The translations under genes were made by a program, and so were the position numbers. Below are positions 1 through 51,058 of a stretch of DNA of 51,058 nt, in pieces. Origin of the DNA: a virus. Position 1 is the stretch's first letter. Every line of letters begins with the position of its first letter. Location of the stretch: IMG/VR virus record IMGVR_UViG_3300025128_000059, positions 1 to 51,058 of that record; one strand, 5' to 3'. The notes beneath the pieces are model-generated. The model ran no database searches, was not told where the DNA came from, and saw only the letters and a program-made list of their open reading frames with translations.

Positions 1-249
1 GTAGTATGGCAAAGCTGACACTACTATGTCAAAGTCTAATTTATTCTTATCCAGATAATCCTTGGCATCACCAACATGAAAGTCAAGTGAGCATTCACTG
101 TCAAACTTAGTCCTACCAAAATAATCCCTAGCTTTATCAATAGCGTCTTTAGAGAAATCAGACAGAACAAGATTGTATTCTTCGTGCTTTAGTGCCGATG
201 CGATTGGGAGACCGATGCCTCCAGCTCCAAGTATTAGTATTCTAGCCAT
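1..249 (-). CDS. Saccharopine dehydrogenase-like Rossmann protein, C-terminus cut by window edge
   Basis: The minus frame opens with ATG at 249 and runs off the left edge after 83 codons. The N-terminus reads MARILILGAGGIGLPIA, a dinucleotide-binding Gly-rich loop. Near the edge comes V-V-S-A-L-P-Y-Y, which closely matches the end of the NADP-binding domain of saccharopine/homospermidine dehydrogenase-like proteins. Only the nucleotide-binding half is visible, so the substrate cannot be given. It follows the methyltransferase gene by 17 bases and probably shares its transcript. The phage role is unknown; a place in small-molecule or glycan modification is only an inference. Confidence 0.75.
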   Translation of the reverse strand, partial: MARILILGAGGIGLPIASALKHEEYNLVLSDFSKDAIDKARDYFGRTKFDSECSLDFHVGDAKDYLDKNKLDFDIVVSALPYY

Positions 250-266
250 AAGTATGTATCCAACTC

Positions 267-929
267 CTAATTAGTTTTTTTAAATATAAGGCTAACTCTG
301 GTTCTTGAGTCTCCCGCACCTGAACCGATTTTTGGATTTTCTATTAAACACCAATCATGGTGATAACCATATAGGTAGCTATCATCAACAGAGTATCCTA
401 AAGGGGATAGTTGTTCTACAAAATCTTTATAGTTAAAAAACCAAAATTCCAGAGTTTCAGAATCATCAGAAATTCCATATTTAAACTCTCGCCTTTCCTC
501 GTAACATTTTGCTTTGGCAGTTTCAAAATCTCCTGCGGGAAGTCTGTGAATAAAAATCCACTTTGGGTTTTTTGAACAAAGCTCTTCCAAGGTTTTTTTC
601 CAGTCCAATATGGATTGTATTGCACCATCAGTATATGCTACATCAATCTCTCCTTCAACGTCAGATACATTTAAGTACCACTTAGGGTATTTGTTTTTTG
701 GATTTTTGTATCTTTGTATCACCTCCGGAATTTCTACTATACTCCAGTTTAAATTATATTCAAGGGGAGCGAGCCTTTGATTCATTTCATCGTAAGCGAC
801 ACCATCACCCCCACCAAAGTCTAACACTTTAATTTCGTCAGAGTCAGAGAACTCCCTGGATGTAATGTGTGCAAGCGTATCGTACCATCTTTCTGTGTCG
901 ATTTGTTTAGTCGTTGGTATTTCATTCAT
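267..929 (-). CDS. SAM-dependent methyltransferase, TIGR04325-like
   Basis: The protein is about 220 aa. VLDFGGGDG is a class I methyltransferase motif I, and about 30 residues later comes W-S-I-V-E-I-P. The pairing of VLDFGG with WxxVExP is typical of the TIGR04325 family, which is usually found in polysaccharide or lipid-carrier modification clusters. I chose ATG 929 (MNEIP). The frame stays open to 1013, but a promoter occupies 986-1013, so the upstream codons would be at least partly untranscribed; ATG 944 directly abuts GAAGAGG and has no spacing. Likely role: methylating a glycan or host surface component. The acceptor cannot be read from the sequence. Confidence 0.75.
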   Translation of the reverse strand: MNEIPTTKQIDTERWYDTLAHITSREFSDSDEIKVLDFGGGDGVAYDEMNQRLAPLEYNLNWSIVEIPEVIQRYKNPKNKYPKWYLNVSDVEGEIDVAYTDGAIQSILDWKKTLEELCSKNPKWIFIHRLPAGDFETAKAKCYEERREFKYGISDDSETLEFWFFNYKDFVEQLSPLGYSVDDSYLYGYHHDWCLIENPKIGSGAGDSRTRVSLIFKKTN

Positions 930-985
930 AATAAACCCACACATCCTCTTCGGTGTAATTAGCGTAAAATGTAATTTGTATATAA

Positions 986-1013
986 AATATATCAGAGTTC
1001 TGGTAGTTGTCAA
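986..1013 (-). promoter_or_regulatory. Sigma-70-type promoter, TTGACA-16-TATATT
   Basis: Minus strand: TTGACA at 1013-1008, a 16-base spacer, TATATT at 991-986. It lies between the GT11 gene and the methyltransferase gene. The predicted start near 979 gives a leader of about 50 bases before ATG 929. It has the same architecture as the other early-type promoters in this window. Confidence 0.7.
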
Positions 1014-1044
1014 GTATTCTATTTTTCATTTTTTATCTTTATGT

Positions 1045-1833
1045 TTAAGTGTCAATATATTTATATCTATCTTCATCGTCTACTTTCAAGTCTATGCCCG
1101 ATTCTTTTTTATTCCAAGGGCCGCATGTAGATTTTGGGAAAAATACATTAGATGCTTTTGACAAAAATGCCGCCCACCATGAAAATGTTGATTGACATAT
1201 TGCTATATTGTTAAACGACATTATGAAAGAAAAATCTTCTTCTTCACTAAAATTTGATATTTTTGCTCCATAATTTCTACATAGCTTTTGAACTATATTT
1301 TTGTCGTTACGATTATCTGTGCATATGAATATTTGACCAATACCTCCGTTTATATTTTTACACTCCTGTATACATTTCTCATAATAGCTATATGGAGTGG
1401 TCCAGTCATCTAGTCCTTCGTCATGATAACACCTGACATGTAACGCCAAATCATTTTTTTCTCGTGCAGGAAAACTAACTCTAGGACTTAGCCATTTTTT
1501 TATTTCCGATTTATTTTGTTTATAATATTCATACCTCTGGCCAAAAAACTCATAAAGCTCTATCATTCCATTGTGTCTTAAAATTTCTTCTCTGTCTATT
1601 TTGTGACCTGTAATCCTAATGGGATTTTCAGTTATAATTTTACCAGATAAGGGGTTTTTTATTTCTTGAAAACCATTCATAATATCGCTTCCTGGAACTT
1701 TAGCTATCCATCTAGAAGAATCGTTTTCGTTCAAATAGCCAAGCATGAGGGACATCTCCTCAGCTAGAATTCTAGCAAAGCAATATTGAAAAAGGTTATT
1801 TCCTAATCGGCCCTGAAAGTTTAAAGAAATCAT
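1045..1833 (-). CDS. Glycosyltransferase family 11 (alpha-1,2-fucosyltransferase-like)
   Basis: About 262 aa. The N-terminus MISLNFQGRLGNNLFQYCFAR carries the GxLGNxxFQY signature of GT11 alpha-1,2-fucosyltransferases. LALHVRCYHDEG replaces the usual HxRRGDY donor-binding motif, keeping H-x-R but losing the second R and GDY. CTDN and C-Q-S-T-F-S-W-W-A-A are the other family blocks (the latter usually SxFSWWxA). The start at ATG 1833 overlaps the stop of the upstream HAD gene (ATGA); an in-frame ATG at 1860 has no support. The likely donor is GDP-fucose or a similar sugar nucleotide. Role: decorating host or virion glycans. The altered motif makes the exact donor uncertain. Confidence 0.82.
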   Translation of the reverse strand: MISLNFQGRLGNNLFQYCFARILAEEMSLMLGYLNENDSSRWIAKVPGSDIMNGFQEIKNPLSGKIITENPIRITGHKIDREEILRHNGMIELYEFFGQRYEYYKQNKSEIKKWLSPRVSFPAREKNDLALHVRCYHDEGLDDWTTPYSYYEKCIQECKNINGGIGQIFICTDNRNDKNIVQKLCRNYGAKISNFSEEEDFSFIMSFNNIAICQSTFSWWAAFLSKASNVFFPKSTCGPWNKKESGIDLKVDDEDRYKYIDT

Positions 1834-2213
1834 TTTAAATATATATCGGCTTGACGCCACCCTTCTTCTGAATCGTTATGGACTCTAGCGGCCCTGTCGT
1901 CAATGTAAAGAAGCGCCCTTGGCTTCCCCATTCTTACTTCGTGTCTTTTAACGCCGTGCTTGTTTAGCCAATCAACCAGTTCTATATAGCCTGCTTCGTA
2001 TTGCCTAGCCAAATTTCCAAACTCTAGTTTGTCGTATCTAGCTGTCATGATTATTATATGATATCCTTCTTCGTATCGTTTGTTAACCCAGTTAATTCCG
2101 TAACGCAAAGGTTTGGAATTTTTGTAGTCACAACCGTCTGTATCAGCAAGGACACCATCTACATCCACAACTATAGTATTGTCTCCGTCTGGTATGTTTA
2201 GTGTTACTTCCAT
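1830..2213 (-). CDS. HAD-superfamily phosphatase
   Basis: About 127 aa. V-V-D-V-D-G-V-L-A-D is HAD motif I with the nucleophile and acid/base aspartates. I-I-M-T-A-R is motif II (Thr), K-P-R is consistent with motif III, and Y-I-D-D-R-A is the acidic motif IV. The size and the T-A-R motif resemble the small polynucleotide kinase/phosphatase-like HAD proteins of phages. The ATG at 2213 overlaps the stop of the upstream nuclease (TGATG), so translation is probably coupled; the longer reading to 2291 would run far into that gene. The substrate is unknown: a nucleotide, a DNA 3'-phosphate or a sugar phosphate are all possible. Confidence 0.75.
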   Translation of the reverse strand: MEVTLNIPDGDNTIVVDVDGVLADTDGCDYKNSKPLRYGINWVNKRYEEGYHIIIMTARYDKLEFGNLARQYEAGYIELVDWLNKHGVKRHEVRMGKPRALLYIDDRAARVHNDSEEGWRQADIYLK

Positions 2214-3241
2214 CAGATTCCTGGGTCTTGGTAGTAATCTATTGTGTGGCCTTCGTGCGTGTCTTCTGCGACTACTGTATCTATGCCGCACTTTTTCGTT
2301 TTGTCTGCTATGTATTGACAGATTGTGTATGGCTCTCCTGTTCTTGGGTTAATCTTTCCGGACTGATGTTGTGTTTTCCCGTAATGGCAGAAGCTGTTGC
2401 ACTTCCATCTATTATATCCAGTTAAGAGCTGAGGCCTTACCACCTCTTTGATTTTTTCAAATCTTTGCTTGAGCATATTTTTTGTGGCCTCTATGTCTGA
2501 GTCATCATAAGCCATTGTAAATGGGCCTCCATCATTGATGAAGTATATGCTGGGCACTATTTGTTTTGCCTCTGGATATAGGTGTGTAAGAGCGTAGTGA
2601 TAGATTCTTAGTTGAGGGTCTCCGCATAGTTTCCAGAAGTCTTTGATTTCTCCTGTTGCCCAATCCTTACGCATCCCCGTTTTCCAGTCAGTAGCCTCAT
2701 AAACACCATTGCCAGCATCGGTTATAAGGTCAACCGTTCCCTTTATAGAAAGGTTGCCATGAATCCTGGAACCGTCTGGCATAGTATAATCATATTCTGC
2801 CCAAGGCTCATCAATAGTAATGTCAAAGTGCGGTTCAGCGTCAACAATTTTTCTTTTCCTTGGGTCGTAAGCGCCGTTAGAGTATTCAATAGCTTTCCAC
2901 GCCCATTTTTCACAATCCTTATAGTCTCTTGGGGCAAAGTCATGTATAGATTTGTGTGTATAATAATCAAAAGAAAGCCTGCTTAACTCATTTACAAAAT
3001 CGTCTTCGTAAATTCTGTTGGTTGGTTGCTCTCCAAGAACATCGTCTTTAAATGTAGATAGCTTATCTTGCTCTGCTTTCTTACCGTGAGCCAAGCACTC
3101 TAAGACCTTATGGACTACAGTGCCTTTCTCTGCTTTTTTCCCTCCAGGAGAGGGTATGCCTAAAACATAAGAAAGAAAGTATTGCTGAGGGCACATTCCA
3201 TACGCATTAAAAGAGCTACTTCTGAAATATGTAATTATCAT
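2213..3241 (-). CDS. PD-(D/E)XK exonuclease, RecB/Cas4-like
   Basis: 342 aa. The order of motifs is that of RecB/Cas4 nucleases: K-G-T-V-V-H-K-V-L-E (metal-site His), G-T-V-D-L-I (Asp), A-T-D-W-K-T-G (the D/E-x-K block), then Q-L-R-I-Y (the QxxxY motif). Cys17 near the N-terminus and three Cys near the C-terminus (C-N-S-F-C, then T-I-C) resemble the four-cysteine 4Fe-4S frame of Cas4/AddB. Likely role: end resection or DNA degradation in recombination-dependent replication, since it sits in the same operon as helicase, primase and recombinase. No cas1 or repeat array is present, so there is no CRISPR link. Starts in an ATGA overlap. Confidence 0.82.
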   Translation of the reverse strand: MIITYFRSSSFNAYGMCPQQYFLSYVLGIPSPGGKKAEKGTVVHKVLECLAHGKKAEQDKLSTFKDDVLGEQPTNRIYEDDFVNELSRLSFDYYTHKSIHDFAPRDYKDCEKWAWKAIEYSNGAYDPRKRKIVDAEPHFDITIDEPWAEYDYTMPDGSRIHGNLSIKGTVDLITDAGNGVYEATDWKTGMRKDWATGEIKDFWKLCGDPQLRIYHYALTHLYPEAKQIVPSIYFINDGGPFTMAYDDSDIEATKNMLKQRFEKIKEVVRPQLLTGYNRWKCNSFCHYGKTQHQSGKINPRTGEPYTICQYIADKTKKCGIDTVVAEDTHEGHTIDYYQDPGI

Positions 3242-4008
3242 TTAGTACACTTTGCTACAGCTTTAAAATCAACAAAACCCCATTCCGCTAGCTGGTTGTA
3301 TATTGCTTCATTTTGCTCTGATACTGACATGTCTTGATTGTCTAGCACAAAATCAAAGCCTTTGTAATTATCCAGGGCAGTTTCGCTTGGGTGTTGGTCA
3401 CTGTCTCCATAAATATTTCTTGTAAGCCTTATGACTTTGCCTCCCGTTTCTTGAATTCCTTTTACTTCATTTTCAAATCTACAATCAACCACAACAGCCA
3501 GTTTAGGGGTTTCTTTATTTATTTTTCTAATTGTAGACTCTACCCATACATTGGGGTATATTCTTCTGAAAAAATCTGTGCCTACGTGTTGCATAACTTC
3601 TCTGGCAGTCATTTTTCTACTTCTACATGTATCAAAAATGCAATCCGCTAAGTTAATGTCGGTGAGAGAATTTTTATCTTCGTCTGTTCCGTAGCACTGT
3701 CTTTCCGTTAGTCCAAGTATATCAATACACAACCTTTTTAGGTTGTCTGCAAAATTATATATCTTTAAATCATGCCAAATATTCTCTTGCATATAAGAGA
3801 CCATTGATGGATGCGAGCTATCAACAGGAAAAATGCAAGGACTTATTTCTCCTTCTGCGTCTTCATACGGAACAACAAGTTCCCCCCTTTTGTTTATTTC
3901 TGCGTATTCAACCACAGAATTGGACATCATGGCGCATCCAAAAAGAAAATTGCCTACAGTTGTTTTACCAGACTGCTTTTTGCCTGATATTCCAATTATT
4001 TTAGTCAT
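3238..4008 (-). CDS. Deoxynucleoside monophosphate kinase
   Basis: 256 aa. The P-loop G-I-S-G-K-K-Q-S-G-K-T-T is at residues 6-17. Later blocks F-A-D-N-L-K-R, R-E-V-M-Q-H-V-G-T-D, P-N-V-W-V and V-V-D-C-R-F-x-N-E are those of the phage dNMP kinase family (T4 gp1-like). The enzyme phosphorylates dNMPs to dNDPs and works with the dCMP deaminase, ribonucleotide reductase and MazG encoded elsewhere in the window. A segment of about 40 residues after the first helix (roughly 30-70) is longer than I expect and may be a lid or insertion. ATGA overlap with the primase gene upstream. Confidence 0.85.
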   Translation of the reverse strand: MTKIIGISGKKQSGKTTVGNFLFGCAMMSNSVVEYAEINKRGELVVPYEDAEGEISPCIFPVDSSHPSMVSYMQENIWHDLKIYNFADNLKRLCIDILGLTERQCYGTDEDKNSLTDINLADCIFDTCRSRKMTAREVMQHVGTDFFRRIYPNVWVESTIRKINKETPKLAVVVDCRFENEVKGIQETGGKVIRLTRNIYGDSDQHPSETALDNYKGFDFVLDNQDMSVSEQNEAIYNQLAEWGFVDFKAVAKCTK

Positions 4009-5147
4009 ATTGCTGCCTTTTCTATTATAGGCTTTATGTCTGAGGTTATTTCGTCTTGATTTAATTCTCCGGCGTCTTCTTTGATTGTTGGAAAGTACAT
4101 CCTATATTGTCTTCCTAGTTGATTTTTAAGTTTTTTAGCGCCTTCTCGACCAGCATTGTCTGCGTCAAGCATTACGACTATGGAAAGAGCGCCAGACCTA
4201 TCAAGCAAAACCCTCTGAGGCTCTGTCAGTTCTGTGCCAAAAATCCCAAGACTCACATGTATTCCGTTTTCCTCTAATCTCCAAACGTCGCCAGCACCTT
4301 CAACTAAAATTGCTACGCCAGATTTTTGTATGTGAGGCAAAGCAAACCAATAGTTATACAGATAGTTTGTAGACTGAAAACTGCCATTCAGCCATTTTTC
4401 ACATTCTTTTATTTCATATGTTGTTTTTGGACATCTTGATTCTGGGTTGTGCCATTTCTTGCAGTTATTGCATTGAGGCCATATTGACCTCCCTAAAAAT
4501 CCAGCTACATATTTATACTTATCATCGTAAACAGGCACAACAATCCTGTTCCTTTTATTATATAGCCCAACATCATACTTGTCAAGTATTTCGTCAGAGT
4601 AACCCCTTTCGAGATAGTATTTTGCTGGAATTTCAAGAGTATCTCTTAGCTTGTCTTTAGTCCATCCGCTAGCCTCTTGTTTAGGAGCAATGCTCAATCT
4701 TCTCATTGAAGATATATATTTTCTTCTCTCTATTGTTTCGGCATCAGGCTTGCTTATTTCCTCTATTTTATTATATCCTAAGAACTTTACAAGAAAATCA
4801 ACCGCGTCTTTGTATCCTATGTGTTTTCCTTTTTGATTTGACAGAACCCCTCGAACAAACCCTATCAACGTTGAGCCATAAAGAAGTTTATTGTTTTGCC
4901 CTACTTTCTTCTCACAGTGATGCGTTCTGCAAACCCAGTAGCCTCTAACTTCTTCGCCTTCTGGATAAAGATTCCACGCGCTAAGATTATCTCCGCCGTG
5001 AACAGGGCAAGGGCCTACAAGCATTTTACCGTTTGTTCTAAAGTCAACAGACAGTTCAGATAGAAGTTCTTCGATATTGGCACAAGCCATATCTTTTATT
5101 TCTTCTATAAGCTCGTAATCAAAGTGTGGGTCTTTAGTTTTTTGCAT
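4005..5147 (-). CDS. DNA primase with CHC2 zinc finger and TOPRIM domain
   Basis: 380 aa. The zinc-binding residues C47, H50, C73 and C78 form the CHC2-type finger that reads the template. After a linker come V-E-G-A-G-D (TOPRIM catalytic Glu) and M-L-D-A-D-N-A-G-R-E-G-A (DxD metal site). A short C-x2-C-x-H...C cluster lies in between. No helicase domain is fused; the helicase is the adjacent gene. Length and layout resemble a compact DnaG-type primase truncated after TOPRIM. It synthesises RNA primers for lagging-strand replication. Its start overlaps the helicase stop by 14 bases. Confidence 0.9.
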   Translation of the reverse strand: MQKTKDPHFDYELIEEIKDMACANIEELLSELSVDFRTNGKMLVGPCPVHGGDNLSAWNLYPEGEEVRGYWVCRTHHCEKKVGQNNKLLYGSTLIGFVRGVLSNQKGKHIGYKDAVDFLVKFLGYNKIEEISKPDAETIERRKYISSMRRLSIAPKQEASGWTKDKLRDTLEIPAKYYLERGYSDEILDKYDVGLYNKRNRIVVPVYDDKYKYVAGFLGRSIWPQCNNCKKWHNPESRCPKTTYEIKECEKWLNGSFQSTNYLYNYWFALPHIQKSGVAILVEGAGDVWRLEENGIHVSLGIFGTELTEPQRVLLDRSGALSIVVMLDADNAGREGAKKLKNQLGRQYRMYFPTIKEDAGELNQDEITSDIKPIIEKAAI

Positions 5148-6654
5148 GCTCTAAGCCGAATGGTATATCGTCTATATCGTCAGAAACATTTTCAGGCTGA
5201 GGGTTTATCCCCTGCTCAAGCTCTCTCTTTATTTTTAATTTTGTCTTGCCTTCTGTGATTCTTGCTTTTGCGCCCTCCATCTTCATATTAATATAATCTC
5301 CTCTTGTCATTCCTGGCCCATGCCTATGTTTGATTATAACTAACTTATGCGTGCCTTCGTCTGGGTCTGACGCTTGCAGTTCTTCGTCGCTCTTGGGCTT
5401 AAATATTGAAAAGTTTGTAGTCAGCCACATAACCCTATCAGAACCAGCCACAACGTCAGCGGTCTCCTTGTCAATACCATCTCTGTTGAGCTGAATCATT
5501 GTAAATATAGGAACGTCATTTCTAACCGCTAGGTTGTGCAGAGAGGTCATCATAAAACCAAGAACTTGATACTCTTGGACGCCAATCTTTAAATCTTCTC
5601 CGTTCATCAGTTTAACATAATCGTATATAATCATACAATCTTTGGTTCGTCCGTCATCCTCAAAACCAACATTTTTGTGAATCCATCTTCTAATTATAGC
5701 CAGACTTTCCTCAAAGGGTATACCCGATATGTTAATGTAGTCAATAGGAAGTGTCTCAATTTTATCTAAGGCTTCCTCGACCCTTTTTCTTTCAGAGAAG
5801 TTTTCCCCACACCTTCCGCTTTCAAGGTCGTTAATAGTTACATCAGAGTAGTTTGCGCCTAAGCGATACCAATGGTCTTCGTCTGACATTTCCGTGTCCA
5901 GATAAAGAACTGGAATATCCAATTCTGCCAAGTGTTTTGCTAGATTGTCCGAAAGCATACTTTTTCCAACGCCGCTTCGAGCGCCTATCATGCTTACGGC
6001 CTTTCGTCTACATCCACCTCCGATTGCCTCGTTGTATGCAGGCCAAGGAGTTGGAAGTCCAATCACTTCTGTTGGATTGTTAAGCCTATCCATGATATGG
6101 TCTCTCATGCCATTGCTTAACCTTTGTGGGTCGGTTCCGCTTGAGTTGGTTAACTTGCTGGTAAAATCAAATATACACTTCTCTGCTATACCTAAAATAT
6201 GTTCTATAGGTTCGTCTCCACCTATATCCGTAAGAGATGAATCTGCCTCTTTCATTTGCTGTCGAAGCATTCTAGCAACTTCCAGCCTGCTGATTTTTGC
6301 GCTAAACGACCTTACATTTTCTAAAAGTATGTGCGTGTTAAAAATACTATTAAGGTGGCTTACCTCTTCTTTCTTCTCTACTAGCCATGAGTAACCAAGG
6401 TCCTTGGCCGCTGAAAAGATAGAGGACTCGTCTAGCTGTTTTAGTTCTTTTTCTTCAAAAAGATGCGAGAAACATTTATATATTGCTTGATTTGACCTGT
6501 CAGTGAAAGACATGGGCGTTAGCATCGGGGCTACGTCAAGATACGCATCTACCCCATATGAATACAAACCAGCCAACACAGCTCGCTCTGCCGCAACATT
6601 TCTATTTGTTTTATCTGCCTCTGCCACGACGACCCTTTCTTGTGATACAGCCAT
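5134..6654 (-). CDS. dnaB: Replicative DNA helicase, DnaB-like
   Basis: 506 aa. An N-terminal helical domain of about 110 residues (A-E-R-A-V-L-A-G-L) is followed by a RecA-like motor with Walker A G-A-R-S-G-V-G-K-S, Y-L-D-T-E-M (catalytic Glu, DnaB H1a-type), Walker B M-I-I-Y-D-Y and T-M-I-Q-L-N-R (the sensor Gln block). This is the standard DnaB family order and length. It unwinds the fork as a hexamer and recruits the primase encoded next to it. The start overlaps the upstream zinc-ribbon gene by 44 bases; no better ATG lies before the N-terminal domain. Confidence 0.92.
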   Translation of the reverse strand: MAVSQERVVVAEADKTNRNVAAERAVLAGLYSYGVDAYLDVAPMLTPMSFTDRSNQAIYKCFSHLFEEKELKQLDESSIFSAAKDLGYSWLVEKKEEVSHLNSIFNTHILLENVRSFSAKISRLEVARMLRQQMKEADSSLTDIGGDEPIEHILGIAEKCIFDFTSKLTNSSGTDPQRLSNGMRDHIMDRLNNPTEVIGLPTPWPAYNEAIGGGCRRKAVSMIGARSGVGKSMLSDNLAKHLAELDIPVLYLDTEMSDEDHWYRLGANYSDVTINDLESGRCGENFSERKRVEEALDKIETLPIDYINISGIPFEESLAIIRRWIHKNVGFEDDGRTKDCMIIYDYVKLMNGEDLKIGVQEYQVLGFMMTSLHNLAVRNDVPIFTMIQLNRDGIDKETADVVAGSDRVMWLTTNFSIFKPKSDEELQASDPDEGTHKLVIIKHRHGPGMTRGDYINMKMEGAKARITEGKTKLKIKRELEQGINPQPENVSDDIDDIPFGLEHAKN

Positions 6655-7264
6655 TACACTTCCAGGTATTTTGCGATTCTATTTCAGAATATCCGTAAGA
6701 CAATGTGCTAGAAATTTTATAGGTCTCTTTGCAATCCGAACAAATTGCCTCTACAACTGATGTGTCTTTCATTCCTAGCTCTTTACGTCTATTCCTCGGG
6801 GTTATCTTTGCGTTTTTGTTTTCGCCAACAAGCTTCTCGCCTGTATCTGGGTCAACCAAAGATTCTGTTAAGTCATCAACAAAACCCTCTTCGCTAACAC
6901 CCACAACATTTTTTAAAGTTTTAGAGCCAACTGGTTCTGAACGCATTTGTCTCCCAGAATTACTGTCTCTGTTTGTGTTTCTTGGAGGCGCTTTAAACTC
7001 ATTATATCTATCTTCTATGGTCTTGTCAATATTTTTATCTTCTAATTTTGAGTCTTGTTCTTCTGTAGTTTGCTTATTCTGGTGTTTTAGGTCTTCTATA
7101 GAATAGTCTTTTTTAAGAAGGTCCGCTTCCTCTTCATTTTCTTCCTCCACAGCAGAGGTGGGAACGGATAGGGGTTCGCCCGTTATATTTGTGTAAAGAC
7201 CACATATCAACTGCCAGTCTTGTTGCTGTACGGCTATTTTCAGTATCTCTGAAAAATCAGGCAT
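6611..7264 (-). CDS. Acidic linker protein with C-terminal zinc ribbon
   Basis: 217 aa, not recognised. Residues 1-30 look folded (helical). About 35-165 is charged and low in complexity (E, D, K, N), probably disordered. The C-terminus carries C-S-D-C and C-N-G-C separated by about 25 residues, a zinc ribbon, then a basic tail ending R-K-G-R-R-G-R-G-R. Between helicase and recombinase genes it could load proteins onto DNA or tether replisome parts, as small loaders do in other phages. That is only inferred from context. Its start overlaps the upstream gene by 8 bases. Confidence 0.7.
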   Translation of the reverse strand: MPDFSEILKIAVQQQDWQLICGLYTNITGEPLSVPTSAVEEENEEEADLLKKDYSIEDLKHQNKQTTEEQDSKLEDKNIDKTIEDRYNEFKAPPRNTNRDSNSGRQMRSEPVGSKTLKNVVGVSEEGFVDDLTESLVDPDTGEKLVGENKNAKITPRNRRKELGMKDTSVVEAICSDCKETYKISSTLSYGYSEIESQNTWKCNGCITRKGRRGRGR

Positions 7265-7754
7265 AGTTTTGGCCTCTCTTTATTTCTTGGTATTTGGTTA
7301 GCTTGTCAGCCTGCGCTCTCAAAGAGTTTGGTAGGTAAATCAGTCGTGAGTGATAGCTAGACGCTTCATCGGCTATTTGCTGTAACCTCTCAGCAACATC
7401 ATCCTGCTTTACCGCATAAGCTCTCTTTAATTCGTTTTCCATGTATCGTGTGATTTGATTCTTGATTATTGGGGCTATGATTGTATTTATCTTCCTATTG
7501 CACCAATCTATCTTTGATTGTAAAACATTAATTTGAGATTGAACAAAGGTAGCCTCCTGTACTAGCAGGTACGCTCCTTCTGCACATTCCTGTTCCGAAA
7601 GTTTATTCAGTAACAGTGGTTTTATATTTATCCATCTATTAACTTCGGTTGGGCCTAAAGAGCCAAGCCCTACAGCAACTTCAAACTGCTTTAGAGCTTT
7701 CTCTACCTCTTCCCATCTCTCGTCAAGACTCTGATATGATGTCATCCCAGTCAT
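7257..7754 (-). CDS. All-helical protein, possible UvsY-like recombination mediator
   Basis: 165 aa, predicted almost entirely helical, with heptad-like stretches around residues 12-60 and 65-125 and no signal peptide. It lies two genes from the RecA/UvsX-like recombinase and directly before the helicase group, where T4-like phages often have UvsY. Its general pattern (helix, N-R-W-I-N-I-K-P-L-L, long helix, C-terminal S-L-R-A-Q-A-D-K) reminds me of UvsY, but identity by eye is weak. If right, it would load the recombinase onto SSB-coated DNA. An alternative start at 7745 shortens the overlap with the nuclease gene. Confidence 0.6.
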   Translation of the reverse strand: MTGMTSYQSLDERWEEVEKALKQFEVAVGLGSLGPTEVNRWINIKPLLLNKLSEQECAEGAYLLVQEATFVQSQINVLQSKIDWCNRKINTIIAPIIKNQITRYMENELKRAYAVKQDDVAERLQQIADEASSYHSRLIYLPNSLRAQADKLTKYQEIKRGQNYA

Positions 7755-8121
7755 TAACCTTATTATATGGTAAAACTATATATTTAATATTATTCATATC
7801 GCACCAGCTTTCTTTCTTGGAGTCGTTTTGCTTCGACTTTGCAAAACCCCACCTATCTTCATGGAAGTGTGCGACGAACTCATAGTGCTGTCTGCCATGG
7901 ACTTCAACAACCGCTTTCCTGTGGGGGAGGTAAAAGTCTGCGTATTGTCTAGTTCCAGGCAGAGGCACTTCTTCTAGTATTCTCTGCGTAGGGTAAATCT
8001 CTTTCAGCAGCCTTCTAGCATGAAGATGAAGGTCGCTTCTTTTTCTTCCGTCATCTAAATCAGGCTGATGCCCCGTTGGAGGGAAGTTGTGTTCTTTTCC
8101 GTTAAAGTCTACTACCTTCAT
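7723..8121 (-). CDS. Vsr/homing-like PD-(D/E)XK endonuclease
   Basis: 132 aa. The core E-E-V-P-L-P-G...Y-A-D-F-Y-L-P...A-V-V-E-V-H-G-R-Q-H-Y-E-F has the spacing of very-short-patch-repair fold nucleases, including the EDxHD homing nucleases: Glu, Asp, then E-V-x-G-x-x-H. It is followed by D-x...K and a final strand I-K-Y-I-V-L-P-Y. It probably cuts DNA, either as a recombination or repair nuclease in this operon or as a free-standing homing nuclease. The tight packing (ATGA overlap with the recombinase, 32-base overlap downstream) argues for a resident operon member rather than a recent insertion. Confidence 0.72.
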   Translation of the reverse strand: MKVVDFNGKEHNFPPTGHQPDLDDGRKRSDLHLHARRLLKEIYPTQRILEEVPLPGTRQYADFYLPHRKAVVEVHGRQHYEFVAHFHEDRWGFAKSKQNDSKKESWCDMNNIKYIVLPYNKVNDWDDIISES

Positions 8122-9242
8122 TCAGTCATCCCAAGCATTTCATATATATCTTTTTGTAAACAATCCAAATAACCTGGGTTAGCTTTAAGCAAATCGTGCG
8201 CCTTGTGTTCGCCTTGAGCTTGTACGAGCTTTGACATTTCTGGGGTTAGTTTACCTTTCTTGTCTACAGACCATTCATCTACCCCTAAAACGTCGAGATG
8301 ATTCTGCATATAATCTAAAACATACCAAGAGCCAGAGACCCTTATAAAGCCAAGGCTTTTTCCAAGGCTAATCAATTCTCCTATTTTGTCAAGCCCAACC
8401 CCATACCTCAATAAAGACTCAATCTTTCGTCCTGGAGGTATCGGTCTAGCGGTAGAACGGGTAATCCAGTTGACCCTTTGCCCTATCTGTTCCGCGTCGT
8501 CCGCAGAGGATGCTTTCCACGGTTGTATGTATGTGCATTCAAGGTCTACGTCAACCGCGTATCTAATCTTACGACCACCACTCCTGCTTTTAGTCTTTTG
8601 CCCTGGTCTTGCTCTGGTGTTGGCAATTAAATGTTGTATGCCAATAACAATACATTTATTAACAACTACCACTGGGGCTATTCGACCGATAAACTGAGAA
8701 AGCAATCTAAACCCCCCATCGCCAGTCACATCGCCAATGTCTGCTTGCAATTGCCTTTCAGTTACAAGCTGAGATATAGAATCAAGAACCACCACGCATC
8801 CAGGGTCATTATGTATAAAATTCTCAGCAAAACTGAGCCACTCTTCCCCGCTAAGAATTTTGCTTTGAACAAGGTTTCCTTCACTGTCATCCTCTCTGTA
8901 TGAGCTTACTACGTTTATTTTTTCTAAGTCTAAGCCCTCTATTCCTTCTAGGTCTCTAGATTTCAACCTAGCCTCAATGTTTAGATAATATATATTTTTA
9001 CCCATCTCTTGAGCGTTTTTACATATTTGAAGCGCAGTTACGGTTTTGCCGCACTTCTCGTCTCCAGCAAGCAGAACAACCGAACCTTCCGGTATTCCAC
9101 CTCCTATGTTGACATCAATTAATGGAGAAACGGAAACGATTTGATGTTTATCGGAAACCATCGCGTCTCCGCTTCTTACTATATTGTCTCCATGTTTGGC
9201 TAATAAATCTTTAGCCACTTTGAATGGGTCTTGTTTTGCCAT
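8118..9242 (-). CDS. RecA/UvsX-like recombinase
   Basis: 374 aa. Walker A G-D-E-K-C-G-K-T is at about 60-67, preceded by I-G-G-G-I-P-E-G-S-V, as in RecA and UvsX. Y-L-N-I-E-A supplies the catalytic Glu, and V-V-V-L-D-S-I-S-Q is Walker B. T-R-A-R-P-G-Q-K-T-K-S-R-S-G-G lies where the L2 DNA-binding loop is expected. The protein forms filaments on single-stranded DNA for recombination and recombination-primed replication. It is followed by two nucleases, a possible mediator, helicase and primase in one operon. Start at ATG 9242 overlaps the upstream gene by 32 bases. Confidence 0.9.
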   Translation of the reverse strand: MAKQDPFKVAKDLLAKHGDNIVRSGDAMVSDKHQIVSVSPLIDVNIGGGIPEGSVVLLAGDEKCGKTVTALQICKNAQEMGKNIYYLNIEARLKSRDLEGIEGLDLEKINVVSSYREDDSEGNLVQSKILSGEEWLSFAENFIHNDPGCVVVLDSISQLVTERQLQADIGDVTGDGGFRLLSQFIGRIAPVVVVNKCIVIGIQHLIANTRARPGQKTKSRSGGRKIRYAVDVDLECTYIQPWKASSADDAEQIGQRVNWITRSTARPIPPGRKIESLLRYGVGLDKIGELISLGKSLGFIRVSGSWYVLDYMQNHLDVLGVDEWSVDKKGKLTPEMSKLVQAQGEHKAHDLLKANPGYLDCLQKDIYEMLGMTE

Positions 9243-9675
9243 CTATATTTTTTAACCTCGACAACTTGTTATCTCGTTTGTACAATTTTGGAATTTTTTT
9301 AGTGTCCCTAGTTTCTAATTCAACCTCTTTTTGCTTTGCGTTTGAGTCTATTCTTCCTTGATGCTCATCTAGAATTTTAGAAAAACCTGAGTATGAAAAG
9401 GCACCAAAAGACCTTAAGTTGTAAAGACGCTTGTCTCTTAAAGCAGAAGATATGGCGTCCGCATCATATGTTATAAGAAGAGAAGAAGCCATCTGTACTT
9501 GTCTTCTGAATATGGACTTCCACTTTGGAAGATTCCAAAACTTATCTGGAAGCTCAGAGCCTTGCTTTTTTGCTATTAGAGCGCAGAGCTTTTCGGTTAT
9601 CCATTGGTCGGCCCTAACGTAGCCACCACCATAAGCAGATAGATATGGACATTTTTCTGTTTTTTGGTTTGCCAT
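9211..9675 (-). CDS. Conserved-looking protein of unknown function, first gene of replication operon
   Basis: 154 aa, not recognised. Residues 1-100 look globular (N-terminal C-P-Y-L-S-A-Y-G-G-G-Y, W-I-T-E-K, F-W-N-L-P-K-W-K); the C-terminal 45 residues are charged and probably extended. It is the first gene after a strong promoter whose -10 box ends 5 bases before this ATG, so the mRNA would start at or next to the start codon. The next in-frame Met is about 60 residues in, so a much shorter protein is unlikely. Being co-transcribed with the recombinase and helicase, it probably serves replication or recombination. Confidence 0.7.
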   Translation of the reverse strand: MANQKTEKCPYLSAYGGGYVRADQWITEKLCALIAKKQGSELPDKFWNLPKWKSIFRRQVQMASSLLITYDADAISSALRDKRLYNLRSFGAFSYSGFSKILDEHQGRIDSNAKQKEVELETRDTKKIPKLYKRDNKLSRLKNIDGKTRPIQSG

Positions 9676-9680
9676 AAATT

Positions 9681-9708
9681 ATTATAGCGTATAGAGATTT
9701 ATTGTCAA
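9681..9708 (-). promoter_or_regulatory. Consensus sigma-70 promoter of the replication operon
   Basis: Minus strand: TTGACA at 9708-9703, a 16-base spacer, TATAAT at 9686-9681; both hexamers are perfect. The TGA stop of the upstream gene (9707-9705) lies inside TTGACA. Transcription should begin around 9675-9674, at the A of the next start codon, giving a leaderless message. Confidence 0.85.
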
Positions 9709-10172
9709 TCTCTAAAATCTTGTTTTAAGATAAGCCTCTTGTCTTCTACATCTTGCGCCGTGTATCTTCTAGAAACGTCTCTCGTTGAGACAAGTTCTGG
9801 TGTTGAATACCATTCACAATGAACGTTGTTGCCCGAAGCGTAGCCGCAGACATAGTGCGCCCTTGTTATTCTTTCGTCAAACTCTTTATGTGCGCCATAG
9901 GCAAAATAGTAACCTTTCACGCTTTCATCTTCAGGCATTATTTTTTGATTGGAGCGAAATCTAACAAGCATTGAAACTATGTCTATGTTTTCATTGTTGC
10001 AGTAATCCGCAAGACGTTTCCAAGCAACGGGCTCTTTTCCAGACCGGTTATCATCTTGAAAAACAGTCAGTCCATTTGACAGATTCACCATCCATACGGT
10101 TTTATCTTCAAGATAATCACATTCTTTTATGCAGAGGTCGTAATTTTCTGTGGCTATGTTTTCTGTAGACAT
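9705..10172 (-). CDS. Hypothetical protein
   Basis: 155 aa, not recognised. It is a mixed alpha/beta, soluble, acidic protein with no membrane segment or cysteine cluster; W-M-V-N-L-S-N-G-L-T-V-F-Q-D-D looks like a beta-hairpin start. The C-terminus (R-D-V-S-R-R-Y-T-A-Q-D-V-E-D-K) is charged. It is the last gene of the ribonucleotide reductase operon, and its TGA stop forms part of the next promoter's -35. A spacing of 5 bases from the upstream HTH gene indicates co-transcription. Confidence 0.7.
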   Translation of the reverse strand: MSTENIATENYDLCIKECDYLEDKTVWMVNLSNGLTVFQDDNRSGKEPVAWKRLADYCNNENIDIVSMLVRFRSNQKIMPEDESVKGYYFAYGAHKEFDERITRAHYVCGYASGNNVHCEWYSTPELVSTRDVSRRYTAQDVEDKRLILKQDFRD

Positions 10173-10177
10173 TTTTT

Positions 10178-10543
10178 TTATCCGTGAGGCTTATGTATTT
10201 TGTTTTTATACGCTTCGTCGTACTCTTCTTGACTCATCTTGGTTCCCTTGACGACCTTTCTCGCGTCTGTAACCTCAGATGCGGTTCCGGTCATTATTGA
10301 CGCCCCATTTTGATTTACTATGAAGTCTCCTGCCGGAGGTCCGTTGCCAAGTTGCTGCGTTCTCTCTTCTTGGGTTTGTGTAACATGCTCAGGGCTTTGT
10401 TGTTGAGGAAGAGACTCTCTGTATTTTGATATTGTCTTTGGTCCTACGCCAGAAATTTGAGCGGCTATTTCTTCGTCGGTTTTTTTCGGGTTATTTGCGA
10501 TGTAGAATTTTTCTATGTCGCTAAGTTCTCTTGCTTTAGGCAT
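10178..10543 (-). CDS. Small helix-turn-helix protein
   Basis: 121 aa from ATG 10543, which overlaps the upstream stop (TAATG). Residues about 8-45 (S-D-I-E-K-F-Y-I-A...T-D-E-E-I-A-A-Q-I...G-P-K-T-I-S-K-Y-R) look like a helix-turn-helix: a helix, the tight turn S-G-V-G, and a recognition helix. The rest is Gln/Thr-rich linker and a short charged C-terminal helix. It may be a DNA-binding regulator. Location between small hypothetical genes gives no stronger clue, and a small-terminase-like role is not supported by its size or context. Confidence 0.7.
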   Translation of the reverse strand: MPKARELSDIEKFYIANNPKKTDEEIAAQISGVGPKTISKYRESLPQQQSPEHVTQTQEERTQQLGNGPPAGDFIVNQNGASIMTGTASEVTDARKVVKGTKMSQEEYDEAYKNKIHKPHG

Positions 10544-10947
10544 TATGTAATCTCCCTTTTTGCATTCATTAACCAAGAATTATTCCTAGACTCAAGGAAT
10601 TTTGTGTAAAAATTGAAACAGCTTTTATTCACTTCTTTAAACATCCACTTAGATTTACCCTCTCTTCGGCTGTATCTAGACTGAGTTCCCTCCGAATACA
10701 TTCCCCAGGGGTCAAAAATCGAACCGTCAGAAGAAATTTTTATATAGTATTTATATCTAATTTCATTGTCGCCATTCTTAAAAATAGACTTTTTAGCATA
10801 GCAATCTTTACTGGATGGGTCTATTTCGTTTGTATCTTCTTGAGACTTCTTAACGGTATATCCAGTGACAGACTCTATTTCACCGGCAGAGTCAACGCCC
10901 TTGCTGTCGTTTTGTTTCTTTATAGTAGTCGTTATTTCTTTATCCAT
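10543..10947 (-). CDS. Hypothetical protein
   Basis: 134 aa, not recognised. The first 55 residues are polar and probably disordered. A compact region follows (about 60-134) with I-R-Y-K-Y-Y-I-K-I-S, D-P-W-G-M-Y and several aromatic residues. No catalytic motif is visible. It overlaps the upstream zinc-ribbon gene by 8 bases and couples to the downstream HTH gene through TAATG. Confidence 0.65.
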   Translation of the reverse strand: MDKEITTTIKKQNDSKGVDSAGEIESVTGYTVKKSQEDTNEIDPSSKDCYAKKSIFKNGDNEIRYKYYIKISSDGSIFDPWGMYSEGTQSRYSRREGKSKWMFKEVNKSCFNFYTKFLESRNNSWLMNAKREIT

Positions 10948-11215
10948 AATCTTTTACCTTAGATGTGAAAACGTTTTGCGTTATTGTGCCGTCCTTTGAG
11001 GTTTCAATATCAAACTTATCTATTGAAGTGAAGTCTGTTCCTCCAAGAAAGCACTTTTCTTTAATTTCAGTTATAAAAGAATGCTCTCCGCAGTGAGGGC
11101 AATGAACTATTATTTTTGTTGTTACGCCAGAATCTTCTTCAGATGTCCATACCTCCGCTAAAGGAGCCCTGCAGTCAGAACACTTTATTACTATTCTTAG
11201 TCCTTTTTCTTGCAT
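10940..11215 (-). CDS. Small zinc-ribbon protein
   Basis: 91 aa. C-S-D-C at residues 12-15 and C-P-H-C about 25 residues later form a four-cysteine zinc ribbon, with beta-strand-like stretches around each pair. The C-terminal half is polar. Such ribbons bind nucleic acid or protein partners; no specific role can be assigned. It overlaps both neighbours by a few bases, so it is a member of the nucleotide-metabolism operon. Confidence 0.7.
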   Translation of the reverse strand: MQEKGLRIVIKCSDCRAPLAEVWTSEEDSGVTTKIIVHCPHCGEHSFITEIKEKCFLGGTDFTSIDKFDIETSKDGTITQNVFTSKVKDYG

Positions 11216-11598
11216 TCTTTATCCTGTGTGACCATTGTTTTATCGTGGCTTATTGCAGTAGATGGTGGAAGCTCAACTGGTGCATATGCTTGGGTTTGAG
11301 GCTGCTCCATAACCTCCTCTGGCCCTAATGATTTGATTACATTCCAGGAATCTATGTTCTCCTGAATTTTTTTCTGAAGCTCCTTGAAAGCTTTTTCCTT
11401 GTTTTGAGAGTCCAGCGTAACAGAAAAGGTTCTGTCTTCAACTCCGGCAGGTAGCCATGCTATTGTACGGTCTTCTTTTAAGTATGCTGTTGCCATTTGC
11501 GCAGTAATGTTTACTATTGCGCTGTTTGGATTCAATAAAGTGAAGTCGTCCTCTTGCTCAGAATCTTTAACTTCATTGTCTGTATTGTCTTCGCTCAT
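11197..11598 (-). CDS. Hypothetical protein
   Basis: 133 aa, not recognised. An acidic N-terminus of about 20 residues is followed by a compact region (I-V-N-I-T-A-Q-M-A-T-A-Y-L-K...F-S-V-T-L-D) and a helix (K-A-F-K-E-L-Q-K-K-I-Q-E-N-I). The C-terminus is Pro/Gln-rich and ends in a lysine cluster. It overlaps the FmdB-like gene by an ATGA junction and the next gene by 19 bases. Confidence 0.65.
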   Translation of the reverse strand: MSEDNTDNEVKDSEQEDDFTLLNPNSAIVNITAQMATAYLKEDRTIAWLPAGVEDRTFSVTLDSQNKEKAFKELQKKIQENIDSWNVIKSLGPEEVMEQPQTQAYAPVELPPSTAISHDKTMVTQDKECKKKD

Positions 11599-11963
11599 TT
11601 TTCTCCCGTTTCTATGTACTTTTTCTTTTGTTGCGGACTCATTGAAGATATTTTTTTCATATCTTTTTCAGAGGCTTCCCAGAATTGTTTTTTGCTTTTC
11701 TTCTGTCTTTTCACGTTATTTTTCTTGTCTATTGCCTTTTTTTGGTCTTCGGAGAATCTTTCCGAATTTCTATCAGAAAGAAGACCTACAGATATGTTAT
11801 CATCTCCAGGCTTATTGTAAACGTGTGGGGCAAATAAAAGTCGCTCTAATTTATTTTTCCCGCATTCTGGGCATTTTTTTCTGTTGGGAGTTGGCTTTTT
11901 TATGCTCTGCTCAACTTCAAGCTCATGGTCGCATTCTTGGCATTTAAATACATAAGTAGGCAT
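11595..11963 (-). CDS. FmdB-family zinc-ribbon protein
   Basis: 122 aa from ATG 11963. The start M-P-T-Y-V-F-K-C-Q-E-C, then E-V-E-Q-S-I and C-P-E-C-G, is the FmdB/CxxC_CxxC_SSSS putative regulatory domain. Its C-terminal half is lysine-rich and helical, probably nucleic-acid- or protein-binding. Proteins of this type are common in phages but have no settled function. The ATG overlaps the ribonucleotide reductase stop (TAATG), which marks the true start; an in-frame ATG at 12047 lies deep inside that gene. Confidence 0.75.
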   Translation of the reverse strand: MPTYVFKCQECDHELEVEQSIKKPTPNRKKCPECGKNKLERLLFAPHVYNKPGDDNISVGLLSDRNSERFSEDQKKAIDKKNNVKRQKKSKKQFWEASEKDMKKISSMSPQQKKKYIETGEK

Positions 11964-14443
11964 TATAAACACTTGCTCCATCCGCACGACAAACAAGTTA
12001 CACATCCCTCTTGCCGCACTACCGGAGATGTTCCGCACTCTGGACACGCTTCCCCATGTTCCTCTGTTCCATCTGGTATGTACTTTTTCAAAGCCCTGGA
12101 AACACTCCTAGCAAAGCAATGCATTTCTCCATCAACCTTTTCGAGTTGCTGGACTATAAAGTGCATGTCAACTCCGAGCCTTAAATATCCAGATATAAGT
12201 CTGGTTATTGTTTCTTCGTGGTCGCTACAGGCCGCAGTGATTGGGGAAAGCTCAGTTTCCTCGTCATGGTCAAACTCTGCTCTGTAAAACTTTCTTCTTT
12301 TTCTTATGATGCGACCGGTCTTTATGTTCTTATTAAGAAAACCGTTCTTGCCCGCAAAAACTTCGTAGGGCTTTCCATCCTTTAGGCCAACTAAAACAAA
12401 GTATTGGTTATGGCGAACACTGATATGATATACATCGCAAGGAAGCTCTCTAGGTCTTTTCTCATCTTCGGCAGCCTGTTCGGGAGATTCTTCCTGCTTT
12501 TGCTTCGCCTCCTCTACCAAAACTCCTGTGCGGCAGTTCTTTCTGTATACCGTAATTCCCTTGCACCCTCTTTCCCACGCTTCTTCATAAATCTCTTCTA
12601 CCTGTTCTACTGAAACGTCTTCTGGTAGATTTAGAGTAGAGCTAATAGCGTGGTCGATGTGCTGTTGAGCTGCGGCTTGTAGCTTAACTCTCTGCTTCCA
12701 GTTTAAGTCCTCTGCACAAGCACCAAACCAAGGAGAATCTTCAAATTTTTTATCTGGATTCACGCTCATCCAGTCTTGTAGCTTTGGGTGGTACACTTTG
12801 AAATACATCCAGTGGTCGCCATTTTGGTCAACCTCGTCTACTCTAAAGTCAGAATCGGAGGGATAACCCTTCTTCTTTCTTGTGTAAGACGGCATGAACA
12901 TGGGCTCAATACCGCTGGTTGTTTGACATTCAATACTAACGCTTCCAGCAGGGGCGCATGTTAGGTTAGATATGTTTCTACGTCCTACTTGTTTCACCTT
13001 CTCAAGAACATCTTTGCCCCTAATATCTAGACCGCCAAAATCCAGCTTCTCCCCGTACATTCTTTTTAGGAATTTGTTTCCGGCTTCTTTCTCATAGTTC
13101 CATACAGGAAATGGTCCAAGGTCTTCTGCCATCTCCGCAGACGAAATGTATGAGGCAAACTTTAGAGTCTTAAAAATTTGGTCTGTCTCTTGGATGCTAC
13201 GCTCGCTAGCATACTTAAATCCAAGGGCGGCGATTGTGTCGCCAAGAGCAGTAATACCCAGACCCGTTCTTCTGCCGTTCTTGCAGTTGTCGTAGATTCT
13301 GTGCCACATATCAAGCTCTCTGGCTTTAATATCTTTTGATTCTGGGTCAGAGTCAATCTTTTTAATAATTCGCTCTATAGCCTCCATTTCGAGGTCTATG
13401 ATATCATCCATCATTCTTTGTGCAATCTTAGCATCCTTAAAGAATTCTTGATAGTCAAAATAAGCCTTGCTTGTGAACGGCTCTTTTACATAGCCAAATA
13501 AGTTTAGCAGAAGTAATCTACATGAGTCTAGAGCAGAGAGAGGAAGCTCTGAACAGGGGTTGGTAGAGATAGTCTCAAACCCTTCCTCTGGATAGCAGTC
13601 GGCTGGGCTATTCTCAATTACATTGTCCCAAAACAAAAGCCCTGGCTCTGCATTGTCATGTGCATTTTCTATTATCTGCCGCCACACTTCTCTAGCAGGA
13701 ACTCGCTGTTTTATCTTTGGCTCCTTAGAGTCAACGGGCCATCTTTGTTCGTATTTGCTATCGCTATATACAGCCTTTAGGAATTCATTAGTAAGCCTGA
13801 TAGATATGTTGGCTCCTGTAACCTTTGTTCTGTCTTTTTTGATATTCGCAAAAGTAAGAACTTCTGGATGATGAACACTAATGGATTGCATCTGTGCGCC
13901 ACGACGACCATCCTGACCCACCTCTCTTGTGCTATTTGAAAACCTTTCCATCCAGCTTGCAATGCCGCTGGTAGTTCGAGAAGAGTTCTTAGTGGACTCT
14001 CCGACTGGTCGAAGTTTAGAAATGTCTATTCCTACGCCGCCTCTTCTTTTAGAAATCTGAGTAATCTGCTCGTCTGTCCAGTGAATACCTCCATAGCTAT
14101 CTTCTGGAGAATCAAGGACATAACAGTTAGAAAGGGTGACGCACTGGTTGGTGTTGCCTATGCCATACATAGGACTCCCTTGAGGAACAATCTTTTTAAA
14201 TCCTTTAAGATATTCATACACTTGCTCTTTAGACAAAGGCTTTATCTTTGTGTCTTTATATTTTAACCTCTCAACTCTAGCTATCTCGCTAGCTATTCGA
14301 AGATGCATATCGTCTGGAGTTTTTTCAAGAAGGTTTTTATCGTTGTCTCTGAGAGCATATTTGTCTACAAAAACTTTCGCTGCTAGCTCGTCTCCGTTGA
14401 AGTATTCTATTGACGCTTCTAGTGACTCCTGATATCCGTACAT
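11963..14443 (-). CDS. nrdJ: Adenosylcobalamin-dependent (class II) ribonucleotide reductase
   Basis: 826 aa. Family blocks in order: Q-C-V-T-L-S-N-C-Y-V, K-R-R-G-G-V-G-I-D-I-S, N-P-C-S-E (thiyl-radical Cys and proton-relay Glu), P-A-G-S-V-S-I, G-I-E-P-M-F and a C-terminal C-P-E-C-G...C-V-T-C-L-S-C-G ribbon. The single-chain form with the zinc-ribbon tail corresponds to the NrdJ/TIGR02504 type. No ATP-cone is apparent at the N-terminus. It converts ribonucleotides to deoxyribonucleotides and needs cobalamin from the host, implying a B12-making or B12-importing host. TAATG overlaps link it to its neighbours on both sides. Confidence 0.93.
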   Translation of the reverse strand: MYGYQESLEASIEYFNGDELAAKVFVDKYALRDNDKNLLEKTPDDMHLRIASEIARVERLKYKDTKIKPLSKEQVYEYLKGFKKIVPQGSPMYGIGNTNQCVTLSNCYVLDSPEDSYGGIHWTDEQITQISKRRGGVGIDISKLRPVGESTKNSSRTTSGIASWMERFSNSTREVGQDGRRGAQMQSISVHHPEVLTFANIKKDRTKVTGANISIRLTNEFLKAVYSDSKYEQRWPVDSKEPKIKQRVPAREVWRQIIENAHDNAEPGLLFWDNVIENSPADCYPEEGFETISTNPCSELPLSALDSCRLLLLNLFGYVKEPFTSKAYFDYQEFFKDAKIAQRMMDDIIDLEMEAIERIIKKIDSDPESKDIKARELDMWHRIYDNCKNGRRTGLGITALGDTIAALGFKYASERSIQETDQIFKTLKFASYISSAEMAEDLGPFPVWNYEKEAGNKFLKRMYGEKLDFGGLDIRGKDVLEKVKQVGRRNISNLTCAPAGSVSIECQTTSGIEPMFMPSYTRKKKGYPSDSDFRVDEVDQNGDHWMYFKVYHPKLQDWMSVNPDKKFEDSPWFGACAEDLNWKQRVKLQAAAQQHIDHAISSTLNLPEDVSVEQVEEIYEEAWERGCKGITVYRKNCRTGVLVEEAKQKQEESPEQAAEDEKRPRELPCDVYHISVRHNQYFVLVGLKDGKPYEVFAGKNGFLNKNIKTGRIIRKRRKFYRAEFDHDEETELSPITAACSDHEETITRLISGYLRLGVDMHFIVQQLEKVDGEMHCFARSVSRALKKYIPDGTEEHGEACPECGTSPVVRQEGCVTCLSCGWSKCL

Positions 14444-14643
14444 TATTTTTTATCTTCCTTCTTTTTTCTTCTTCTTTTCTTTTTTGTGCGAGATTGTTTT
14501 GAATACCAGTCTCCGGCATCCTTATGGTTACCATCAAAACTCTTAGTTTTTCCGGTTGGGTTGCCGTTTTTATCTCTTATCTGAATAACTATTTCAACAG
14601 AGCTTTTCTGTATGTCTTTAGTATCAAAGTTTAATTTTGGCAT
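14443..14643 (-). CDS. Small basic hypothetical protein
   Basis: 66 aa from ATG 14643 (70 aa if ATG 14655 is used). The first 40 residues could form a few beta-strands (V-E-I-V-I-Q-I-R-D-K-N-G-N-P); the C-terminus is a run of Lys and Arg. It sits between dCMP deaminase and ribonucleotide reductase and overlaps both (TAATG with the reductase). It could be a nucleic-acid-binding or regulatory peptide; no function is assigned. Confidence 0.65.
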   Translation of the reverse strand: MPKLNFDTKDIQKSSVEIVIQIRDKNGNPTGKTKSFDGNHKDAGDWYSKQSRTKKKRRRKKKEDKK

Positions 14644-15134
14644 TTTTCTATCCATTCTACTTCAATTTTTCCCTCTTTGCAAATTATTTCAAATATATAA
14701 TCATCCTCTTCGTCTTTTAAGTGCGTTCCATGTGCGTCAATGCAAATCATTTTTCTTATACCTTCCTGGTACATAGCTTTTACGCAATCAATACAAGGCT
14801 TTCCAGTGATATAAGCAATTCCGTTTTCTGGCCTTAAAGTGCAATTAGACAGCGCGTTTCTTTCTGCGTGTACCATCCATTTATATTTTTCCGGCCTCAT
14901 ATTGGGAAGTATTTTGTCAGGCATTCCAACTGGAAAGCTATTGTAACCAATCCCAAGAACTCTATTCTTTCTATCTGTTATAACGCACCCATGTTTTGTT
15001 TGAGCGTCAGAGCTTCTTGTGCTTGCTAGTTTGGCCATAGATATAAAATACTCAGTCCAAGAGGGTTTGTCAATCTCTTTTACCTTATCTTTTATATTTT
15101 CTAGATATTCAGCAGCGTCGTCGGAAAGTGACAT
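14631..15134 (-). CDS. dCMP deaminase
   Basis: 167 aa. The zinc site is H89-A-E91 and P-C114-I-D-C117, with the family blocks H-G-C-V-I-T-D and Y-N-S-F-P. It deaminates dCMP to dUMP, feeding dTTP synthesis. No thymidylate synthase or dUTPase is in the window. Length is typical. It is followed within the same operon by ribonucleotide reductase, so both supply dNTPs for phage replication. Confidence 0.9.
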   Translation of the reverse strand: MSLSDDAAEYLENIKDKVKEIDKPSWTEYFISMAKLASTRSSDAQTKHGCVITDRKNRVLGIGYNSFPVGMPDKILPNMRPEKYKWMVHAERNALSNCTLRPENGIAYITGKPCIDCVKAMYQEGIRKMICIDAHGTHLKDEEDDYIFEIICKEGKIEVEWIEKCQN

Positions 15135-15136
15135 TG

Positions 15137-15343
15137 TTAAGACTTAAACTCTTTTTTTACTTTGTTTTCAACACAGCTACATAAATAGTGAGATGGGAAA
15201 AAGTCTCCTGGCTCTACAATTTCTATGTAGCCTCTCCCAAAACAGCTTTTGCATTTTTTGGAGGCATAGCCCTTCATTAACGACTCATTCTCTCTTACAG
15301 TTTTCATTAACGACTGTAATCCTAGACTGTTATTTGATTGCAT
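15137..15343 (-). CDS. Small CxxCxGxG zinc-finger protein
   Basis: 68 aa from ATG 15343. C-K-S-C-F-G-R-G-Y is half of a DnaJ-type zinc finger (CxxCxGxG), and C-S-C near the C-terminus may complete a metal site. It overlaps the DUF5662-like gene upstream by 14 bases and precedes dCMP deaminase by 2 bases. No function assigned; a metal-binding adaptor is plausible. Confidence 0.62.
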   Translation of the reverse strand: MQSNNSLGLQSLMKTVRENESLMKGYASKKCKSCFGRGYIEIVEPGDFFPSHYLCSCVENKVKKEFKS

Positions 15344-15821
15344 TTTTAAAATTAGGCTCCAGTAGCAGGTCAACGAAGAACTTTATTTCTCTGTAAACTT
15401 TAGATTGAACTGTCATATTAAATGTTTTTGTGGCTCTGTCTTTTATCCATTCTCTTAAATCATTCCCCTGTTCGTGTGAGCGAGCGGACCAATCGCACAC
15501 CATTTCTGCTATATAGACAGGAGGCATATCGTGTATTGAGCCCCAGTATTCTGGATGATGCGCGTTTGTCATAACGTGCTGTTTTTTGCTGGCTTCAAAA
15601 AGATTTTTTTTGTTTGATTCTAAAAAATCAGGACGAAGGTACAGCCACTCTGAACCTCTAAATTTAGAAGAGTCGTGTATTTGCCCATTACATATCAAGT
15701 CAACACCAAGCTTATCTTCGCCCCTTTCTATTATTCTTTCCCCTAGTAGAAGAGAAGATTGGCGAACATTATCTACATGTCGAAGAAGTGACTTTAGGTG
15801 TCTTTCGTCTTCTGGGGACAT
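15330..15821 (-). CDS. DUF5662-like HD-type protein
   Basis: 163 aa. Conserved-looking metal ligands occur in order: G-Q-I-H-D-S-S-K-F, then H-V-M-T-N-A-H-H-P-E-Y-W, then E-M-V-C-D-W-S-A-R-S. The pattern H...HD...HH...D is that of DUF5662, an HD-domain-like all-helical family often found in phages and probably a metal-dependent phosphohydrolase. Its place just before dCMP deaminase and ribonucleotide reductase suggests a nucleotide substrate, an inference only. Confidence 0.72.
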   Translation of the reverse strand: MSPEDERHLKSLLRHVDNVRQSSLLLGERIIERGEDKLGVDLICNGQIHDSSKFRGSEWLYLRPDFLESNKKNLFEASKKQHVMTNAHHPEYWGSIHDMPPVYIAEMVCDWSARSHEQGNDLREWIKDRATKTFNMTVQSKVYREIKFFVDLLLEPNFKNAIK

Positions 15822-15833
15822 TTTTATTCTAGC

Positions 15834-16169
15834 CTAAAACCATTTCTTTTTTTGTTCTTCGGCTGTCTCGCCTTCAGTCGAATCCTCGACCGCATCCTGT
15901 GCTGTATCAACTTCCTCCACAGCAGGAGCAGAGTCTTTCGTGGAGGGAACCCCCAAGAAGGTGCCCATCCCAGATGTATTCACAGACTGTAAAACATTCC
16001 CGTCTGAAAAGAAGATGTCGATAGTTCCTTCTGCGTTTTCTACTATGAAGTCTACCCCGTAATTTTTACCGGCTTCAAAACTTTTAGTCTTTGACCCTCC
16101 ACCACTTGTTATTACTTTTTTTTCGCAGTCTATATTAAAGCAGAAATCTGCTGTATGCTTATCTGACAT
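15834..16169 (-). CDS. Small beta-rich protein, paralogue of its neighbour
   Basis: 111 aa. Residues 8-75 align by eye with the next gene upstream: F-C-F, then F-x-(A/G)-G-K-x-Y-x-(V/I)-D, G-x-x-D-I-(F/L)-F-(S/T)-D, and G-x-(F/Y)-L-G-(V/A)-P. The shared domain looks like a small beta-barrel. This copy has an extra acidic tail of about 30 residues rich in E, D, A and T ending K-K-K-W-F. The function is unknown. The pair sits near the promoter end of the dNTP operon. Confidence 0.7.
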   Translation of the reverse strand: MSDKHTADFCFNIDCEKKVITSGGGSKTKSFEAGKNYGVDFIVENAEGTIDIFFSDGNVLQSVNTSGMGTFLGVPSTKDSAPAVEEVDTAQDAVEDSTEGETAEEQKKKWF

Positions 16170-16170
16170 C

Positions 16171-16446
16171 TCAACTCCTCTCTTTTATTTCGCCTTCTAA
16201 GGCTTCTTTTTCGTGTTTTATGTTTGGCGCTCCCAGATATGAACCAACTTCATTTAGTATAATCTGAAATAAAGTTGTATCATCTGTGAAAAGTATATCT
16301 GAATACCCGTCTGGGTAATGGGTTATTGAATCTATGTGATAGTATTTTCCTCCAGTAAAATCTTTTTCCTCTTCTTCTCCGTTTGCATTCAGAATAGAAA
16401 AAGTAGAATGATGTGCAAAACAAAACTCTCCATTGTGGATTCCCAT
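16171..16446 (-). CDS. Small beta-rich protein, paralogue of its neighbour
   Basis: 91 aa. It carries the same domain as the downstream gene (F-C-F...F-T-G-G-K-Y-Y-H-I-D...G-Y-S-D-I-L-F-T-D...G-S-Y-L-G-A-P) but lacks that copy's acidic tail and ends in a short charged helix. The two genes are one base apart, consistent with a tandem duplication. Function unknown. Confidence 0.7.
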   Translation of the reverse strand: MGIHNGEFCFAHHSTFSILNANGEEEEKDFTGGKYYHIDSITHYPDGYSDILFTDDTTLFQIILNEVGSYLGAPNIKHEKEALEGEIKERS

Positions 16447-16455
16447 AGATTTCTC

Positions 16456-16740
16456 CTATCTGCTTCCGCAGCAACCGCCGCCTCTTTTGGGTGGCTTTAT
16501 TTTTGCGTTTAGCTCTCTTGCTTCAGATTTGCTGTATTCTAAATTGTCTTTATCTTCTTCATTAATAACAATAAAATATTCTTCATTAGTTGTTATCTCT
16601 AAGCCACCATCAGTTCTATCTAAAACTCTTTTAGCTTTTATTTTTTGTCCAGAGTTCAGCCTTATTTCAGATTCGTCGTAACTAAGATTATTTTTTGTAA
16701 TTTGCCTTGCTTTAATCGTATTCAATATATTTACGTTCAT
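16456..16740 (-). CDS. Hypothetical protein ending in a Gly/Cys tail
   Basis: 94 aa from ATG 16740; ATAAGAAA just upstream is a weak ribosome-binding site. The body is probably beta-rich (E-I-R-L-N-S-G-Q-K-I-K-A, E-E-Y-F-I-V-I-N). The last residues are P-K-R-G-G-G-C-C-G-S-R, a GGGCCG tail. The MazG protein later in the window begins M-G-C-C-G-G-G, a similar Gly/Cys cluster. The in-frame reading up to 16827 is rejected because it covers the structured RNA. First gene of the dNTP operon; function unknown. Confidence 0.65.
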   Translation of the reverse strand: MNVNILNTIKARQITKNNLSYDESEIRLNSGQKIKAKRVLDRTDGGLEITTNEEYFIVINEEDKDNLEYSKSEARELNAKIKPPKRGGGCCGSR

Positions 16741-16771
16741 TTTCTTATGTATCTGTTTATTTGATATAATG

Positions 16772-16945
16772 AAAAAAAAAGGGCGGTAGCTATTGGTTGT
16801 GATGCAGTTTGTTTTACCAGAGTTCAAATCGTGATTATGTAACTACATTGGTAATAATGTCATATTTAGGCTTCGCTACCGCCTGACCGTGATGTTATCA
16901 TAAACTTCGGTTCCTTTAAATGAAGCCGTTTTTACCTTTTACACA
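16772..16945 (-). ncRNA. Candidate structured small RNA with own promoter and terminator-like end
   Basis: Minus strand, between a consensus promoter (16951-16978) and a run of nine T (16780-16772). A 9-bp closing stem pairs GGCGGTAGC (16883-16875) with GCTACCGCC (16790-16782), directly before the T-run. Inside are TTACCA/TGGTAA (16854-16849 with 16819-16814) and a small hairpin at 16848-16837. GGCTTC (16927-16922) can pair with GAAGCC (16874-16869), interleaving with the closing stem as a pseudoknot or alternative fold. No reading frame explains the region. It may be a free RNA or a regulatory leader of the operon downstream. Confidence 0.6.
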
Positions 16946-16950
16946 TTTAT

Positions 16951-16978
16951 ATTATACACCTAAAAGCACTTTTGTCAA
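16951..16978 (-). promoter_or_regulatory. Dual-type promoter, TTGACA-16-TATAAT with GGTG before the -10
   Basis: Minus strand: TTGACA at 16978-16973, a 16-base spacer, TATAAT at 16956-16951, both perfect. The spacer ends in GGTG, so the site also contains the GGTGTATA late-type motif (16960-16953). It precedes the candidate small RNA and the dNTP operon. It is the only place where a perfect early-type promoter and the complete late-type motif coincide. Confidence 0.8.
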
Positions 16979-16985
16979 CCAAATT

Positions 16986-17960
16986 TTAATCAGTCTTTAC
17001 GTTATCTGCCCCTCCTGTACTAAAAGACTGCCCTTTTCCAGACTTAATGTCTTTTGGGTGAGTCGGCGTCGTTCCACCAGCAACATTTGGGTTAATATAT
17101 GTGTAATCTCGACCTGAGCTTGCTTGTTTACTGGACACGCTCCCATCAGCATTGTAGGTTTTTGTGGTAGATGTTTCTATTTGTTGAGCGAATAATTTTT
17201 TCTGCACATCTTCTTTTTTCATATCTTCCATATAAATAGGATGCACTAAGTATACAGAGCCAACAAACTCCATTCTTCTAACGCCTTTAGAGCTTGCTAC
17301 TGATTTGGATGCAAATGGGGCGCTAACAGCTATAACTGGGTATCTGTCATTTGTTTTTGTAGAAATTTCCTTGAATGTTTGACCAGACGGAGCTAATGTT
17401 ACGGTGGTTTCAGACTCCACTTCGCAAGTTGTTATTTTCACATCATAACCAAAGAATGGTTGGTCTCCTTCTTCTAAGTCCCAAATAACATCGCTTCCAT
17501 GTATCGGCTCGCCAAATTGTTCATATTTTCCATTTGGCTTTTTCTTAAATACTTTCACTCTTCCACAATTTTTTGAAACTTCATATGGAGCCCATCCTTT
17601 GCCTCCAGGAATAACAAAATCCCATGTAGGGCATCCCACAACAAGCCATTGGCCAGCAGTGTCGTATGAGTAACCAAAACTTTCCCCGCTACCAAATTCT
17701 CCTAAAAGAGTTTGGAAAACAGGAACATTTCCAGATGCGGCAGAAAAATTTCCAGAACCAATACACGCAATTCCGCTTGCAACAAGTCCGCTTGCAACTA
17801 CAGGCCTTCTTGCTGGAGCCACATAGCCAGAACCAAAAATGGCCTGTCCGGAAGGGCTTGTGTGTTGCTGTACTAAACCGCTTGAGGATGGAGATGTTAA
17901 TCCACGGCGATATAATTTTAAAAGACCATCTCCGTAAGAACCGTATTTTTGTATTTTCAT
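16986..17960 (-). CDS. Virion protein with FG-GAP-like segment
   Basis: 324 aa. The first 75 residues are Gly/Ser/Pro-rich (S-G-L-V-Q-Q-H...S-G-Q-A-I-F-G-S-G). A beta-propeller-like unit follows: F-G-Y-S-Y-D-T-A-G-Q-W-L-V-V-G-C-P, then G-R-V-K-V-F-K-K, and later F-F-G-Y-D-V...V-I-A-V-S-A-P. This matches the FG-x(n)-G-A-P repeat of integrin-like propellers, also seen in the 941-aa protein of this region. The C-terminus is polar and rich in Thr and Gly. Probably an adsorption or fibre-associated structural protein. Last gene of the virion operon. Confidence 0.68.
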   Translation of the reverse strand: MKIQKYGSYGDGLLKLYRRGLTSPSSSGLVQQHTSPSGQAIFGSGYVAPARRPVVASGLVASGIACIGSGNFSAASGNVPVFQTLLGEFGSGESFGYSYDTAGQWLVVGCPTWDFVIPGGKGWAPYEVSKNCGRVKVFKKKPNGKYEQFGEPIHGSDVIWDLEEGDQPFFGYDVKITTCEVESETTVTLAPSGQTFKEISTKTNDRYPVIAVSAPFASKSVASSKGVRRMEFVGSVYLVHPIYMEDMKKEDVQKKLFAQQIETSTTKTYNADGSVSSKQASSGRDYTYINPNVAGGTTPTHPKDIKSGKGQSFSTGGADNVKTD

Positions 17961-17972
17961 TTTTTCACCTAG

Positions 17973-20900
17973 TTATGATATGTTTCCCATTCCATTTTGT
18001 ATTACTGTTTTTCCGTCTGGTGTTATATCTGTTCTTGTTGAGGCTATATTTTGTGACCTTGATTCATTATCAACAGCAATTTGATTCTCTCCAGAAATGT
18101 CATTGTAAGACTCAAATCCACTGTAAACCCAGGATTTGTTGTTATCGCCATCATATTTAAATATATGAATTCTAAGGCCTCTTTCAGCTCTTAACATTGG
18201 TATGATAAAGCTGAGTTGTCCGCCATTGAAGTTGATGATTTTTTCATCGTAGTATTTTGCATTAGGCTCCCATACATACAAGGTTGGGGTAAAGTCCTCT
18301 AAAGCAAACCTAGTTTTTACCCCGAAACACCCCCATTCGCTAACGTAATGATTAACTTCATTTCCATTACCGTCTCGTATTGCTTGTCCAACACTACGTT
18401 GTCCCTTTCCGTTTATGATAGTGTTTGGCTCATTAGAATAAACAGAAAGTCGAGTACCAGGAGCGTTGGCATCCGGAATGCTCCTGCCTACAGTGTGATA
18501 ATCCAGGGCTGTTTGTTCTACATACAATTTTCTGTCGGCAGAACTCATAGTTTCAAGTAAACTGTGGATTGGCGACATCTCTTTCCCCATCATTTGAAAT
18601 TTATCGTCGTCGGCATGAACCTCAAGAATAACATGTTTTGGCCCACCAAGCATTTCCTTAAAGTCCCACAAATTTGAAGAGGGGTCGTACTTCCATAAAG
18701 TTACATAACCACAAGGGCCTCCCCAACACCCTTGCCCTCCATCATTATTTACATGTCTGTTATCTCCATTGTTCCAGTTACCTCCATTCATCAGGTCTGT
18801 CGGAAGCATTCTTCCAGAACCTCCAGTAGTGGCTCCTTTACCACCAGAACTTCCAGAGCGTCTTTTTCTATTGTATGGGGTGACATTTGCATAAAATTGA
18901 ACCAACTCATTCTTTTCATCGACTGTCATGGCTGGGCATCTTACTGGCATCCTAAAATCAAAAGACTGTTTTGGATTGCACATATAAGTTGTATTTGGAA
19001 TTTTTGTCTCTGGGTCTACGCTGATAACACCGGTGCTTGGAAATGTACCATCGCCGCATTTGCCTACCATCGTTTCTCTGCTAACTACTGGAGAAGAATT
19101 AGTGTGTGCGGATGAATCATTAGTATTATAGTTCGCAGATTGAGACTCGTCATTTAATGTTCCAAGTCCAAGGAACAGGGGTAGTTTCAAAAAGTCTTTT
19201 CTTTGTTCACTGTTCGTAACATCCCACGCAGCACGGTCAAATCCAATAAAAGATTGACGATTACCGACACCGGGTATAAATTGCTCGCCTTGGCAAGCAC
19301 CCTGAGTTGGCGGCCCTACCTCGCCAACATTGGAGTGTACAAATTCAGATGTACCTCTCGGGTCCAAGCCGAGACCTATGAATTTAAGCAGCATGCCTCC
19401 GTGAACTTCAGCTTTAAAATGCGACACGAATACCTGTGGCGTTCCATCGCTATCTGTGTATTCAGGACTAGCTGGAAGTCCTTCTGAAGAGCTACCGTCA
19501 ATACTAATAATAGGATTATAGTCATACACCTTTATTGTTAGTTCATTTTTTACATAATTACAGACAGTAGCAAGATTCAAGTTAGGGCTTTGAGCCTCTT
19601 CTTTTACTCCTTTAAACGGATTCTGAGGGGCTCCTTCTTTACCAAGATATGTGTTGACATCTGGGTTTACAAGTCTTTTCCAGACAGGAAATTCAATGGG
19701 ATTATTTTTTTTGCCAACAATTTTGTCGTAACATCTTGATAGTATGTGGTCTGGAACCCTGCTTCCGTACCCGCCTCCAGATTGTGACAGCGGTGCTGTT
19801 GTTTTATTGTCGGAATATTCATCGTTAAGGTTATCTAAGAATCTAAAAAGAGGTTCAACTTTGGTTACGATTTTATCCTTTTGAAGGTCAGGCATTGGCA
19901 ACACAGGTTTTCCATCCGGTCCTACAAGGTCTTTATCTGATGTTTGGACTCGCTCCTCAAATGGTTTGTTTGTCTTTGCCCAGTCCTCTCTTTTTGTGTA
20001 TTTCATCGGAGTATTTTGAACCTGAACCGCTGTAAAACAATCAATTGCTGGAATAACCATAAGTTGGCCATCTTCGTTTACAACGGTCAAAAAGAAATTT
20101 TTGAGGTGGGTTTTGTTGTATAAGTATATTTGCTGCATTTGAGACAAGGTATACTGGACGGGGAAATTCGCTGGATAAATCTCACCAGTATATACGTCTT
20201 TATATGGCTGCGTGCTAGTAAACCATGGATTCCCTGCATGTAACTGATTAAACCATGCTTGGTCGCCACTATTGACACCAAAGCTTATTGAGGCACAAAA
20301 GGCTCTAATGATTTTGAAAGTTCCTTTTAGTTTTAATCCAGGCGTGTTTTGCATATGATTTGTAGGATAAACTTTTGGTCGTTCGTAAACCTCTACATCT
20401 GCTGCGCGAGGAGCGTTTCTGCCTGATAGCAACTCTATATCTGTGTCATCGTCTTCAGTGTCTGGTTCAAACGGAGTTCTGACATGATTTAAATCTGGGT
20501 TTTCTGCGCCAAACTGTATCTCTAATCCGTCATTAGCCAGAGCAAAACCCGGACTGCCAGAGCCATACTGACTCCACTGATAATTTGAACTTTCAAGCAA
20601 GGGAGTGGCGGATGTGTTACCATTATACAATGTATATGTAACTTTATTGTTTGCTGTGTCCGTTGTTGCATGCAAATAAAATCCATCGTTATTTTCGTCA
20701 CCTTTTACATTGTCATATTCTCCAGTGCCGACATATGTTGGGTGGTCATTCCGTTTCTCACTCTCTATAATCTTGTAAGTTCCCCCAACAGGCCAACCAT
20801 GCTGTGCGCCAGATTTTTTAATTGCAATTTCCTTAATAGTTCTATATTTGGGGTCATCGGATGTTTTTGTGTTAGCGTCTATATCTCCGTAAAATATTTT

Positions 20901-23117
20901 GTCAGCATGATGAACGGTTTCGCCTGTCGTTATATCCATCAATGGGTTTCCAAAGAGACTCGTGTGGCTCTCTGTATCTAATGTATTGTCATCATAGTCA
21001 CCAATACCAGCCGTAGCATCTAAAGAACTTGCGTGAGTGGAAACAGGAATGCTTTCGAATTGCTTGTCAAACATTTTGTTTGCGCAAAAATAATCGTCAA
21101 AAGCTCTTCTCAGCGCTTTCATTATATCTACAGCTTTACATCTTGGGTCAAAAGTTATTGTTGCCTCTACCATTTGAAAAATATTTACCTCACCCTTATC
21201 CTTTTCCTTAGATTGCGTTCTCTGCTCGGCGCTAATGCTTATTCCAGAGCCTCCAGACGCTATTGTTCCAGGAACTAAGCCCTGTAAATCTTTCTTCGAG
21301 GCCTTGTCGTCAACCCATGCTGCCCCACTTGCGCCTATTTCTTTTCTCATTACCCCGTTATGGTCTTCGTCTACTTTAAATCTGACAACTAGCTTTCTAC
21401 AGATTCGACCTTTTTGGATATCCGCGCCCGAACCATCGGCTGAAGTGGACGAGCTTCCCTTGGCTGTGTCCAGAACACCATAAAAAACAACTCTGTAATC
21501 GTAGTTTTGTGTTTCAGTTGAGTCGCTAATTTTTATCTCAGGAAATCTACTGTGAGTTGGTGTGCTGTCTGTATCGTGAGGTCCTCTAGTAATATATTTT
21601 TGAGACTCTGTGTACGAATGGTGAATCCACTTTGCCATGTCAGTGCTGCTTGATGTTGGATTAACTTCATTATTGAATTTAGCGTCACATAGATTAAATA
21701 TACTAACAAGAGATGGTTTTTTGGGTGATAAAACTTCCATCTGTGAACTGACGTTTGTGGCCGCGAAATATCCAACCATCCCATCAGAGCTTTGGTGTGT
21801 GTCTTCTCCCTTTTTGTCTCCCTTGTTGTATTTACCCTGATAAGTTCCAGTTACTGCGGTTTTATTAATTTTATAATCGTCTTTTCTTCCACCCTCGTAA
21901 TGGTGTTTCATCATGCTTGGAGCGCCTATGGCTGCCCATAAACCATTCTCTGAGTCGCAAAACATTTCTACAGAAGCCCCAAAATTTGTATCATAAACTT
22001 TATTAGCGTTTGTGTTTGGATTGATAAGCGTCTGTGTTCCTTTTCGAGCATCTATTTTCCAATTTTGATAGTAGTCTTTTGCTGGGCCAGCGCTAAAGTT
22101 ATCATGACTGGCTTTACTTAGAAGTGTAGATGTTATTCCGCCAGCAGCGAACCCATGTTCGGACTCGGTTTGGTCGTATTCTCGTATTATTTGACCTAAC
22201 TGTAAAAAGACGCTTGGAATATCTTGTTTATCGGGACTCCTGGTTTTTCCTCTTGATGAACCTCCGCCTGTTTTTACTTCATAGGTACAGTTTCCAATTT
22301 TTGCCTCCTCTAGTGTATCGTTTTGTCCTGGAGGAAATACAATGACTTGAACGCCGTCTGACTGTGTTTCTTTTTTAACAGGGTCTTTGAATGACGCTTC
22401 GTTAGCCTTGTTACCGCTTCTAGAAAAAGCAATGATTCTGGTTTTTGGGTTATTTTCTGGAGCGCAGTATATTTCTCCAGGAGCATCATCAACGCCATCT
22501 CCCATAAACACAACTGTTTTCTTTGTTGGGTCTAGTGGACACTCCACTATTTCCAGACTGTCGGTGGTCGTGGCGGGTACATGCTGCCGGTGTCCATCGG
22601 AATCTGTGCTAAACATCGACTCTCTTTTTCTTGGTTTTTGAAACCATAAGAAATTGGTTGCGTTCGCTGCTTGTCCCCCCATTCCATTTTGTATTCCGTC
22701 TTTTCCAAATATAGGATGTCTCCCCCACCAGTTTGTGTCATCCTCAGTAACGGCTTTCCTAGTTAGGTTTCCTTCGGCGTCGTACTTTGATGAATATGAT
22801 GAAAAGGCTAGTCTCTCTGTAACAGGGTCAGTAGGGTCAGCGCGGTCCATGTGGTCGTTGGTTTTACTTGTGTCAGCCTTGACGCTGCTAGACCAATTTC
22901 CACCAACTATTTCACAGCTAGCATTTTTTACGTCTGGAAAATCAGTGCTGGGACTCAAAGCAAAAAGAACTAAACCATGCTCTCTTCTATCGCTGGTTTG
23001 GTCATTTTCTCTTGGTCTGCTAATTGCCGTGTAATCACAAGGATAAAATTGATTTTCACTACTTCCTTCGCCTGTGTTTCCTTGCTTAGGTACACACTGT
23101 TCACCGTAGCCTGCCAT
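17973..23117 (-). CDS. Very large virion protein of unknown fold
   Basis: 1714 aa, the largest gene in the window. No known domain is recognised. It is soluble, rich in G, N, D, S and T, without membrane segments, coiled coils or obvious repeats; cysteines are scattered (C-W-G-G-P-C-G near residue 1500). Such composition is typical of phage fibre, baseplate or adhesin proteins. AAAGGAGACC lies just before its ATG, a strong ribosome-binding site. It is flanked by other virion-like genes in the same orientation. It could contain a lectin or depolymerase domain; structure prediction would be needed to tell. Confidence 0.75.
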   Translation of the reverse strand: MAGYGEQCVPKQGNTGEGSSENQFYPCDYTAISRPRENDQTSDRREHGLVLFALSPSTDFPDVKNASCEIVGGNWSSSVKADTSKTNDHMDRADPTDPVTERLAFSSYSSKYDAEGNLTRKAVTEDDTNWWGRHPIFGKDGIQNGMGGQAANATNFLWFQKPRKRESMFSTDSDGHRQHVPATTTDSLEIVECPLDPTKKTVVFMGDGVDDAPGEIYCAPENNPKTRIIAFSRSGNKANEASFKDPVKKETQSDGVQVIVFPPGQNDTLEEAKIGNCTYEVKTGGGSSRGKTRSPDKQDIPSVFLQLGQIIREYDQTESEHGFAAGGITSTLLSKASHDNFSAGPAKDYYQNWKIDARKGTQTLINPNTNANKVYDTNFGASVEMFCDSENGLWAAIGAPSMMKHHYEGGRKDDYKINKTAVTGTYQGKYNKGDKKGEDTHQSSDGMVGYFAATNVSSQMEVLSPKKPSLVSIFNLCDAKFNNEVNPTSSSTDMAKWIHHSYTESQKYITRGPHDTDSTPTHSRFPEIKISDSTETQNYDYRVVFYGVLDTAKGSSSTSADGSGADIQKGRICRKLVVRFKVDEDHNGVMRKEIGASGAAWVDDKASKKDLQGLVPGTIASGGSGISISAEQRTQSKEKDKGEVNIFQMVEATITFDPRCKAVDIMKALRRAFDDYFCANKMFDKQFESIPVSTHASSLDATAGIGDYDDNTLDTESHTSLFGNPLMDITTGETVHHADKIFYGDIDANTKTSDDPKYRTIKEIAIKKSGAQHGWPVGGTYKIIESEKRNDHPTYVGTGEYDNVKGDENNDGFYLHATTDTANNKVTYTLYNGNTSATPLLESSNYQWSQYGSGSPGFALANDGLEIQFGAENPDLNHVRTPFEPDTEDDDTDIELLSGRNAPRAADVEVYERPKVYPTNHMQNTPGLKLKGTFKIIRAFCASISFGVNSGDQAWFNQLHAGNPWFTSTQPYKDVYTGEIYPANFPVQYTLSQMQQIYLYNKTHLKNFFLTVVNEDGQLMVIPAIDCFTAVQVQNTPMKYTKREDWAKTNKPFEERVQTSDKDLVGPDGKPVLPMPDLQKDKIVTKVEPLFRFLDNLNDEYSDNKTTAPLSQSGGGYGSRVPDHILSRCYDKIVGKKNNPIEFPVWKRLVNPDVNTYLGKEGAPQNPFKGVKEEAQSPNLNLATVCNYVKNELTIKVYDYNPIISIDGSSSEGLPASPEYTDSDGTPQVFVSHFKAEVHGGMLLKFIGLGLDPRGTSEFVHSNVGEVGPPTQGACQGEQFIPGVGNRQSFIGFDRAAWDVTNSEQRKDFLKLPLFLGLGTLNDESQSANYNTNDSSAHTNSSPVVSRETMVGKCGDGTFPSTGVISVDPETKIPNTTYMCNPKQSFDFRMPVRCPAMTVDEKNELVQFYANVTPYNRKRRSGSSGGKGATTGGSGRMLPTDLMNGGNWNNGDNRHVNNDGGQGCWGGPCGYVTLWKYDPSSNLWDFKEMLGGPKHVILEVHADDDKFQMMGKEMSPIHSLLETMSSADRKLYVEQTALDYHTVGRSIPDANAPGTRLSVYSNEPNTIINGKGQRSVGQAIRDGNGNEVNHYVSEWGCFGVKTRFALEDFTPTLYVWEPNAKYYDEKIINFNGGQLSFIIPMLRAERGLRIHIFKYDGDNNKSWVYSGFESYNDISGENQIAVDNESRSQNIASTRTDITPDGKTVIQNGMGNIS

Positions 23118-23170
23118 GTAAAGGTCTCCTTTAATTTATTATATATTATTTTTCTTTTAATGATTTAGGT

Positions 23171-24019
23171 TTAACCGCCAGGAAAACCACCCTGGAAACA
23201 ATCCATATAATCATGAGCTGTAGGCGGACAAGCTGCAGTTTCATAGCTTGTGACTTGAAAATTTGTATGGAGAGGAGTTCCGTTATCGTTAGTACATAAG
23301 TGAGTTAAATCTCCTTTTGCGCGAAAATCAGATATTTTAGGACCGCCGTCTTCTCCCGCGCAAGGAGCCAATATTCCCCTACTTAAGACAGAAAAATCAA
23401 TTGTTTTTGAAAAACTTGTTGCTCCGCCTCCAATATCATAAAACGAAGTAAGTTTTGCGCTTTTAAATTTCGGCAAAATTTCTAATTGATAGCTTTGGAA
23501 GGGGGTTCTTCCGCTAGCTGCTGATGTCCCTACTGGAGCAGTATTCCATAATTGAGGGGCAGAATTTATAAATAAACAATCTGTGCATTTAATCCACCAG
23601 TAGGCATTTGGAACGGAGTTGCTGTCGCCGCAGATAGGCTCGTCTTTTGGTAGATACAAAAACCCCCATTGACCATTAAATATTTCTTCTATCTGCTTAC
23701 TATCTCCACTCAATGGATTTATATTTACTGTTCCCGGATTTATTCTAATTTGACTGCCAATAGCAGGGACGTTTCTAGAAACGCCGCTTCCTCCTTTAGA
23801 AAACTCCCTAGAAACCACTTGGTGTCCAACTACTGTAAGCATTGCCCCCATTTTAGGAACTAATCCATCAGCCGCGTCGCAGTCAATACTTTTTACTACG
23901 TTCCACTGCGCGATATACTCGCCCCCACAGTCTCCGCCAAGTAGAACATTTCTTATTGAGTGATTGTCTACTCCATAAATAGAAGTGGAATACTTTGAAT
24001 TGCAACATGAATCTACCAT
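23171..24019 (-). CDS. Cysteine-containing virion protein
   Basis: 282 aa, not recognised. Cysteines occur in clusters (D-S-C-C-N, G-G-D-C-G-G, I-K-C-T-D-C) and near the C-terminus (A-A-C-P-P, M-D-C-F-Q-G-G-F-P-G-G). It is probably beta-rich, without a signal peptide or membrane segment. It lies between two structural genes, 13 bases from the upstream one and 53 from the next, so it is probably a virion component such as a fibre or tail-tip protein. Confidence 0.65.
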   Translation of the reverse strand: MVDSCCNSKYSTSIYGVDNHSIRNVLLGGDCGGEYIAQWNVVKSIDCDAADGLVPKMGAMLTVVGHQVVSREFSKGGSGVSRNVPAIGSQIRINPGTVNINPLSGDSKQIEEIFNGQWGFLYLPKDEPICGDSNSVPNAYWWIKCTDCLFINSAPQLWNTAPVGTSAASGRTPFQSYQLEILPKFKSAKLTSFYDIGGGATSFSKTIDFSVLSRGILAPCAGEDGGPKISDFRAKGDLTHLCTNDNGTPLHTNFQVTSYETAACPPTAHDYMDCFQGGFPGG

Positions 24020-24032
24020 ATTAAACTCCAGT

Positions 24033-24686
24033 TTATACTAAACCGCCCACAGTAATAATTTTCCCCTGGTATAAAACTATGTATGAACCATAAACGGATT
24101 CTTTTGGATTAAATAAATTTTTCAGGACATTGTCCTCTCCTTCATTGAAATGCCCTAATCTTACAGCCATATTTCTTATTCTTCCGTCATTTTCCCTAAT
24201 TTCGATTGCGCTTGCAACCCTTTTTCTTTTTGTGCTATCGTTTGGGTCTTCAGTTTCTACGCATTTTATAGAGCTTATATTTTTACCAAAAAACATTGAA
24301 TCTGTATTTTGTAAATAAGAATCAAGCTGTTGTTGGTCTATTAATTGTAGGTTCGTATTATCAATACCTAACGTAGCTCTAAATATACACCACCCAATCT
24401 GACCAGACTCCTCGTTTTGAGCGTTTAATGACCCTATGCTTGAGCTGCTGGTTTCATAATTAAATGAGCCTGCGGCCACAACTTCATTGTTTGATGTGTC
24501 TTTATTGAATTGAATTCTATTGTCTATAGCTTTAACAGAACCTTCTTCTCTTGAAGGTTTGCCTGCTAATGCTCCAGCACCAGAATTGTTTCCAATTACT
24601 GTGCCTAGCTCATCGTTACCGGCAACAATAGTTGAGCCTTGCTTGTTGTATTCTTTGTCTTCTCTAATTTTTTGTTCGTGTGCCAT
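24033..24686 (-). CDS. Virion protein with shared GSTIVAGN N-terminal motif
   Basis: 217 aa. Residues about 15-45 (K-Q-G-S-T-I-V-A-G-N...G-N-N-S-G-A) resemble the N-termini of the two following virion genes upstream in transcription, which have G-S-T-I-V-N-A-G-N and G-A-T-I-I-N-A-G-N. The rest is probably a mixed beta domain. It begins right after a terminator, so its expression depends on read-through from the 25.4-kb promoter or on an unseen start. Function unknown; the shared motif suggests a common attachment or assembly signal. Confidence 0.68.
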   Translation of the reverse strand: MAHEQKIREDKEYNKQGSTIVAGNDELGTVIGNNSGAGALAGKPSREEGSVKAIDNRIQFNKDTSNNEVVAAGSFNYETSSSSIGSLNAQNEESGQIGWCIFRATLGIDNTNLQLIDQQQLDSYLQNTDSMFFGKNISSIKCVETEDPNDSTKRKRVASAIEIRENDGRIRNMAVRLGHFNEGEDNVLKNLFNPKESVYGSYIVLYQGKIITVGGLV

Positions 24687-24700
24687 TTTTTTAAGACCTA

Positions 24701-24732
24701 AAAAAAGAGGGGCCGCCTAAGCGGCAAGCCCC
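24701..24732 (-). terminator. Rho-independent terminator after the 202-aa virion gene
   Basis: On the minus strand a GC-rich hairpin (GCCGC, loop TTAG, GCGGC; flanked by GGG/CCC with a small bulge) is followed by T-rich sequence. It lies 14 bases after the stop of the 202-aa gene and before the 217-aa gene, so it can isolate or attenuate expression between them. Confidence 0.8.
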
Positions 24733-24746
24733 ATATTGAATTAACC

Positions 24747-25355
24747 TTAACCAGTTTTTGCAGCATAATCAGCTTGTGTCGGAACAGCCAAAGCTCCCTG
24801 ACCAGCAAGCGAACTTCCAGTATAGACCAATTCTCCAGGAATTGCTCTAGTCGGATTTGCAGCAGAGTCTTTGGATGCGGTCGAGCCATTTCCAGCAGAA
24901 TCAACGTAATTAGTTGAGGTTCCTCCGGCAGAGGTGGTCGAAGCATGAGAGCCATCTGCATTGGTGGTATATTTGGGAAGAGTGTGGTAGCTTTCAAGCC
25001 CATGAATGGAGCCTGTGAAGCGACCCTTACCTTGTCCACCAGACTGCAATGAAGTGTTGGCGATACCATTGATTAGTGTTGTCAATCGAATAGCTATGAA
25101 GTCGCCCTTAGCATTGTCGTAAGCAAAAGTGCCAGAACCTTTAGCGGTTATTCTTCCGCCCAATCCAGGCGCGCTAAAGTTGCCCGTAGTTCCAGTCTGT
25201 TGGACTACTTTGGGTGGTCCACCGGCTTCTTTTCCGATTCCGACTCCAAAACCAACGTCTTTGATAGTTTTTGTTGTTGCGGGAACATTTCCAGCGTTTA
25301 CAATAGTGGAGCCGTTATTTTTTGCTTCTCCACTTGTTACAGCTTGTGTTGCCAT
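24747..25355 (-). CDS. Gly/Ala/Thr-rich virion protein, probably abundant
   Basis: 202 aa of low-complexity, beta-prone composition. The N-terminus contains N-N-G-S-T-I-V-N-A-G-N-V-P and K-V-V-Q-Q-T-G-T-T-G-N-F, close to the start of the upstream 941-aa protein. It has its own GGTGTATA promoter 72 bases upstream and a strong terminator just after its stop, an arrangement usual for highly expressed single genes such as decoration, tail-tube or major fibre proteins. It is too small and repetitive for a major capsid protein. Which abundant virion part it is cannot be told from sequence alone. Confidence 0.7.
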   Translation of the reverse strand: MATQAVTSGEAKNNGSTIVNAGNVPATTKTIKDVGFGVGIGKEAGGPPKVVQQTGTTGNFSAPGLGGRITAKGSGTFAYDNAKGDFIAIRLTTLINGIANTSLQSGGQGKGRFTGSIHGLESYHTLPKYTTNADGSHASTTSAGGTSTNYVDSAGNGSTASKDSAANPTRAIPGELVYTGSSLAGQGALAVPTQADYAAKTG

Positions 25356-25426
25356 AATTTATTTCTCCATAAAATGGATGAAATTTCCTATAGTCCAGAA
25401 ATATTGAATCCTACTCCTAAATAGTA

Positions 25427-25434
25427 TATACACC
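25427..25434 (-). promoter_or_regulatory. GGTGTATA late-type promoter motif
   Basis: Minus-strand GGTGTATA preceded by TCTT, just after the stop of the propeller gene and 72 bases before the 202-aa virion gene. There is no TTGACA-like -35 at 15-18 bases upstream. One of eight matching sites in the window. Confidence 0.6.
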
Positions 25435-25438
25435 AAGA

Positions 25439-28261
25439 TTAGTCGCTTGTTGTGAAACTTATTCCGCCCATGCCGAATGTCTTTCTGCTTGTTTTAAGAG
25501 CGTTGTCATCAGCCAATCCAGAGCCAGATACTTTGGGGGCTATGAAGAAAGACTCTCTACCACCTCCAGAAGAAGCGACAACAGAGCCAGCAGCGTCATA
25601 TTGAAGTTTAGGTTTCGTTCTGCTTCCCTTTGGCGGTCCCGCTGCTGCGCCGCCTCCAAATGGCATTACGTTGTCTCTCAGTTTAGTTGGTGTTGCGGAG
25701 TAGATGTCTACTCTGCCTGTCGGCTCATAGATGCCAAAAACAACACTGCCTAAACCGTCATCAAATTTAAGGTTGTACCTATCATCTTGCGCGTAGGGTG
25801 CGCCCACAGCTACAATCGGGGATATAGCGTCGATGATAGAAACGTCTGTTCCAAATCTTTCGTGATGAGAATGCTTAGGCATTTTCTCTACGCCTTGAAG
25901 GTCTTGGAAGTTTGGACGAGCGTATCTTAATCTTCCATTTAGATTTGTAGACGTCCAAACGGAATCGTCTTGGTCGTGAAGGTATACGGGGCTTTCTGTG
26001 CCATCAATTGTTGGCCCATACTTAATCCAAACATCCTGTCTGTCTGAGCCTAAGTAATGCTCTCTTCTTGCCGCCTCTCCAGCTTCACCCTCAAAGACAT
26101 ATCGGAAAGTTTTTACAGAACCAATGCCGTATTTGCTTCGCTTGCTTGCAGATTTGAAGAGTCCTGGTGCGACTTCGCCGCCACCAGGGCCAGCGCTGCC
26201 ACCGGTAATCAAATAAAACCCATCTTTATTATAACACTCTTCTGAGCGAGAGTCTGGTTTGTAGGTGTAGTTGTATTTATAGTCTTCGTGTAAAGGGTCA
26301 TCTGGCCCTCCCTCGGCCACCACAAAGCCGCGACCGCTTCCTTCATAATCAGACTTAGTCATAGCCGTCAACTGTTCACAGTCAGACACATCAAATCTTC
26401 CGTCTGTGCCAGGACAACCTACAGCAAGGTAGTCGCCAGTATTGCTAAATGCAACCGAGTACCCCATTTCGCTTTGAGGATACGTTCCTTTCATTAGATT
26501 TCTAGCGCTGTATTTACCTGCTGGAATCCACTCAAGAGTAGTATAACCATGTTTTCTGTGAACCGGAACTTGAGTAAATTGCCAGACTGTTACTCGGCCT
26601 TCGCAGGTTAGGCCCCGTTCATTATAAGTAACCCCATGCCTCAGATTTACCGACTCCTGAGCCGATTGACTTTGGCCATGTTCGTCAGGCTCACCATCAA
26701 AGATGGGTACTCCAGCAGCTCTCTCCGCAAATGTTCTCTTGCTAAAGTCATACTCAGCAACACTCTTGCTAAAGAACGGAGAACCAACGGCAATCATAGG
26801 ATTAAATCTTCCTGCCGTAGTGGAAGGCACGCTACTGTACATCATAGAAACTGACCAACCGGCCATTTCTCCAGAAGCCGTACCCACAATACGTTGAATT
26901 GAACCGTTACCCCTCTTTAATTTTGACCATTTGGGAACTGTTCCACTAATGCTTGTTCTGTGGAAAACATCTACAGTTCCGCGAGTACCAGATGCGTTAG
27001 GCGCACCAACAGCCAAAGCGTTCCCTTTTTCATTGCAGCTTACAGAATATCCGAATTTGTCGCGTGGCCCAACACCTGAAACAGAGCCACCATGCTTGTC
27101 TCTTTTCCAAGTTGCCCCTCCAGGGTACGTGCCTTGTAGGCTAAAGTGTGCAACGTAGCCAGTTCCACCAGGACGAGGAGCGCCAACCCAAAGGTCGTCA
27201 CCTTCACCATCCAGAGCAACGTCCCAACCAAATCTTTCTCTATCTACTCCATCGCCTTTGATTTCAGCGCCAATCCTAACCCATTCGCCTCTTGCGCCTG
27301 AAGCGGGAAAAAATTCAAAAACTGAAACCTGTCCCCTCCCGTAATTTGCATAAGGAGAGCCAACCGCCATTCTTGTGCCGCCAGAGTTGAATGTTACAGC
27401 CTGACCGAAAGCTGTTCCAGAAGGCGAAACCATGTGTTGGTCCTGATTGGGGAGCTTTCGATTAGAATGGTTGAATCTTAGTCTTTGCCCTTTGTCATCA
27501 AATCCAGGAGTTACTTCAGCACACAGAGCGTTTTGTCTCTTACCGCAACTGTACCAGTCTTTTTCTTCTCCCCTAATGGCAAAACCATCTTCACCTAGAT
27601 GTCCAATACTTGAGGCTCCACCCTTGCCCATAATTCCGTGTAAGCCAAACTCGTCTACGGTTACATCACCCTCTCTTATATTGATAGTTCTATCGTCGCC
27701 TGCCATGCGGCCCTTCAGGCCATTATGTCCACTGGGCGAGCCAACAGCGCAAACCATTCCAGCACGGCCCATAGTCAGAGAGACATTTGTTCCAAATAGA
27801 GAATCAGAATCTCTACAGACTTTTGCGTGCGGGTTGTTAAAATAATCATTTTGGACGCAGCCATTTGACCTATTAGAATCTCTTCCTGTCTCTGGGTATC
27901 TTGAGTATATATGGTTCCATCGAACAGGAAGTCTTCCAGTATACTGGTCTCTCCAGCTAAATGATTTTCCAATAACTTGCCCAAGAGGAGAACCGGCAAA
28001 TGGGTCTGCCCATACTGCTGACTGAACTCCAGGACCGGCCTGAATATTCCCGCTTGAATTCGGAATACCTTCTCTTTCGACCACTTTTGAACCGGAGCTT
28101 TTTCCAGAATTGTTGCCAGTTAGTCGGCCAAAGCTATCAGAATTGGTTGCGTCGTTTGTACCAGCTACACCAGCGGGAGTGTTACCAGCATTTATGATTG
28201 TTGCGCCTAGATTTTTAGTAGGAAGTCCGCTGACTGCGGCAACTGTGGATTCTCTGGCCAT
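25439..28261 (-). CDS. Large FG-GAP beta-propeller virion protein
   Basis: 941 aa from ATG 28261, which has AAGGGG 8-12 bases upstream. At least five propeller-type units follow the pattern F-G-x-(A/S/D)-V...(A/W)-V-G-(S/A)-P...G-x-V-x-V-(F/Y): for example F-G-Q-A-V-T-F with M-A-V-G-S-P, F-G-W-D-V with W-V-G-A-P, F-G-Y-S-V with L-A-V-G-A-P, and M-G-Y-S-V with L-A-V-G-C-P. The N-terminus has G-A-T-I-I-N-A-G-N-T-P, shared with two neighbours. FG-GAP propellers bind calcium and ligands, so a receptor-binding or fibre role is likely. It has its own late-type promoter. Confidence 0.8.
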   Translation of the reverse strand: MARESTVAAVSGLPTKNLGATIINAGNTPAGVAGTNDATNSDSFGRLTGNNSGKSSGSKVVEREGIPNSSGNIQAGPGVQSAVWADPFAGSPLGQVIGKSFSWRDQYTGRLPVRWNHIYSRYPETGRDSNRSNGCVQNDYFNNPHAKVCRDSDSLFGTNVSLTMGRAGMVCAVGSPSGHNGLKGRMAGDDRTINIREGDVTVDEFGLHGIMGKGGASSIGHLGEDGFAIRGEEKDWYSCGKRQNALCAEVTPGFDDKGQRLRFNHSNRKLPNQDQHMVSPSGTAFGQAVTFNSGGTRMAVGSPYANYGRGQVSVFEFFPASGARGEWVRIGAEIKGDGVDRERFGWDVALDGEGDDLWVGAPRPGGTGYVAHFSLQGTYPGGATWKRDKHGGSVSGVGPRDKFGYSVSCNEKGNALAVGAPNASGTRGTVDVFHRTSISGTVPKWSKLKRGNGSIQRIVGTASGEMAGWSVSMMYSSVPSTTAGRFNPMIAVGSPFFSKSVAEYDFSKRTFAERAAGVPIFDGEPDEHGQSQSAQESVNLRHGVTYNERGLTCEGRVTVWQFTQVPVHRKHGYTTLEWIPAGKYSARNLMKGTYPQSEMGYSVAFSNTGDYLAVGCPGTDGRFDVSDCEQLTAMTKSDYEGSGRGFVVAEGGPDDPLHEDYKYNYTYKPDSRSEECYNKDGFYLITGGSAGPGGGEVAPGLFKSASKRSKYGIGSVKTFRYVFEGEAGEAARREHYLGSDRQDVWIKYGPTIDGTESPVYLHDQDDSVWTSTNLNGRLRYARPNFQDLQGVEKMPKHSHHERFGTDVSIIDAISPIVAVGAPYAQDDRYNLKFDDGLGSVVFGIYEPTGRVDIYSATPTKLRDNVMPFGGGAAAGPPKGSRTKPKLQYDAAGSVVASSGGGRESFFIAPKVSGSGLADDNALKTSRKTFGMGGISFTTSD

Positions 28262-28302
28262 TGGAGTCACCCCTTGATGTTGTTTTGTGTGTATACATGT
28301 CT

Positions 28303-28797
28303 TTATACACCAAAATCTTCATCTGAGGTTTCGCGTAACTTTGATAGAATCTTGTTTATGTTTTGACGAGCAGCTTCTTTACTATACCCTTGCTTTTTTC
28401 CGATTTCTTCCAGTGTTCTGTTCTCATAGAATCTTTGATACATTATTTCTTTTTGTTTTTCTGATAGAGGCTCTAGAATATCAGAAACTTGGCCGCTAGG
28501 AGGGGCCTCAGCTATATCGTTGTCAGACTCTCCAAGAAAAGAGATTGGCTTTCTAGAAAGTATTCCAAGCTCTCTTTTGCATTCCCAGTCTACATGTATA
28601 AACAGACTGGTTGTAAATTTTCTTCCGTAGCTATCGTCGTGATTCTGTATGCACCTCCAAAGGCCGTGCATTCCACATGATTCCTGCAGTTCTTTAGACA
28701 GCTTAGAAGCATATTTTTTTGTAACTGTCTTTATTATGTTTTTATTATCTTGATTGCTATATGCTTTTTCAAATTCTTCGTTACTTACAGGTTTCAA
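28303..28797 (-). CDS. Phage sigma-70-family factor (regions 2 and 4)
   Basis: 164 aa. H-G-L-W-R-C-I-Q...G-R-K-F-T-T resembles sigma region 2 (GLxxAIxxFDxxRGxKFxT), followed by a helix. L-S-E-K-Q-K-E-I-M-Y-Q-R-F and T-L-E-E-I-G-K-K...S-K-E-A-A-R-Q-N-I-N-K-I-L-S-K-L-R form region 4, with the helix-turn-helix that reads the -35 or an equivalent. Regions 1 and 3 are missing, as in ECF-type factors. Its last two codons and stop are G-G-T-G-T-A-T-A-A, so the next late-type promoter is embedded in its 3' end. It overlaps ClpP by ATGA. It probably redirects host RNA polymerase. Confidence 0.82.
   Translation of the reverse strand: MKPVSNEEFEKAYSNQDNKNIIKTVTKKYASKLSKELQESCGMHGLWRCIQNHDDSYGRKFTTSLFIHVDWECKRELGILSRKPISFLGESDNDIAEAPPSGQVSDILEPLSEKQKEIMYQRFYENRTLEEIGKKQGYSKEAARQNINKILSKLRETSDEDFGV
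28304..28311 (-). promoter_or_regulatory. GGTGTATA late-type promoter motif
   Basis: Minus-strand GGTGTATA (followed by AAG), preceded by TTTT. It lies on the final Gly-Val-stop codons of the sigma-like gene. The TATA begins 43 bases before the ATG of the 941-aa propeller protein, and no -35 consensus is present. Confidence 0.65.
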
Positions 28798-29477
28798 TTT
28801 TTACTTCCAATCCTTTTTATTGTTTCTATGTCCTCGTATCCTTCTTCCCCAAAAACAGCATCTCCATAGCCATGCTCAATTGCATCTCTTGCAGACATAT
28901 ACCACTCTTGCTTCAGCCTGATTCCTCTGTCTATAAAGTTCTTAACCTGTTTCTTGCTTTTACCACTATAAGCTATACTACCATACGCCGATTCAGTGTA
29001 TATGTCAAGCATTCTATCGTGGTCTTTTTTTGCCCATTCAGCTTCCGCTTCAAAAGACTGAGCTTGTCCATCAAAACCCATGTCTCCCATGTGCATTAGC
29101 CATATGGCGTTTGGCATAAATACCCTGGTATCAGCAGCCTGAAGGATTATACTGCTCATTGAACGAGCATGGGCATATGCTATTATGGTGATGTGGGTAC
29201 TTGTGCAAGACTTTATTATATCATATATTGCAAGGCCGTCTTCCCAATTCCCGCCAACGGTGTGCATATGTACTAGTATTGGCTGCTCTTTTCTAGAGCC
29301 AGAGGTTAATAGTCTTATGTTCTTATTGAACCTTGTAGCCATTCTCCAGTCAACGCCAGCTTCTTCCTCGCAATCAGCTATGTGACTGTTGAGAAATATT
29401 TCTCTAGAATCAACATTAAGGCTGAAATTGTGAACGTCATTTATTAGCTCACTTGTTGTTCTTTTTTGGGTTGTCAT
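28794..29477 (-). CDS. ClpP-family serine protease
   Basis: 227 aa. H-T-V-G-G-N-W-E-D-G-L-A-I-Y-D matches the ClpP block N-S-P-G-G...A-I-Y-D. A-R-S106-M-S-S holds the probable nucleophile, and L-M-H129-M-G the histidine. It is of usual ClpP/S14 size, with no ATPase partner visible. In phages such proteins act as prohead maturation proteases or modulate host proteolysis; capsid genes are not in the window, so neither is proven. The oxyanion block is altered (H-T-V-G-G instead of N-S-P-G-G). Its operon, under a GGTGTATA motif, also carries a sigma factor. Confidence 0.85.
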   Translation of the reverse strand: MTTQKRTTSELINDVHNFSLNVDSREIFLNSHIADCEEEAGVDWRMATRFNKNIRLLTSGSRKEQPILVHMHTVGGNWEDGLAIYDIIKSCTSTHITIIAYAHARSMSSIILQAADTRVFMPNAIWLMHMGDMGFDGQAQSFEAEAEWAKKDHDRMLDIYTESAYGSIAYSGKSKKQVKNFIDRGIRLKQEWYMSARDAIEHGYGDAVFGEEGYEDIETIKRIGSKN

Positions 29478-30000
29478 TGATTTGATTCCTTAGCGTACTC
29501 AGTTCATTGTCTTGAGTCCCTAATCCAACTATAGTTTTTTCAACCTTTTCTCTTATGTTATTTACTTGAAATGCGCCTGACTTTATTAGGGTTCTATTAA
29601 AACCAACCCTCATTCTGTATCTGGTTAATGGGGTTACTGTCTCTACTCCATCGCATTGTGAAACAGCCTCTAATATTTCATCTGTTATGTCTCTGTTGTA
29701 GTGCAGTGTCCAAAAATCAAAGTGTTTTGATGCAAATGAGTGTTCTGTTAAGCTGACAAATCCATGTGCCGTAGACACTATTCTTATTGGGTTGTAATCT
29801 ATATTCCTGTTTGTTTCTTGGTTTTCAGCTTGGTCTAGCTGCTCTTCCATTTTTTGTTCAAAATTAGGGTCTTCTGAAAGAAACTCTATCGGTCTATCGT
29901 CGTCCATTGGCGGCAGATTAAAACCAGGGTACTCAACCTCATCAATATTTTTGTTTAATGGGTCAATCCACTTTTCCCAAACAATTTTTTTTTCAGACAT
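29449..30000 (-). CDS. Hypothetical protein, first gene of ClpP operon
   Basis: 183 aa, not recognised. An N-terminal acidic stretch (about 1-60) precedes a compact domain around 70-150 (R-I-V-S-T-A-H-G-F-V, F-D-F-W-T-L-H-Y-N, Y-R-M-R-V-G-F-N-R) that looks alpha/beta and like a small virion-assembly or interaction domain. It overlaps the ClpP gene by 29 bases, which suggests functional coupling, for example a protease substrate or partner. No catalytic motif seen. Confidence 0.65.
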   Translation of the reverse strand: MSEKKIVWEKWIDPLNKNIDEVEYPGFNLPPMDDDRPIEFLSEDPNFEQKMEEQLDQAENQETNRNIDYNPIRIVSTAHGFVSLTEHSFASKHFDFWTLHYNRDITDEILEAVSQCDGVETVTPLTRYRMRVGFNRTLIKSGAFQVNNIREKVEKTIVGLGTQDNELSTLRNQINDNPKKNNK

Positions 30001-30057
30001 TACAATGTACCTTGTTAGATTGACTGGGACTTCATATGTTTTTTGCCTTCAACAGAA

Positions 30058-30065
30058 TATACACC
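30058..30065 (-). promoter_or_regulatory. GGTGTATA late-type promoter motif
   Basis: Minus-strand GGTGTATA (then TTC), in the 79-base gap before the 183-aa/ClpP/sigma operon, 58 bases before its first ATG. No TTGACA-like -35. AAGG shortly before the ATG is the ribosome-binding site. Confidence 0.6.
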
Positions 30066-30079
30066 ACAAATAATAGTAT

Positions 30080-30463
30080 TTACTTAAGAGTATCTCTAGG
30101 GTCAATATAAGGTTTTTTGCTTACATAAGTTTGTATATCAAGCCACTTCTCTATTACTGAGATTATGAATACTCTCAGTTGCGAGTCTTCTATCCCAGGA
30201 TTACTTATAGCTTTGCTTACTAAAGATTTCATTTCTCCGTTATTTATTGAATACAATAAGCTAGCTATATTGTCAGACATGGATTCTTCAATGCATTCCG
30301 GCCAAAGAATCTCGATGTCAACAACTCCTTCTTTATCTACAAAAAAAGATATGCAATACCTATCCTTTTCGTCTTGTCTGTTGTCATTCGAATAAAATTC
30401 AGAGAGTATTGAATCCACATACTCCTTGGCTTTTTTTTCTTCGGGGGTTTGGTCTTTAGACAT
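30080..30463 (-). CDS. Hypothetical protein
   Basis: 127 aa, acidic, alpha/beta, not recognised. A helical N-terminus (A-K-E-Y-V-D-S-I-L-S-E-F) is followed by a strand pair (Y-C-I-S-F-F-V-D-K-E-G, V-D-I-E-I-L-W-P) and helices. It overlaps its upstream neighbour by 8 bases and ends the tRNA/sigma operon. No motif supports a function. Confidence 0.65.
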   Translation of the reverse strand: MSKDQTPEEKKAKEYVDSILSEFYSNDNRQDEKDRYCISFFVDKEGVVDIEILWPECIEESMSDNIASLLYSINNGEMKSLVSKAISNPGIEDSQLRVFIISVIEKWLDIQTYVSKKPYIDPRDTLK

Positions 30464-30926
30464 TTGACACTTGCCTCGACGCTCCCATGATGGTCATCAA
30501 GATTGCAGCAGCATCTGAAACAGAGATGTTTTCTTTTTGCTCAATAACATCAAGAATCTCTTTGTTTTTAAACATAGATAAAGATTTGTTAAAATAATGA
30601 TTGTCCGTCCTGCTAACAGCTATCTTAAAAACCAAATTTACAATTCTTTCGTTTTGTGTTTTACTGAAAGTGTCTATAACGTCTACTAAATTACAGTCTA
30701 CCGCTGAGTGTTGTTCGACAATTAAATATTCAGATAAAATTTCATCTATACAGTCGCTGACTGATTCATTCTTTTTTATAATTTTGTTGGGAAGATAAAT
30801 TTTACCTGTTTCGTCTTTTATGGCGTGGAAACTAAATTCATCGTCTTCTTTAAGGTTAAATGAATTTATAACCATTACTATTTTAATAGCGACTCTATCT
30901 TCAGGCTTAATTGTGTCTGATGGCAT
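30456..30926 (-). CDS. Hypothetical protein, possible degenerate Nudix-like fold
   Basis: 156 aa. The order of segments (strand, strand, P-N-K-I-I-K-K-N-E-S-V-S-D-C-I-D-E-I-L-S-E-Y, long region, R-I-V-N-L-V-F-K-I-A-V) recalls a Nudix domain, but the catalytic REUxEE box is absent, so a hydrolase is unlikely. It may be a Nudix-like binding domain; this is a weak guess. The C-terminal helix looks hydrophobic (A-A-A-I-L-M-T-I-M-G). It overlaps the nuclease upstream by 49 bases. Confidence 0.6.
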   Translation of the reverse strand: MPSDTIKPEDRVAIKIVMVINSFNLKEDDEFSFHAIKDETGKIYLPNKIIKKNESVSDCIDEILSEYLIVEQHSAVDCNLVDVIDTFSKTQNERIVNLVFKIAVSRTDNHYFNKSLSMFKNKEILDVIEQKENISVSDAAAILMTIMGASRQVSNV

Positions 30927-31375
30927 TCATCAATCCTCTCAAAAATTTCAAGTATGTCTTCTGTTTTATATAGTAGTATAGCCGCATTTCCGTCTCCTGC
31001 GGAGCTAAACATTTTAAATGGGGGCGTTTCCTCACAAAACTTTCTTAATGCTTTTACACTAGTAATCCATGTTGAGTCTTGCAAAACCTGACACCAAAGA
31101 CTTGCCTTCGTTGCAGTCAATCCGCTTGGTTTTCCTGACCTTGGATTATAGATTTCTATGGCTATATTTCCAGTCTTGGCCTGCATCTCGTCGTATTTTA
31201 CCTCAACAGTAAAGGCTTCGGAGGCAGTTCCAATCTGTGCCGCAGATAAATCCCAGTCGGAAAAAGCGCCGGATTCTAAATCCGAGGCCTTATGTATATC
31301 CCATAAAGAGGATAGAATCTTTGCAACAGATTCTTCTGCATTCTCTCCTTTTATCTTATCGCTCACAAATCCCAT
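30878..31375 (-). CDS. PD-(D/E)XK-type nuclease
   Basis: 165 aa. An N-terminal helix with G-E-N-A-E-E-S-V-A-K-I-L is followed by S-D-W-D-L (metal Asp), F-T-V-E-V-K-Y-D (E-x-K), then T-G-N-I-A-I-E-I and K-P-S-G-L-T-A-T-K-A. The last two blocks are typical of resolvase- or restriction-like phage nucleases in which GNxxIE and PSGL follow the ExK strand. It probably trims or resolves DNA. It overlaps the sigma-factor gene by 20 bases, in an operon starting with the tRNA. Confidence 0.75.
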   Translation of the reverse strand: MGFVSDKIKGENAEESVAKILSSLWDIHKASDLESGAFSDWDLSAAQIGTASEAFTVEVKYDEMQAKTGNIAIEIYNPRSGKPSGLTATKASLWCQVLQDSTWITSVKALRKFCEETPPFKMFSSAGDGNAAILLYKTEDILEIFERIDECHQTQLSLKIESLLK

Positions 31376-31985
31376 TTTGCTTCCTTAATTTATTTATTGC
31401 TTTTTTTATGTGTTGGTTTACAGCCTGCTTGCTGACACCAATCTCGTCTGCTATCTCTTGTAGCTTTTTGCCTTCAATGTATCTCAAAGAAACACATTTG
31501 TTTTGAAGGTTTGTAAGGCTGCATTTCTTAATTATTGAGACTGCTTCATTTGATGGGTTATTGAATATTATTTCTTGTGGAGTTTTAGATTTTTTATCTT
31601 CAACTAGTTTATATTGCTCGCTTTCTGAACCGTTATTATTGTATATGGTATGATTTAGAGATAGGCAAGACTTGCTGTCTGACTTGTAAGCCTTTGTCTT
31701 CCAAACCTTTATGGCCCATATCGCACATTGATTAAGATAGCTTTTAAGGGTTCTTCCCCCATCTTCCCTCCATCTTGCATGACCCCACATTATGTGTTCA
31801 GCAACATGTGATATTGCGTCTTCGTTCTTAATCATGAACACCGAGCAGCTAGCACCAGAAAAAAGAGATATGCACTTTTTAGCAATATCTCTGTACTTAT
31901 CTAGTGAGTACATCTCGCTGTTAATTTTTGAATAATCGTTGTTCTTTCTTTTATTGTAATCTATGTCTTTTAAAATAACGCTCAC
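31356..31985 (-). CDS. Second phage sigma-like factor
   Basis: 209 aa starting with GTG 31985, which has GGAG 10 bases upstream. Residues about 55-105 (A-I-S-H-V-A-E-H-I-M-W...T-L-K-S-Y-L-N-Q-C-A-I-W-A-I) resemble a divergent region 2. Residues about 155-205 (L-T-N-L-Q-N-K-C-V-S-L-R-Y, K-L-Q-E-I-A-D-E-I-G-V-S-K-Q-A-V-N-Q-H-I-K-K-A-I-N-K-L-R) are a clear region 4 helix-turn-helix. It is transcribed from the strong tRNA promoter, so it should be made early. That makes it the best candidate to read the GGTGTATA promoters. Confidence 0.75.
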   Translation of the reverse strand: MSVILKDIDYNKRKNNDYSKINSEMYSLDKYRDIAKKCISLFSGASCSVFMIKNEDAISHVAEHIMWGHARWREDGGRTLKSYLNQCAIWAIKVWKTKAYKSDSKSCLSLNHTIYNNNGSESEQYKLVEDKKSKTPQEIIFNNPSNEAVSIIKKCSLTNLQNKCVSLRYIEGKKLQEIADEIGVSKQAVNQHIKKAINKLRKQNGICER

Positions 31986-32018
31986 GGTAAATGACTCCTT
32001 TTATTGAAAATGTAAAAG

Positions 32019-32091
32019 TTGCGGGTACAAGAATCGAACCTGCGTCGTCTGATTTATGAGACCAGATGTGGAACCAACACCACTACCCGCG
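32019..32091 (-). tRNA. tRNA with CAT anticodon (Met-type; fMet-like acceptor end)
   Basis: Minus-strand cloverleaf. The anticodon stem CTGGT/ATCAG encloses loop CTCATAA (anticodon CAT). The T arm is GCAGG-TTCGATT-CTTGT, and the D arm is short (3 bp) with GG in its loop. With a standard 5-bp T stem, the acceptor is CGCGGGT/ACCCGCA, leaving a C1-A72 mismatch and A73, the hallmark of bacterial initiator tRNA. The anticodon stem lacks the three G-C pairs of true initiators, and position 8 is not U. A 7-bp acceptor from G32090 is also possible. CCA is not encoded. Met, fMet or lysidine-type Ile cannot be separated by eye. Confidence 0.88.
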
Positions 32092-32095
32092 ATTT

Positions 32096-32124
32096 ATTAT
32101 ATCAGAGTTATCGTCATTTGTCAA
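32096..32124 (-). promoter_or_regulatory. Consensus promoter abutting the tRNA
   Basis: Minus strand: TTGACA at 32124-32119, a 17-base spacer, TATAAT at 32101-32096. The TGA stop of phoH (32123-32121) lies inside TTGACA. The -10 ends 4-5 bases before the tRNA 5' end, so the start site would fall on or next to nucleotide 1 of the tRNA. Confidence 0.85.
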
Positions 32125-32813
32125 TCGGAACTTGAATTATATTTTTCCATAGCCGTGACAATTCTTTCAACGATTGGCTCTCTAACTATATCCTCTGTAT
32201 TAAGCCTTACTATTCCCACTCCATCTACTTCTTCTAGGCCGCTTACGCATGTGTTAAGGCCTCCTTGGCTTCGGTAATTTAAGTCAGACTGACTTGCGTC
32301 GCCAGTTAATACTATCTTACTACCTTTGCCTATTCTTGTCAATAGCATCATTAGTTGTTTTTCTGATGCGTTTTGACATTCGTCTGCAACTATGAAGCAG
32401 TGGTGAAAATTTCTTCCTCGCATATACGCTAGAGGGCATATTTCTATTTTTCCAGAGTTCATAAGCGTGACTATATCTGAATTACTTACATAGCAGAGAA
32501 GCTCGTCAAATATAGGCCTAAGATACGGCGCTGTTTTCTCTCTTATATTTCCTGGTAAATATCCAGTGTCCTCTCCGGCTTGAACCATAGGTCTGGTAAT
32601 TATCACCTTTTCGTATTCTTCTCTAATCAAACCCATAATCGCCATAGATGTTGCGATGTGAGTCTTACCAGTTCCAGCGGGTCCAGAGCAAATAACTACT
32701 TGGTTATCTTTTATAGATTTAATATATTCTTTTTGATTGGGTGTTTTAGCAGATAAGTGATTTTGTTTAAGATGAGTGCCGTTATTAGCATTGTTGTTTT
32801 TTTTCTTAGACAC
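32121..32813 (-). CDS. phoH: PhoH-like ATPase
   Basis: 230 aa. Walker A S-G-P-A-G-T-G-K-T is at about 43-51, T-R-P-M-V-Q-A-G-E-D-T-G-Y-L-P-G-N-I-R-E-K is the family signature, and F-I-V-A-D-E-C-Q-N is Walker B. T-G-D-A-S-Q-S-D and S-Q-G-G-L-N close the RecA-like core. PhoH is a common phage auxiliary gene, an ATPase related to RNA helicases and often linked to phosphate stress. It is the only gene between a GGTGTATA motif and the tRNA promoter. Confidence 0.92.
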   Translation of the reverse strand: MSKKKNNNANNGTHLKQNHLSAKTPNQKEYIKSIKDNQVVICSGPAGTGKTHIATSMAIMGLIREEYEKVIITRPMVQAGEDTGYLPGNIREKTAPYLRPIFDELLCYVSNSDIVTLMNSGKIEICPLAYMRGRNFHHCFIVADECQNASEKQLMMLLTRIGKGSKIVLTGDASQSDLNYRSQGGLNTCVSGLEEVDGVGIVRLNTEDIVREPIVERIVTAMEKYNSSSD

Positions 32814-32854
32814 TTATTTCTCCTCATTCAGAGGTTAACATGATACTTATGTAG

Positions 32855-32862
32855 TATACACC
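32855..32862 (-). promoter_or_regulatory. GGTGTATA late-type promoter motif
   Basis: Minus-strand GGTGTATA preceded by TTTT, 42 bases before the phoH ATG. It lies in the 60-base gap after the GT47-like gene. There is no -35 consensus; GAGGAG lies just before the phoH start. Confidence 0.65.
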
Positions 32863-32873
32863 AAAATAAGCTA

Positions 32874-33869
32874 TTAAAAAAGCTCAGAACGCTTAGAATG
32901 TATAAGATGTTTCCAATGGGATAGTTTTATTTCTGGCCGTTCTTCAAACCCATTTGCCACGGTCTGGTTTTTGTTATAGGAAAATATTATGTCCTCTATG
33001 TTACCATATTTGTATACGGGAAGTTTTGTGAGATAGTTTGTTGGAGTGTCTTCAACGAATGTTACGCACCCCATATAAACTGATTCTAATGTTCTGTAGC
33101 AATCTGCTCCATTTCCTGGTGGAGACAGCACATATTTGTGTGTGCCTAATTTCTTTAAGTATTCTTCGTACTCGTCTTGTTTCGATGGAAGGTTGACGGT
33201 TAAAGAATTGTTTCCAGAGTATGCCTGCCACTCCATAAGCTCTTTTCTAATTTCGTACCTCTCAAGAGTTGTGTCGTTCCAGCTAAGATATATTTTATTT
33301 TCTCTGTCTTCAGCCCTCCTTCTTTTTTGCATGGCTGAATGAAGCTGCTGTTGCTTGCCTTCCGCTATACCAAAAGGAATTGCTGTTAGTTTTTCGTGTG
33401 TGTTTGCTTCATATAAAAAATTATAATGTTCAGGCTCTGGAACAAACATCAAATTAGTAATAAACCAATGATGCACATTATGCGGTATGTTTGGAAGAGT
33501 TGCGTTTGTCCATGCGTGCATTTTAACTGAATATATATCTTGTATTTTGCATTTGTCTTCATTTATTCTCGCAGGCACTTTAATGCCGTTGTATCCCATG
33601 GATGGGCCTACCTGCATGCCAACCCACTTTACCATGTCCTTCCAAGCCCCATGTTCTTGCTGTAAAGCCAATCCGTAGTCCGAGCATGAACTAACCACAA
33701 CGTACCTGTGACCGTTGCTATCAATTCTTTTGAAAAATTCATCTATGTGGTCAAGAGGAACGTGAACCAGCCCTGTCGGAGGAATATCGTCCAGGTCTGG
33801 GTAGTCATACAAATAGTCGCACAAAGGTTGATATGACTTACAGGTTATTATGTCAGATGTGTCTATCAA
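32874..33869 (-). CDS. Exostosin-like (GT47-type) glycosyltransferase
   Basis: 331 aa. The C-terminal block Y-V-L-S-P-P-G-N-G-A-D-C-Y-R-T-L-E-S-V-Y-M-G-C-V-T-F-V-E-D matches the exostosin signature (SPxGxGxDxxRxxExxxxGxxPV). The N-terminal half looks like a Rossmann-type domain. The acceptor is probably a glycan or a glycosylated virion/host component. It overlaps the GT4 gene by ATGA and shares an operon with SSB. Confidence 0.75.
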   Translation of the reverse strand: MIDTSDIITCKSYQPLCDYLYDYPDLDDIPPTGLVHVPLDHIDEFFKRIDSNGHRYVVVSSCSDYGLALQQEHGAWKDMVKWVGMQVGPSMGYNGIKVPARINEDKCKIQDIYSVKMHAWTNATLPNIPHNVHHWFITNLMFVPEPEHYNFLYEANTHEKLTAIPFGIAEGKQQQLHSAMQKRRRAEDRENKIYLSWNDTTLERYEIRKELMEWQAYSGNNSLTVNLPSKQDEYEEYLKKLGTHKYVLSPPGNGADCYRTLESVYMGCVTFVEDTPTNYLTKLPVYKYGNIEDIIFSYNKNQTVANGFEERPEIKLSHWKHLIHSKRSELF

Positions 33870-34945
33870 GATATTGCCTCAATTATTTTTTCTGCTGAAT
33901 TATCCCAGCTAAATTGCTTTGCAGTGATTATTCCTCTTTCGTTTTTATTTTCCCTATTTTCTTCTCGCTCTTTTTGTTTGAGTTCGTGGAGAGTCCGCAT
34001 GTGGCAAACCAACTGTTCAATTTGACTTTCACCTATAGAGGCCCACTCTCCCTGTCCGTGAAACCATATTCCATCGTGAGCTTCTTCTGTTTCATCTATT
34101 TTTATGAGCTTTGAATTTATTTGGTTAGCGAACTCTGTGTGAGCAGAGTAGTCTGTAAGTATAACATACTTTCCCATCGACATCATTTCTAGAGCTTCTA
34201 GATTCCAGCCTTCTGCTCTAGAGGGAAACACCCCCACATCAGACTGTCTCATTATTTCGGCTACCTCTTGATGCGACTCTACTCTTGGTATTATCTTTAT
34301 TGCCCTACCCATTGGCGAGTTCAAGTATAGCCTGTGCCATTCATTTTGCTGCGTGTCATTCAGAAATGGGTTATGGTTCATCATCCATAATTCCACATTG
34401 TCTTCTTTACTAAACGCACTGTTAAAAGCGGAGCAAAGAATGTCGTGACCTTTTCTTATCTCCCATTTACCAATATTTATAAATATGGTTTTTGAGTTAC
34501 GCTCGTTTTGCTCCTTGTTGAATATGCTAGAGTCAACGCCAAGAGGAATAACGCTTACGTCTGATTTTGGTATTTCTTTTTCGACTATAGACTTGGCCCA
34601 CTCACTGCAAACAAAAACTTTGTCTAGCGAAGATAGGTGGTGTTTTTCTATATCAGAAAATTTATTTAATTCAAAGATAGGAAAACCAATTCTTTTACCG
34701 CCACCTATATGCTGAGACATATCGTGCTGATGCCATAGCCTGATACTAGGAGCGTTTTTGTTAAAGAACTCGGCATTTTTGCTGCAAGAAGTAACTATTT
34801 CAGCTTCTTCTTGCGTATGCACGCTGGATTGGCCTATGGGCCAGTAAGAAACCGTATGACCGGCTCTTACTAGACCCTTTAATATATTTAGACCAGCAAC
34901 ACCATAACCTAAATCGTTTATTGGTGCGGTTAGATTTATTTCCAT
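33866..34945 (-). CDS. GT4-family glycosyltransferase
   Basis: 359 aa with the two-Rossmann GT-B layout. The N-terminus has D-L-G-Y-G-V-A-G-L-N; F-I-N-I-G-K-W-E-I-R-K-G-H-D-I-L begins the donor-binding domain; G-V-F-P-S-R-A-E-G-W-N-L-E-A-L-E is the conserved E-x7-E block. It uses a nucleotide sugar, identity unknown. With the exostosin-like gene and the GT11, GT32, FkbM and sulfotransferase genes elsewhere, it is part of a sizeable glycan-modification capability. Confidence 0.85.
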   Translation of the reverse strand: MEINLTAPINDLGYGVAGLNILKGLVRAGHTVSYWPIGQSSVHTQEEAEIVTSCSKNAEFFNKNAPSIRLWHQHDMSQHIGGGKRIGFPIFELNKFSDIEKHHLSSLDKVFVCSEWAKSIVEKEIPKSDVSVIPLGVDSSIFNKEQNERNSKTIFINIGKWEIRKGHDILCSAFNSAFSKEDNVELWMMNHNPFLNDTQQNEWHRLYLNSPMGRAIKIIPRVESHQEVAEIMRQSDVGVFPSRAEGWNLEALEMMSMGKYVILTDYSAHTEFANQINSKLIKIDETEEAHDGIWFHGQGEWASIGESQIEQLVCHMRTLHELKQKEREENRENKNERGIITAKQFSWDNSAEKIIEAIS

Positions 34946-34952
34946 TCAGAAC

Positions 34953-35363
34953 CTAAAACGGGATATCGCTATCTCCCTTTCCTTCAGATGCTCCTGCTGA
35001 AACAGTTTCTTTTTTCTGCTCAGGCTTGCTTCCGTTTCCATTTGAAAGGAATTGAAGACGGTCAACAACAACCTTGAGTTTAGTACGCTTCTCACCAGCT
35101 TCATTTTGCCAGCTATCCTGTTTTAGACGACCCTCAATTAGAATGGGGGAGCCTTTAGAAAGATACTCAGCGGCGTTTTCTGCTGTTCGGCCCCAAAGAG
35201 TCAAGTCAATAAACGATGTCTCGTCAACCCATTCATCTCCTTGCTTACGTCTATCATTTACGGCAAGACCAGCATCGGCAACCGATGCACCACCAGGAGT
35301 CTCACGAAGGTCAATGTCTCTCGTGAGGTTTCCGGCCAAAATCACTCTGTTAAAACTAGCCAT
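34953..35363 (-). CDS. ssb: Single-stranded DNA-binding protein
   Basis: 136 aa from ATG 35363, which has GGAG 7 bases upstream. [20 protein letters not shown] is a bacterial-type SSB OB-fold start; [12 protein letters not shown] and I-L-I-E-G-R-L follow. After a Gly/Ser/Glu linker it ends S-D-I-P-F, the acidic tail that recruits replication partners. This is a bacterial-type SSB, unlike T4 gp32. Early-type promoter and a structured leader lie upstream. Confidence 0.93.
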
Positions 35364-35401
35364 TAAAATCTCCAAATTTAAAAAAGTAAATGTAAAATAT
35401 A

Positions 35402-35543
35402 ATGAGGCGAGGAAGCGGTAGCTAGCTGGCCCTATCCAGAGGTCAGATAGACCGACAGAATCGTGGGAACCTTTTTAATCCGAAACCTCATCAGGAAAAC
35501 GCTTCAACTGCAGGTATTCACGTTAATTCCCTGCCTCATAGAT
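35402..35543 (-). ncRNA. Candidate structured RNA or long leader upstream of ssb
   Basis: Minus strand, starting just after a consensus promoter and ending about 40 bases before ssb. ATGAGGC (35539-35533) pairs with GCCTCAT (35408-35402), continued by GGAA/TTCC (35530-35527 with 35414-35411). An inner hairpin GGTCTATC/GATAGGGCC (35453-35446 with 35436-35428, one bulge) and an alternative GAAGCG/CGCTTC pairing are possible. The 3' arm contains TAGCTACCGC, also present in the 16.8-kb RNA. The region is 192 bases without a gene; only an 11-codon ORF starts at 35539. The long closed rod recalls 6S-like RNAs, but no homology is claimed. Confidence 0.55.
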
Positions 35544-35571
35544 ATTATAGCTTGTGGAGTATGTTTGTCAA
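35544..35571 (-). promoter_or_regulatory. Consensus promoter of the RNA/ssb/glycosyltransferase operon
   Basis: Minus strand: TTGACA at 35571-35566, a 16-base spacer, TATAAT at 35549-35544. The TGA stop of the 1024-aa gene (35570-35568) is inside TTGACA. Both hexamers are perfect. Confidence 0.85.
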
Positions 35572-38500
35572 CCCTCTTCATGGTATTCGTGATAAACTAC
35601 ATCGTTGGATGACCCGCCACAATATCCGATAATTCCTTTCTCTATTTCTTTGTTCATTTCATACATCTCTGTTTCTGTGGGTTGCGGTAGATTTCCTCCA
35701 CAGTCTACACAGCCGAACCGATTGTCCCATATGGCTGGCTGGCAGGGTGTCCCTGTCCCTCCTGAAGTGAGGCTGCAGCACTGTTGTGCTTTGGCAACCC
35801 GTCCAGGGTTCCAGGTCTTATCGTCGTTCCGGGTATTGCAGCACCATCCAATGTCAACAAGAAAAGCACAGTCTAAGTGTGTTATTATCATCTGGTTTCT
35901 AGATATTATAGGGGTCATTAGTTCAGAGCGTCCATCTGGAGCGCCGAACCTTTTTCCACCGTACAGTCCGTAATATATTTGGCCGTTATAACAAGCGCAT
36001 TGCGGTAGCCAATGACCGTGGTTTGCAAAACCTCCAGTAGCCCAAAGCGGGCCTCTGAAAGTTACCGGAGCTGCAGGGCGGTTGAGGTTGGTCATGAGAC
36101 TGTATGCTGTTGCTGTAATGGGACGATTTATTAATTTTGTTCCCAGACCCCAGATTGCCGAGGTAATACCCACTCCATGACCTAATTCGTGTAGTAATAT
36201 TTTATATTTAACTAGAGCGCTTACAGCGTTCCAATAAAACATATTAACTCTAACATTTATAGATGATGGCAGTCTAAATTGCGTATCGACGGCACCTACA
36301 CTGCAAGTCGCCAAAAAAGGGCTTCTGTTGTGAAAACCAGTTACATTGCAATTGACTTTCGGTTTCATTCTATATTTAGGTTCTTCTCCATCTTTTGTTA
36401 GTTTTAATCCTGGCCTTGCTATTCTCTCAGCCCATGAATTAGCGGCATTTTTTATGGATGTAGGAACTGAGAAGCCGCTGGTACTTCCAGCAAAATTAAA
36501 TTCAAATTCTAGAGGAAGCGGGAAATCCTCGTTGTCTTTTATGCAAATCTTTTCCGCATTCCAGCCGTCTTTTAAAAGGTCGTCTAAATCCTCAAACCCC
36601 TCATCGTCGTCGTCTAAATCGGGGGGACCACCTCCTCCGATTGCGTCAGGGGCGTCGAAATTTAGTGGTGAGTCAGCAGAACCTTCGGGGAATTGAGGCT
36701 CTCTAATATCAGGACCGCCTATGCAGGGGACTCCCTTTCCGTTATTCCACAGCTCTTCGGCTGTAAATTCTGGCTTTGTGTCTCCGCCAACGGCGTCTGG
36801 AATACGAGACGACCCCTTGTCAAAACCAAGGCCGTCTATAAGCCACCCTCCGTAGTACATGGGTTGAAATGGCTCGCCGTACTGGTTACCAGGAGTCGTT
36901 GGATTATGAACTCCAGGATATGTGCTTCCAAGGTCGGTTGGGCTTCTTGTGGGTATCCAGCCATTATTTACAAGATGATAGGCTCCGTACCCTAAATTTC
37001 CAGCAGCTCCATGTATTCGATTTCCTCCTAGTGTAAGTTCGCCAGAGCCTAAGCCTTTATTGCTCGGATGCGTTTCAACGTGACCCATATCTACTTCTCT
37101 ACCATCCATAATTTTGAGAAGTTCTGGAGTCCCGTCATCTTTATAGTATCCTACATGAAGTGTTATTTTTGCCATTGTTCGCCGTATGGGGTGTTGTGGA
37201 TTTAGCCCTCCGGCGCCAATTATTCCAAAAGTCCCAGGAGGGTGCGCTCCACTGCCTGGATATACTGGATTTCCATCCGCGTCTACTTGCATGTAGAACA
37301 TGTCTGCGTGATGGAATTGCCATTGTCTTGGGCCAATGCAAGGTATGGTGTCTGGGTCAGGCGCGCCCAATGTGGTTCCACCGCCGTACCCGAAAACGAT
37401 TTTATCTCCAAATGGAGTTTGACCGGCATGGCTGTTATGGTAAAACCATCCCCAATTTCCTTGCCATTCAATTCCCTGCTGCATCACCGGTTGGCCGGGT
37501 TGAACAACTTGCCCGCCAGCAACTTCGCCTAATTCGGTGTCGACCATACCTTCGACGCCTTGGCTTATTTTGAGATAGCCGTTTGTTAAAATTCCTTCAG
37601 TCCACGCCCGACCTCCATCAGAAGTAACATACATTCCTCCTTTGGAGCAACCCGGCGCCGAACCCATGTTTTGATTGCCTTCATATGTGACTCTTCCATC
37701 ATAATCATCGTTATCGGGACCAGAGTAGTTGCCTGTTGGAGCGTCCCAGTAAGGCATAATCCAAAACCATACCCTTAGATGTTTCCACGGTTGCCAGCAT
37801 CTGTTGTGTGTAGTTATACCTGCAAGATTTCCAGTTGTCAGGCTTGTATTGAAATTGTCAGGAATCGCTTCGTGGATTTTTAATCCCGCACCGCCATGAC
37901 TATACATCGTATCGTCACATACTGGATTTCTGCAACAGGGTTTTGGGTTGCATTGCTTATGCTGTCCATTGGGGTCTGTTGGTCCTTCGCCTACGGAGCC
38001 GCAGTCTCCGTGGTCTTTGTTTTTGCATTCATCATCTGCGTCCGGACATTGAAAATGGCCTACTCCGAACATATTCAAAGCTCTCTGACCATCGGGGTCA
38101 CTTGAGTTCATAGCGCCATGGTTGTAATTTAAACCCTCTACTGTTGGCTTCATTCTCTCTACTATTCTTGGGTACTTGTGCGCAGGATGGTCGTCATTTC
38201 CCGATACCTGCCTCTTTAAATGCATCGGAGGGTCAACAAATCTTCTGTTTGCTATATAGTCTTTCCCGCTTTGACCCTGAATGATAAGGGGTCTTTGATG
38301 CATTTGGTCCATCGGATAGCAAGGGCATTCATTTGGACAACAGCCTTCTCTACCGGCAAAGTCGAATGGAGGAGTTGGAATGTATTCTTCAAACGGTCCA
38401 TAGTAAACATGAACTATATTATCGTCAAAATCATTATCTAATCCGCTCTCTCTTCTACCTATTATGTATAAATCAGAGAAGACGCCTCTGGTTGATGCTG

Positions 38501-38642
38501 GCTGGGTTCCGTTGCGTCCAGTATAGCCGCCACACCTATACTTATGTAATCCGCTGGCCCTTTTTCTTGTAAGACCACGCACATCCGCTGTTATTTTTTC
38601 AAATTCACCGTCGTCGCTGGAGGTAGGTGGTCCTGGACTCAT
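35568..38642 (-). CDS. Large virion protein with C-terminal zinc metalloprotease motif
   Basis: 1024 aa. The N-terminal part is rich in Gly, Asp and Pro with cysteine clusters (G-C-C-P-N-E-C-P-C, N-P-K-P-C-C-R-N-P-V-C), typical of fibre or baseplate proteins. Near residues 818-826, L-L-H-E-L-G-H-G-V-G matches the HExxHxxG zinc site. About 100 residues later, S-E-L-M-T-P resembles a metzincin Met-turn, followed by D-C-A-F-L-V-D-I-G-W, as in M8/M10-like proteases. The expected third zinc ligand after GxxG is unclear (later H-G-H is possible). It may cut host surface proteins. No signal peptide. ATGA overlap upstream. Confidence 0.78.
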   Translation of the reverse strand: MSPGPPTSSDDGEFEKITADVRGLTRKRASGLHKYRCGGYTGRNGTQPASTRGVFSDLYIIGRRESGLDNDFDDNIVHVYYGPFEEYIPTPPFDFAGREGCCPNECPCYPMDQMHQRPLIIQGQSGKDYIANRRFVDPPMHLKRQVSGNDDHPAHKYPRIVERMKPTVEGLNYNHGAMNSSDPDGQRALNMFGVGHFQCPDADDECKNKDHGDCGSVGEGPTDPNGQHKQCNPKPCCRNPVCDDTMYSHGGAGLKIHEAIPDNFNTSLTTGNLAGITTHNRCWQPWKHLRVWFWIMPYWDAPTGNYSGPDNDDYDGRVTYEGNQNMGSAPGCSKGGMYVTSDGGRAWTEGILTNGYLKISQGVEGMVDTELGEVAGGQVVQPGQPVMQQGIEWQGNWGWFYHNSHAGQTPFGDKIVFGYGGGTTLGAPDPDTIPCIGPRQWQFHHADMFYMQVDADGNPVYPGSGAHPPGTFGIIGAGGLNPQHPIRRTMAKITLHVGYYKDDGTPELLKIMDGREVDMGHVETHPSNKGLGSGELTLGGNRIHGAAGNLGYGAYHLVNNGWIPTRSPTDLGSTYPGVHNPTTPGNQYGEPFQPMYYGGWLIDGLGFDKGSSRIPDAVGGDTKPEFTAEELWNNGKGVPCIGGPDIREPQFPEGSADSPLNFDAPDAIGGGGPPDLDDDDEGFEDLDDLLKDGWNAEKICIKDNEDFPLPLEFEFNFAGSTSGFSVPTSIKNAANSWAERIARPGLKLTKDGEEPKYRMKPKVNCNVTGFHNRSPFLATCSVGAVDTQFRLPSSINVRVNMFYWNAVSALVKYKILLHELGHGVGITSAIWGLGTKLINRPITATAYSLMTNLNRPAAPVTFRGPLWATGGFANHGHWLPQCACYNGQIYYGLYGGKRFGAPDGRSELMTPIISRNQMIITHLDCAFLVDIGWCCNTRNDDKTWNPGRVAKAQQCCSLTSGGTGTPCQPAIWDNRFGCVDCGGNLPQPTETEMYEMNKEIEKGIIGYCGGSSNDVVYHEYHEEG

Positions 38643-39031
38643 TGCTTCCCTCTTAATTTATCCCATCCGTGTTTTATTACGTCTGCTAAACCAACCTTGT
38701 CTTGTTCTTCATCATAGGTTTCAATAACCTGAAGGTCTATTCCAGCGCTCTCGCAGATTACAGCGCACCTTAGATAATAGATGCTGTCCCTATCGTCTGC
38801 TCTAGATAGAAGTATTATTCCTGGTTTTTTATTAAACAGAGAAGCATAAAGCAGGGCTTGTCCAGGGGCTTGATTGTATTTTTTCATCCACTCTACTTCC
38901 CAAGCGTGGGTTTCGGTTAGGACATCGCATCTAGCCCCGCAGAAAGTTCTGGCCTCTGCTTCGCCATGCATTTGATGAGCAATCCACTTTGACCACTCAG
39001 TTTCTCTATCTTCTGGTCTTGGCCTTTTCAT
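38639..39031 (-). CDS. PD-(D/E)XK nuclease-like protein
   Basis: 130 aa. G-E-A-E-A-R-T-F-C-G-A-R-C-D-V-L (Glu and Asp), A-W-E-V-E-W-M-K-K (E-x-E/K strand) and A-P-G-Q-A-L-L-Y-A follow the order of small phage endonucleases of the PD-(D/E)XK superfamily; the GQALxYA helix is characteristic. It joins two secreted or virion genes by ATGA overlaps, an odd place for a nuclease. It might degrade host DNA at lysis or be a leftover. Activity is inferred from motifs only. Confidence 0.68.
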   Translation of the reverse strand: MKRPRPEDRETEWSKWIAHQMHGEAEARTFCGARCDVLTETHAWEVEWMKKYNQAPGQALLYASLFNKKPGIILLSRADDRDSIYYLRCAVICESAGIDLQVIETYDEEQDKVGLADVIKHGWDKLRGKQ

Positions 39032-40056
39032 TTTGTAGGCATTAACTCTAAATAAGTTTCTGATTTAATAGCGTACGGTTTGAGTATAGTTGCAACAACC
39101 TTGCTTCTATCTCTAAGCCAGAAAAAGAATGCGGTTTCTTTAACTTGGCTAGCTTTGGCGTTCCAGATTCCTCCGGTGTCTTCAATTACCCACTTAGGGC
39201 TGTAAATTTCAGAAAGAGGAGGTGTAATGCTTGGGTCATTCTTAATAGCCCATTCACAACCAGCGGCCTTAGCCCATGCTCGCATACGCCTGATAGGAAC
39301 AATAAGGTTAAAAGTTTCACCAGCACCACGAACAATCATGCCGCAGTATTGGCCTCGGTATTGCTTTGTTTCTTCTGTGTCGCCAGCAACGTACACACCA
39401 CCACCGCTGCTGCCAGGAAAAGCGTTGACAGTTGTTTGGTCAAACACGACACCGCCACCAGCGCTGCCAATGTTTAAGACTCTGCCAATCTGAGACATGA
39501 TTCCGTCAGTCATGCTGTTAGCGCCAAATTGACCGTGCAAAGAACCAACGTGAAAGACTTTGGTTCCGATGGGAAGTATATCGTTATCCGTGTCATAGAA
39601 TACGGCGCTCTTTTCGGTCATACCAATCTTTCTGACCATAAGCAATGCGAGGTCTTGCCCTTCATCCGCATCGCTATATTTAATGACGCTCGCAAGCATT
39701 TTCTTTTCGCCAACTCTACGACCGTTCTCGACTATCTCTTGAACAATCTCTGCGTCCCTAAACTCTACGAGTGTTTTTTGCGTGCCAGTCTTGGTGTCTA
39801 TTACTTTTCTGGTCTTTCTTAGTCGGGTTAGTACATGAGCGGCTGTCCATACAAAGTTGACTTTTACAGGCTTACCGTCAAGACCAGTCATCTCTCTGGT
39901 AACAAGAACTCCTGAACCCTGACCTCTATCTGCTCTAATGGTTACTGAGATGCTTTGAAGGTACGGTGCTAAGGGGCCTTTGATTTCTTCGGCTGAAACA
40001 GATGATGGCACAATCGCCACAATCATCAACAATGTAAATATGACTGCCTTTTTCAT
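39028..40056 (-). CDS. Secreted trypsin-like serine protease
   Basis: 342 aa. The signal peptide is M-K-K followed by a hydrophobic core and cleavage after S-V-S-A22. The triad is W-T-A-A-H74, Q-D135-L-A-L and G-S-S217-G-G-G, all in normal S1 spacing. A C-terminal extension of about 100 residues follows the catalytic domain. It would be exported to the periplasm or outside. Such proteases are rare in phages. Position between a nuclease and small membrane proteins suggests a role in envelope attack or in processing the large virion protein encoded downstream. Confidence 0.85.
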   Translation of the reverse strand: MKKAVIFTLLMIVAIVPSSVSAEEIKGPLAPYLQSISVTIRADRGQGSGVLVTREMTGLDGKPVKVNFVWTAAHVLTRLRKTRKVIDTKTGTQKTLVEFRDAEIVQEIVENGRRVGEKKMLASVIKYSDADEGQDLALLMVRKIGMTEKSAVFYDTDNDILPIGTKVFHVGSLHGQFGANSMTDGIMSQIGRVLNIGSAGGGVVFDQTTVNAFPGSSGGGVYVAGDTEETKQYRGQYCGMIVRGAGETFNLIVPIRRMRAWAKAAGCEWAIKNDPSITPPLSEIYSPKWVIEDTGGIWNAKASQVKETAFFFWLRDRSKVVATILKPYAIKSETYLELMPTK

Positions 40057-40058
40057 GA

Positions 40059-40187
40059 CTAGTCCTCCCTTTTTTTCTTTTTTGTTTTAGTTTTTATTTT
40101 CTTGTTGCTGAAAACCTTATTCCAGTTTTCGTAGTATTTTTCCTGAGAGACTTTCATCTTTCTCCTCTTGCTTCCTTTTCCGTTCAT
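40059..40187 (-). CDS. Small lysine-rich protein
   Basis: 42 aa (M-N-G-K-G-S-K-R-R-K...ends K-K-R-E-D). Its ATG overlaps the TGA stop of the upstream membrane-protein gene (ATGA), and its TAG is two bases before the protease start. This placement is the main support. It is very basic, with a central Y-Y-E-N-W-N-K-V-F segment that could form an amphipathic helix. Function unknown; RNA or DNA binding is possible. Confidence 0.6.
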   Translation of the reverse strand: MNGKGSKRRKMKVSQEKYYENWNKVFSNKKIKTKTKKKKRED

Positions 40188-40468
40188 GCAATAGCTCCAA
40201 ATAATAAGCAAGCCATAAGTGTAAAAAATATACCAAAAGATAAAACTGTTTTTGCGACAATCGGATTTCTATTTTCTATTGCTTTGCATATTGGATAGAC
40301 AAAACACAGTATGATTAAGAATTTAAAACATATTATACCTAAATAGCCAAACTTAGACCATATCCATGATGCTATTGGGTTAGCCTCTAATTCTGGGCTG
40401 AGATATAAGCACGTTAAAGTTAAATCCGCTAGGCTGACTATGGCATATAAGAGCCATAGCACTCGCAT
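40184..40468 (-). CDS. Small membrane protein, DUF5658-like
   Basis: 94 aa with three likely membrane helices (about 3-22, 40-62, 72-92). The pattern A-D-L-T-L-T...E-L-E-A-N-P-I-A-S-W between helices 1 and 2 is that of DUF5658 proteins. The function of this family is not known. It lies in the operon with the trypsin-like protease and the metzincin-like virion protein. Confidence 0.68.
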   Translation of the reverse strand: MRVLWLLYAIVSLADLTLTCLYLSPELEANPIASWIWSKFGYLGIICFKFLIILCFVYPICKAIENRNPIVAKTVLSFGIFFTLMACLLFGAIA

Positions 40469-40482
40469 TTTTTCTCCTGATT

Positions 40483-40791
40483 TTAACTAATTGGTTTATA
40501 AATAACGTCCATAAAAGGTTTAACATCATACGCTTCTTTTAGCATTCTTATAAAATCTTTAGAAAATTTTCCGTAATGCTCTGCTTCCATTAGAGCCATA
40601 ACAGGATAATCTGGTAAGTTTTGCTTAATTCTTAAAAGTATTTTTTTCTTTAAAAAATCTGACCCACAGTTTGCTATTGCAGTATTCAGAGTTTTTTCAA
40701 ATCTTTCAGGGGTAATGCAATGTTTGCATGGCGTATAAACACCATTCTTTTTTACATACCCTTCTTCGCAATACTTACATCTATTCTTCAT
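40483..40791 (-). CDS. Small zinc-finger protein
   Basis: 102 aa. C-K-Y-C-E-E-G-Y...P-C-K-H-C near the N-terminus (residues 5-25) forms a CxxC...CxxC finger. The rest is helical (L-K-K-K-I-L-L-R-I-K, F-I-R-M-L-K-E-A-Y). First gene of the operon behind the 40.8-kb late-type promoter. Function not recognised. Confidence 0.68.
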   Translation of the reverse strand: MKNRCKYCEEGYVKKNGVYTPCKHCITPERFEKTLNTAIANCGSDFLKKKILLRIKQNLPDYPVMALMEAEHYGKFSKDFIRMLKEAYDVKPFMDVIYKPIS

Positions 40792-40833
40792 AGAAAAATT
40801 CCGCTCGTTGCATATGTGCTAAGACTACTATTA

Positions 40834-40841
40834 TATACACA
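40834..40841 (-). promoter_or_regulatory. Late-type promoter motif variant, TGTGTATA
   Basis: Minus-strand TTTTGTGTATATAAT: one base short of the GGTG form. TATA begins 43 bases before the zinc-finger gene start. A TAGACA hexamer 16 bases upstream makes it partly sigma-70-like. It lies just downstream of a terminator. Confidence 0.55.
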
Positions 40842-40860
40842 AAAAACGCAATTTGTCTAA

Positions 40861-40894
40861 TAAAAAAGGAGCCAATTAAAAATTAATTGACCCC
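40861..40894 (-). terminator. Rho-independent terminator of the holin/spanin operon
   Basis: Minus strand: a 12-bp stem with two G-U pairs (GGGGTCAATTAA/TTAATTGGCTCC), a three-base loop and TTTTTTA after it. It lies about 20 bases after the stop of the 74-aa gene and closes the operon that starts at 42.3 kb. Confidence 0.88.
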
Positions 40895-40915
40895 TCTAAA
40901 AGTTGCTTTATATTT

Positions 40916-41140
40916 TTACTTTGATTCAAGAGACTCTCTAATCCAATGGACATCTCTCTTGATTTGAAGAAGTAAATCGTGGTCTTTTTGATATTCCCTG
41001 TCTATTTCTGCCAAACGCTCTTCATGTCTGGTTATTTGATGTTGGGTAATTCCAAAAGTAGCCCCAACACTAGCAATCATAATTACTATCGACAGTATAA
41101 CTCCAGCCGCTTCCGCTGTCAAATTTTTAAGGGCTTTCAT
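40916..41140 (-). CDS. Membrane-anchored coiled-coil protein, spanin/holin-like
   Basis: 74 aa from ATG 41140; its first 14 bases overlap the upstream gene. One membrane helix (about 11-32) is followed by a charged helix with heptad character (I-T-R-H-E-E-R-L-A-E-I-D-R-E-Y). This is the layout of small i-spanin or holin-accessory proteins. Position after a holin-like gene and a TM protein supports a lysis role. The frame is open further up but lacks a reason to start earlier. Confidence 0.68.
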   Translation of the reverse strand: MKALKNLTAEAAGVILSIVIMIASVGATFGITQHQITRHEERLAEIDREYQKDHDLLLQIKRDVHWIRESLESK

Positions 41141-41522
41141 TTTTTTTCTCCGGCGATTTGAGGATAATTGTGCCTTTTGGGTACACTCGAATCTTCGCTT
41201 TAGTCGCAACACCTAAGTTTGTTTCGGGCATTATTTTTGCATAAGGCGCAAAGGAGTATGAATATGACCTTGGAGCTAGATTTGCAAAACCAGTATTGTT
41301 TGGATTTTTAATCTTAGCCATTTGTGCATACGCATGATTGGGCCTTTGCATTTTCTGCGCTTTAGGGGCAACGCCAACATTCATACAGATTTCTTTTGGC
41401 TTTAACCTTGGAAGGTCTTTGTTTAAAGATTCTCTATGTATGAGCATGCCGATTATAAGCAAGCAAGCAATCAGGAGAGTTATAGCCATTAAAGCTATAA
41501 AGCCCTTACATTCGTTCCACAT
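41127..41522 (-). CDS. Single-pass membrane protein with extracytoplasmic domain
   Basis: 131 aa from ATG 41522, preceded by GAGGGAG. Residues 8-29 are hydrophobic (F-I-A-L-M-A-I-T-L-L-I-A-C-L-L-I-I-G-M-L-I), then a soluble domain rich in Asn, Pro, Ala and Lys. With the overlapping 74-aa coiled-coil gene it may form a spanin-like pair. There is no lipobox. An alternative is a membrane anchor unrelated to lysis. Confidence 0.65.
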   Translation of the reverse strand: MWNECKGFIALMAITLLIACLLIIGMLIHRESLNKDLPRLKPKEICMNVGVAPKAQKMQRPNHAYAQMAKIKNPNNTGFANLAPRSYSYSFAPYAKIMPETNLGVATKAKIRVYPKGTIILKSPEKKNESP

Positions 41523-41548
41523 GATTTTTCTCCCTCTTGTAAAACAAA

Positions 41549-41716
41549 TTAATTTTTTGCGTCTTTTGCAAACAACAAGCCCCATGCGGCGGTTAGTGCT
41601 GCAATCGTTGTGGGCCAATCAGGCGATTCGCCTTCAATAATTGCTCTTCCCGCTGCGAGACAGGCGATGCCTGCGGTACAAATACCCGCAACAGTAGTTC
41701 GCCAATTGCTTTTCAT
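41549..41716 (-). CDS. Holin-like small membrane protein
   Basis: 55 aa. M-K-S-N-W-R-T-T-V-A-G-I starts a first hydrophobic helix, a short loop carries E-G-E-S-P-D-W-P, then a second hydrophobic segment ends G-L-L-F-A-K-D-A-K. N-W-x-T-T-x-A-G at the start and L-L-F-A-K-D at the end are a very common pattern in phage holin-like proteins. AAGGAG lies 6 bases before the ATG. Two membrane segments and a charged tail fit a class II holin. It would release cytoplasmic lysis enzymes. Confidence 0.75.
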   Translation of the reverse strand: MKSNWRTTVAGICTAGIACLAAGRAIIEGESPDWPTTIAALTAAWGLLFAKDAKN

Positions 41717-41732
41717 ATTAAACTCCTTTACT

Positions 41733-42041
41733 TTACTGTAAATACTTGTAAATGTTTTCTACGTCCCTGTTAAACTTAAAATTCCTTTTCTCTAGCATCC
41801 AAGATATAATCAAGGAAACAATTATTTTTATTATGATAGCATAGATAACTGGAAATGATTTCTGAACCTTCTTTTTTATCATTCTTTCTGCCCAAACTCT
41901 TTCTCCGGCAGACGCGCTCAGGCTGTACCAATGAGTAACGCAGTGATAGATTGTTGCGTTTGTTATAGAAGGGAACCTCCTGGCAAGCCAGGGGCCTTTT
42001 GTAGATGCTTCCAGTTGTAGACCGGCTATCGTCTTTGCCAT
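41733..42041 (-). CDS. Membrane-tethered hypothetical protein
   Basis: 102 aa. A hydrophobic helix at about 62-83 (F-P-V-I-Y-A-I-I-I-K-I-I-V-S-L-I-I-S-W) divides an N-terminal soluble part from a basic C-tail. The segment A-T-I-Y-H-C-V-T-H-W-Y...G-E-R-V-W-A-E-R-M faintly recalls the C-terminal half of DUF1353, a phage family often near lysis genes; this is a weak match and the N-terminal half is missing. A second minus frame (41776-42099) overlaps it. This frame has the more protein-like composition. Confidence 0.5.
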   Translation of the reverse strand: MAKTIAGLQLEASTKGPWLARRFPSITNATIYHCVTHWYSLSASAGERVWAERMIKKKVQKSFPVIYAIIIKIIVSLIISWMLEKRNFKFNRDVENIYKYLQ

Positions 42042-42095
42042 CTTCTAAACAACCTTCTTCTTGGAGCCGACCGGCTCGTTGTGTTGGTTTTATGG

Positions 42096-42308
42096 TCATT
42101 TTCTTCCTGGCCCACTTGGGGGGCAGGGTTTTCTTGGTCGGGAAAAGTTATCCGTAGTTGGCTCTTTTGGCTCAACTACGACCTCCTTTTCAATTTTTTT
42201 TGGTGAAATAACTGGTATACATACTTTTTGAGCCTCGACACTTCTATCTTCGTTGGAAGATAAAGCAAGGCCAAGAATTATAATTCCAGCTAAGTTAATG
42301 GTTTTCAT
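42096..42308 (-). CDS. Small exported protein with Pro/Lys-rich tail
   Basis: 70 aa. M-K-T-I-N-L-A-G-I-I-I-L-G-L-A-L-S-S looks like a signal peptide or membrane anchor. The rest is charged and Pro-rich (P-K-K-I-E-K-E-V-V-V-E-P-K-E-P) with two cysteines. It is the first gene of the holin operon after a late-type promoter. It may be an envelope-spanning peptide. Function not recognised. Confidence 0.62.
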   Translation of the reverse strand: MKTINLAGIIILGLALSSNEDRSVEAQKVCIPVISPKKIEKEVVVEPKEPTTDNFSRPRKPCPPSGPGRK

Positions 42309-42347
42309 ATTAAATAACCAAAAAATAAATTTATGTTGTCTTTAATT

Positions 42348-42355
42348 TATACACC
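42348..42355 (-). promoter_or_regulatory. GGTGTATA late-type promoter motif
   Basis: Minus-strand GGTGTATA (then AATT), preceded by AATT, 40 bases before the first gene of the holin operon. No TTGACA-like -35. It lies in the 62-base gap after the papain-like gene. Confidence 0.65.
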
Positions 42356-42370
42356 AATTTTTATATATTT

Positions 42371-43174
42371 TTAAGCCTTATGTGGATATGAAATGGTGAC
42401 TCTTGGTGCAACGGCATCGTCTGGAGTACCCTTATCCTCTGTAAGTATTGCGTATCCATCCTTGCCATAGCTCATGCCCCATGAGTTTCTTATTCTAATT
42501 CCGTATTTATTATTACCAAAAGAGATTGGGTCAATGGCAGAAACCTCATGTCTCCACCAGTTATATCCAACGGCAACAGGTATTCTAAGCAGAAGGCATG
42601 TCATGGTTTGTTCAAAGTCTCTAGTTTGCAAATCATACCATTCTGTAACTATATAATTTTTTGCTATTTCTAGATTTTCTTCTGTGTAGTAGTCCTTGTC
42701 TATTGCGTTTGCGGGCCAGTGTTTGCTAGGAACAACTCCGTGTTTAGTTATGTATCTTAACGCCTGTGTTCCCCACCCGCCTCTATTTTTGTAATCTTTT
42801 ATTGGGGCCGCAACGCTCGATGGAGATAGATATTCTATTCCAAGACCCATGCAAAGCCTTACAACCTGTAAACAATATACAGGTCCGTTTGCCCAACAAT
42901 AATTTGTTCCGTTCTGATTGAAACACTTCAGTCCAGCAGCATAAGAAACGTCCGACAGTCTAGACTTTGTTTTTTCCATTTCCTCTATTCTGTCAGACCA
43001 TTCATCTCTGGGTATTACTGGTATATCAAACCCCTTAGCAAACCCTCCTATTGGGTCTTCGTTTAAATCTCTTGACTCTAATCCGCTAGACATTCCGTCT
43101 GGTAGACCGCACGCAGCTTCCCTTCCAGTTTTAATTATAGGTTCACCATCAAAAATTTGAGATTGGAAGGTCAT
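42371..43174 (-). CDS. Papain-like (C1) cysteine protease, copy 2
   Basis: 267 aa. Catalytic residues by spacing: Q87 (oxyanion), C93 (N-Y-C-W-A), H209 (W-W-R-H-E) and N230 (I-R-N-S-W-G), as in papain. G-G-W-G-T-Q-A-L and Y-G-I-R-I-R-N-S-W-G-x-x-Y-G-x-D-G-Y are family blocks. There is no signal peptide and no long pro-domain; the N-terminal 85 residues contain R-D-E-W-S-D-R-I-E-E-M-E-K, shared with the 43.6-kb copy. It is probably cytoplasmic until the holin acts, or packaged. It follows a thioredoxin-like gene by ATGA overlap. Confidence 0.88.
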   Translation of the reverse strand: MTFQSQIFDGEPIIKTGREAACGLPDGMSSGLESRDLNEDPIGGFAKGFDIPVIPRDEWSDRIEEMEKTKSRLSDVSYAAGLKCFNQNGTNYCWANGPVYCLQVVRLCMGLGIEYLSPSSVAAPIKDYKNRGGWGTQALRYITKHGVVPSKHWPANAIDKDYYTEENLEIAKNYIVTEWYDLQTRDFEQTMTCLLLRIPVAVGYNWWRHEVSAIDPISFGNNKYGIRIRNSWGMSYGKDGYAILTEDKGTPDDAVAPRVTISYPHKA

Positions 43175-43557
43175 TGTTTTATCTGCTCCATAAGCTGTTC
43201 AAGATTTTGAGGTAAGGGAATTGACTTTCCTTCGCTTGCATTAGAAAATATTAGCCAGGGCAGAGAGCCTCTTTGTTTAGATAAAGATTGTTTTACCCAT
43301 TCTTTTTCATTGCTAACATCAGTGTCTGGGTCTAAAACCCTCCATTGGCCCTTTTGTTCAGATACATAATCTCTCCACACCTGAGATGTTATTGCTGAAA
43401 GCTGTTCTGGAGCAAGGGATTGGCGCGACTCTGTTTCCTCTATGATTACAACGGTATATCTATCTACGTCTATTGGTGCCTTGGACTTTATTTTCCCATC
43501 AGAGAAAACAAAAAACAAAAGCATAATAGCTATGATAGAATTAAAAAAATTATTCAT
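43171..43557 (-). CDS. Membrane-anchored thioredoxin-like protein without CxxC, copy 2
   Basis: 128 aa. A hydrophobic N-terminus (about 5-18, I-I-A-I-M-L-L-F-F-V-F) is a signal anchor. The rest has a thioredoxin-like order: V-V-I-I-E-E-T-E, helix, Q-W-R-V-L-D-P-D, helix, L-P-W-L-I-F-S, where the Pro matches the cis-Pro loop. There is no CxxC, so it is not a redox enzyme. It is coupled by ATGA to a papain-like protease, as is its 44.4-kb paralogue, so a partner or inhibitor role is likely. Confidence 0.7.
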   Translation of the reverse strand: MNNFFNSIIAIMLLFFVFSDGKIKSKAPIDVDRYTVVIIEETESRQSLAPEQLSAITSQVWRDYVSEQKGQWRVLDPDTDVSNEKEWVKQSLSKQRGSLPWLIFSNASEGKSIPLPQNLEQLMEQIKQ

Positions 43558-43558
43558 T

Positions 43559-44374
43559 TTAATTCTCGGCTGGTTTGGTTGGGTTGTGTGGCATAGTTGT
43601 GCTTCTAATTACATATCCTCCACCCCACAGTCTTTCGCTATCATATCTAAATACGTTATAGCTGTCCTTATATCTGGAGTAATAACGACCATCGTCTTTC
43701 ACCAAATTCATATGTGGGATTGAGTGGCCGTTTCGGCCATTTACCACACATAAACCGTGTAATAAACAACTGGCGTGAGCCTCTTCGTTTGGCACAGTAT
43801 AAACCTCTAATGCTCTAAAATGTTTTGCTGTTTCTTTCCAGCCGTTAGGTAGGTTACTTGGGGTAATCCATCCGCTAGTAGGCCACCAGTCCTCGGTTCT
43901 TCCAGACGTTTGATGTAGCGTATGCTTAAATTTATCTTTCTGGCTATTGTTCCCTGCTGGTCCGTCATGGTCAGGAATCATTCCATTCTCTATCATCTCA
44001 TACATAGAATCAATTACCATAGACCCTCCCCATCTTCTTCCACCAGTTATTCTGGTATATAAGGCAAGAGGGCTAAACCATACATCATGTTCCAAGCCGC
44101 CCAACTGTCTGTTGTATGCTGTCATAAACGCTTGTTGTGCTGCGTGGCAGACGCATTCATGGCTGTTTGCTTGATTTGTGAATCGACCGCTAAAGAAATC
44201 GGCGCTACTCTTATGTTTCTCATGTTCACGAATTCGGTCATCCCATTCTGACCTCTCTATGTAAAACTCACTAGGAAGTCTTTTTGCGCCTGCGTACAAC
44301 AGGTCTTCTTCTTTTATGTCAGCGGATAATCCATCGAATTCAAATTCTACATCTATTAGCTTAGAGTCTATCAT
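43559..44374 (-). CDS. Papain-like (C1) cysteine protease, copy 1
   Basis: 271 aa. Q68 and C74 (H-E-C-V-C-H-A) match the oxyanion Gln and nucleophile of the other copy in spacing. H217 or H221 (N-G-H-S-I-P-H) and N240 (D-S-Y-N) supply the rest of the triad. R-S-E-W-D-D-R-I-R-E-H-E-K-H-K-S aligns with the same block in copy 2. The CVC in place of CWA and the loss of the NSWG block make it more diverged, so it may have changed specificity. No signal peptide. Confidence 0.78.
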   Translation of the reverse strand: MIDSKLIDVEFEFDGLSADIKEEDLLYAGAKRLPSEFYIERSEWDDRIREHEKHKSSADFFSGRFTNQANSHECVCHAAQQAFMTAYNRQLGGLEHDVWFSPLALYTRITGGRRWGGSMVIDSMYEMIENGMIPDHDGPAGNNSQKDKFKHTLHQTSGRTEDWWPTSGWITPSNLPNGWKETAKHFRALEVYTVPNEEAHASCLLHGLCVVNGRNGHSIPHMNLVKDDGRYYSRYKDSYNVFRYDSERLWGGGYVIRSTTMPHNPTKPAEN

Positions 44375-44742
44375 TTTACTGCCTCTATAATTTCTGATTC
44401 GGTTTTTGGTAAATCCTGAACCTTAATTACATTTCCTTTAGACAGAACAACCAAAGCGGGAAGTCCGTTCTTTGTAGCTTCGTCGATAGCATTTTTCAAA
44501 TACTCTGGAACTTGACCTGTTCCTGTGACTACATCTTTATCGAAAATTCTGGTTTGAAGCCCATCTGCTTGCAAGCCACCTAAAGCCCCTGTAACGTATG
44601 GAGGTGGTATAGTTTCCGAAGACTCATAAACAACACATACGGTGTCTGCCTTAGAAAAAGAATCAATATTTAACTTCCAGTCACCCTCAAGTAAAACTAG
44701 AAGAAGTAATATGACACAGACTGTATTTACTACGTTCTTCAT
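44371..44742 (-). CDS. Membrane-anchored thioredoxin-like protein without CxxC, copy 1
   Basis: 123 aa. An N-terminal hydrophobic anchor (T-V-C-V-I-L-L-L-L-V-L-L) is followed by V-C-V-V-Y-E-S-S-E-T, a long helical region, R-I-F-D-K-D-V-V and L-P-A-L-V-V-L-S-K-G-N. It lacks CxxC. It overlaps the papain-like gene by ATGA. It is the paralogue of the 43.2-kb gene, so a two-gene unit was duplicated. Function unknown. Confidence 0.7.
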   Translation of the reverse strand: MKNVVNTVCVILLLLVLLEGDWKLNIDSFSKADTVCVVYESSETIPPPYVTGALGGLQADGLQTRIFDKDVVTGTGQVPEYLKNAIDEATKNGLPALVVLSKGNVIKVQDLPKTESEIIEAVK

Positions 44743-44743
44743 A

Positions 44744-45094
44744 TTATACTCCGTCTAAAAGTTTTGCGTCTGGATGTTCTGATTCAAGAGAAGGCTTGAG
44801 AGGAGTGGTTGCGCTGACTGTGAGCTTGCCAACCTCGGCCAGTGTCAGGCTATCCATCTTTTCTCTTTCAACTCCGCAAACAGCAAGATAGTCTTGAAGT
44901 TGAATTAAGCAATCGTATAAATCTTTTCTGTCGTCAGGGCTTGCACTCTTAGACTTTGACTTAAAGCTAAAGAAGCTAAGAAACCCTGGAATCCATCGCC
45001 ATAAAAAAGACAAACTCTCCCTGTTATTAAAAACAAGAAGGGCCACAACAGCGATGATAACTAGTGTTTTGTTTTGTGTAATAAAATCAATCAT
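44744..45094 (-). CDS. Single-pass membrane protein
   Basis: 116 aa. A hydrophobic helix at about 9-23 (L-V-I-I-A-V-V-A-L-L-V-F) and a second semi-hydrophobic stretch (F-L-W-R-W-I-P-G-F-L-S-F-F) precede a Ser/Lys-rich linker and a soluble domain of about 60 residues with two cysteines. It starts in an ATGA overlap with the 56-aa gene. Not recognised. It is in the same operon as the thioredoxin-like/papain-like units. Confidence 0.65.
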   Translation of the reverse strand: MIDFITQNKTLVIIAVVALLVFNNRESLSFLWRWIPGFLSFFSFKSKSKSASPDDRKDLYDCLIQLQDYLAVCGVEREKMDSLTLAEVGKLTVSATTPLKPSLESEHPDAKLLDGV

Positions 45095-45261
45095 TTTTCT
45101 TTTATCCTAATGTCAAATGTTAGAGGCCAGAGTTTAACTAACTTAAAACGAATACCATTTGAATCAATCTTGTCGGTTAGTGTATTGAGTTTAGAAATTA
45201 GTTCTCTAGCGTTTTTAATTGTTGAAAATAAACGTCTTTCTTCGTCTCTGTTGATAGGCAT
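45091..45261 (-). CDS. Small hypothetical protein
   Basis: 56 aa. GGAG lies 8 bases before its ATG, and its TGA overlaps the next start (ATGA). It is helical in the first half (E-E-R-R-L-F-S-T-I-K-N-A-R-E-L-I) and beta-like at the end (I-R-F-K-L-V-K-L-W-P-L-T-F-D-I-R). It is the first gene of the protease operon. Function unknown. Confidence 0.68.
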   Translation of the reverse strand: MPINRDEERRLFSTIKNARELISKLNTLTDKIDSNGIRFKLVKLWPLTFDIRIKEK

Positions 45262-45273
45262 CTTTTCTCCTTA

Positions 45274-45840
45274 CTATACACCATTAAGTATCTTGCCATA
45301 TAAAGAATGGAGGTCGAAGAAAACCCATCTATCGTGGTGATTAAGTGTCTTTATGCTGCGTTCGGAACACTGGTTTACATCACCTAAATAATCTATAATC
45401 TGGTCCCAGGTTTCAAAAATCATATTGTGAGATGAACCTAGCATGCCCAATAGCCAGTCTGGAGTGTGGGATTTGCCCTGCTTCATCCTGACTATTATGG
45501 GCTTTTTCTGTCTGTTTGCGGTAACTACTTCTTCGTAGGTTCCGCAAGCATGAACGTCTAGGTCTATATTTGCTATGATAAAATCAGATATGTCAACCAT
45601 TCTAAGGTCAACATTCCTAATCTCTTTCATTTCCTCAATAGCCGTGTTGTAGGCTCCGGCAGACTTATACTTTTGGCGTCTATTTCTAGCGTCTTCGCTT
45701 TCATCGGCAATAGGTATAGCTTTATTGCATGGGTTAAAAACAACCACACCTAATTTATTTAGCTCAGGCTCTAGACGCTCTCTCCATTCAACGCCACCGT
45801 CTTCAACTCTATCCATCGCTCCGACTAGATAGGTTCTCAT
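45274..45840 (-). CDS. Nucleoside 2-deoxyribosyltransferase-like protein
   Basis: 188 aa from ATG 45840. R-T-Y-L-V-G-A-M-D...G-G-V-E-W-R and V-V-F-N-P are the N-terminal blocks of the nucleoside deoxyribosyltransferase-like family; D-I-S-D-F-I-I-A-N-I-D and G-T-Y-E-E-V follow, with the Glu of G-T-x-x-E as the probable nucleophile. It could exchange or cleave nucleoside bases in salvage. ATG 45858 is less likely because the promoter start point falls on it. It forms a one-gene unit behind its own promoter. Confidence 0.75.
   Translation of the reverse strand: MRTYLVGAMDRVEDGGVEWRERLEPELNKLGVVVFNPCNKAIPIADESEDARNRRQKYKSAGAYNTAIEEMKEIRNVDLRMVDISDFIIANIDLDVHACGTYEEVVTANRQKKPIIVRMKQGKSHTPDWLLGMLGSSHNMIFETWDQIIDYLGDVNQCSERSIKTLNHHDRWVFFDLHSLYGKILNGV
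45275..45282 (-). promoter_or_regulatory. GGTGTATA late-type motif on a stop codon
   Basis: Minus-strand GGTGTATA (then GT) formed by the last Gly-Val codons and TAG stop of the deoxyribosyltransferase-like gene. It is only 14 bases from the next ATG, so a start here would cut into the ribosome-binding site. It is the weakest member of the set. Confidence 0.4.
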
Positions 45841-45863
45841 TCCAAATAGTCTGTTCATATATT

Positions 45864-45891
45864 ATGATAGCACGATACGATTGTTTGTAAA
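45864..45891 (-). promoter_or_regulatory. Sigma-70-type promoter, TTTACA-16-TATCAT
   Basis: Minus strand: TTTACA at 45891-45886, a 16-base spacer, TATCAT at 45869-45864, each one mismatch from consensus. It lies in a 34-base gap directly before the deoxyribosyltransferase-like gene; the expected start near 45857 gives a leader of about 17 bases before ATG 45840. Confidence 0.6.
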
Positions 45892-45892
45892 C

Positions 45893-46552
45893 CTATAGAT
45901 AGTCATAACAATTTAAGGCTGGAAGTAGCCTGCTAATCTTATCTGTATATTTATACATTAGTGGCTGTAATATATAATCTAATATCTCTCTATAATCGAA
46001 AGGGTATTGAGGACCGTTGTAATTCACATTATAATTATGTTTTGCATATTGTGCGGGATATTCTTTTAAAAGTTTTAAGTTATCATCCATTTTTTTGATT
46101 AACGAACCATACCATTCTTTAGTTAGAGGGGTTTGTCTTTTGCATAGAAATCCAGAGTCAGCGCAATAGAGAATGTTCCTTTCCTCCAATTCTTGTACGC
46201 TAAACCCAGTAAACAGAGTGCTATTTTGATGTGGTGAGCCAACGAACCATAGGTTTTCGTTTGAATTCATTTCTTCAAGATATGTTGACCAGTCTTCGCT
46301 AGGCGGTTTTATGTCTGCATAAGCCCCTCCGTAAAAGTGCATTAAATAGCAACGCATATAATCAGCTTGGTGGACATGAGATAAACTCGAAAAACCTTCG
46401 TGCAGAGGCTCGGTTATATAATCAGATAAATTTTGGTTATTTATCAGAACCGAATTTATATTCATCTTCATCAGCTCTGATATGCTTTTTTTTCTTCTTT
46501 CGCTAAGAGCTTTGTCGCTTGACATCCATATTAAATAAAGCGTATTATTCAT
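45893..46552 (-). CDS. GT32-like glycosyltransferase (DXD sugar-binding type)
   Basis: 219 aa. The start L-Y-L-I-W and the block Q-A-D-Y-M-R-C-Y-L-M-H-F-Y-G-G-A-Y-A-D-I-K match the GT32/capsular-type DXD family (DxxRxxxLxxxGGxYxDxD), with D-I-K instead of DxD. It probably transfers a sugar from a nucleotide donor. It overlaps the FkbM gene by ATGA. With sulfotransferase and FkbM it forms a compact modification cluster. Confidence 0.78.
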   Translation of the reverse strand: MNNTLYLIWMSSDKALSERRKKSISELMKMNINSVLINNQNLSDYITEPLHEGFSSLSHVHQADYMRCYLMHFYGGAYADIKPPSEDWSTYLEEMNSNENLWFVGSPHQNSTLFTGFSVQELEERNILYCADSGFLCKRQTPLTKEWYGSLIKKMDDNLKLLKEYPAQYAKHNYNVNYNGPQYPFDYREILDYILQPLMYKYTDKISRLLPALNCYDYL

Positions 46553-47178
46553 TCATCTTCATTAAGAGTTAGAAGGTAGTCGTTTCCGTTTACAATATAA
46601 TTATCATGATTGACATATTCCAGTTCATAACCAATTTCTGTAAATGAAGATATAATTGAATTGCAGTCATCAGTTAAAATAACCCTGCCCTCGAACTGTA
46701 TCCATTCTGGTTTTATAAATTCTGGATTATCTTCTATGTGCGCTCGTATACCTTGAAGTATATCGAAGTCATATCCTTCTGAGTCTATCTTTATTGCTTC
46801 GCATCCAGAAACATTATACCTATGGAACAAAGCCGCAATACTTATTATGTTAATCTTTCTGCTTTTGACTATAGAAGCGTATGTGTTTAGCTGTTCGTGC
46901 ATGAATCCTACAGAATTGCAACCCTTAAGCCAAACAGGCAGACCTATTCTATCTATTTCCTCCTCTGGTATAAAATATAATTTCAGTTCTTCTTCTGGTC
47001 CACCACCTCTTACCGCACAGCAAACCTTCGTAACATTTTTCTTTTCGGGGAGTTGATTTAGATATTCTTCTACAGGCTCTATGGACAATCCCACGCTGTC
47101 TTCTGGGCAGTCTTCAATTATTGTGTTGAAGTTTGCGGTTCCAATTTCTATAAAATCGTAAAAAACTTTATTCTTCAT
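46549..47178 (-). CDS. FkbM-family methyltransferase
   Basis: 209 aa. I-E-I-G-T-A-N-F-N-T (motif I, usually DxGAxxG), S-I-E-P-V and I-K-I-D-S-E-G-Y-D-F-D-I-L are the FkbM core. These enzymes O-methylate sugars or small molecules. It overlaps the sulfotransferase gene by 11 bases and the GT32-like gene by ATGA. The substrate is probably the same glycan. Confidence 0.82.
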   Translation of the reverse strand: MKNKVFYDFIEIGTANFNTIIEDCPEDSVGLSIEPVEEYLNQLPEKKNVTKVCCAVRGGGPEEELKLYFIPEEEIDRIGLPVWLKGCNSVGFMHEQLNTYASIVKSRKINIISIAALFHRYNVSGCEAIKIDSEGYDFDILQGIRAHIEDNPEFIKPEWIQFEGRVILTDDCNSIISSFTEIGYELEYVNHDNYIVNGNDYLLTLNEDE

Positions 47179-47791
47179 GGGTGAAAACTTTTTGTGGGTG
47201 ATTGTAACTGCCGAATTTATATCCTAATAATTGTACATCGTCAGAATACTTGTCTGCAACTGCATCCATGCTCTCTTTGTCGTAATACTCTGAATAATGC
47301 TTGTGGGTTGTTTCGTTTTTCCTTTTTAGGGTGGTAGGCTGAAGACCTATATTTTTGCACAAGCCGTCGAAGTGAGATTGAAGTTTCTCGAATCTTCCAA
47401 CGAAATCAACCTGACTGTCTATCCAGTATGTTTGCGGTCTGAAATGAAGGCTGTCAATAGAACCATTCATAGCAAAGTCTTTGAATGACTTAAATGGTTT
47501 TATTTGTTCTTCATACTCATCGTTTTGTTTTTCAGACAAGTAAACGTAAGAGCTAACGAATCTATCCCACGGATTCCTGATAAACGCAAAAGAAAAATCT
47601 ACTGCTGCGGGCCAATTTTCTTCCCTAACGGACGGTTCGGACGCCCTGGAATGATAGGTTCCATAGGTTCCTCGTATCTGCCATTCTGTAGACCTTTCTT
47701 CTGGTAGTCCTAGCGAACGAATAGACTCGTTTAAAGCATCTAGTATAGATACGCCAGCGGTTTTTGGAACGTGTATGAATCTTAGTATCAT
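47168..47791 (-). CDS. Sulfotransferase family 2-like, PAPS-dependent
   Basis: 207 aa. F-I-H-V-P-K-T-A-G near residues 5-13 is the 5'-phosphosulfate-binding loop, and F-A-F-I-R-N-P-W-D-R-F-V-S-S-Y is the 3'-phosphate-binding block. The family includes carbohydrate sulfotransferases. Substrate unknown; its neighbours suggest a glycan. A TAATG overlap couples it to mazG upstream. Sulfation by a phage is unusual. Confidence 0.85.
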   Translation of the reverse strand: MILRFIHVPKTAGVSILDALNESIRSLGLPEERSTEWQIRGTYGTYHSRASEPSVREENWPAAVDFSFAFIRNPWDRFVSSYVYLSEKQNDEYEEQIKPFKSFKDFAMNGSIDSLHFRPQTYWIDSQVDFVGRFEKLQSHFDGLCKNIGLQPTTLKRKNETTHKHYSEYYDKESMDAVADKYSDDVQLLGYKFGSYNHPQKVFTHEE

Positions 47792-48150
47792 TATCTTTTA
47801 TCCCCATCGCCGCCCAGTTTATTTCGCATCTGGCGGTCAGCTAATTTGTCTACGTTACTTAATGCTATTTCTCCGAGACTTACATTCAATTCCGATGCAA
47901 TGGCTGCGACATACCAGAGAACGTCACCGAGTTCAGCAGAAAGAATCTCTCTGTACTCATCAGTAAGAACCCCGTCATGGTCACGGTAAATCTTCTTTAC
48001 CTTGTTTGCAATCTCTCCAGCTTCACCACACAGTCCAAGCGTAGGATAAGACATATTGTTTCCCTTGTTTGGGTAAATAGCCGTTAGATTAGAAATCTCC
48101 TGGTAAGCATCAAGTGTAACAGTTTCGGCACCACCTCCACAACATCCCAT
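47791..48150 (-). CDS. mazG: MazG-like nucleotide pyrophosphohydrolase
   Basis: 119 aa from ATG 48150, with TGGAGG 5 bases before. M-G-C-C-G-G-G is followed by the MazG helices: G-L-C-G-E-A-G-E-I-A-N-K and E-I-L-S-A-E-L-G-D-V-L-W-Y, giving the ExxE...ExxD metal site. It hydrolyses nucleoside triphosphates or ppGpp-type alarmones to monophosphates. The Gly/Cys head is not a normal part of MazG and resembles the GGGCCG tail of the 16.5-kb gene. It follows GMP reductase by 1 base. Confidence 0.88.
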   Translation of the reverse strand: MGCCGGGAETVTLDAYQEISNLTAIYPNKGNNMSYPTLGLCGEAGEIANKVKKIYRDHDGVLTDEYREILSAELGDVLWYVAAIASELNVSLGEIALSNVDKLADRQMRNKLGGDGDKR

Positions 48151-48151
48151 A

Positions 48152-49285
48152 TCAACCTCCAAAAATTTTATTATGTGTATTATTAACTCGAACAAAGTTT
48201 GCACATCTATGAATATCTTTTATACTCGTAGCTCCGATGTACGCACAGCAACTTCTTATTCCACCAACTATGTCTTGCATGACATTTTCTACGCATCCCT
48301 TCGCGGGAATTGTCACCAGCTTTCCTTCGCTTGTCCTCTGTTTCTTTCTGCTATCATACTTGTCTTGGGCCTCGTAAGACGACATGCCGTAGAACTGAAA
48401 CACCTTTTTTCCTGTGGCTATATCTGTTGCCCGCTTTCCGCTGCATTGGTCGGTTCCAGCAACCATGCCTCCAATCATTACAAAGTCTGCTCCGGCCCCA
48501 AGTGCCTTGCAAATATCTCCTGTGGTAGTACATCCTCCATCAGCACATATTCTTCCAACTCTACCGTTCTCTGGATTTTTGATTCCATGCGCAGCATTAG
48601 CGCACTCGACGATAGCAGAGAATTGAGGATACCCAACACCCGTCTTTAATCTAGTAGTGCAAACACTCCCTGGCCCTATGCCTATCTTGACTATATCTGC
48701 ACCAGCATGAATTAGTTTTAATACCATCTCTGGTGTGACTACGTTTCCAGCCATAATTATTGATTCGGGGAACAGCTTACGAATGTACTCGACCTTCTCA
48801 ACGAAGTATTGAGAGTATCCGTTTGCAACGTCTATGCAGATGCTTGGCTGTATCGGGGGTATTCTTCTATTCTGTGGGTCAAAATCCGCCTTATACTCGC
48901 ACAGTTCTTTTATGCCTTTTAGATTTAATATGTCTGCGTCAGTTATGCCTGTGCTTACCCATGCTGTGTTCATAAGTTCTTTTTGAAAGGCAGGAGCCTC
49001 GCTTGCATACCTGTCTGTAAGCAACTCCTTCCAATAATCTAAGCTCTTTCGTTTGTCAAAACAAACTATCGAATCCCAGCCTGCCACATGCTCCCACATC
49101 TCAATGGTTCCGGTCGTATCCATATTCGCAATCATAACAGGTAAACCACTCCAATTTCTATTGGAATGGTAGAAACCATCAAACTCACGCTTCATGTTTA
49201 CGTCAGACCTAGAAGCGTTGATAGACCATGCTGGCGTAAGTAAAACGTCTGAGAAGTCCAGCTTGGTGTCTTGTGATATATTCAT
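48152..49285 (-). CDS. guaC: GMP reductase
   Basis: 377 aa. The IMPDH/GMPR catalytic loop G-I-G-P-G-S-V-C209-T-T-R-L-K-T-G-V-G-Y-P-Q is very close to E. coli GuaC, and the following C-A-N-A-A-H-G and A-D-G-G-C-T-T-T-G-D-I-C-K-A-L-G-A-G are GMPR-like. CBS domains of IMPDH are absent. It converts GMP to IMP with NADPH and ammonia release. Phage-encoded GMP reductase is unusual; it may pull guanine ribonucleotides toward adenine or relieve ppGpp precursors. ATGA overlap with the small membrane gene upstream; mazG follows. Confidence 0.9.
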   Translation of the reverse strand: MNISQDTKLDFSDVLLTPAWSINASRSDVNMKREFDGFYHSNRNWSGLPVMIANMDTTGTIEMWEHVAGWDSIVCFDKRKSLDYWKELLTDRYASEAPAFQKELMNTAWVSTGITDADILNLKGIKELCEYKADFDPQNRRIPPIQPSICIDVANGYSQYFVEKVEYIRKLFPESIIMAGNVVTPEMVLKLIHAGADIVKIGIGPGSVCTTRLKTGVGYPQFSAIVECANAAHGIKNPENGRVGRICADGGCTTTGDICKALGAGADFVMIGGMVAGTDQCSGKRATDIATGKKVFQFYGMSSYEAQDKYDSRKKQRTSEGKLVTIPAKGCVENVMQDIVGGIRSCCAYIGATSIKDIHRCANFVRVNNTHNKIFGG

Positions 49286-49443
49286 ATTACATCAAAGAAA
49301 GATTTAACTCTTGGTTCTTCCTCCTTCACATATTTTTCAGGGTTTCTTTTTGCATCTCGTCTTATCCACCACATCTCGTAGATTGCGTAAACAAACCCTA
49401 GAGAGGCTGAGACTATTAGGTATAGTGGTACAGGTTTCAACAT
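49282..49443 (-). CDS. Small single-pass membrane protein
   Basis: 53 aa. A hydrophobic helix at about 6-24 (P-L-Y-L-I-V-S-A-S-L-G-F-V-Y-A-I-Y) is followed by a charged cytoplasmic tail (R-R-D-A-K-R-N-P-E-K-Y-V-K-E-E-E). The TGA overlaps the GMP reductase start (ATGA), and it begins 2 bases after the upstream gene, which supports it as a gene. Function unknown. Confidence 0.66.
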   Translation of the reverse strand: MLKPVPLYLIVSASLGFVYAIYEMWWIRRDAKRNPEKYVKEEEPRVKSFFDVI

Positions 49444-49445
49444 TG

Positions 49446-49937
49446 TTATGCTCCAAAAACTAATTCTTTGGCGAAATCTTCAAAATTTGAATCGTCTACA
49501 GGTGTTAATTTACCTGATTTTAACCAAGAGCTTACAGACTCATCAACCTTTTTCTTTGACTCTGTTTTTTTATAGCCAAGAGAAACAAGAAGGTCAACCG
49601 CTTTGTCATACTGGTTCTGTTCTATTATGTGTTTCGACTTAGACCCCTTATCTACGGGTGGAGGCTCACAGATTTCGCTTGTGTGCTTAACAACAGCAAA
49701 ATCATTTTCTAGTATTTCCTCTGGAAGTTTATCCGTATTGTGTGTTAGTTTTCTTGCTACGGTTTTGAACACAGGAGCAACCTTGAATGTCTCTATGGGT
49801 GTAAGAGTTAATACTTTTCCACAGCCGCAAAGTATTTTTCCTATCTTGTTTACATATTCAAGAGTTTCACAATGCCTTGAACTACAATCATCACAAATAT
49901 AAACCGGATACATTTCTACTGCTTTGGGCTTTATCAT
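49446..49937 (-). CDS. Zinc-ribbon protein with RuvA-C-like C-terminal helix bundle
   Basis: 163 aa. The N-terminus has C-D-D-C...C-G-C (residues 15-39), a zinc ribbon. The C-terminal 55 residues (Y-D-K-A-V-D-L-L-V-S-L-G-Y-K-K-T-E-S-K-K-K-V) resemble the RuvA C-terminal three-helix domain (ALxxLGYxxxEAxxAV), used for protein-protein contacts. It could be an adaptor for DNA machinery. ATGA overlap with the gene upstream. Confidence 0.7.
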   Translation of the reverse strand: MIKPKAVEMYPVYICDDCSSRHCETLEYVNKIGKILCGCGKVLTLTPIETFKVAPVFKTVARKLTHNTDKLPEEILENDFAVVKHTSEICEPPPVDKGSKSKHIIEQNQYDKAVDLLVSLGYKKTESKKKVDESVSSWLKSGKLTPVDDSNFEDFAKELVFGA

Positions 49938-50329
49938 TGCTTTACTAGCTCCAACTTGTGTGAACGGCTTATTCCTCCTGTTATGGACTTTTGCTCCTTG
50001 CCCATATACAGAAAGTGAAACCCTCCATGCTTCTGCTTATTCCCATAAGGATAGGCTCCTATCCCGTCCTTCTCCACATACCTGACTTTGAACAGTCCAT
50101 AATAACCGAGAGACTCTCTTTCGCCCTCCTCGTTAATCCAGTATGGTCCGTATCCTTGAACTGACTTTACTACGTCACCTCTCTTGAGAGACTCCCAGTT
50201 TTTTAATTCATTCGTTTTTATCCTTCGTCCTCTAACCTTAAAAACAAAATGCTCGCCACACTTCTTGCAAATCTTTGTGCGTGGTCCGGTCAGCGTATTA
50301 CACTTGGTACAAGTCTTTTTGCCCTTCAT
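49934..50329 (-). CDS. Zinc-ribbon protein with SH3-like domain
   Basis: 131 aa. C-T-K-C and C-K-K-C-G at residues 7-25 form a ribbon. The rest (L-K-R-G-D-V-V-K-S-V-Q-G-Y-G-P-Y-W, G-Y-Y-G-L-F-K-V-R-Y-V) looks like a small beta-barrel. Basic overall, so RNA or DNA binding is possible. GGGAGAG lies just before the ATG. It is the first gene behind the 50.5-kb promoter and structured leader. Confidence 0.68.
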   Translation of the reverse strand: MKGKKTCTKCNTLTGPRTKICKKCGEHFVFKVRGRRIKTNELKNWESLKRGDVVKSVQGYGPYWINEEGERESLGYYGLFKVRYVEKDGIGAYPYGNKQKHGGFHFLYMGKEQKSITGGISRSHKLELVKQ

Positions 50330-50344
50330 AAATCTCTCCCGTTA

Positions 50345-50539
50345 AAAGTGATAGGTAGACGGCTTTGGACGTATGGTTGTTGTGTAGTGCCAGCTTATCG
50401 CGTCAGACTCCGGCTGAATACACACAAGTACGAGTAGCTTTGCTCGTTTTACCACAACCAAAGGGAACTTATCACACAATGCCTGCCGAAGCAGATACCT
50501 GTCGTCCCTCCACCGCCATTTATATTTATCAGCTCCCTC
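50345..50539 (-). ncRNA. Candidate structured leader RNA
   Basis: Minus strand, about 200 bases between the promoter (50540-50567) and the zinc-ribbon gene at 50329. Nested helices are visible: GTGATA/TATCAC (50475-50470 with 50353-50348), CTTTGG/CCAAAG (50463-50458 with 50368-50363) and GGTTGT/ACAACC (50459-50454 with 50380-50375, partly competing). Hairpins occur at 50483-50494 (CTGC-TTCG-GCAG) and 50430-50447 (ACGAG/CTCGT). No reading frame explains the region. It could be a riboregulator in the leader of the early operon or a processed RNA. No known family is recognised. Confidence 0.55.
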
Positions 50540-50567
50540 ATTATATCAGACTATTTCTTTTTGTCAA
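50540..50567 (-). promoter_or_regulatory. Consensus promoter of the GMP reductase operon
   Basis: Minus strand: TTGACA at 50567-50562, a 16-base spacer, TATAAT at 50545-50540. The promoter overlaps the last codons of the CAP gene. Both hexamers are perfect. Confidence 0.85.
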
Positions 50568-51048
50568 GTGACGGTATTGACCTAGCATAGACAGCACACC
50601 AGTAAATCATGTTGCCTCGCCTTGCCATTCCAAAACCACACTTGTCATATCTTCCAGTCATGTTAGCGTAATGGCCTCCCGAATTTCTCCACACACTAAA
50701 CACACTCTTAATGCTTCTTTGCCCGCGAGCTATATTCTCTGTAACAAAACCGCCTTTCCAGCCAGCATCTTTCGCCCGACTACTCGGAGTACCGTTGATA
50801 TAGTGAGACATATTTCCTTGGTCTGCCATATACTCTGCATGTCCTTGTGCCGCCTTGCATAGTTCCTCGTCTAGCACTTGTTCCGGTTTTCCTGCGTCCT
50901 GACGTATCCTATTGCTCTCCTGACGCATCTTTTTAATTGTTATGTGATTCTTTAGTTGTAAGACTTTTCTTAGCCCCACAGGGTATTTTACCTTAATGGG
51001 TTCTACTTGACCTGTTCCCGACATCATCCAGACTACTAATGCAGCCAT
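50551..51048 (-). CDS. CAP/SCP-domain secreted protein, start possibly outside window
   Basis: 165 aa from the first ATG; the frame is open to the right edge, so the true start may lie beyond 51058. H-A-E-Y-M-A-D...M-S-H...A-K-D-A-G-W, T-E-N-I-A-R-G, V-F-S-V-W-R-N-S-G-G-H-Y-A-N-M and Y-D-K-C-G-F-G-M-A are the CAP motifs, with both His and the ENIA Glu present. The visible N-terminus is hydrophobic but lacks a positive charge, as in a truncated signal peptide. CAP proteins are extracellular. Together with the proteases it adds to the secreted set. Confidence 0.83.
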   Translation of the reverse strand: MAALVVWMMSGTGQVEPIKVKYPVGLRKVLQLKNHITIKKMRQESNRIRQDAGKPEQVLDEELCKAAQGHAEYMADQGNMSHYINGTPSSRAKDAGWKGGFVTENIARGQRSIKSVFSVWRNSGGHYANMTGRYDKCGFGMARRGNMIYWCAVYARSIPSLDKKK

Positions 51049-51058
51049 ATTAGCTGCG

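Follow-up and report, generated by a model that had tools for sequence, protein, structure and literature searches.

How does a phage escape from its host if nothing in its DNA can be recognised as an enzyme that cuts peptidoglycan? Tailed phages are generally held to require a peptidoglycan hydrolase for exit. The question arises from a stretch of viral DNA of 51,058 nt (IMG/VR virus record IMGVR_UViG_3300025128_000059, positions 1 to 51,058; the window), for which a preliminary description proposed a protease-based lysis cassette. The core of that proposal is supported, as relatives without a recognisable hydrolase carry the cassette at lysis-type positions; its holin and spanin labels and the inclusion of a metzincin are not. 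In our judgement there is a roughly even prospect that the region 45094-40916 is a lysis cassette in which two predicted papain-like proteases, PAP1 and PAP2, replace the peptidoglycan hydrolase (Table 1).

Search for a peptidoglycan hydrolase

The reported lack of a recognisable lysozyme, amidase or transglycosylase in 51 kb was reproduced, as no hydrolase family was found in the window. The window is a fragment, which the preliminary description overlooked, as it did the thioredoxin-fold proteins described below; the statement on an absent hydrolase is therefore a weak one at that scale. Collinear relatives reach 148.8 and 94.8 kb, so the window was rejected as a whole genome; with the larger relative as yardstick, it spans about one third of the full genome. 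The search outside the window covered two complete relatives of ~46 kb each, which bear end repeats of 126/127 bases, and the 148.8-kb relative, a near-complete genome; no peptidoglycan hydrolase family was recognisable in any of them. None was found either when all six frames were searched for Amidase_2, phage lysozyme, M15, SLT, M23 and NlpC/P60; control genomes gave matches. Among the 68 proteins scanned in the two complete genomes, Peptidase_C1 is the sole lytic-type enzyme recognised by Pfam.

Phages that carry a relative of the small membrane protein tm98 and no papain-like protease also lack the six tested families, and the missing hydrolase is therefore not specific to phages with these proteases. 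Enzymes too divergent to be recognised may account for it. The CAP-domain protein at 50551-51048 and the giant virion proteins are places where such a cell-wall enzyme could be concealed; the literature on proteolytic phage lysis or on CAP-domain cell-wall enzymes yielded nothing useful.

A recurring unit of papain-like proteases and thioredoxin-fold proteins

Table 1. Genes of the putative lysis cassette and its neighbours, listed from high to low coordinates.
Feature	Position	Strand	Description
TM116	44744..45094	-	One N-terminal transmembrane segment (TM; residues 4-22) and a ~70-aa domain; first gene of the conserved cassette
TRXa	44371..44742	-	Thioredoxin-fold protein anchored in the membrane; lacks CxxC; paired with PAP2
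PAP2	43559..44374	-	Papain-like cysteine protease with Q68, C74, H217 and D237; lacks TM and signal peptide
TRXb	43171..43557	-	Also thioredoxin-like and anchored in the membrane; paired with PAP1; aligns with TRXa
PAP1	42371..43174	-	Cysteine protease of the papain family (C1) bearing CWA, H and NSWG; signal peptide absent
sp70	42096..42308	-	Short Pro-rich protein, exported or anchored; o-spanin-like in composition only
o102	41733..42041	-	Small protein, one TM (65-83) near the C-terminus; candidate holin or lysis accessory
tm163	41127..41522	-	One strong N-terminal TM (10-28); previously labelled holin at 41549
tm98	40916..41140	-	N-terminal TM and charged helical tail; i-spanin-like topology
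DUF5658 protein	40184..40468	-	Three predicted TMs; Pfam DUF5658 (E 9.4e-7); holin-like size and topology
TRYP	39028..40056	-	Secreted serine protease of trypsin type; an accessory of the core cassette

The two papain-like proteases of the preliminary description are borne out. PAP1 matches Pfam Peptidase_C1 above the Pfam cut-off (E 4.5e-6), its best PDB sequence match is a plant papain (E 3e-6), and it holds Q-x5-C, H and NSWG, that is, Gln, Cys, His and Asn in the order of papain family C1. PAP2 has no Pfam match; it is homologous to PAP1 (the PAP1 of relative L001 matches it at 3.7e-6) and retains Q-x5-C, H and D, with Asp in place of the Asn of C1. Judged by its sequence, PAP2 is a diverged relative of family C1. 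Its predicted model is of low confidence (pLDDT 53), and the top 50 fold matches of that model in the PDB are papain-family enzymes or their proforms. Identity of PAP2 is 93-94% with three large relatives and 72-78% with those of small genome, and its dN/dS of 0.04 indicates strong purifying selection. Neither transmembrane nor signal prediction found a hydrophobic segment in PAP.

Each protease is accompanied by a thioredoxin-like protein (TRX). TRXa overlaps PAP2 by 4 bases, and TRXb lies directly upstream of PAP1 in the window, L002 and L003. The AlphaFold2 model of TRXa (pLDDT 77) comprises a TM helix followed by a beta-alpha-beta-alpha-beta-beta-alpha arrangement, and the PDB fold matches of this predicted model are mostly thioredoxins, with probability 1.00. 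The CxxC redox site is absent from every aligned TRX protein. The TRX-like protein of L049 is predicted to be secreted.

The unit that recurs across several genome backbones consists of a TM protein, a TRX without CxxC, a PAP and small membrane proteins, and it adjoins virion genes, terminase or NinG. The window comes from a marine phage of the large-genome type; no PAP was found in sequenced phage records. The module is kept in the window, in G002-G004 and in the unrelated small genomes G001 and G005. Its protease slot is occupied by PAP1 (G001, G004), by PAP2 (G003, G005, L006-L015) or by both (the window, G002). The cassette follows NinG and precedes virion genes in G001 and G005; in L052 it is immediately followed by terminase, and in L049 it lies behind terminase. 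TM116 (dN/dS 0.17 against G003) is conserved upstream of TRX-PAP in L001-L003, L006-L012, L014 and L023.

A TRX usually comes before PAP, but the pairing is not strict. L080 has a TRX with no PAP found nearby, the TRX-PAP2 pair of G004 has been relocated away from the cassette, and in L016 a PAP2 without TRX lies straight behind a gene for a 3167-aa virion-type protein. The last two arrangements would suit a cassette that is not lytic, with TRX-PAP serving host takeover, counter-defence, superinfection exclusion, or maturation or ejection, and lying near late genes by chance. Accessory proteases are numerous in large phages, and the earlier assignments of holin and spanins do not withstand strict testing (see below); both points also fit such a role. 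We nevertheless consider it improbable: the cassette is retained in small complete genomes at lysis-type positions, small TM proteins constantly accompany it, and no other lysis enzyme is recognisable.

A papain-like protease in the role of lysis enzyme could still be a diverged endolysin that cuts peptidoglycan peptides, like the papain-fold domains NlpC/P60, CHAP and N5, instead of acting by proteolysis. Peptidoglycan-cutting enzymes of the papain superfamily are common, and NlpC/P60 and CHAP endolysins share with PAP the Cys-His catalysis of that superfamily (PMC10318531). The N-terminal N5 domain of mycobacteriophage LysA likewise places a papain-family domain in a phage lysis enzyme (PMC3314691). 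N5, however, has C39-like motifs and belongs to a multidomain endolysin that also contains wall-binding regions, whereas PAP is a free-standing protein of ~270 aa with C1 motifs, in which no wall-binding domain was recognised. PAP has no NlpC/P60 or CHAP match, and PAP1, with its CWA and NSWG motifs, groups with C1 proteases. These differences, together with the protein-cutting secreted trypsin that accompanies PAP in large phages, make peptidoglycan peptides a somewhat unlikely target.

Small membrane proteins and a secreted trypsin-like protease

A single soluble, signal-less enzyme set compactly among small membrane proteins, near terminase, NinG or virion genes, recalls the holin-endolysin-spanin cassettes of tailed phages such as lambda (S-R-Rz/Rz1). 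The present cassette differs in that its enzyme is a papain-type protease and not a muramidase, transglycosylase or amidase, in the added thioredoxin-fold partner, and in the lack of any match to known holin or spanin models among its genes. Small TM proteins (TM116, o102, tm163, DUF5658) are present, and none matches a holin family in Pfam or PHROGs. The gene singled out as a holin, tm163, encodes a one-TM protein limited to the three nearest relatives (L002, L003, L023), and its most likely start is the ATG at 41522, where a Shine-Dalgarno sequence is found. The o102 protein is conserved down to 27-34% identity in L001, L006 and L007 (dN/dS 0.14); the overlapping ORF at 41776-42099 was rejected as spurious because its dN/dS exceeds 1. 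The DUF5658 protein is confined to large-genome relatives (55-82% in L002, L003 and L023).

Neither of the two proteins labelled spanins could be assigned as such. The tm98 protein is conserved behind PAP in both large and small genome kinds (dN/dS 0.05), but its family also occurs in PAP-less phages: 26 loci carry tm98 without PAP, many of them among virion genes, and tm98 was dropped as proof of a spanin. Sp70 (dN/dS 0.27) and its counterparts, short Pro-rich proteins of 53-67 aa that follow PAP in L001 and L010-L013, lack the lipobox Cys of an o-spanin. The metzincin-like protein (35568-38642) has no Pfam or PHROG match, and it was left out of the cassette because the gene is absent from G003. 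By eye, its HELGHGVG...HW...ELMTP resembles the M8/leishmanolysin motif.

The secreted trypsin-like protease, TRYP, was correctly described. It matches Pfam Trypsin_2 (E 4.2e-8), has a hydrophobic segment at its N-terminus, and its catalytic triad motifs are found in all 82 of the 82 relatives examined; its dN/dS is 0.08. TRYP resembles HtrA/DegP-like and Trypsin_2 proteases in its export signal and Ser-protease triad, and its PDB sequence matches are DegP-like; it differs in being phage-encoded, in having no recognised PDZ domain, and in being surrounded, in many marine phages, by small TM genes. The family is large in marine phages (461 related loci in viral contigs), and its loci often have cysteine peptidases, thioredoxins and small TM genes as neighbours, although enrichment of the last beside TRYP is only modest (16/41 versus 28/137, p 0.02). 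A parallel cassette common in other marine phages combines a cysteine peptidase, two trypsins, small TM genes and a thioredoxin or holin-like gene. The only PDB sequence match of its cysteine peptidase is 3kw0 (E 0.006), which favours cleavage of peptidoglycan peptides.

The coexistence of trypsins with a separate cysteine peptidase also bears on whether the proteases act at the spanin or outer-envelope step only, the peptidoglycan being cut by an enzyme too diverged for profile searches. Secreted trypsins would suit degradation of outer-membrane proteins, a clear spanin pair is missing, and a recognised hydrolase is likewise lacking in the PAP-less tm98 phages and in phage P8625 (see below). 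This division of labour seems unlikely to us, as it demands a second, universally unrecognised enzyme in each genome examined.

Host and proposed route of lysis

A host among the Planctomycetes, as previously suggested, is not supported. The one hint is a phage contig inside a Puniceicoccaceae bin (Verrucomicrobiota subdivision 4); a wider search for PAP among Verrucomicrobiota, through 273 genomes of the order and 388 of the phylum, found one genome each time, and it was this bin in both cases. Terminases of the relatives were rejected as a host clue, as they gave distant matches only (identity < 60%). For verrucophage P8625 (KP792622), cultured, lytic and plaque-forming on a Puniceicoccales strain, the original paper reports no hydrolase (PMC4642752). 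Two small TM genes adjoin its phosphoesterase gene, which is 28% identical to the phosphoesterase gene upstream of the cassette in G005. Its genome differs from those of the cassette phages in having neither PAP nor TRX, and a recognised hydrolase is absent too; it was rejected as a PAP carrier.

Muramic acid and DAP were described as missing from Puniceicoccaceae-type bacteria (PMC3035286). Genes for peptidoglycan, and sacculi, are present in subdivision-4 Verrucomicrobia, and the related Opitutaceae were later shown to possess sacculi (PMC5303756), so a wall that depends on protein is a conjecture; peptidoglycan in such hosts would also offer PAP a conventional substrate.

Given a cassette at a lysis-type place and no recognisable hydrolase, protease-driven bursting is possible, and this phage and its relatives may burst their hosts with proteases. 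The papain-like protease is most likely the lysis enzyme. Without an export signal, PAP would accumulate in the cytoplasm until a holin, for which TM116, o102 and the DUF5658 protein are candidates, opens the inner membrane. The released PAP would then meet its TRX partner, whose domain is predicted to face the periplasm, and cut the load-bearing layer, either envelope protein or peptidoglycan peptide bonds, so that the cell bursts. In large phages, secreted TRYP would aid envelope degradation. The earlier idea that the papains act like endolysins after holin triggering fits the topology of PAP, with no hydrophobic segment, and its membrane-anchored partner; the exact holin assignment is not supported. 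A stronger version, in which a class of marine phages with no hydrolase in the genome and with hosts including Verrucomicrobia subdivision 4 lyses by proteolysis alone, a holin-released papain docked on a redox-dead membrane thioredoxin destroying a protein-based envelope together with the secreted trypsin, strikes us as rather unlikely.

Complete genomes that lack every tested hydrolase family and carry a papain-thioredoxin cassette would imply a new class of lysis enzyme, or hosts strengthened by protein. Both alternatives bear on how Verrucomicrobia and related bacteria are held together, a matter still under debate. The PAP and TRYP enzymes would be a source of lytic proteases beyond the usual endolysins, and the cassette could be used as a marker to assign uncultured marine phages.

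Paired papain-like and thioredoxin-fold proteins

The window contains two tandem pairs, each consisting of a papain-like protein and the TM-anchored thioredoxin-like partner that precedes it (TRXb with PAP1, TRXa with PAP2). The catalytic residues of PAP2 are Q68-x5-C74, H217 and an Asp at the position of papain's Asn, and the motif is still present in a relative with 39% identity (L049). PAP2 gave a low-confidence AlphaFold2 model (pLDDT 53), whose best 50 fold matches in the PDB are all papain-family enzymes; among viral proteins, PAP2 matches best an uncharacterised 'Peptidase C1A' from an uncultured phage. TRXa is modelled with a thioredoxin fold (pLDDT 77), and none of the aligned TRX proteins has a CxxC. 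The preliminary description had listed one trypsin-like and two papain-like proteases (TRYP, PAP1 and PAP2), an identification that the Pfam, PDB, homology and motif evidence bears out.

Proteins and loci of the window and of related phages
Feature	Record	Position	Strand	Description
PAP1	window	42371-43174		assigned to the C1 papains by Pfam and by sequence search of the PDB
PAP2	window	43559-44374		homologous to PAP1; catalytic residues kept; no Pfam match
TRYP	window	39028-40056		secreted trypsin-like protease
1024-aa protein	window	35568-38642	-	HELGHGVG...HW...ELMTP, by-eye likeness to M8 (leishmanolysin) metallopeptidase; no Pfam or PHROG match; absent from G003
Rejected ORF	window	41776-42099	-	spurious; overlaps 41733-42041, dN/dS above 1; automatic callers may pick it
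Nucleoside deoxyribosyltransferase-type	window	45274-45858	-	nucleotide metabolism, beside cassette
MazG	window	47791-48204	-	nucleotide metabolism, beside cassette
IMP dehydrogenase/GMP reductase-type	window	48152-49285	-	nucleotide metabolism, beside cassette
CAP-domain protein (PF00188)	window	50551-51048	-	78-89% conserved in three large relatives; may have a role at the envelope or cell wall
Sugar-nucleotide, glycosyltransferase and methyltransferase genes	G003 (L017-L019)	10849-45069		about 35 in one run; size unusual for a phage
Candidate lysis gene region	P8625 (KP792622, L054)	20244-21801		two small TM genes adjoining a phosphoesterase, 28% identical to one upstream of the G005 cassette

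About 20 loci, falling into 13 PAP clusters at 90% identity, were recovered when PAP1, PAP2 and an alignment of the two served as queries. The order TM116 - TRX - PAP - short Pro-rich protein - (o102) - tm98, in which TM116, o102 and tm98 are small TM proteins, recurs both in relatives with large genomes and in small genomes built on a different backbone. The PAP slot is occupied by PAP1 in G001 and G004, by PAP2 in G003, G005 and L006-L015, and by both in the window and G002. An inserted gene sometimes splits TRX from PAP, as with the methylase of L010 and the HNH-like gene of L015, and the order is still kept. The exceptions are L016, which has no TRX and carries PAP2 immediately behind a virion-type gene of 3167 aa, and L080, where TRX is present and no PAP was found nearby. 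In the small genomes, the cassette lies between a NinG gene and virion genes, while it directly precedes the terminase in L052 and just follows it in L049. Places beside NinG, virion genes or terminase are familiar lysis-gene sites in lambdoid phages. Purifying-type selection on the cassette genes is strong, with dN/dS of 0.04 for PAP2, 0.09-0.20 for PAP1, 0.15-0.18 for TRXa, 0.14 for o102 and 0.05 for tm98.

Search for an ordinary endolysin

Most of the window record (51,058 bases in IMG/VR) is collinear with G003 (148,761 bases), at roughly 72-92% nucleotide identity in aligned blocks. Both ends of G003 fall within one ribonucleotide reductase gene (residues 561-826 at the start, 1-501 at the end), which makes it a nearly complete, permuted genome. 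Its terminase, portal, capsid and tail part (45-95 kb) is absent from the window, so the initial remark that 51 kb held no lysozyme was weak evidence alone. The small relatives G001 (47,063 bases) and G005 (45,560 bases) end in perfect repeats of 126 and 127 bases, respectively, which mark them as complete circular assemblies.

Pfam matched 23 families at E below 0.01 among 68 of the proteins encoded by G001 and G005, with Peptidase_C1 the only lytic-type family. No peptidoglycan hydrolase was found in the complete Pfam lists for the G003 virion region and 95-124 kb, among the matches listed (at most 25 families per list) for G003 10.8-45 kb and the other window genes, or on a rescan of the unclear proteins of both. 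Six-frame searches for Amidase_2, phage lysozyme, M15, SLT, M23 and NlpC/P60, which detected the control genomes, gave none in the 12 records; a virion-type frame of about 1080 aa in G003 (57.9-61.0 kb) was covered by these searches only. The initial observation holds for the proteases and for the lack of a recognisable hydrolase; the proposed holin, spanins and metzincin either fail or stay putative. The same kinds of search likewise gave no recognised hydrolase in PAP-less tm98 phages and in P8625, the only cultured verrucophage among the phages compared here, whose description names no lysis enzyme (PMC4642752). The blank in PAP phages may therefore mean unrecognised enzymes, rather than absence.

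A second protease-rich gene set

TRYP does not occur in the small genomes and is therefore not part of the core cassette. The best 80 of the 461 viral loci of its family were fetched, and the triad motifs are present in all 82 relatives examined. A neighbourhood with the order TM106 - Cys peptidase - second secreted trypsin-like protein - 263-aa protein - TRYP - small TM - holin-like or CxxC thioredoxin is shared, completely or in part, by 24 fetched loci (15 clusters at 90%). The Cys peptidase weakly matches PDB 3kw0, and two small TM genes tightly flank TRYP in L094 and L095. That these components also come together in a separate gene set speaks for a functional link between proteases, a thioredoxin fold and small TM proteins. 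Across all contexts, small TM genes are modestly enriched next to TRYP (p 0.02), because TRYP also occurs in replication and capsid contexts. This set, which recurs in L117, L120, L127, L137 and about 20 other marine-phage loci, resembles a further type of lysis cassette rich in proteases.

Host and proposed mode of action

The one cellular record with a PAP is a 22.9-kb phage contig (L052) carrying terminase, portal and capsid genes in a Puniceicoccaceae (Verrucomicrobiota) MAG from station ALOHA; searches widened to the whole order and phylum gave no PAP in any further cellular record. The Planctomycetes host first suggested gains no support. L052 is a possible anchor for assigning the host of this phage group, phage-contig binning being weak host evidence; its GC content is 50%, versus 41% in the window. 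Coraliomargarita has been reported to lack muramic acid and DAP (PMC3035286), but later work demonstrated peptidoglycan in Opitutaceae and inferred it for subdivision 4 (PMC5303756).

PAP has no export signal. The TRX domain lies behind an N-terminal anchor, or in L049 a signal-like sequence, and from this arrangement most likely faces the periplasm. A role in lysis is the best reading of the cassette, with about an even chance of being correct; fully proteolytic lysis is improbable. In the simplest model, triggering of the holin, with TM116, o102 and the DUF5658 protein of three TMs as candidates, would release PAP, which would then dock on TRX, or be activated by it, and cut the load-bearing layer.
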